Part shown: positions 1-20,774 of the stretch, in pieces
Numbering within the stretch: the first letter of the stretch is position 1
How the letters are laid out: each line of letters begins with the position of its first letter
Source: a virus
DNA: 20,774 bases
Reading direction: 5' to 3' (one strand)
IMG/VR virus record: IMGVR_UViG_3300021599_000216
Span: 1-20,774 of that record
Position numbers and translations under genes: made by a program
Notes under the pieces: generated by a model
What the model was told of the DNA's origin: nothing
Databases searched by the model: none
What the model saw: only the letters and a program-made list of their open reading frames with translations

Positions 1-190
1 CTAATCTTATTCTTGTTGCACTACCTGTAACAGTAGCGTCTGCTGTAATAGCAGCACTAAATGGTTTTATCGCATTAGCATTAGCTGTAACGGTAGCGTC
101 TGCATTTACTTGAGCAGTAGCTAATACTATGCCACTTATTTTTCCTAGCGTACTAAAAGAGGTTTCAGCAAATGCGCTTATCCCAAACAT
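1..190 (-). CDS. Virion-associated protein, N-terminal part only (cut by window edge)
   Basis: This is the first 63 residues of a leftward gene that runs off the left edge. The ATG is at 188-190. The sequence begins MFGISAFAE and is then rich in Ala, Thr, Val and Asn, with the segment ADATVT occurring twice (DNA repeat near 27-44 and 88-105). Short proteins with an 'MFG..AF.E..FS' start and alanine-threonine repeats are common beside tail genes in aquatic phages. It lies last in the late operon, directly after the 62-aa FlbD-like gene, with a 12-base gap. A structural or fibre-related role is inferred from position and composition only. No domain is recognised. Confidence 0.6.
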   Translation of the reverse strand, partial: MFGISAFAETSFSTLGKISGIVLATAQVNADATVTANANAIKPFSAAITADATVTGSATRIRL

Positions 191-202
191 TATTCACCCC
201 TT

Positions 203-391
203 TTATTTAATTAACTTATATATGTCTTCTAAAGACTCTTTAACTATCCATGATTGTTGTGTAATAGAGTAGATATTTGTAGATGTTTCATCATCATTTT
301 CTACTTCAAACATAGTCATTATATGTTCAGTATTAATTAATAATGGCTTACCTTTAAACTCTTCTGCGTTATTGGTAAGTTTAATTATCAT
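203..391 (-). CDS. Small FlbD-like protein of unknown role
   Basis: This 62-aa protein begins MIIKLT and ends with the motif VKESLEDIYKLI. That arrangement, a short beta-rich start and then an 'IVKES.E.I' tail, resembles the FlbD family of small flagellar-associated proteins, which phages also carry. The resemblance is from memory and is not proof. I prefer the ATG at 389-391 over the one nine bases upstream (398-400). It has a GGGAT-like ribosome-binding site at a sensible distance and gives the conserved MI.KLT start. The gene overlaps the stop of the upstream 120-aa gene by 11 bases, so the two are probably translationally coupled. Confidence 0.6.
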   Translation of the reverse strand: MIIKLTNNAEEFKGKPLLINTEHIMTMFEVENDDETSTNIYSITQQSWIVKESLEDIYKLIK

Positions 392-743
392 TAATTGCAT
401 CCCAAGCTAATGTTGCTTCATTCCATGTATATCTTTTATCATCTGTAGGATAGTCTACAGGTGCTTTCCATTGGCAAGTATCTTCATCTAATAACCATGA
501 ATTATATGGTTTGGGAGGAATGAAAGCATCACGACCTTCATCATAAGTGTATCCAATACCAGCATAATTCTTACGAATTTTAGCGTTATAAGATGTTTGT
601 TTCCATGTTCCACCTAAAAGGTTAGAACAGAAAGCAATACCTTTTTCTTCTGACTCTTGACCTTGTTCATCAAGAATATCTTGGTTAGATACGACTATTA
701 CTTGTTTTACTACATTGTTTTCTAGTTGTGCGAAGTGCGCCAT
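381..743 (-). CDS. Conserved phage tail-region protein (120 aa)
   Basis: This 120-aa protein starts MAHFAQLENNVVKQVIVVSN and contains YAGIGYTYDEGRDAFIPPKP and KRYTWNEATLAWD. This set of motifs is a familiar signature of a small protein found in many cyanophages, pelagiphages and other aquatic phages, usually near tail-fibre genes. Its biochemical role is not established. An AAAGGAAATAAT ribosome-binding site precedes the ATG. It lies between the giant glycine-rich protein and the FlbD-like gene in the leftward late operon. The length matches usual versions, so it looks intact. It is probably virion-associated, by context. Confidence 0.75.
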   Translation of the reverse strand: MAHFAQLENNVVKQVIVVSNQDILDEQGQESEEKGIAFCSNLLGGTWKQTSYNAKIRKNYAGIGYTYDEGRDAFIPPKPYNSWLLDEDTCQWKAPVDYPTDDKRYTWNEATLAWDAINDN

Positions 744-759
744 ATTATTTCCTTTAAGT

Positions 760-3237
760 TTAAGCTACATAAGTGCCAGAGGCATTATATTGTAACACAG
801 TAAAAGCTCCATCTGTAGTAACTGTTGGGCTACCTGTGGTTGTTCCTGTGTATTTAGATGTTAGCATACGAAGAATAACTACACCTGAACCGCCTGATTG
901 ACCATTAACTGCAGTAGCTGGGTCACCTGCTGTTCCACCTGCACCACCACCTGTATTAGCAGTACCAGCTGTATTACCTGTATTATTTGTTCCAGCTCCA
1001 CCATTACCGCCACCACCACTACCACCTGTTCCAGCAGTTCCTGATGAATAAGCACCACCTCCACCGCCTCCAGCATAGGTTACACTAGAACCTGTAATAC
1101 TAGATGCAGTTCCTGCTCCTCCGTTACCACCAGTAGTTGTAACAGCATTAGCTCCAGCAGCACTTGCTCCACCGCCACCACCACCAGCATTTACACCATT
1201 ACCACCATTATTACCTTGACCGCTTGTGCCTGTGCCTGCTGTTCTAGGCATTTCACCTGAACCACCGCCTCCAGAACCACCATTAGCACCTGTGCCTGTT
1301 GAGCCACCGCCGCCGCCTCCTCCAGTAGATGTTACAGTTGTAATACCTGTTCCAGATAATACAGAGTTAGAACCACTTGGTGCTACACCTGAAGTAGTAC
1401 CACCAGAGCCACCAGCACCTACAGTAACTGTATAGGTATTTCCTACATTAATATAAACAGAAGATGTTTGATAACCACCAGCTCCACCGCCTCCACCGCC
1501 AGCATATCCACCTAATTGTCTAGCACTACCGCCACCACCTGCAACTACAAGATAGTCTATAGAATAAGCTGGAGCTAAACTACCAGAGCTTGTAAATGTA
1601 TGTATTGTTTTACCACCTGATGATGTGACAGTTCCGCCTGTAAATTGTTGTGAGCCTGTGTATGAGATGATAACGATACCAGAGCCTCCAGAGCCAGAAG
1701 TATTAGATGCGTTATTACCTGCACCTCCTCCACCGCCACCTGTGTTAGCAGTTCCTGAAGTTCCATTGCCAACAGCTCCTGCACCACCACCGCCTGAACC
1801 TCCTGCACCAGCAGAAGCTCCTTGAGTTGTTCCTGCACCACCACCACCACCAGCGTATGTTACGCTAGAACCACTTATAGATGAAGCAGAGCCATTACCA
1901 CCAGCACCTGATTGAGAACCAGTACCATTTCCACCTGCAGCAGAAGCACCACCTCCGCCACCTGACGGATAAGGAGATGTTGTATTAGATGAACCACCTG
2001 CATTACCTTGCCCTGATGTGCCTGCTGACCCAGAACCACCTTGATTAGCACCACCACCACCACCAGAACCACCTGTAGATGATGTATTTCCGACAGAACC
2101 ACCTTGACCTCTACCACCACCTACTGATGTTATAGTAGTAATACCTGTTCCTGATAAAACAGAGTCAGAACCATTATTTGCCTGTGTTGGTGAAGAAACA
2201 CCTGCACCACCTGCACCAACAGTAACAGTATAAGTTGCAGGATAATATAATGTAATTGTAGAAGTTTGATAACCACCTGCACCACCTCCACCACCTGCTG
2301 GACAACCACCAGAACCACCCCCAGCTACAACTAAATAGTCTGCTTCTACTGCACTTGCAGGTGTAAGAGAACCTGAAGCTGTGAATGTGTGTATTTGTTT
2401 ACCACCAGAAGTTGTGACTGTGCCACCTACGAATTTAGGTGTAGCAGATGTGTAAGATATGATGACTATGCCTGAACCGCCAGCACCTGAAGCAGTTAAT
2501 CCTCCACCACCACCTCCACCACCTGTATTAGCTGTTCCTCCTGATGGTAAAGTGCTAGCATATCCACCTGTGCCACCACCACCTGAACCACCTGATGCAG
2601 GAGTTCCAGAAGGTCTTAATCCTCCACCACCACCTCCAGCGTATGTTACTGATGAACCACTAATAGATGATGCAGTTCCTGCTCCACCAGCACCACCTTG
2701 AGTTCCGCTTCCATTTGTATTTGCACCAGCAGCACTAGCACCTCCACCGCCACCGCCTGCACCATTACTTGCTGATGTAGTTTGGAAACCATTTCCACCA
2801 GCATTACCTTGACCGCTTGTGCCAGCAGCACCTAAATTTCTATTAGCAGTAGAATCCATACCACCGCCACCGCCTGAACCACCTGTTTCTGCTGCGTTAC
2901 TTGCAGCTCCAGAACATGAACCCCTGCCACCGCCTGTTGCAGTAATAGTGGTTAAACCTGTGCCACTGATTACAGAATTACCACCGCTTGTATTTCCAAC
3001 ACTTTCACTTGCTGCGTTAGAGCCACCTGCACCAACTGTAATAGTATATGTATTTAATGTTGATAAAGTAGCTGTAGATGTTAAAAAACCACCAGCACCA
3101 CCACCACCACCAGAAGTTGAACCACCACCACCACCACCTGCAACTACAAGATAGTCAGCAGATACATTAGTGCTTCTAGATGATAATACGCCATAAGCTC
3201 TTGCGGCTTGTATAGCTAGTCTGGAAAGTAGTGACAT
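760..3237 (-). CDS. Glycine-rich triple-repeat tail fibre or adhesin-like protein (825 aa)
   Basis: This 825-aa, extremely glycine-rich protein has a short 27-residue leader (MSLLSRLAIQ...), three tandem modules of about 230-272 residues, and a 35-residue C-terminal tail ending NASGTYVA. Each module opens with DYLVVAGGGG at about residues 29, 300 and 561. Each then runs through TYTVTVGAGG, SGTG.TT.T, GTSGQGN.GG, SSISGSSVTYAGG and GTANTGGG, and ends with SGIVIISYT. Between modules lies a 'GGTVT.SGGK.IHTFT.SGSL.P' strip. Such GGG-rich proteins are widespread in marine phages, and glycine-rich adhesins can pack as polyglycine-II helices. I infer a distal fibre or receptor-binding role. The proline-rich open frames on the opposite strand are shadows of the GGN codons. 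Confidence 0.8.
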   Translation of the reverse strand: MSLLSRLAIQAARAYGVLSSRSTNVSADYLVVAGGGGGGSTSGGGGGAGGFLTSTATLSTLNTYTITVGAGGSNAASESVGNTSGGNSVISGTGLTTITATGGGRGSCSGAASNAAETGGSGGGGGMDSTANRNLGAAGTSGQGNAGGNGFQTTSASNGAGGGGGGASAAGANTNGSGTQGGAGGAGTASSISGSSVTYAGGGGGGLRPSGTPASGGSGGGGTGGYASTLPSGGTANTGGGGGGGGLTASGAGGSGIVIISYTSATPKFVGGTVTTSGGKQIHTFTASGSLTPASAVEADYLVVAGGGSGGCPAGGGGGAGGYQTSTITLYYPATYTVTVGAGGAGVSSPTQANNGSDSVLSGTGITTITSVGGGRGQGGSVGNTSSTGGSGGGGGANQGGSGSAGTSGQGNAGGSSNTTSPYPSGGGGGASAAGGNGTGSQSGAGGNGSASSISGSSVTYAGGGGGAGTTQGASAGAGGSGGGGAGAVGNGTSGTANTGGGGGGAGNNASNTSGSGGSGIVIISYTGSQQFTGGTVTSSGGKTIHTFTSSGSLAPAYSIDYLVVAGGGGSARQLGGYAGGGGGGAGGYQTSSVYINVGNTYTVTVGAGGSGGTTSGVAPSGSNSVLSGTGITTVTSTGGGGGGGSTGTGANGGSGGGGSGEMPRTAGTGTSGQGNNGGNGVNAGGGGGGASAAGANAVTTTGGNGGAGTASSITGSSVTYAGGGGGGAYSSGTAGTGGSGGGGNGGAGTNNTGNTAGTANTGGGAGGTAGDPATAVNGQSGGSGVVILRMLTSKYTGTTTGSPTVTTDGAFTVLQYNASGTYVA
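868..3156 (-). repeat. Three tandem copies of a ~230-272-residue glycine-rich module
   Basis: Within the 825-aa gene the block beginning DYLVVAGG is present three times, at about 2341-3156, 1558-2340 and 868-1557. The copies keep the same motif order but differ in the lengths of their glycine runs and linkers. At DNA level the runs appear as CCACCACC and CCGCC tracts. Divergence between copies suggests old duplication with continued slippage in the glycine codons. Confidence 0.8.
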
Positions 3238-3247
3238 TAACTAAATC

Positions 3248-3862
3248 CTATTTGAATTGTGTTTGAGCAGCGAATACTGTAAATGTTGCTGAACCTGTTT
3301 TAACAATAGTATATGAATAAGCGTCTATAGATGAAGCATTACCAGCAGTCCAAGCTGTGCCACCTTGATATTTAGGTGTAACAGATGAACCATCTACTTG
3401 AACAGTATTATTATAATATGCAGTTGAACCTTGTGTGACTAAAAATACGACTGTAATAGCCTCACCTGTAGCCATAGCTGTATTTAAAGATGTGCCTGAA
3501 GATGCTCTAAAGTTTACTGTCCAGTTAGCTGAAGCATTAGATGTATAATATAAAACTGACTGTGTAGTTACATCATAATTAATTGTGCCTGTAGCTGCTG
3601 TAGCTGATACTGTAACACCTTCTAAAGCGTTAGCAAATTTAGATGATATAACAGAAGTTGAACCTGTAAATGTTTGTTGAGCAGTAAATGTAGTTGCTGT
3701 GCCTGGTGCTACATAGTCTGTACCTGCAGAAGCATTGGATACACCTGTAGAACCATCACCTTTAAGTATAGATGTGCCAGATGTGATGCCGATAATGCTA
3801 TCACCTGATTGCACTTCTTGTATTGTTGTGCCATTTAGCACTAATCCATAACGAGTTGCCAT
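3248..3862 (-). CDS. Short tail-fibre-like protein (204 aa)
   Basis: This 204-aa protein starts MATRYGLVLNGTTIQEVQSGD. It has a serine, threonine, glycine and alanine-rich middle and ends SYTIVKTGSATFTVFAAQTQ. The C-terminal 'A.SID.YSYTIVKT.SATFTVFAAQT' block and the 'GGTAWTAGN' stretch are highly typical of a fibre-type protein found across marine and freshwater phages. The beta-strand-rich composition suits a trimeric fibre segment. An AAGGATAATT ribosome-binding site precedes the ATG. It lies between two other fibre-like genes with gaps of about ten bases, in one leftward transcript. The length looks complete. The exact position in the virion is unknown. Confidence 0.7.
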   Translation of the reverse strand: MATRYGLVLNGTTIQEVQSGDSIIGITSGTSILKGDGSTGVSNASAGTDYVAPGTATTFTAQQTFTGSTSVISSKFANALEGVTVSATAATGTINYDVTTQSVLYYTSNASANWTVNFRASSGTSLNTAMATGEAITVVFLVTQGSTAYYNNTVQVDGSSVTPKYQGGTAWTAGNASSIDAYSYTIVKTGSATFTVFAAQTQFK

Positions 3863-3870
3863 AATTATCC

Positions 3871-4308
3871 TTAACTTACTGTAACATTAATTGTTGAGCC
3901 ACTTCTATTTAATACAGGTAAATAACCATTAGCTAAAGCAACGTCAGCAGTTGTTGTATCTCTTTTTAACACTACCATTTTTGTAGGTAGATTACCTAGA
4001 TATATTGCTTTTTCAGCAGGATAAGTGACAAATACATCTTTTGTTCCTGCACTAAAATTAACTGCACTTCCGCTATTGCTAGACTCTAGGATAGTGTCAC
4101 GAGATAAAGTAGTGCCTGAAGAAGTATATGTTCCTATACCTACTTCCCATTCATTTGTATTAGATAACTGTATTGTATAGAATGTAGTATTAGCATCACC
4201 AATAACAGAGAATGATTGAAAGCCTGTAGCAGCACCACCTAATGTAACAGTACCTGTGCCTGTGGTCGTAGTGGTTTCTCTTACCCTATCTTTAACGACT
4301 AGAGCCAT
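3871..4308 (-). CDS. Short tail-fibre-like protein (145 aa), possibly a fused product
   Basis: The first ~100 residues (MALVVKDRVRETTTTTGTGT, then WEVGIGTYT, LSRDTILESSNSG, KDVFVTYPAEKAIY) match a very common N-terminal segment of aquatic phage fibre proteins. There it is usually followed by a longer fibre. From about residue 111 the sequence MVVLKRDTTTADVALANGYLPVLNRSG looks like the start of a separate small phage protein, so the present gene may be a fusion created by loss of DNA between them. The ribosome-binding site AAGGATAAATC precedes the ATG. The fusion idea is inference from remembered family patterns. Confidence 0.65.
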   Translation of the reverse strand: MALVVKDRVRETTTTTGTGTVTLGGAATGFQSFSVIGDANTTFYTIQLSNTNEWEVGIGTYTSSGTTLSRDTILESSNSGSAVNFSAGTKDVFVTYPAEKAIYLGNLPTKMVVLKRDTTTADVALANGYLPVLNRSGSTINVTVS

Positions 4309-4317
4309 GATTTATCC

Positions 4318-4704
4318 TTACGCTAATGTAACTGAAAGATTACCAGATGAAATCTTAAAGATGTCACCAGTATCAATTGCTTTCGCTGTATCTAATGCTG
4401 TATGGTATAAAAGATTACCTGTTGTTAAAGCATCATAAATACCAATCCAACCTACCGTACCCCATGCTGATGTACAAGTTGGGAATGTTATGTCAGCAGT
4501 TGTTACTGAAGCACCGTTAGAAGGAGCTCCAAATGTAGCTGCTTGTCTAGCATAACTTCCGCCAGAAACTTCTGTACCTGTTCCTGCGTCTGTAGGGTCA
4601 GTTGTAAATAATGCTATATAAGGTGTTGAAATTGCTGTAAAAGCAGTACCCCTTAATGTTTCATTAATAAGTGCGTTCTCTAAATAATTACTCATTTCTG
4701 CCAT
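4318..4704 (-). CDS. Tail-fibre-like protein (128 aa)
   Basis: This 128-aa protein starts MAEMSNYLENALINETLRGT and contains PYIALFTTDPTDAGTGTEVSGGSYARQ, then WGTVGWIGIYDA, and ends SSGNLSVTLA. This pattern defines a common small phage tail-fibre protein, seen in many siphoviruses and podoviruses. The length is normal and the reading frame is intact. AAGGAAAAATC is the ribosome-binding site. Its start overlaps the 3' end of the adaptor frame by 13 bases. The 43 bases around its 3' end (about 4305-4347) are about 86 percent identical to the 3' end of the upstream adaptor gene (about 4700-4742), which may reflect local recombination. Confidence 0.75.
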   Translation of the reverse strand: MAEMSNYLENALINETLRGTAFTAISTPYIALFTTDPTDAGTGTEVSGGSYARQAATFGAPSNGASVTTADITFPTCTSAWGTVGWIGIYDALTTGNLLYHTALDTAKAIDTGDIFKISSGNLSVTLA

Positions 4705-5090
4705 GATTTTTCCTTATGCTGTTGTAATTGAAAGATTGCCAGTGTACTCACTAGAATTGCTGCTAATACTGTATATTTTGTAGGTACGCCTGATTCTGTT
4801 GTTCTGGCGTTAGTAAAGAAACTTGGATTGCTTAAATATTCAATAGTAGATACAGGTGTAGTTTGCAAATATAACCCACGCATAGCCAAAAAGTCACTAG
4901 GGAGTGCAACTGTTTTATCACCAGCTGTTGTGGTAGTAGTAACAACTTTAAGCATAAATCTTGCACGAAGATCACGTCTTAATCTATTTTCTGCTAATTG
5001 AATAAAATCTGGGATTTGTGTTGTTAAATCACTACGAGCCAAGTAATCAGCTACTGTAGCTTTTAGGTCTGTGTAATTAGTAAATGCCAT
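4692..5090 (-). CDS. Head-tail adaptor protein, apparently with its middle deleted
   Basis: The start (MAFTNYTDLKATVADYLARS, DFIQLAENRLRRDLR, ALPSDFLAMRGLYL, PVSTIEYLSNPSFF, GVPTKYTV) is the hallmark of the phage gp4-like adaptor family of about 190-210 aa. After residue ~107 the product turns into an unrelated tail ending KEKSWQK. In the -1 frame, 4714-4761 reads SNSSEYTGNLSITTA and then a stop, which looks like the true C-terminus. I infer that roughly 60-80 residues plus one frame step have been lost, leaving a chimeric 132-aa frame. Its start overlaps the preceding gene's stop by one base. Family assignment is good and the deletion is inference. A sequencing or assembly error is possible. 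Confidence 0.65.
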   Translation of the reverse strand: MAFTNYTDLKATVADYLARSDLTTQIPDFIQLAENRLRRDLRARFMLKVVTTTTTAGDKTVALPSDFLAMRGLYLQTTPVSTIEYLSNPSFFTNARTTESGVPTKYTVLAAILVSTLAIFQLQQHKEKSWQK

Positions 5091-5398
5091 TATACTGTGC
5101 CTTCTCGTGTTCTAAACACTTTGTTATCTGGGTCATTAAGAAATTTTCTAAATGCTTTTTGGTCTATGACATGGAATCCACGCACAATACCTCTTTTGTT
5201 TAATTCGTCAAAGACAGTCATAGGAATACTAGCTATCTTGTTATCAAATATATCATCACCCCAACGAGTGTGTTTATCTGTATGTTTTCTTTGGTTGTAA
5301 TTACTATCTATAATATCTGTAATGTCTTGTCTAGTTTCAATAACTAAACCACTATCAGTATCATGAACAACGCTTGTTCTAAATGTTATTGGTTTCAT
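5090..5398 (-). CDS. Small conserved head-region protein (102 aa)
   Basis: This 102-aa protein starts MKPITFRTSVVHDTDSG. It contains KHTRWGDDIFDNKIASIP in the middle and ends with GFHVIDQKAFRKFLNDPDN and FRTREGTV. The 'DDI....KIASIP......LN..GI.RG' and 'FLNDPDN..FRT' pattern recurs in small proteins located between the capsid and adaptor genes of related phages. No activity is known. It follows the major capsid gene after a hairpin terminator and abuts the adaptor with a TAATG junction. It is probably a head-completion or structural accessory protein, from position. Confidence 0.65.
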   Translation of the reverse strand: MKPITFRTSVVHDTDSGLVIETRQDITDIIDSNYNQRKHTDKHTRWGDDIFDNKIASIPMTVFDELNKRGIVRGFHVIDQKAFRKFLNDPDNKVFRTREGTV

Positions 5399-5410
5399 AT
5401 TAAAATGTCA

Positions 5411-5455
5411 CTATAAAAAGAATAACAGAGGTGTAGGCATGACCTATCACCTCTG
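5411..5455 (-). terminator. Intrinsic terminator after the capsid gene
   Basis: CAGAGGTG at 5426-5433 pairs perfectly with CACCTCTG at 5448-5455. Four more inner pairs (5434-5437 with 5443-5446) form around one bulged T, with a 5-base loop. On the leftward strand the stem is followed by the T-rich run TTATTCTTTTTATAG (5411-5425). It sits in the only real gap of the virion block. It probably attenuates transcription into the adaptor and fibre genes, so that capsid protein is made in excess. Confidence 0.75.
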
Positions 5456-5490
5456 CACTCAATAATGGATAAAGTTCCATTAAACCTTTA

Positions 5491-6441
5491 TTACTCTGCC
5501 AAATCAGCAATAATTGCGTGAGCAGCTTGATTTCTTACTTCTAGTGTGTATTCTACTAAAAGTTGAGTTACATCTGCGTCACCAGATTTAGCCAATTCAT
5601 TTGTTTGGAATGGGCGTAAATATGCAACTGCTGCGTACTCTGGATCAAGAACAAATGCTTGTTCACCGCTGTCACCAGAATCTGCAGTCATAAATCTGTT
5701 AGGTACAACAGATAATGTGCCGAAGTCTGATAAGTAAACGTCTGCTGCACCAATAATGGTTGTTGGTTTGTCACCAGTAGCCATATAACGTTGAGCTGCA
5801 ACACCAGTAAATGCTGATACGTTTACTTTTTGTGTTGGTGTAGTCATAAGAACTGTTGGATTACCACCATTTGTAAACGCAGATTTAACTGCTGTTTTTA
5901 ACATTGTTTCTGTAAAAGCTGCGTCTGTACCAGATACACGAGCTGTAGTGCCTAATGAACCAGCAGTACCGTTAGTGCCACCAACGTAGTTAGAATTTAA
6001 CCATGTTTGTAGACCACCAAGTGTACGAGCTGTAGTAGCATTACCTGCTGATGCAACTGTGTTGCTTAAAAGTGCTTTTTCCATATCACGTTTAATTTCA
6101 GCAGAAACTTTAGCTAATTGGTAAGCCTTTTCAGATTTACGACCAGCTTTGTTAATTGCTTCCATAGTACCAGAAATCTTAATCGTTTTAGATGAGATTT
6201 GAGTTCTGTTACCTACTCGTGTTGTTGGACTAATTGTAATGTCAGAAGCTGTGTCACCTTCAACTACAGCGTTAGCTGCTGCTGCTGCGAGTGAATCAGT
6301 TTGCCATTCGTGATATGTTGCTGTTGCTTTTGTCTTACCAATAGAACTCATAAATGGAGTTTCTGTTGGAGAAATGTTATAAATAACATCTGACAAATCT
6401 TCTCTATTACCAATAGAGGTATAGGTTTGATACGTTGCCAT
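5491..6441 (-). CDS. Major capsid protein (SU10/DUF5309-type)
   Basis: This 316-aa protein begins MATYQTYTSIGNREDLSDV, followed by YNISPTETPFMSSIGK, YHEWQTDSL, NRTQISSKTIKISGT, a lysine- and arginine-rich helix (KAYQLAKVSAEIKRDMEKALL), IIGAADVYLSDFGTLSVVPNRF, and a C-terminus of VLDPEYAAVAYLRPFQTNEL and LVEYTLEVRNQAAHAIIADL. That order is characteristic of the SU10-like major capsid family (HK97 fold), normally about 310-340 aa, so it is full length. AAGGAAAAATC gives a good ribosome-binding site. It follows the scaffold gene directly and ends before a strong terminator, as expected for the most highly expressed head gene. Confidence 0.9.
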   Translation of the reverse strand: MATYQTYTSIGNREDLSDVIYNISPTETPFMSSIGKTKATATYHEWQTDSLAAAAANAVVEGDTASDITISPTTRVGNRTQISSKTIKISGTMEAINKAGRKSEKAYQLAKVSAEIKRDMEKALLSNTVASAGNATTARTLGGLQTWLNSNYVGGTNGTAGSLGTTARVSGTDAAFTETMLKTAVKSAFTNGGNPTVLMTTPTQKVNVSAFTGVAAQRYMATGDKPTTIIGAADVYLSDFGTLSVVPNRFMTADSGDSGEQAFVLDPEYAAVAYLRPFQTNELAKSGDADVTQLLVEYTLEVRNQAAHAIIADLAE

Positions 6442-6450
6442 GATTTTTCC

Positions 6451-6852
6451 TTATTCTAAAAATTGTTCAAATAAAGCTGCGGCATCTCTTACTCTTCCAG
6501 AGTTACGCAACTGTGCTTTTTGTTTTTTAATTGTTTCTGTGTTGTTACTACCTGTAGACGATCCAGCCTTTAGCATCTTTGGTGCTTCAGAAACTTTCTT
6601 CGTTACAGCAGGTTTTGACTTTTGAAGTTTGTCATACATCATTGCCTTGTGTAATGTAACAACGTGCCTAGAGTCATAGACATTAGATAATTCTACGTCT
6701 GTGAAACCAAGCGATTTGCCATAATTACGAATCTCACTACGGAGGTTTTCGCCTTTAGCTGGGTCTGAAAACTCTGGCAAAACTTGTGTTAATTTTTGTG
6801 CTTCCTGTGCAACTCTTTCTTGCATGGCACGAGCATTTTCAGATTGTTGCAT
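6451..6852 (-). CDS. Scaffold protein, C-terminal part (split gene)
   Basis: This is the C-terminal half of a head scaffold. It contains GENLRSEIRNYGKSLGFTDVELSNVYDSRHV, LHKAMMYDKLQKSKPAV.KKV, EAPKMLKAGSS, and ends RVRDAAALFEQFL. These are typical of the scaffold just upstream of DUF5309-type capsid genes. The first ATG of the frame is at 6850-6852, but the frame stays open, with clear scaffold sequence (APNEDLTYLKENDPIGYAVK), up to about 7011. The real reading therefore continues from the neighbouring 6963-7427 frame by a -1 shift. No ribosome-binding site supports independent start at 6852. It is best treated as the second half of one broken gene. Confidence 0.75.
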   Translation of the reverse strand: MQQSENARAMQERVAQEAQKLTQVLPEFSDPAKGENLRSEIRNYGKSLGFTDVELSNVYDSRHVVTLHKAMMYDKLQKSKPAVTKKVSEAPKMLKAGSSTGSNNTETIKKQKAQLRNSGRVRDAAALFEQFLE

Positions 6853-6962
6853 TTCTGCAATTCTGTATTGTTCTGCTCTTATAGCATTGAGTTGTTCTTT
6901 CTTTTCAGAAAGTTCAGCAACTTTAACAGCATAGCCTATCGGGTCGTTTTCTTTGAGGTATG

Positions 6963-7427
6963 TTAAATCCTCATTAGGAGCTCTATAGCTTGCAAACGTT
7001 GAGCGTATGTATCACGAGCATACTTGGCTTCCTCAATTGCTGCACGTTCAGCTTCAACAGCTTTACGTTGTTCAGCAACTTCAGTAGTTTTTTTTGTATA
7101 ATCAGCACCAAGTTGATAACCTTTAATTAAATCGTCAAGGGTGACATCCTTTTCTTCGCCAGCAGCTTTTACTTTAAAAGTCTGGGGGAGTTCCTCTTCT
7201 TCAACTTCGGTTTCTTCTTGTTCTTCAGCTTCACCTTCTTCTGTTTCTACTTCTTCAGTTTGTGGCTCTGCTTCTTGAGCTTCTGCTTGTTCAGTTTCTT
7301 GTTCACCTTCTAATTGCTCCGTAGAGTTAGCTGGGGTGTTCATTAGACCTTCAAAAGCATTGGCTGCTTGACCTACAGTAAGCGTGCCACTTCCAGAATC
7401 TTCTGGAGTCATGGTTGTTTCACTCAT
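6963..7427 (-). CDS. Scaffold protein, N-terminal part (split gene)
   Basis: This 154-aa acidic protein starts MSETTMTPEDSGSGTLTVGQ. Its middle is almost solid Glu and Gln (about residues 40-80), followed by FKVKAAGEEKDVTLDDLIKGYQLGADYTKKTTEVAEQRK and a charged coiled coil ending YAQRLQAIELLMRI. The Glu-rich stretch and the 'LDDLIKGY..GADYT.KT' motif mark the N-terminal half of a phage head scaffold. The stop at 6963-6965 falls where the family continues with a 'LL.APNEDL' segment, which is present one frame back. No X-XXY-YYZ slippery heptamer lies in the 45-base overlap window (6966-7011), so programmed frameshifting is unlikely. An indel is the simplest reading. AGGAAATAAAA is the ribosome-binding site. 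Confidence 0.75.
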   Translation of the reverse strand: MSETTMTPEDSGSGTLTVGQAANAFEGLMNTPANSTEQLEGEQETEQAEAQEAEPQTEEVETEEGEAEEQEETEVEEEELPQTFKVKAAGEEKDVTLDDLIKGYQLGADYTKKTTEVAEQRKAVEAERAAIEEAKYARDTYAQRLQAIELLMRI

Positions 7428-7475
7428 TTTTATTTCCTATAATCCTCTAGGGGAGGTAACCCATTTTAGAAATGT

Positions 7476-7709
7476 CTAAAATATCTTCCATGCTTTACTT
7501 TTAATGTCGCTAGTTTTAGCGATTGATTCCAAGTAAGACATAAGTTCGTTATAACAAGCTATTCTTTGATAGGCTTGTTCACGCACATCTGTTTGATCTG
7601 CATTAGAGTAGATGATGCGTTGTAATTGATTTTCTTGTAGCTCTTTAACTACAGCTTGAAAATGTTCGTCATTAAGTATGCTAGTAATAGCGTCTACTTT
7701 ATTGGACAT
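7476..7709 (-). CDS. Small protein between portal and scaffold (77 aa), unknown
   Basis: This 77-aa, mostly helical and charged protein reads MSNKVDAITSILNDEHFQAV, then QRIIYSNADQTDVREQAYQR, and ends SKAWKIF. Small helical proteins of this size are often found between portal and scaffold in this head-gene order. The function is not established. The start overlaps the portal 3' end by 11 bases, which suggests coupling. AAGGAAATAAT precedes the ATG. There is no signal peptide or membrane segment. Confidence 0.65.
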   Translation of the reverse strand: MSNKVDAITSILNDEHFQAVVKELQENQLQRIIYSNADQTDVREQAYQRIACYNELMSYLESIAKTSDIKSKAWKIF

Positions 7710-9669
7710 TATTATTTCCTTTTGTCATATTGTTGATAGTATTTAAAGCATCTACAATAGATTTGGTATTAGTGCCACGAGTTTGTTCTGCTTGGTTAGC
7801 AGCATCAGTTTCAATCTTCAATTGTTTAAGAGCTAATTCAGTATTTTGTTTTAGTTCTTGTTGTTGTTTTTCTGGTTGAGGTTGTGAAAGTGCTTCATTT
7901 TGCTCTGGTGTAATTTCATTCATGAATTGTGCAGCATCTTTGAAACCAGCCATGTTAATAAACTTGGCTAATGTATTGCGATATTGCATTAAGTTCACTA
8001 ATGGATTAGATAGACCATATTGCTGAATGATTTGCTCTTGTTTTTGCAAGATCATTTGCATAGTAGTTAATTGTTCTTGACGAGTACCTGTACCTAAACC
8101 TACGTTAATAGATACATTGTATTGGTCATTCCATTCACGAGGATTAAATGGTACAAATTTGCCATTTATACGCACCAAACGCTCTTTATCTTGATATTTG
8201 CATAGTAGGTGTAGGATTCCTTTGAAAAGGCTCTTAACGCCTGTTTCTGCAAAGATACGAGCTATTAATTCAAGCTTTCCTGCACTTGATTGTGACATTG
8301 CTGACACAGCAGCGGCTGTTACGTTTTGTAAGATGTTAGGGTCTATACCATTTTGTGAATCTGACACACCTGTACGTCTTGCTTGTACGCCATCTAGGTA
8401 TTCAAGCATTGGGAATGATCCAGATGTAGTAGGTTGTACAGTTAATGGTACAATAGCGTTAGGATTCTTCATTCTAACTACGCCACCTGCTGTAGATGTG
8501 AGTAAATCATCAAGATTTACCTGTCCTTCTACTGCACCAACACGATAATTATTTGTTAAGTAGAGGTTATCCAACATTTGTCTTAAAACAGTAGACTTAA
8601 TCAGTTGTAAATCTAGTGCACGATCAGCTAAAGACTGTCCGTAGAACTTATGTGGGATAGGAATTGGGCAAAGTGAGTGGAATGGGATGTAATCACACTC
8701 CATATCTTCTAAAACTTCGTTAGAAGCGTAAACAACACGTCTTAATTCAGCAATGCCATCATTATTGTAGTCAACTTTTATGTAACATTCGTAAACTTCT
8801 ACGACTTCCATAGATTCATCTTGTGAACCCATGCTGTTAGGTTGTTCACCACGAGAGTAACGAGCAATTCTGTCTGGACTAAACTCTAAAGTATCACCAG
8901 ATTGTAGAGTTTCAACAATATCTTTCTTGAATCCCATTGCAATTAACTCTGAACGAGTCATCATTCTGCGATGAGCTACAAATGGTGAGTCTTGAATAGT
9001 TCTAGCACGTTTAGAAATAAGAAATTCTTCTGGTGGTACGTTTTCAACAACCACACGACCATCTTTTTTAGTGCGTTTTACTTTAACTTTGTGTTCACGA
9101 GTAATATTTTGGAATACTTGACCTGTCATTGGGTCAGTGACTTCGTTAATTTCTTCTTCTGTTTCTTGTGCTACGACCTCTAGATCTTCGTCTTGCATAA
9201 GCATCATGAGATCATCGTCACTTAAGTTTTCATAAGTTTCTTTATTAACGTCAATCTTTTCATCCCAATACGCTTTTACAATACCAGTTTTTTGTAATAG
9301 TGCGTCTTTAAACCAATTATGTAGAATTAAGAAGCCATCATTATCACGATAGAATACCCAGTTACAATATTCTGTTGCTTGTTGTGCAAAAGGTTCGTCA
9401 CCATCGTTTACAGGTTGAAATTCAACTACACCGTCTGTAGATGTAAATACACGAATAAGTTGAGGTAATGCTCCGTCTACAACTTCTGCTACTTCACCAG
9501 TAACAATTTGTGATTTACCTTCTACTTCGTTACCATATGGTTCACGAAGATAGTATTCAAGTGCTTCTTGACGTTCTGCAACTGTGTCTGTTTCAACATA
9601 GCCAATAGAATCATCAATTTCAGACTCGATAATGCTTTTTAATTTGTTAATATCCATTAAACTATCCAT
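7699..9669 (-). CDS. Portal protein (P22-like)
   Basis: This 656-aa protein is the size of P22-type portals. Recognisable segments are the N-terminal RQEALEYYLREPYGNEVEGKSQIV, EVVDGALPQLIRVF, FQPVNDGDEPFAQQATEYCNWVFYRDNDGF, VPPEEFLISKRART, FVAHRRMMTRSELIAMG, FHSLCPIPIPHKFYGQSLADRALDLQLIKSTVLRQMLDN, and a C-terminal Gln-rich coiled coil (about residues 590-656) likely to form the barrel. It makes the dodecameric ring through which DNA enters the head. Two in-frame ATGs exist: residue 1 (9669) and residue 5 (9657, giving MDINKLKS). Neither has a convincing ribosome-binding site, and the second matches usual starts better. It lies directly after the large terminase. Confidence 0.9.
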   Translation of the reverse strand: MDSLMDINKLKSIIESEIDDSIGYVETDTVAERQEALEYYLREPYGNEVEGKSQIVTGEVAEVVDGALPQLIRVFTSTDGVVEFQPVNDGDEPFAQQATEYCNWVFYRDNDGFLILHNWFKDALLQKTGIVKAYWDEKIDVNKETYENLSDDDLMMLMQDEDLEVVAQETEEEINEVTDPMTGQVFQNITREHKVKVKRTKKDGRVVVENVPPEEFLISKRARTIQDSPFVAHRRMMTRSELIAMGFKKDIVETLQSGDTLEFSPDRIARYSRGEQPNSMGSQDESMEVVEVYECYIKVDYNNDGIAELRRVVYASNEVLEDMECDYIPFHSLCPIPIPHKFYGQSLADRALDLQLIKSTVLRQMLDNLYLTNNYRVGAVEGQVNLDDLLTSTAGGVVRMKNPNAIVPLTVQPTTSGSFPMLEYLDGVQARRTGVSDSQNGIDPNILQNVTAAAVSAMSQSSAGKLELIARIFAETGVKSLFKGILHLLCKYQDKERLVRINGKFVPFNPREWNDQYNVSINVGLGTGTRQEQLTTMQMILQKQEQIIQQYGLSNPLVNLMQYRNTLAKFINMAGFKDAAQFMNEITPEQNEALSQPQPEKQQQELKQNTELALKQLKIETDAANQAEQTRGTNTKSIVDALNTINNMTKGNNNVQ

Positions 9670-9681
9670 TTAGTGTTTACG

Positions 9682-10830
9682 TTAATTATCATGGAATACA
9701 GCTCTTTTTTCATCATAGTGTCTACGATAGTTACGAAGAGCATCTAAACCTTGTTTTGCTTTTGGGTCAAACCAACATCTAGGAATTATTCTTCTTACTG
9801 CTTGTATGCCATCAGCAACATTGAGGCGAGGAGCAGTTACAATATTGAGACCTGCATCTTCTAAAGTTTCCCTACGAGATTTGCCTGTGCCTAATTCTCT
9901 TACCTCCACGTCATGTGGAAGTATGTGAGTAAAATGTGCATAGTCGTTATCTCTTAACCATGACACATAATAATCTAATCCTTGACCATGATTTTCCATA
10001 TAATCAATAAGTCTTATTTCTTTGCCTGTAAGCTGGGCTACCCATATAGCTGTAGAATCAGACATACCCAAGTCCCATGCTGTATAATTACGACACAAGT
10101 CATCACGAGGTATTTCTGTCATGTGTGCTTTTTCTTCTATTTCATTTATAAGTTTAGAGTAGTAAGATCCTTCTACAGGAGAGTTAAAATTACACTCAAA
10201 CTCTTGCATAAACTTATCTTCACCCATTTCAAGGCGAGCTGCTGTTAATTCTTGTTCGTTTAGTAGTTTAGTATCTGAAGATTTAAACTCTAATAGTTTC
10301 CATCCTTGTCCTTCAGCGGCTCTATCTCGCAACCCTCTAAAGTGATTGTTGCCTTTGGGCGTACCCATAGCAACGCAGAAACCTAGTCGGTCTGTCAACG
10401 CAGGTCGGATAATGTCACTGAAGACAGATGGATTGATATTACCTACTTCGTCTATCACTGCACCATCGAGGTAAATACCACGAAGTGAGTCAGGGTTATC
10501 TGCACCATAAAGTGAGATACGTCTACCCATAAAATCTACACGAAGTTCGGCAATGTTTACTTTAGCACCTAGAGGTCTTGTATAGTTTACAAGATAGTCC
10601 CATGCAATACGTTTAGATTGATTATATGTAGGAGCTACATATGCGTATCTAGGTTCTTTTTTTGTACAGGTAAGTGCACTATGTATAAGTTGATTAATAG
10701 CAGATACAGTTTTTCCCATACGTCTGTGTGCTACGACTACCACAAACCTATGATCTTTGACTGCATTGTGTATCAGTTTTTGGGGGACTCGTGGTCTATA
10801 CCCAGTATCTAAAGTTTTTTGCGACTCCAT
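9682..10830 (-). CDS. Terminase large subunit, C-terminus missing
   Basis: This is the ATP-driven packaging motor. It shows Walker A AHRRMGKT at residues 34-41, Walker B YLDGAVIDE ending at D127-E128, and coupling motif MGTPKG at 155-160. The RNase-H-like nuclease domain opens with AWDLGMSD (D253) and has a second acidic site LPHD (D307). Relatives continue after 'NYRR.YDEKR..F.D' with a segment containing a third catalytic aspartate in a 'H.ADAFRY' context. Here the frame stops at residue 382, immediately after that point, and the portal begins 12 bases later, leaving no room for it. Length is about 60-100 aa short. It is either non-functional as a nuclease, completed elsewhere, or affected by a deletion in the assembly. 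Confidence 0.9.
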   Translation of the reverse strand: MESQKTLDTGYRPRVPQKLIHNAVKDHRFVVVVAHRRMGKTVSAINQLIHSALTCTKKEPRYAYVAPTYNQSKRIAWDYLVNYTRPLGAKVNIAELRVDFMGRRISLYGADNPDSLRGIYLDGAVIDEVGNINPSVFSDIIRPALTDRLGFCVAMGTPKGNNHFRGLRDRAAEGQGWKLLEFKSSDTKLLNEQELTAARLEMGEDKFMQEFECNFNSPVEGSYYSKLINEIEEKAHMTEIPRDDLCRNYTAWDLGMSDSTAIWVAQLTGKEIRLIDYMENHGQGLDYYVSWLRDNDYAHFTHILPHDVEVRELGTGKSRRETLEDAGLNIVTAPRLNVADGIQAVRRIIPRCWFDPKAKQGLDALRNYRRHYDEKRAVFHDN

Positions 10831-10836
10831 ATAGGG

Positions 10837-11013
10837 TCATCGCTTTGCTCTATCTGTATTTGTTTTGTCGCCACTTACACCCTTTTGTCCAAAACGTATA
10901 AGCTTTTCTTTGTCGCCAGATTTAGCTAATACAGCGTGTGATTTAGTAGGGTGGCTAGGCGTGGCTTTAGGTTTGTTATAACCAGAAAACGTTTCCTTAC
11001 CCTTCTTAATCAT
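10837..11013 (-). CDS. Small basic protein (58 aa), probably truncated
   Basis: This is a short gene missed by a 60-aa cutoff. The product begins MIKKGKETFSGYNKPKATPS, continues HPTKSHAVLAKSGDKEKLIRFGQKG and stops after DRAKR. The 'SGYNKP..TP.HPTKSH.V.AK.G.K.KLIRFG..G' pattern is a well-known small phage protein found next to the large terminase. Its usual version goes on for about 25-30 residues with a 'SFKARH..NI.KGK.SAAYWA' ending that is absent here. The start ATG overlaps the upstream stop (ATGA), and the stop lies 6 bases before the terminase ATG. Function is unknown. Confidence 0.7.
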   Translation of the reverse strand: MIKKGKETFSGYNKPKATPSHPTKSHAVLAKSGDKEKLIRFGQKGVSGDKTNTDRAKR

Positions 11014-11162
11014 TTCTTTTTAGCTGTCTTTGCAGACTCTTTAAAAGCTTTAGCTGTAGGTGCACCTTTAGATCCTACCTTACGCATCTTCTCGCCAGAA
11101 CCTTGAGCAATACGTTTTTTCTTTGCTGCGATGTTGGCATAAAGTCCAGTTTTAGTAGCCAC
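11010..11162 (-). CDS. Small basic phage protein (50 aa), GTG start
   Basis: This 50-aa Lys- and Ala-rich protein reads MATKTGLYANIAAKKKRIA, then QGSGEKMRKVGSKGAPTAKAF and KESAKTAKKK. The 'GLYANI.AK..RIA.GSGEKMR..G.KGAPTA.AF..SAKTAK' signature is one of the most conserved tiny proteins beside phage terminases. Its role is unknown and nucleic-acid binding is a guess from the charge. The start is a GTG at 11160-11162, since no ATG fits the conserved N-terminus. It overlaps the previous gene by 11 bases and the next gene by 4. Confidence 0.75.
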   Translation of the reverse strand: MATKTGLYANIAAKKKRIAQGSGEKMRKVGSKGAPTAKAFKESAKTAKKK

Positions 11163-11283
11163 TCTTCATTCCTTTTTTAGCTGGTTTAGCTGCTACTTTT
11201 TTACCTGACTTTTTAGCGTATTCTTTAGCTTCTTTCTTACCTTTTTCTGTGTAAGCAAATTTCTTTTTTCCGACCATTGGCAT
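11152..11283 (-). CDS. Small lysine-rich protein (43 aa)
   Basis: This 43-aa protein reads MPMVGKKKFAYTEKGKKEAK, then EYAKKSGKKVAAKPAKKG and MKSGY. It carries 16 lysines. The 'KKFAYT.KGKKEA..YAKK.GKK' block resembles small basic proteins found near the terminase genes of podoviruses and siphoviruses. Function is unknown. The second Met (11275-11277) is an alternative start. It follows the 120-aa gene after 10 bases and overlaps the next gene's GTG start, so these three tiny genes form a coupled set. Confidence 0.65.
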   Translation of the reverse strand: MPMVGKKKFAYTEKGKKEAKEYAKKSGKKVAAKPAKKGMKSGY

Positions 11284-11293
11284 AACTTTCCCT

Positions 11294-11656
11294 TTATCTA
11301 GATAACATTCTAATGAGTGAATTCAAATCCATAGGAGGTTGTCTGACAGACAAACCACCGCCTTGTGGTGCTACGTTAGTCATCGTATTGCCTAGTGGAT
11401 TTGTTTGTTGGTAGTACGGTACTGTTTGTGGATTAGACATAAAAGCATTTTGTCTAGAAAACTCATCCATTTGTTGTTGCATCATAAGTTGCTTTAATCT
11501 TGCAGCTTCAGCTTCTGTAAGGTTGCCCATGCCGCTAGACATTCCTTCCATTCCACCTTCCATAAGTCTTCTAGCTTCATTTTCTGTTAGCTGACCTACT
11601 CCAACATTTGATGGTGATGATTGTCTTAATTTCTCTAAATATTCTAGTAAGCCCAT
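11294..11656 (-). CDS. Hypothetical protein (120 aa), Met/Gln-rich
   Basis: This 120-aa protein starts MGLLEYLEKLRQSSPSNVGV. It has two related segments (QLTENEARRLMEGG at about 22-35 and NLTEAEAARLKQLM at about 45-58), a Gln- and Met-rich stretch, and ends PPMDLNSLIRMLSR. The internal near-repeat is visible by eye. I do not recognise a family. It sits between the small terminase and the tiny basic genes and may be virion-associated or packaging-associated by position. AGGATATTTTT is a weak ribosome-binding site. Confidence 0.6.
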   Translation of the reverse strand: MGLLEYLEKLRQSSPSNVGVGQLTENEARRLMEGGMEGMSSGMGNLTEAEAARLKQLMMQQQMDEFSRQNAFMSNPQTVPYYQQTNPLGNTMTNVAPQGGGLSVRQPPMDLNSLIRMLSR

Positions 11657-11704
11657 AAAAATATCCTATAAAAAATTTGGGTACTGCCGTTTTAAAAAAC
11701 CTAT

Positions 11705-11728
11705 AAAAACCTTTTCTGTACAAAAAGG
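11705..11728 (-). terminator. Possible weak intrinsic terminator after small terminase
   Basis: CCTTTT at 11710-11715 can pair with AAAAGG at 11723-11728 around a 7-base loop. Leftward transcription then meets five T residues (11705-11709). Only two G-C pairs are present, so it may be an attenuator. It lies just downstream of the small-terminase stop, in the 82-base gap before the 120-aa gene. Confidence 0.4.
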
Positions 11729-11738
11729 GGGTGGGGGT

Positions 11739-12200
11739 CTAATCTATTCCTGTAACAATCTTAACTTCTACAGGTGTTCCATCAGGGTTGCCACTAATCT
11801 CATGTTGTGATGTTTCTTTCCACTTGGCACGAGACTTCAACCAAAAGATCATGGCTGTGGTGTTGCCTTCTTTAGCTTGCTTAAACAAAGTCTCTGCTAC
11901 AGATGCGTTGGCTTCAATACGACCTTTGTCAAGCTCTTCTTTATAGTACTTGACAAGTGTATCATGTGATATGCCTAGTACGGATGCAATATCTTCGTGG
12001 CGTGTGCCTACTGTAGATAATGTGTAAACTTTAATTCGGGTGTCCGCATTTGGAAGGTGTGGGGGTCTTCCTTTTCCTACCTTGTTTTCTTCTGTCTCTA
12101 TAGCGTCTATAGGTAGATTGTCTACAGATATTAAGGCTTGCTTATCGTCTACCATAATATTGACAACATTGTCAACAGGGTTATTCAGTTCATTATTCAT
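11739..12200 (-). CDS. Terminase small subunit
   Basis: This 153-aa DNA-binding subunit would recognise the packaging site. After an Asn- and Asp-rich leader (about residues 1-35) comes GKGRPPHLPNADTRIKVYTL, then a helix-turn-helix, GTRHEDIASVLGISHDTLVKYYKEELDKG (about 63-91). After that comes AETLFKQAKEGNTTAMIFWLKSRAKWKE, a pattern strongly associated with small terminase and packaging proteins. It ends VEVKIVTGID. It is first in the leftward late block and is transcribed away from the 12201-12356 control region. The large terminase is separated from it by four small genes. Confidence 0.85.
   Translation of the reverse strand: MNNELNNPVDNVVNIMVDDKQALISVDNLPIDAIETEENKVGKGRPPHLPNADTRIKVYTLSTVGTRHEDIASVLGISHDTLVKYYKEELDKGRIEANASVAETLFKQAKEGNTTAMIFWLKSRAKWKETSQHEISGNPDGTPVEVKIVTGID
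12160..12175. promoter_or_regulatory. Perfect palindrome TTGACAA-CA-TTGTCAA inside small terminase gene
   Basis: Two 7-base halves are perfect inverted repeats separated by 2 bases. They are the same halves, in opposite order, as the palindrome at 12320-12335. The site lies in the 5' part of the small-terminase coding region, about 25-40 bases inside the start, where a bound repressor could block leftward transcription. Because it encodes part of VDNVVN it could be chance. Confidence 0.35.
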
Positions 12201-12230
12201 TTAATGCTTATTCCTTATATATATAACTTA

Positions 12231-12258
12231 CTTATATTCGTTTACAATTTATTTACAA
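12231..12258 (-). promoter_or_regulatory. Possible leftward promoter for the late block
   Basis: Read leftward, TTGTAA (12253-12258) and TATAAG (12231-12236) are 16 bases apart and lie 31 bases upstream of the small-terminase ATG. The match to sigma-70 consensus is moderate (4/6 and 5/6). The -35 element falls within the second TTTACAAT repeat, so a protein binding the repeats would cover it. Confidence 0.4.
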
Positions 12259-12279
12259 TTCTTTACAATCTTTTACAAT
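12241..12279 (+). repeat. Four phased direct repeats TTTACAAT
   Basis: TTTACAAT occurs at 12241-12248, 12252-12259, 12262-12269 and 12272-12279, with start-to-start spacing of 11, 10 and 10 bases, i.e. one DNA turn. All copies are exact. The array lies between the divergent small-terminase gene and the rightward island, next to the strong rightward promoter. Cooperative binding of a regulator, or an AT-rich bent or opening element, fits the phasing. The ligand is unknown. Confidence 0.7.
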
Positions 12280-12287
12280 AATAATAC

Positions 12288-12315
12288 TTGACAAGTTATT
12301 TAATGGGGATATGAT
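12288..12315 (+). promoter_or_regulatory. Strong rightward sigma-70 promoter for the small-gene island
   Basis: TTGACA (12288-12293) and TATGAT (12310-12315) are 16 bases apart. The expected start near 12322 falls inside the palindrome at 12320-12335. The first gene begins at 12357 after TAAGGAGTC. This should drive at least the DUF8033-like gene up to the terminator at 12596. Confidence 0.75.
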
Positions 12316-12319
12316 TACA

Positions 12320-12335
12320 TTGTCAATCTTGACAA
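12320..12335. promoter_or_regulatory. Operator-like palindrome over the transcription start
   Basis: TTGTCAA-TC-TTGACAA is a perfect 7-2-7 inverted repeat placed at the likely start site of the 12288 promoter, the ideal position for repression. The same half-site occurs in the divergent promoter region at 19956 and 20007 beside the Cro-like gene, so that regulator is a natural candidate. Part of the similarity comes from the TTGACA promoter element itself. Confidence 0.5.
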
Positions 12336-12356
12336 ATAACTTAAGGAGTCATACAA

Positions 12357-12578
12357 ATGAATCTAAACCCAATCCAAGCCAATCTAAACGAAGTTATCAC
12401 AGATGGAATGATTATACTATTCAGCTATAAAACACCCGTTGCAGTTAGAATAGGTCATAATGAATACTATAGAACATCTACCAAATGGAGTCAGACTACA
12501 TCTAGACATATAAATAAATGGCTCGATGGAGTTATTGCTACAGAAAAAGAACAATCTTACTTTGATAGTCTTATCTAG
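12357..12578 (+). CDS. Small phage protein (73 aa), DUF8033-like
   Basis: This is the first gene of the rightward island. The 73-aa product reads MNLNPIQANLNEVITDGM, then IILFSYKTPVAVRIGHNEYY and the C-terminal SQTTSRHINKWLDG. The combination 'LFSY.TPVA....G...Y.....S.TTS.HINKWL.G' recalls a small domain (DUF8033, as I remember it) found in early regions of phages and plasmids, with no known function. TAAGGAGTC is a good ribosome-binding site. It has its own promoter, with an operator-like palindrome, and is followed by a terminator, so it is a single-gene unit. That suggests early, tightly controlled expression. Confidence 0.75.
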   Translation: MNLNPIQANLNEVITDGMIILFSYKTPVAVRIGHNEYYRTSTKWSQTTSRHINKWLDGVIATEKEQSYFDSLI

Positions 12579-12595
12579 TATATAGATAATATATA

Positions 12596-12620
12596 GGGAG
12601 GTTTTTACAATCTCCCTTTT
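12596..12620 (+). terminator. Intrinsic terminator after first island gene
   Basis: GGGAGGTT (12596-12603) pairs with AATCTCCC (12609-12616), with one G-T wobble and a 5-base loop, followed by TTTT. It is a clear rho-independent terminator 17 bases after the first gene, separating it from the remaining island genes. Confidence 0.75.
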
Positions 12621-12641
12621 ATAACTACGATTAAATAAGAC

Positions 12642-12669
12642 TTGACAATTAAATAGACTTAATTAAACT
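12642..12669 (+). promoter_or_regulatory. Probable second rightward promoter
   Basis: A consensus TTGACA (12642-12647) and a weaker TAAACT (12664-12669), 16 bases apart, follow the terminator and precede the next gene by 30 bases. With a terminator just upstream, the downstream genes need such a promoter. The -10 match is only moderate. Confidence 0.5.
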
Positions 12670-12698
12670 ATATATACACACTATAAGGAGTTATTACT

Positions 12699-12845
12699 AT
12701 GTTATCCAATACAGAACTTAAAGAGATTAAACAACAGATTGACAAAGGCTTGACTTTATGTCTACCTCAATCTATATCTATTAAGCAATACGATAACATT
12801 ATTAAACAAATTGACAATTACATCAAAAAGGAGAGTTTACAATGA
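12699..12845 (+). CDS. Hypothetical protein (48 aa)
   Basis: This short gene with a TAAGGAGTTATTACT ribosome-binding site encodes 48 aa: MLSNTELKEIKQQIDKG, then LTLCLPQSISIKQYDNIIKQ, ending NYIKKESLQ. It is helical, charged and soluble, with no recognised domain. Two KQQID and KQID segments contain the TTGACAA string at DNA level. Its stop overlaps the next gene's ATG (ATGA), a sign that both are genuinely translated. It is the first gene after the second rightward promoter. Confidence 0.6.
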   Translation: MLSNTELKEIKQQIDKGLTLCLPQSISIKQYDNIIKQIDNYIKKESLQ

Positions 12846-13375
12846 TTAATACCAATATCAGATTCAATGGTTTTTATAACTCTATTCATTCAGATAATAT
12901 TGATCATGCAATAGAATCTTATTATACAGATGACAACGGGCTTTTTGACTATGACTCTATAGCCGATAACATAGACTATAAAACAATCCATAAGGATTAT
13001 ATAGAAGTCTTTACCGATGATTTTAAGTCATGGATTAAAGATAACTATGATCTTGACATAGATTTTAAGGACTTATTACTCAATAGCCCTCAATTTTATA
13101 ACTATTCAACCGATGTTATTAATTGCAATATATCAGATAAAGACAATTCCCTATTGATGATGACATTTAAACGTGATAAAGACTTTATATCCTATTTGGA
13201 AGATAGAACTACTTCTAGAAGTGGTTTTATATCTCATTATACCTTTGGAGAGGCTTTATCAAATAAAGATGACATTCTATCTGATTATATTCTAGAATAT
13301 CTTGTAAACAAGTTTGAATCTGATAATCTATTTATGTTGGATAACTATGACTTTATATATCAATCTTTACATTAA
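12842..13375 (+). CDS. Hypothetical acidic protein (177 aa), largest gene of the island
   Basis: This 177-aa protein is rich in Asp, Asn, Tyr and Ile and strongly acidic. It reads MINTNIRFNGFYNSIHSDNI, then DYDSIADNIDYKTIHKDY, DFKSWIKDNYDLDIDFKDLL and ends DNYDFIYQSLH. It has no signal peptide or membrane segment, and I recognise no family. AAGGAGAGTTTACA provides the ribosome-binding site, and the start is coupled to the 48-aa gene. Highly acidic small phage proteins can act as DNA mimics or host-protein inhibitors. That is only a possibility here. Confidence 0.7.
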   Translation: MINTNIRFNGFYNSIHSDNIDHAIESYYTDDNGLFDYDSIADNIDYKTIHKDYIEVFTDDFKSWIKDNYDLDIDFKDLLLNSPQFYNYSTDVINCNISDKDNSLLMMTFKRDKDFISYLEDRTTSRSGFISHYTFGEALSNKDDILSDYILEYLVNKFESDNLFMLDNYDFIYQSLH

Positions 13376-13387
13376 GGAGATAATGCA

Positions 13388-13474
13388 ATGAATAACTTAC
13401 TTAAAAACTTTTTAATCTTATTACTAGGCTTTACAAATTTCTATATGTTTTTACTTTTAATCTTATCTTATTAG
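13388..13474 (+). CDS. Single-span membrane peptide (28 aa)
   Basis: This tiny gene, with a TAAGGAGATAATGCA ribosome-binding site, encodes 28 aa: MNNLLKNFLILLLGFTNFYM and then a hydrophobic tail ending LILSY. Nearly all of it from residue 7 is one hydrophobic helix, so it should insert in the inner membrane. The spacing (12 bases after the previous gene, 11 before the next) and the strong ribosome-binding site argue that it is real. A role in membrane disturbance, superinfection control or host targeting is possible, but nothing in the sequence decides this. Confidence 0.55.
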   Translation: MNNLLKNFLILLLGFTNFYMFLLLILSY

Positions 13475-13485
13475 GAGGCTATAAA

Positions 13486-13731
13486 ATGATTAACGAAAAC
13501 TTTAGTATTGGTTATAACGAGGGATTAAACGCCCTTGAAAATATATCGCTTGTCAATGAAAACCCCGATCATGAAATTTTAGCGGGTCTTTTATCATCTA
13601 TTGCGAATTGCATATATTATTATGCACCTAGCGAAAAGGCTGCAAACGAGCTTTTTAAATTCGCTATGGACTATGCAAGGGAAGAAAACGCCAAAATAGG
13701 AATGATCTTACCAAAGGAGACATTAAAATGA
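13486..13731 (+). CDS. Hypothetical protein (81 aa)
   Basis: This 81-aa helical, acidic protein reads MINENFSIGYNEGLNALENI, then DHEILAGLLSSIANCIYYYA, KAANELFKFAMDYAREENAK and ends PKETLK. Its alternating charged and hydrophobic positions suggest a small helical bundle. I recognise no family. TTAGGAGGCTATAAA is a near-perfect ribosome-binding site. It overlaps the next gene by four bases (ATGA). The higher proportion of G and C in some stretches (e.g. AACGAGGG, GCCCTTG) resembles its island neighbours. Confidence 0.65.
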   Translation: MINENFSIGYNEGLNALENISLVNENPDHEILAGLLSSIANCIYYYAPSEKAANELFKFAMDYAREENAKIGMILPKETLK

Positions 13732-13973
13732 TTTTATCAGTATCAATTAACGCCTATCAATATGAAGACTTAACTTCACATGATGCAAAAAGAAAAGTTA
13801 TCTATTGGCTTGACAATGACCCACAAGAATACGAAAGGGAAGACGGAACTTTCGGTTATTCTTATTATAGTGATTTAAGCCAAGAAGACGAACATATAAT
13901 TATTGACCATTGTAATATGAATAATTATAGATTCGATAAGTATGGCAACCCTATACACCAATTAACACTTTAA
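13728..13973 (+). CDS. Hypothetical protein (81 aa)
   Basis: This 81-aa acidic protein reads MILSVSINAYQYEDLTSHDA, then KVIYWLDNDPQEYEREDG, a YSYYSDLSQEDEHIIIDHC stretch, and a C-terminus of YGNPIHQLTL. The alternation of 'YWLD..P.EYE.EDG' with a final 'DHC..N.Y.F...G.PI' looks like small early proteins of other phages, but I cannot name a family. It is coupled to the preceding gene by ATGA, and an AAAGGAGACATTAAA ribosome-binding site precedes its start. Confidence 0.65.
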   Translation: MILSVSINAYQYEDLTSHDAKRKVIYWLDNDPQEYEREDGTFGYSYYSDLSQEDEHIIIDHCNMNNYRFDKYGNPIHQLTL

Positions 13974-13983
13974 GGAGAATAAC

Positions 13984-14160
13984 ATGCAAGTAGAACTAGA
14001 CTATATTACAGAGGCTTTACACGCTATCGACCTCAATTTAGAAGACGTCAATAGAGGCATGACACCTAGCGGATACTTAACCATAAATTCTTATTTAGAA
14101 GACATGCGTTATAGACTATCCGAAATTACTACTGAAATATCAAATATGGAGATAACATAA
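13984..14160 (+). CDS. Hypothetical protein (58 aa)
   Basis: This short gene encodes 58 aa: MQVELDYITEALHAIDLNLE, then DVNRGMTPSGYLTINSYLED, ending EITTEISNMEIT. It is acidic and probably all helical, with heptad-like spacing of Leu and Ile that could form a coiled coil. TAAGGAGAATAAC is the ribosome-binding site. The stop TAA shares its last base with the next ATG (TAATG). No family is recognised. Confidence 0.6.
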   Translation: MQVELDYITEALHAIDLNLEDVNRGMTPSGYLTINSYLEDMRYRLSEITTEISNMEIT

Positions 14161-14459
14161 TGAGATTCGCTAGTAAACGTGATTTTATCAGTATGGCTCA
14201 ATTGTGGAAATATAAACCACAGGTAGAACTATACAAAATGACATTTAAACAATTAGAAAATGTATGGCTTACTTACAGGGAAACCAAAATGAATAGAACC
14301 GAACTCATTCAAAAAATACTCAATGCAAATCTTGACTTATGCCAAAACAATACAGAACTTAACGATTCTATGTTATATGACTTGCTTATGTATGGCTTCA
14401 AAGGTTTAGAAAAGATGACCATTGAAGAACTCAATACAGAATTGGAGAACTTATCATGA
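14160..14459 (+). CDS. Hypothetical protein (99 aa)
   Basis: This 99-aa protein has a basic N-terminus (MRFASKRDFISMAQLWKYKP) and an acidic helical C-terminus (LLMYGFKGLEKMTIEELNTE, LENLS). The middle has FKQLENVWLTYRETKMNRTELIQKIL. The end 'K.L.KMTIEEL...L' is a common helical cap in small phage proteins. I recognise no domain. It is coupled at both ends (TAATG at its start, ATGA at its stop), with a GGAG ribosome-binding site inside the preceding gene. Confidence 0.65.
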   Translation: MRFASKRDFISMAQLWKYKPQVELYKMTFKQLENVWLTYRETKMNRTELIQKILNANLDLCQNNTELNDSMLYDLLMYGFKGLEKMTIEELNTELENLS

Positions 14460-14617
14460 TTAAATATAAAGGAGATATTGCATCAATAGATAATTTAAGC
14501 GATGCTCTAGAATTATTTTCTAGGCATGATATTTTGGTAAAAATAACAAATAAAGCTAAAACCAATCCGTATGGAGATGAATTAAAAAAAGCATTTTTTA
14601 AGGATAATTTAAAATGA
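14456..14617 (+). CDS. Hypothetical protein (53 aa)
   Basis: This 53-aa product reads MIKYKGDIASIDNLSDALEL, then FSRHDILVKITNKAKTNPYG and DELKKAFFKDNLK. It is basic at the ends. The 'DI.SIDNLSDAL.LF..HDI' stretch suggests a small alpha/beta fold. No family is recognised. It overlaps both neighbours by four bases. The ribosome-binding site TTGGAGAACTTATC lies in the previous gene. Confidence 0.6.
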   Translation: MIKYKGDIASIDNLSDALELFSRHDILVKITNKAKTNPYGDELKKAFFKDNLK

Positions 14618-14775
14618 GTGACTTTACTTATTCTTATGAACCTGAAACCAAAAAGTTTGAACTATTTATAAATCATAACCTTATCTACTCATTCGTAGAT
14701 TGTGAGCCTATGACAGAAAATGAGGCTTATAACATGGCTGAAGACTTATATACAGAATATCATTCACACAAATAG
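14614..14775 (+). CDS. Hypothetical protein (53 aa)
   Basis: This 53-aa acidic product reads MSDFTYSYEPETKKFELFIN, then HNLIYSFVDCEPMTENEAYN and MAEDLYTEYHSHK. The 'SY.P.TK.FELFIN...IYS' start looks like a beta hairpin and the 'TENEAYNMAEDLYTEY' part like a helix. No family is recognised. The start is coupled to the previous gene (ATGA), with only a weak AAGGATAA ribosome-binding site. It ends nine bases before the next gene. Confidence 0.6.
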   Translation: MSDFTYSYEPETKKFELFINHNLIYSFVDCEPMTENEAYNMAEDLYTEYHSHK

Positions 14776-14784
14776 GAGATTAAA

Positions 14785-15000
14785 ATGACACAATATACTT
14801 ATGCACAGGTATGTTTACATTTAACTGAAATTTTACCTGATAATCCATATTTAGAATCTAAAATGTCTAAAATTGATTATTACCAAATAATTTTCAACAT
14901 AGCTGATAAAGCTATAAAAAAACTAAAATTTAATGAAGATTCAGAAAACTTATACGAAACCCTTGATGAATGGGTTAGTGTAAACAATATATCTATATAG
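14785..15000 (+). CDS. Hypothetical protein (71 aa)
   Basis: This 71-aa soluble acidic helical protein reads MTQYTYAQVCLHLTEILPDN, then YQIIFNIADKAIKKLKFNED and SENLYETLDEWVSVNNISI. I recognise no domain. It has a strong TAGGAGATTAAA ribosome-binding site that overlaps the previous stop. Its own stop is 10 bases before the next ATG. Confidence 0.65.
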   Translation: MTQYTYAQVCLHLTEILPDNPYLESKMSKIDYYQIIFNIADKAIKKLKFNEDSENLYETLDEWVSVNNISI

Positions 15001-15010
15001 GAGAGCTAAA

Positions 15011-15202
15011 ATGTCAATAGAATATGGAAATCTATGCCATATATCCGATTATTATAAAGATAGCGATAATGAAGGATTTGTTTATGGACTTGAATTAACA
15101 GACAATAAAAATTTTATGGATTACGAGTGTTTTTGGTTTAAATCTACTGAAAAACGTTTTGAGTTTATCAAACAACACAATATTATTTTAAAAGGAGACT
15201 AA
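15011..15202 (+). CDS. Hypothetical protein (63 aa)
   Basis: This 63-aa protein reads MSIEYGNLCHISDYYKDSDN, then VYGLELTDNKNFMDYECFWF and KSTEKRFEFIKQHNIILKGD. The alternation of short strands followed by 'W.KS.EKR..FI' suggests a compact beta-alpha fold. No named family is assigned. TAGGAGAGCTAAA is the ribosome-binding site. Confidence 0.65.
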   Translation: MSIEYGNLCHISDYYKDSDNEGFVYGLELTDNKNFMDYECFWFKSTEKRFEFIKQHNIILKGD

Positions 15203-15203
15203 A

Positions 15204-15383
15204 ATGTATGTTTTAAACACACAGGAACGCACCATAAAGCGTTTTTCTAACAAAGACCTATCTATATGGGTCAATGAGTTAATCAAGTATAATAGAAGCC
15301 TTAAAAGCTATCTATTTATGTCTACTAAAAAAGAAGCTACTAATTTTATTAAAAACCAATTAAAAAGGAACTTAAATGGATAG
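15204..15383 (+). CDS. Hypothetical basic protein (59 aa)
   Basis: This 59-aa Lys-rich product reads MYVLNTQERTIKRFSNKDL, then SIWVNELIKYNRSLKSYLFM and STKKEATNFIKNQLKRNLNG. It contrasts with the acidic neighbours. AAAGGAGACTAAA is a strong ribosome-binding site one base after the previous stop. Its 3' end overlaps the next gene by 8 bases. No domain is recognised. Confidence 0.6.
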   Translation: MYVLNTQERTIKRFSNKDLSIWVNELIKYNRSLKSYLFMSTKKEATNFIKNQLKRNLNG

Positions 15384-15548
15384 AGATCTAGAGAAGATTC
15401 TTGTAGACTTATTATTAGGGTTTGTTTTGCTAGGATTATTGACAATCCTATTTAAAGTAATTGAGTTTACCCTGAAACGATTATTTACGTTTTTTAGGTT
15501 TTGACATGCCTGCTTCAGTTTACCTTTTTTGGTGGTAGGTTTTTTCAT
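15372..15548 (-). CDS. Possible small basic ORF antisense to island end (58 codons)
   Basis: Leftward from ATG 15546-15548 a 58-codon frame begins MKKPTTKKGKLKQACQNLKN, Lys-rich like the small basic proteins beside the terminase. It lies directly downstream of the leftward terminator at 15558, where a read-through late transcript would begin. Its second half merely mirrors the 42-aa membrane gene on the other strand, and the ribosome-binding site is weak (GGA). It is probably non-coding or a shorter real peptide. Listed with low confidence. Confidence 0.2.
   Translation of the reverse strand: MKKPTTKKGKLKQACQNLKNVNNRFRVNSITLNRIVNNPSKTNPNNKSTRIFSRSLSI
15376..15504 (+). CDS. Single-span membrane peptide (42 aa), end of island
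   Basis: This 42-aa product has a charged start (MDRDLEKILVD), a long hydrophobic helix (LLLGFVLLGLLTILF, about residues 11-26) and a basic aromatic tail ending FTFFRF. It is an inner-membrane peptide with a probable N-out or N-in single span. AAAGGAACTTAA serves as the ribosome-binding site and it overlaps the previous gene by 8 bases. It is the last gene of the rightward island and converges on the leftward Q-region transcript. A holin-like or membrane-modifier role is possible but unproven. Confidence 0.55.
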   Translation: MDRDLEKILVDLLLGFVLLGLLTILFKVIEFTLKRLFTFFRF

Positions 15549-15557
15549 ATTTTATCC

Positions 15558-15588
15558 AAAAAAAAAAGCCCTTTATTTATAAGGGCTT
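15558..15588 (-). terminator. Strong leftward intrinsic terminator (tR'-like)
   Basis: AAGCCCTT (15566-15573) and AAGGGCTT (15581-15588) form a perfect 8-bp stem with a 7-base loop. In the leftward direction the stem runs straight into ten T residues (the A10 run at 15558-15567, partly within the stem). This is the end of the leftward operon and of the short transcript that starts near 15626. Confidence 0.9.
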
Positions 15589-15626
15589 AAATGTGCTACG
15601 GAGAGTATGGGCGAGACTATCCCAAC
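15558..15626 (-). ncRNA. Predicted ~69-nt terminated leader RNA (lambda 6S-like)
   Basis: A perfect consensus promoter (-10 at 15633-15638) should start leftward RNA at about 15626. The strong terminator ends it near 15558, giving about 69 nt with no ORF of note. It has a small GGG/CCC hairpin near its 5' end and the terminator hairpin at the 3' end. Placement directly after a Q-like gene mirrors lambda pR'-6S RNA-tR'. It could also act as an independent small RNA. Its existence is predicted from promoter plus terminator only. Confidence 0.6.
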
Positions 15627-15632
15627 AGGCGA

Positions 15633-15661
15633 ATTATATCATAGTTAAATACTCGTGTCAA
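15633..15661 (-). promoter_or_regulatory. Perfect consensus leftward promoter (pR'-like)
   Basis: Read leftward, TTGACA (15656-15661) and TATAAT (15633-15638) are exactly 17 bases apart. This is the strongest possible sigma-70 match in the window. It overlaps the last codons of the Q-like gene. A second -10-like hexamer, GATAGT (15616-15621), lies at about +6 to +11, where lambdoid late promoters carry a sigma-dependent pause element that Q needs. Confidence 0.8.
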
Positions 15662-15984
15662 GCGACTATACGCCTAGAAGCCATAGATAGCATGTTATCG
15701 AAAGCAAGACCTAATTGATACTCATAGTCATCGTATTTAGATGTCTTTAAGTATCTAGCGTATACCGCATCTTTCTGATGTTTGGGCAAACTGCTTATAA
15801 TTGCATCAATTGTTCTGACATTGGTTATATCCATCTCTGACACCATGTCTTCAAAAGCATCGCTAGTAGATTCACCACCGCTAATCATACCCAATGACTT
15901 GCTTGGATAGCCTAGCTTTGTGCTTGGTGCGTGCATCCATCTAGCCCAATCATCTAAAATCTGTTTAAGCCTATCTATGTGCAT
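15658..15984 (-). CDS. Q: Q-like late antitermination protein (108 aa)
   Basis: I place the start at ATG 15982-15984, not at the distal ATG 135 bases upstream. It has GAGGAAGCTA as ribosome-binding site and overlaps the preceding gene by only 14 bases. The product reads MHIDRLKQILDDWARWMHAP, then TKLGYPSKSLG, IDAIISSLPKHQKDAVYARYL and a C-terminal SMASRRIVA. 'LDDWARW' at the start, 'LGYPS', and the sigma-like 'V..AI..LP...R.A...RYL' helix pair resemble phage antitermination Q proteins (PF06530-type). A perfect promoter and a terminator follow at once, just as Q precedes pR' and tR' in lambda. The family call is by eye. It could also be an ArpU or RinA-type late regulator. Confidence 0.65.
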   Translation of the reverse strand: MHIDRLKQILDDWARWMHAPSTKLGYPSKSLGMISGGESTSDAFEDMVSEMDITNVRTIDAIISSLPKHQKDAVYARYLKTSKYDDYEYQLGLAFDNMLSMASRRIVA

Positions 15985-16318
15985 TAGCTTCCTCTTCAGT
16001 GTGAATATAAATGCCTTTGATCCTGTCGCTAAAGTCTGGCATAGGGTGAAATATGTTTTGTAATAAATTAACTTTAGGTTTAAAGTATCTGTATATTTTC
16101 TTTTGTCCCTGTTGTTCACGTTCTGTTGAATTTAACATGCCTAAATTTTTCATGTTTAATACAATGTATTGGATCTTTCTGTGTTCCATACCCATTTCTT
16201 CAGATAACTCTGCAATGGTTAAAGATTTATCACCTAACGCATCTAAAATTAAATTACGCATTTTTTCTATATGAACTAAACGACCTTTAACATTATATTC
16301 TCTAACTTTAGCTTCCAT
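15971..16318 (-). CDS. Winged-helix transcriptional regulator (115 aa)
   Basis: This 115-aa protein reads MEAKVREYNVKGRLVHIEKM, then RNLILDALGDKSLTIAELSE, EMGMEHRKIQYIVLNMKNLG and MLNSTEREQQGQKKIYRYFK. The helix - 'LTIAELSEEMGM..RKIQYIVLNMKNLGML' - wing (KKIYRYF) layout is that of a winged helix of the MarR or ArsR kind. The C-terminal 30 residues (FHPMPDFSDRIKGIYIHTEE) are probably a short extension. It lies between the nuclease-like gene and the Q-like gene, and its stop overlaps the Q start. It probably tunes early-to-late transcription, but the target is unknown. Confidence 0.7.
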   Translation of the reverse strand: MEAKVREYNVKGRLVHIEKMRNLILDALGDKSLTIAELSEEMGMEHRKIQYIVLNMKNLGMLNSTEREQQGQKKIYRYFKPKVNLLQNIFHPMPDFSDRIKGIYIHTEEEANAHR

Positions 16319-16326
16319 ACTTTTCC

Positions 16327-16641
16327 TTATGATACATCCATTACTTTACATTCCCACTTCCTGCCAGTCTTGACCCACCCATGAATATGTATTTTCATAC
16401 CACTCTTACGAACCGTTCCCACATACTCACTATCCGCAATCTTATGAGCCCTTGCTGACATGTTGCTAGCAGAGGTAGTTTGAACTGCAAGTATCTCACC
16501 ATCTTTAATAGCAAGCAAATCTATAAAGCCAAACATGTCCTGTCTTATTTTTGCAAAAGCGTTCCATCGTTCTGTAATAGCTACAAGGTATCCATCTGCT
16601 CTTAACTTCTTAAGGCTTAACTGCGTTGGGCTTGTCGCCAT
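16327..16641 (-). CDS. PD-(D/E)XK / resolvase-like phage protein (104 aa)
   Basis: This 104-aa protein starts MATSPTQLSLKKLRADGYLV and contains WNAFAKIRQDMFGFIDLLAI, GEILAVQTTSASNMSARAHK, and ends HGWVKTGRKWECKVMDVS. 'GFIDLLAI..GEILAVQ.TS' is laid out like the D...ExK core of small PD-(D/E)XK nucleases (VRR-NUC or Holliday resolvase-like). In this widespread phage family the final Lys position is replaced by Gln and Thr, so it may be a catalytically altered or structural relative. It overlaps the methylase 3' end by 32 bases. Recombination or repair context supports DNA binding. Confidence 0.6.
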   Translation of the reverse strand: MATSPTQLSLKKLRADGYLVAITERWNAFAKIRQDMFGFIDLLAIKDGEILAVQTTSASNMSARAHKIADSEYVGTVRKSGMKIHIHGWVKTGRKWECKVMDVS

Positions 16642-17200
16642 CTATTTCATTCCCCCATACATCCCAACCTTCAGACTTTTGTCTAGCAAATAATTCTATT
16701 CTAGGCAAATCACCACTATGTGCAACAATAATATCTTTAAATATTTTTGGCTTTTCACTATGTTTTCTTGAGTTTATTTCATATACAGCTTGCCCTTCAT
16801 CTACAACATTTATAATTGATTTGTTAATTCTAGGCAACTTACCTTTCGTTGCAAACAAAATATGTTCAGTTGCCCCTCTAAAATAATAACCTAATCCCAT
16901 TTCTTTATTAAGATTGCTATATAACTTTACCCAAGTAATAGTTTGTTTGTAATTAAAGCCCCAAGCATCACATAAATCATGTGCTTCTCTAACGAATGAA
17001 TTTGTATACCACATATATAAATGACAATTATTATCTGCAATATTTTGTATAGGCAATTTTTTAATATCATTTATATTCATTGTATCGTAATGATGATGAA
17101 CAGCACCATTACCCCAATTTTCTTTATAAGACCATGGTGGGTCTGCATAAATAATATTATATTTTTTATTTGGAAATGGTATGTAATTACTTGATTCCAT
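16610..17200 (-). CDS. MT-A70-type adenine DNA methylase (196 aa)
   Basis: The product reads MESSNYIPFPNKKYNIIYAD, then PPWSYKENWG. It shows a catalytic DPPW motif at residues 20-23, then CHLYMWYTNSFVREAHDLCD, WVKLYSNLNKEMGLGYYFRG, TEHILFATKGK, HSEKPKIFKDIIVAHSGDLP, RIELFARQKSEGWDVWGNE. The DPPW, 'GYYFRGATEHILF..KG' and 'HS.KP' blocks define MT-A70 N6-adenine methyltransferases of phages. It transfers methyl from SAM to adenine, often to shield phage DNA from restriction. An upstream ATG at 17231-17233 exists. I prefer 17198-17200, which limits overlap to 14 bases. No partner restriction enzyme is present, so it is an orphan methylase. Confidence 0.85.
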   Translation of the reverse strand: MESSNYIPFPNKKYNIIYADPPWSYKENWGNGAVHHHYDTMNINDIKKLPIQNIADNNCHLYMWYTNSFVREAHDLCDAWGFNYKQTITWVKLYSNLNKEMGLGYYFRGATEHILFATKGKLPRINKSIINVVDEGQAVYEINSRKHSEKPKIFKDIIVAHSGDLPRIELFARQKSEGWDVWGNEIDGDKPNAVKP

Positions 17201-17369
17201 CAAATTGACTTTCGTTAGGTTTAGATATGCCATCTATAAAACGTTTTTCTACTTCACCTGTAGACTTGTTTAATTCGTATTCGTAATTTTTTTTAAATAT
17301 TTTATTCCAGTTGTCTTCTGCTTCTTGTTCAGAAATTAACAATGGTCTTCTTCCAGAACCTTTACCCAA
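17187..17369 (-). CDS. Small phage protein (60 aa)
   Basis: This 60-aa protein reads MGKGSGRRPLLISEQEAEDN, then WNKIFKKNYEYELNKSTGEV and EKRFIDGISKPNESQFDGIK. The 'MGKGSGRRP....E.....NW..IF' start is shared by small phage proteins near nuclease and methylase genes. Function is unknown. It overlaps the YbcO-like gene by 8 bases and the methylase by 14. Confidence 0.6.
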   Translation of the reverse strand: MGKGSGRRPLLISEQEAEDNWNKIFKKNYEYELNKSTGEVEKRFIDGISKPNESQFDGIK

Positions 17370-17652
17370 TTTTAATTACCCCTCTATCAAATAACCAACC
17401 CACAGTTTTACGATGAGCTTGTTCCCATGCTTCTATTCTTTCTGCTCTGTCTAACTCTTTGTTGTTGTCTATCATATCATGACATTGATAACAAAGACTA
17501 GCGATTCTATAATCATGAGCCTTGATGCCTGTGCCTTTACCATCACGCTGTTGATTAGAATGACCTGCACAAACTGTTCCGTCTTGTCTGCCACACATAG
17601 CACATGGAAACTCACGAACCGCTTCTAGCAATTTCTTGCTACGATAATTCAT
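17362..17652 (-). CDS. YbcO-like (DUF1364) nuclease
   Basis: This 96-aa protein reads MNYRSKKLLEAVREFPCAMC, then GRQDGTVCAGHSNQQRDGKG, TGIKAHDYRIASLCYQCHDM, and a C-terminal AEWEQ-like helix ending TVGWLFDRGVIKIG. Cys17-x2-Cys20 and Cys54-x2-Cys57 could hold zinc. His31 (in AGHSN) and His46 (in AHD) are the expected catalytic or metal ligands. The 'C..C......AHSN....GKG...K.HD...A..C..CH...D' pattern is that of the YbcO/DUF1364 family of prophage HNH-like DNases. It follows the NinB pair, as expected in ninR-like recombination regions. Confidence 0.75.
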   Translation of the reverse strand: MNYRSKKLLEAVREFPCAMCGRQDGTVCAGHSNQQRDGKGTGIKAHDYRIASLCYQCHDMIDNNKELDRAERIEAWEQAHRKTVGWLFDRGVIKIG

Positions 17653-17737
17653 AAAAATACCTAATTAGTTTAGCAACGCCACCAACAAACCATACAATGC
17701 AAAATATAACTATGCCATCAATAATTGGTTGCCTCAT
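17639..17737 (-). CDS. Single-span membrane peptide (32 aa)
   Basis: This tiny gene has its ATG overlapping the NinB stop (ATGA) and its own stop 14 bases inside the YbcO-like gene. The 32-aa product reads MRQPIIDGIVIFCIVWFVGG, then VAKLIRYFYELS. Residues about 8-24 form one hydrophobic span. GGAG and GGGAG motifs precede the start. The tight coupling supports real translation. Function is unknown. A membrane peptide inside a recombination operon is unusual. Confidence 0.45.
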   Translation of the reverse strand: MRQPIIDGIVIFCIVWFVGGVAKLIRYFYELS

Positions 17738-18099
17738 AACTCCCAACTCCAACCAAGAGTAGAAGCCCAACGTTCACAGTTTTCTTGATACTCTGTCATT
17801 TCTTTTGTAGTGAGTTTTGTTGTTGACTTAACCAACTCCACAGGATTGCCAGCTATCTCTGTTTGGTAGCGAAGAAACTTATAGCCTAACAACTCATGAA
17901 CTGTGCTAGGATCTTCACCAATGTAATTAGCAATTGACCCATATAGCGACCACAGCCTTTCATTCTGTTCAAGTGACCTTACAACTTTTTCTTCACTAAT
18001 ATTCACACGCCACCTTTTAGTTAAATCAAGAGCTTTGATTTTTGTTATCAAGTTTTCGTAATTGTACTTCGTCAAAACGAACCGAATCATATTTGTCAT
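17734..18099 (-). CDS. ninB: NinB-like recombination protein
   Basis: This 121-aa protein starts MTNMIRFVLTKYNYENLITK and contains KRWRVNISEEKVVRSLEQNE, LWSLYGSIANYIGEDPSTVH, ELLGYKFL, KSTTKLTTKEMTEYQENCER, WASTLGWSW. 'RSLEQN..LW......A..........V...L...FL' and 'STTKL.T.EM.EY.E....WA...GW.W' match the NinB (DUF1367 or Orf/NinB-type) proteins that help RecA and annealing proteins load on single-stranded DNA. An AAGGATGG ribosome-binding site favours the 18099 start over 18090. Its first 74 bases overlap the 59-aa gene in another frame. Confidence 0.8.
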   Translation of the reverse strand: MTNMIRFVLTKYNYENLITKIKALDLTKRWRVNISEEKVVRSLEQNERLWSLYGSIANYIGEDPSTVHELLGYKFLRYQTEIAGNPVELVKSTTKLTTKEMTEYQENCERWASTLGWSWEL

Positions 18100-18205
18100 C
18101 CCATCCTTTAGATTTAAAAGTTACACCTTCTTTAGATGTTGCTTTGTATGTAGCATCTTCACCATACAACTTTTGAACATATTTTATAAACTCATTTATG
18201 GTCAT
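18026..18205 (-). CDS. Hypothetical protein (59 aa) overlapping NinB start
   Basis: This is a short gene with a strong AGGAAAGACC ribosome-binding site and ATGA coupling to the helicase stop. The 59-aa product reads MTINEFIKYVQKLYGEDATY, then KATSKEGVTFKSKGWDDKYD and SVRFDEVQLRKLDNKNQSS. It is charged and soluble, with no recognised family. Its last 74 bases are read in a second frame as the start of NinB, so the overlap region is double-coding if both are real. Confidence 0.6.
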   Translation of the reverse strand: MTINEFIKYVQKLYGEDATYKATSKEGVTFKSKGWDDKYDSVRFDEVQLRKLDNKNQSS

Positions 18206-19116
18206 GGTCTTTCCTTGTAACTTAAACCTTTTTTATCAAACCAAAAATTCCACTTACCTTCAACAGGATAATTACGTTGCTTTTGTAAATATACTACGCA
18301 ATCTGGAATACCTTTTAAATCTTCTGCTGTCTTGTCACCTGTTTCAATATCATACTCTTTCTTCTTATTGCGGAACACACAAATTATGTTATCACATAAA
18401 TTGCGAATATGCGAGCTGCCTAAAATATGAGTAGCATCTGGAACTACGTTTTCATCCGCCATCTTTCTAGTATGTGCCACCAAGAATACATGTATGTTTA
18501 AATCACGACACGTTGTAGCAAGTCTGTCTATAAAAAGCTTTTGTCTTTCATAATTGTCTTCAGAAATATCTGACATCTTCATAAGAGAATCAATCACAAA
18601 TACTTCTACACCTAGGACATGCTTACCCCAATACAATGTAGCAATCATATCTTCTGATGTGGTAGAGCCTGTTTGGTCATAAAGATATAACTTTTCTTTA
18701 GCTCGATCACAAAACTTTATTATAAACTCATCTGTAGGTTCTGATGATTTTAATGTTTGCTGAACCATACGAGCAAGAGTTAATACAGGTCTCATCTCTA
18801 AAGAAGCAATTAAGCATTTAGTATCTTGTTTCATTAAAGATAAAATAATTTGAGACAACCACATACTCTTACCATGCCCTGACACTCCTGTCAAAACAGT
18901 TAGTTCAGCAGGTCTTATTTTAAAGTCATCTTCCGTTTTAACAAAGCCCAACGATTTGCCAGAGTGTATTTCAGAATTAAAATATCGAACCACCGAGTCA
19001 GTAAAAACATCCGTACTCTTAACAAGAAATTCTGCATTTGCATGTTCACCTTTATAATATTCATTTATAATTTCCTTATTGACTGTTAATTTTTCTAATG
19101 CGTCACCTATATTCAT
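18202..19116 (-). CDS. Replicative DnaB-like helicase (RecA-fold, 304 aa)
   Basis: This is a hexameric 5'-3' helicase core for phage DNA replication. Walker A GVSGHGKS is at residues 77-84, after RPAELTVLTG. The catalytic 'ASLEMRP' strand is near 104-110, Walker B VFVIDSL at 172-178, sensor VAHTRK at 213-218, and a final KQRNYPVEGKWNFWFDKKGL with an arginine-finger-like position. At 304 aa it lacks the DnaB N-terminal primase-interacting domain and is similar to T7 gp4 helicase-half proteins and other phage AAA_25/DnaB_C helicases. It is coupled at both ends (ATGA with the O-like gene and with the 59-aa gene). No primase domain is visible. Confidence 0.85.
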   Translation of the reverse strand: MNIGDALEKLTVNKEIINEYYKGEHANAEFLVKSTDVFTDSVVRYFNSEIHSGKSLGFVKTEDDFKIRPAELTVLTGVSGHGKSMWLSQIILSLMKQDTKCLIASLEMRPVLTLARMVQQTLKSSEPTDEFIIKFCDRAKEKLYLYDQTGSTTSEDMIATLYWGKHVLGVEVFVIDSLMKMSDISEDNYERQKLFIDRLATTCRDLNIHVFLVAHTRKMADENVVPDATHILGSSHIRNLCDNIICVFRNKKKEYDIETGDKTAEDLKGIPDCVVYLQKQRNYPVEGKWNFWFDKKGLSYKERP

Positions 19117-19709
19117 TTAGCACCATCCCACGGATTCCTAACTTTTTGCAATTCATCTTCCCATCTTTCTTGATTAATGTATGTTAGTGGTGAAGGGTTA
19201 AATCCTTCTTTCCATGATTTAGTTTTACTCATCTCTTTAACATGGGTAATGATCTTATCTGCAATTTTATCTAAACCGTTTCTCTTCCATTTTGTTTCAC
19301 ATGGCTTACGACCTACTTTTCTATTACTTGGATACTCTTTCCAAAAATCATTAAATCTACTGACATGTATATCTGTCTCTCTCTCTGTCTCTGTCTCTGT
19401 AACCCCACTTTGCTTGCACGATGCTAGCATGATGCTATCATTATCAATAAGCCATTGATTTAATACAGATAAATGTTTATTCAATTCATCTTCTGACATT
19501 TGCAAGCGAAATGCTAGCGTTCTGCTATCTGGTAAATTTCCATCAACATCTTCTGATGCAATCAACCAAACATTTATTAAAACCCAAGTACTTTTACTAT
19601 CTTTTAATGCAAACCAATCTGGATTCTTTAATAGATCGTTATGCACTTTAATCCAAGGTGGACACCTATTGTTATAATGCTGAAATTTTTTCCAGTTTCT
19701 AGGCATCAT
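19113..19709 (-). CDS. O-like replication initiator (198 aa)
   Basis: The N-terminus MMPRNWKKFQHYNNRCPPWI, KVHNDLLKNPDWFALK and WVLINVWLIASEDVDGNLPD look like the winged-helix DNA-binding domain of phage replication proteins (O or DnaD-like). A low-complexity ETETERETD linker (residues ~115-125, encoded by a GTCTCT-type microsatellite) joins it to a C-terminal part: FNDFWKEYPSNRKVGRKPCE, TKWKRNGLDKI and FNPSPLTYINQERWED. That part resembles the helicase-loading region of O-like proteins. It directly precedes the helicase gene, matching the O-P or initiator-helicase arrangement. Iteron-like repeats inside the gene (19410-19530) suggest that the origin may lie here. Confidence 0.75.
   Translation of the reverse strand: MMPRNWKKFQHYNNRCPPWIKVHNDLLKNPDWFALKDSKSTWVLINVWLIASEDVDGNLPDSRTLAFRLQMSEDELNKHLSVLNQWLIDNDSIMLASCKQSGVTETETERETDIHVSRFNDFWKEYPSNRKVGRKPCETKWKRNGLDKIADKIITHVKEMSKTKSWKEGFNPSPLTYINQERWEDELQKVRNPWDGAK
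19372..19400. repeat. TCTCTG microsatellite in initiator linker
   Basis: TCTGTCTCTCTCTCTGTCTC followed by TGTCTCTGT forms a near-perfect short-unit repeat. It encodes the Thr-Glu linker of the O-like initiator. Such TETER linkers recur in phage initiators. Slippage in 3-base multiples would change linker length, and other changes would break the frame. Confidence 0.7.
19410..19530. repeat. Two iteron-like repeats inside the initiator gene
   Basis: ATGCTAGCATGATGCTATCA (19421-19440) and ATGCTAGCGTTCTGCTATCT (19511-19530) share 16 of 20 bases and are each preceded by a TTTGC..GC block (19410 and 19500). They are exactly 90 bases apart and in the same reading frame (coding for DSIMLA and DSRTLA). 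The first contains the 10-bp palindrome ATGCTAGCAT. In lambda the origin iterons lie inside gene O, so origin function is a plausible inference. Protein repeat is the alternative. Confidence 0.45.
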
Positions 19710-19710
19710 A

Positions 19711-19905
19711 CTATTCTCCTTGAGGAATAGTTTCAGATTGTCTACGCTTAACTAAAATCTCTTCAATTTGTTCTACACGCTTCTTTGGAATATCTTTTGC
19801 TGGGTCTTTAGCCCAATATTGAATAGCTTGAATAGATATATCTAAAGCATATGCCATCTTACGTCTTGAGTTATTAAAGTGTGCTACAGCCTCTGTAAAG
19901 TTCAT
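19711..19905 (-). CDS. Cro-like / YdaS-type helix-turn-helix regulator (64 aa)
   Basis: This 64-aa protein reads MNFTEAVAHFNNSRRKMAYA, then LDISIQAIQYWAKDPAKDIP and KKRVEQIEEILVKRRQSETI. 'KMAYALDISIQAIQYW....DIPKKRVEQIEEI' is the compact HTH of Cro and YdaS-type phage regulators ('..A..L.IS..A...W...IP..R...IE.'). It is first in the leftward early operon, with AAGGAGATTTAA as ribosome-binding site. Its promoter (19934-19962) lies back-to-back with the rightward promoter, the usual place for a Cro-like switch. No opposing CI-type repressor is seen in the window. Confidence 0.8.
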   Translation of the reverse strand: MNFTEAVAHFNNSRRKMAYALDISIQAIQYWAKDPAKDIPKKRVEQIEEILVKRRQSETIPQGE

Positions 19906-19933
19906 TTAAATCTCCTTATTGAAATGAATGGCG

Positions 19934-19962
19934 ACTATAACACTCAATTAAAATCTTGTCAA
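19934..19962 (-). promoter_or_regulatory. Leftward early promoter
   Basis: Read leftward, TTGACA (19957-19962) and TATAGT (19934-19939) are 17 bases apart, a near-consensus sigma-70 promoter 28 bases upstream of the Cro-like ATG. It should drive the replication operon through to the Q-like gene. The -35 lies in TTGTCAAC, the inverse of GTTGACAA in the rightward promoter. Confidence 0.8.
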
Positions 19963-20006
19963 CAACTATAAAAGTCGGATAAATACCCCCCCCATTAAAA
20001 TATTTG

Positions 20007-20035
20007 TTGACAATTTATTGAAGTAAGCGTATAGT
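20007..20035 (+). promoter_or_regulatory. Rightward early promoter
   Basis: TTGACA (20007-20012) and TATAGT (20030-20035) are 17 bases apart, matching the leftward promoter base for base in both hexamers. It lies 24 bases before the ATG of the 43-aa gene and should drive the ERF and exonuclease recombination operon. The -35 elements of the two promoters are 44 bases apart, with a C8 tract (19986-19993) between them. Confidence 0.8.
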
Positions 20036-20059
20036 GTGTTTTCAAGTTTAGGAGTAGAC

Positions 20060-20191
20060 ATGAATTTAGATAGACTTATGAGAATTATCACTAATGACAG
20101 GTTGCAAAAAAAGTTTACACAAAAGTTCTATTTTGTGGTAAAGTGGTTTTTAGTAATATTTTGGGGATATTTTTTATGGCACATTCTTTAA
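20060..20191 (+). CDS. Single-span membrane peptide (43 aa)
   Basis: This is the first gene of the rightward early operon. The 43-aa product reads MNLDRLMRIITNDRLQKKFT, then QKFYFVVKWFLVIFWGYFLW and HIL. It has a basic cytoplasmic N-terminal half and one aromatic-rich membrane span (about residues 24-43). TTTAGGAGTAGAC is the ribosome-binding site. It overlaps the start of the next gene by 16 bases. An early membrane peptide next to a control switch may act in superinfection exclusion or host modification, which is speculative. Confidence 0.6.
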   Translation: MNLDRLMRIITNDRLQKKFTQKFYFVVKWFLVIFWGYFLWHIL

Positions 20192-20340
20192 AACATATAT
20201 CAGTTATTCTTGCTGATCTTGTAAAAGAACTTAAAGAAGATAACGACAAATGGGAGAAAGCAAATGAGTCAACAACAACATTACGATCAAGTAATGATGG
20301 AAAAACATCAAAAGGAGAGCAAGATGAGCATACACAGTAA
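20176..20340 (+). CDS. Small hydrophilic helical protein (54 aa)
   Basis: I use ATG 20176-20178, preceded by GGGGATATTTTTT, rather than the in-frame ATG at 20143, which lies inside the 43-aa gene without a ribosome-binding site. The product reads MAHSLKHISVILADLVKELK, then EDNDKWEKANESTTTLRSSN and DGKTSKGEQDEHTQ. A short helix is followed by a disordered charged tail. Its 3' end overlaps the ERF gene. No family is recognised. Confidence 0.55.
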   Translation: MAHSLKHISVILADLVKELKEDNDKWEKANESTTTLRSSNDGKTSKGEQDEHTQ

Positions 20341-20743
20341 ATTAATGAAAGCAAGATTAAAGTTACAAACAGCAGACCTTAAAAAGTCTGGTCATAATAA
20401 ATTTGCGGGATACAAGTATTTTGAGTTAGGTGATTTCTTACCTACTATTCAAGAGATTTGTAATGAGGTGGGCATCTGTGGCACAGTAACATTTTATACA
20501 GACATAGCAATTCTTACTATTACAGACATGGATGATGCTACACAATTTATTGAGTTTAAATGTCCTATGTCAAGTGCAGCTTTAAAAGGTTGCCATGACG
20601 TTCAAAATCTAGGTGCAGTTCAAACTTATTTGCGTAGATATTTATGGACTAATGCTTTTGAAATTGTAGAGCATGATGCTATTGACGCTAGTGCAGGTGC
20701 TGTTATTAAGATGAAAGATACTAAAGCAGAGGACTTTATCTAA
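20324..20743 (+). CDS. ERF-family single-strand annealing protein
   Basis: This phage recombinase anneals complementary single strands exposed by an exonuclease. The product from ATG 20324-20326 is 139 aa. It shows 'KLMKARLKLQTADLKKSGHN', KFAGYKYFELGDFLPTIQEI, CNEVGICGTVTFYTDIAILT, CPMSSAALKGCHDVQNLGAV and QTYLRRYLWTNAFEIVEHDA. 'GYKYFELGDFLP' and 'Q..G...TYL.RY....AF' are classic ERF motifs. AAAGGAGAGCAAG supports this start. An in-frame ATG at 20264, also with a GGGAG site, would add 20 residues unlike the family. The next gene starts on its last base (TAATG). Confidence 0.85.
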   Translation: MSIHSKLMKARLKLQTADLKKSGHNKFAGYKYFELGDFLPTIQEICNEVGICGTVTFYTDIAILTITDMDDATQFIEFKCPMSSAALKGCHDVQNLGAVQTYLRRYLWTNAFEIVEHDAIDASAGAVIKMKDTKAEDFI

Positions 20744-20774
20744 TGGAACAACGGTCAGAAGAGTGGTTTCAAGC
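20743..20774 (+). CDS. YqaJ-type exonuclease, first 10 codons only
   Basis: The frame opens MEQRSEEWFQA and is cut by the window end. 'QRSEEWFQAR' is the conserved N-terminal motif of YqaJ-like viral exonucleases (lambda-exonuclease fold), which degrade one strand to feed the ERF annealing protein. Its position directly after ERF, coupled by TAATG, fits an exonuclease-annealase pair. Identity rests on ten residues plus context. Confidence 0.7.
   Translation, partial: MEQRSEEWFQ

Follow-up and report, generated by a model that had tools for sequence, protein, structure and literature searches.

A stretch of viral DNA of 20,774 nucleotides (IMG/VR record IMGVR_UViG_3300021599_000216, analysed at its full length and called the window below) carries at the end of its leftward early operon a gene for a 108-aa Q-like protein, which runs directly into a consensus promoter, a short leader and an intrinsic terminator. 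This Q-promoter-leader-terminator arrangement is real and widely conserved among related phages, and late genes lie downstream of it. We put the probability that the module switches on late genes by antitermination, as in lambda and phage 21, at roughly 80%, antitermination being the step that we infer.

The Q-like ORF (15984..15658, minus strand, 108 codons) closes the leftward early operon, which also holds an MT-A70 methyltransferase gene and a winged-helix gene, and its TGA stop codon is located within the TTGACA of the promoter. The early region encodes P22_Cro-like, replication initiator, DnaB-like helicase, NinB, DUF968/YbcO-like nuclease and Erf-like proteins. The late genes run leftward from 12200 and comprise the small and large terminase subunits, the SU10-type portal and capsid, and the tail genes, among which an 825-aa glycine-rich repeat protein (760-3237, minus strand) is probably a tail fibre or similar. 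An earlier note, made from the sequence alone, had called the phage non-lambdoid; this description suits the capsid and portal but not the early region, whose P22_Cro-, NinB-, DUF968/YbcO- and Erf-like genes are lambdoid.

The late structural operon starts with the small terminase gene (12200..11739, minus strand; phrog_309, E = 1.8e-23). A separate strong promoter for this gene was rejected, as no strong leftward promoter was found for it and the strongest promoters nearby mostly face the opposite way. The terminator is separated from the terminase genes by a convergent block of approximately 12 small genes on the plus strand (12357..15383, about 3 kb). Strong ribosome-binding sites are frequent in such blocks, with GGAG preceding 45 of 64 convergent-block genes versus 39 of 281 genes on the Q strand. 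The interval 12205-12356, which parts the block from the small terminase gene, contains TTGTCAA/TTGACAA palindromes and repeated TTGTAAA, which are perhaps operators or a packaging site. The first ORF past the terminator (15548..15372, minus strand), starting within about 20 nt of it, is the remnant of a DUF6496 gene with about 11 codons kept; related phages have the whole gene at this place, and an intact relative matches PF20106. Because the convergent block separates the terminator from the terminase genes, the lambda order Q-pR'-6S-tR' proposed earlier is followed in the window only as far as tR'.

The promoter (15661..15633, minus strand) consists of a -35 TTGACA at 15661-15656 and a -10 TATAAT at 15638-15633, separated by a 17-nt spacer with TATG before the -10, and has its predicted +1 at G15626. 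It was the sole 12/12 promoter of the window, where base shuffles lead one to expect 0.05 (the scan was also run on 10000-20774 separately), and no other strong promoter in the window has a terminator within 160 nt downstream. A 12/12 promoter with a 17- or 18-nt spacer was found at the same site in all 80 fetched IMG/VR loci encoding a protein 74-100% identical to the 108-aa product. The reverse search, which used only the -10 and the leader, recovered 67 contigs; TTGACA was present in every one and the Q end in 66, the remaining contig being cut off by its own end. This conservation across relatives rules out a chance promoter and bears out the earlier observation of a perfect TTGACA-17-TATAAT leftward promoter at the end of the Q gene.

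Pairwise differences were computed over 55 distinct sequences. Known Q sites of the lambda/21 type are located in the promoter spacer, between -35 and -10. The mean pairwise difference was 0.172 for 17-nt spacers and 0.382 for 18-nt spacers; the latter is about the rate of the third codon positions of the Q gene (0.352) and is not as a spacer-located Q site predicts. Most of the 18-nt spacers retain the TATG beside the -10, which is also an extended -10 motif, as well as an AT box at about -25..-22. By the same measure, the predicted initial transcribed region +1..+30 (15626..15597, minus strand) differed by 0.111, the level of the first codon positions (0.109). Its conservation is sharply bounded, beginning at about +1 and stopping at +30, with values of 0.37 for the six bases after the -10 and 0.456 for +31..+38.

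Within this region, the element CTCTCCGTA (+22..+30; 15605..15597, minus strand) is kept in nearly all relatives. In an MW202481-like group, an insertion of approximately 16 nt shifts CTCTCCGTA from the start, and the element is kept regardless. A sigma pause or a terminator does not account for this element, whose distance to the start is variable. The hexamer GATAGT (+6..+11; 15621..15616, minus strand), which the earlier note had likened to the Q-dependent pause element of lambdoid late promoters, is present and its surroundings are strongly conserved, but a -10-like hexamer as good occurs in 26% of random 15-mers from the window and the signal is weaker still in the second clade described below, so that a pause role is only possible. 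A conserved 5' hairpin is likewise possible in the window's clade (TGGG/CCCA, +3..+19; 15624..15608, minus strand), where 98% of cells are paired but covariation is seen in one pair only; in the second clade, the shuffle control was not exceeded. Folding z-scores of the leader were weak except in the L050 group (-4.6), and a search of Rfam found no known RNA. A conserved peptide encoded antisense to the leader was rejected on inspection by eye, since neither the start codon nor the frame is preserved.

The intrinsic terminator (15588..15566, minus strand) is a stem followed by a T run. The distance from the predicted start to the end of the stem is 61 nt, and about 67-69 nt if the U tail is counted, in agreement with the terminated leader of about 69 nt noted before. 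Terminators vary in sequence among relatives and are sometimes in tandem, and the stem and U tract are kept in most.

The arrangement extends to a second clade, represented by 112 contigs found by terminator sequence, with Q proteins about 55% identical to that of the window. The Q-like protein was upstream of the module in 79 of the 80 contigs examined from this set. The promoters are of the types TTGAAC, TTGCAC, TTGAAA or TTGACT with TATAAT, the initial transcribed region is of the type TTGGACAACTCCTGTCC, and CTCTCCGTA is kept as CTCTCTCCGT, which lies in the terminator loop, the invariance of its core being no evidence in this set because it was fixed by the search pattern. On two long second-clade contigs, small genes come next after the module on its strand, then terminase, portal and capsid genes, and the convergent block is absent. 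In four contigs (L200, L287, L298 and L341), the exact junction of the Q stop codon and the promoter is occupied by methyltransferase-like genes, which are of three kinds and leave the module intact. This junction may be a hot spot for insertion, and the final bases of Q seem to flank the inserted gene on either side in L287 and L341. More distantly, EBPR podovirus 1 (Q identity 38%) has Q, TTGACA-17-CAGAAT, a leader and a terminator with TerS directly after. Phages of the Venkman (L205) type and L161-L187 end their early operon with a Q homologue but have late genes on the opposite strand and no pR'-like module adjoining Q, and no strong module of this kind was found elsewhere in Venkman. Control coliphages with known Q also have short leaders behind Q (57 nt in HK97, 41 nt in SE10).

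Its conservation makes a role of the leader's own probable. Tentatively, and at odds well short of even, we regard the pR' leader as a functional RNA with a 5' hairpin and a fixed CUCUCCGUA, which would serve either as a trans-acting sRNA or as a feature for Q loading through the nascent RNA or the early transcribed DNA, not through a spacer site. Taken further, the promoter might serve chiefly to make a regulatory RNA, some 65 nt long and made up of the 5' hairpin, a single-stranded CUCUCCGUA and the terminator, with Q read-through secondary or absent. The first-codon-position conservation of +1..+30 with its sharp borders and the retention of CTCTCCGTA at a changed distance would suit such an RNA, and so would the Shiga phages, in which, according to a passage in PMC8065619 citing Sy et al. 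2020, a short RNA from pR' to tR' is made without Q and is regulatory. By comparison, a regulatory role of the window leader is suggested by its conservation alone, and no target was found: pairing with ribosome-binding sites in the convergent block, which was the one target class tried, looked suggestive in the window but was rejected on the wider test, in which GGAGA given GGAG was not significantly enriched (P = 0.07), G003 gave 0/10 and the second clade lacked the block. This explanation would also leave the late genes with no promoter, and it sits poorly with the presence of Q upstream in essentially all cases and with the late genes coming straight after the module in the second clade; we consider it improbable.

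Still less probable is a terminator that merely closes the early operon, with the promoter driving the next small gene by leaky read-through and antitermination unregulated. The early operon does stop at Q, and the next ORF is close behind the terminator; however, a 12/12 promoter just before the terminator ill fits the end of an operon, what the window has left of the next gene is a remnant, with the promoter and leader intact, and the conserved leader would be left unaccounted for.

The 108-aa protein is probably a remote relative of PF06530, the phage-21 Q family (PMC7171158), below the curated cut-off. In single-sequence family searches, the window protein had no family above the cut-off. 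The PF06530 profile matched 10 of 26 relatives of the window Q (best E = 2e-4); it also matched L200 (1.3e-5), L191 (3e-5) and Venkman (5e-4), each time at the correct gene, the scores of Q relatives being at most 20.3 bits versus a curated cut-off of 26. A profile-profile comparison between the window Q group and ten coliphage Qs gave P = 1.5e-4, and with larger alignments the score was 25-29 versus at most 14.8 for column-shuffled controls; the similarity to phage 21 Q covers the N-terminal half. The PF03589 (lambda Q) profile had no match in the window and seven related records, and homology to lambda Q was rejected. The PF06323 (phage 82 Q) profile did not match either, a result that is uninformative because its control sequences gave no match. 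The family call made earlier by eye is therefore retained for a Q-like protein remotely related to phage 21 Q, through matches in relatives and not in the window protein itself, and dropped for lambda Q.

The structure prediction, of moderate confidence (pLDDT 77), gave a helical model, and sigma-E region 4 was among its weak, non-significant Foldseek matches. A PDB sequence search using the Q profile found no match, and genome contigs searched for Q relatives yielded none. A relative is annotated as 'antitermination protein Q' in MW202481 and another as antitermination-like in Venkman, and one annotated relative belongs to a cultured OM43 methylophage. The Sigma70_r4_2 profile weakly matched 12 of the 26 relatives, and this, with the Foldseek matches, could point to a sigma-region-4-like activator or repressor of the promoter in place of an antiterminator, but phage 21 Q carries a similar sigma-R4-like HTH (PMC6606751), a consensus promoter needs no activator and a terminator would be pointless for a repressor alone, so that this explanation is very unlikely.

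Under an antitermination switch modelled on lambda and phage 21 (PMC6606751), host sigma-70 polymerase would start constitutively at about 15626 and stop about 65 nt on at the terminator. Late in infection, the Q-like protein expressed from the last early gene would load on polymerase in the vicinity of the promoter, with a pause inside the conserved first 30 nt as the perhaps likeliest place. Polymerase carrying Q would then read through the leader terminator and those beyond it and transcribe the terminase, capsid and tail genes. In the window's clade, read-through would cross the 3-kb opposed block antisense and may help to silence its genes; such late silencing of the convergent block is plausible as a by-product. 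The switch is likely in view of the order conserved in divergent clades, the module kept past insertions, the late genes on its strand in the second clade, the relation to PF06530 and the weak sigma-region-4-like signal, the short leaders of the control coliphages and the lack of a strong promoter of the terminase gene's own. The below-cut-off score of the window Q, the variable 18-nt spacers, the intervening block and Venkman without the module count against it.

The proposed switch resembles phage 21 Q and pR' (PMC6606751, PMC7171158) in the position of the gene after a nin-like region, the promoter and short terminated leader behind Q and, as a weak signal, the sigma-R4-like HTH. It differs in that the window Q has 108 aa versus 162, in that the window lacks TGAGCA-type repeats, and in the combination of variable 18-nt spacers with a conserved +1..+30. 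With lambda it shares the order, the orientation, the constitutive-looking promoter and the early terminator ahead of the late genes, whereas the leader is about 65 nt versus about 194 nt in lambda and, in the window's clade, is followed by the convergent block. By its description, GafZ of the Caulobacter gene transfer agent is also comparable, as an antiterminator with a predicted sigma-like HTH that works on the promoter driving a phage-like late cluster; it differs in having its site between -35 and -10 (PMC11150451).

A search of published papers found no description of the promoter-leader module; the Q-like gene itself had already been annotated in two public genomes. The finding would take the lambda/21 late switch into a group of aquatic podoviruses that is abundant and for the most part uncultured, and whose Q has just 108 aa. 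The conserved, bounded leader beside a variable spacer would provide a natural test of Q loading, and also of whether an independent function is general among terminated pR' RNAs.
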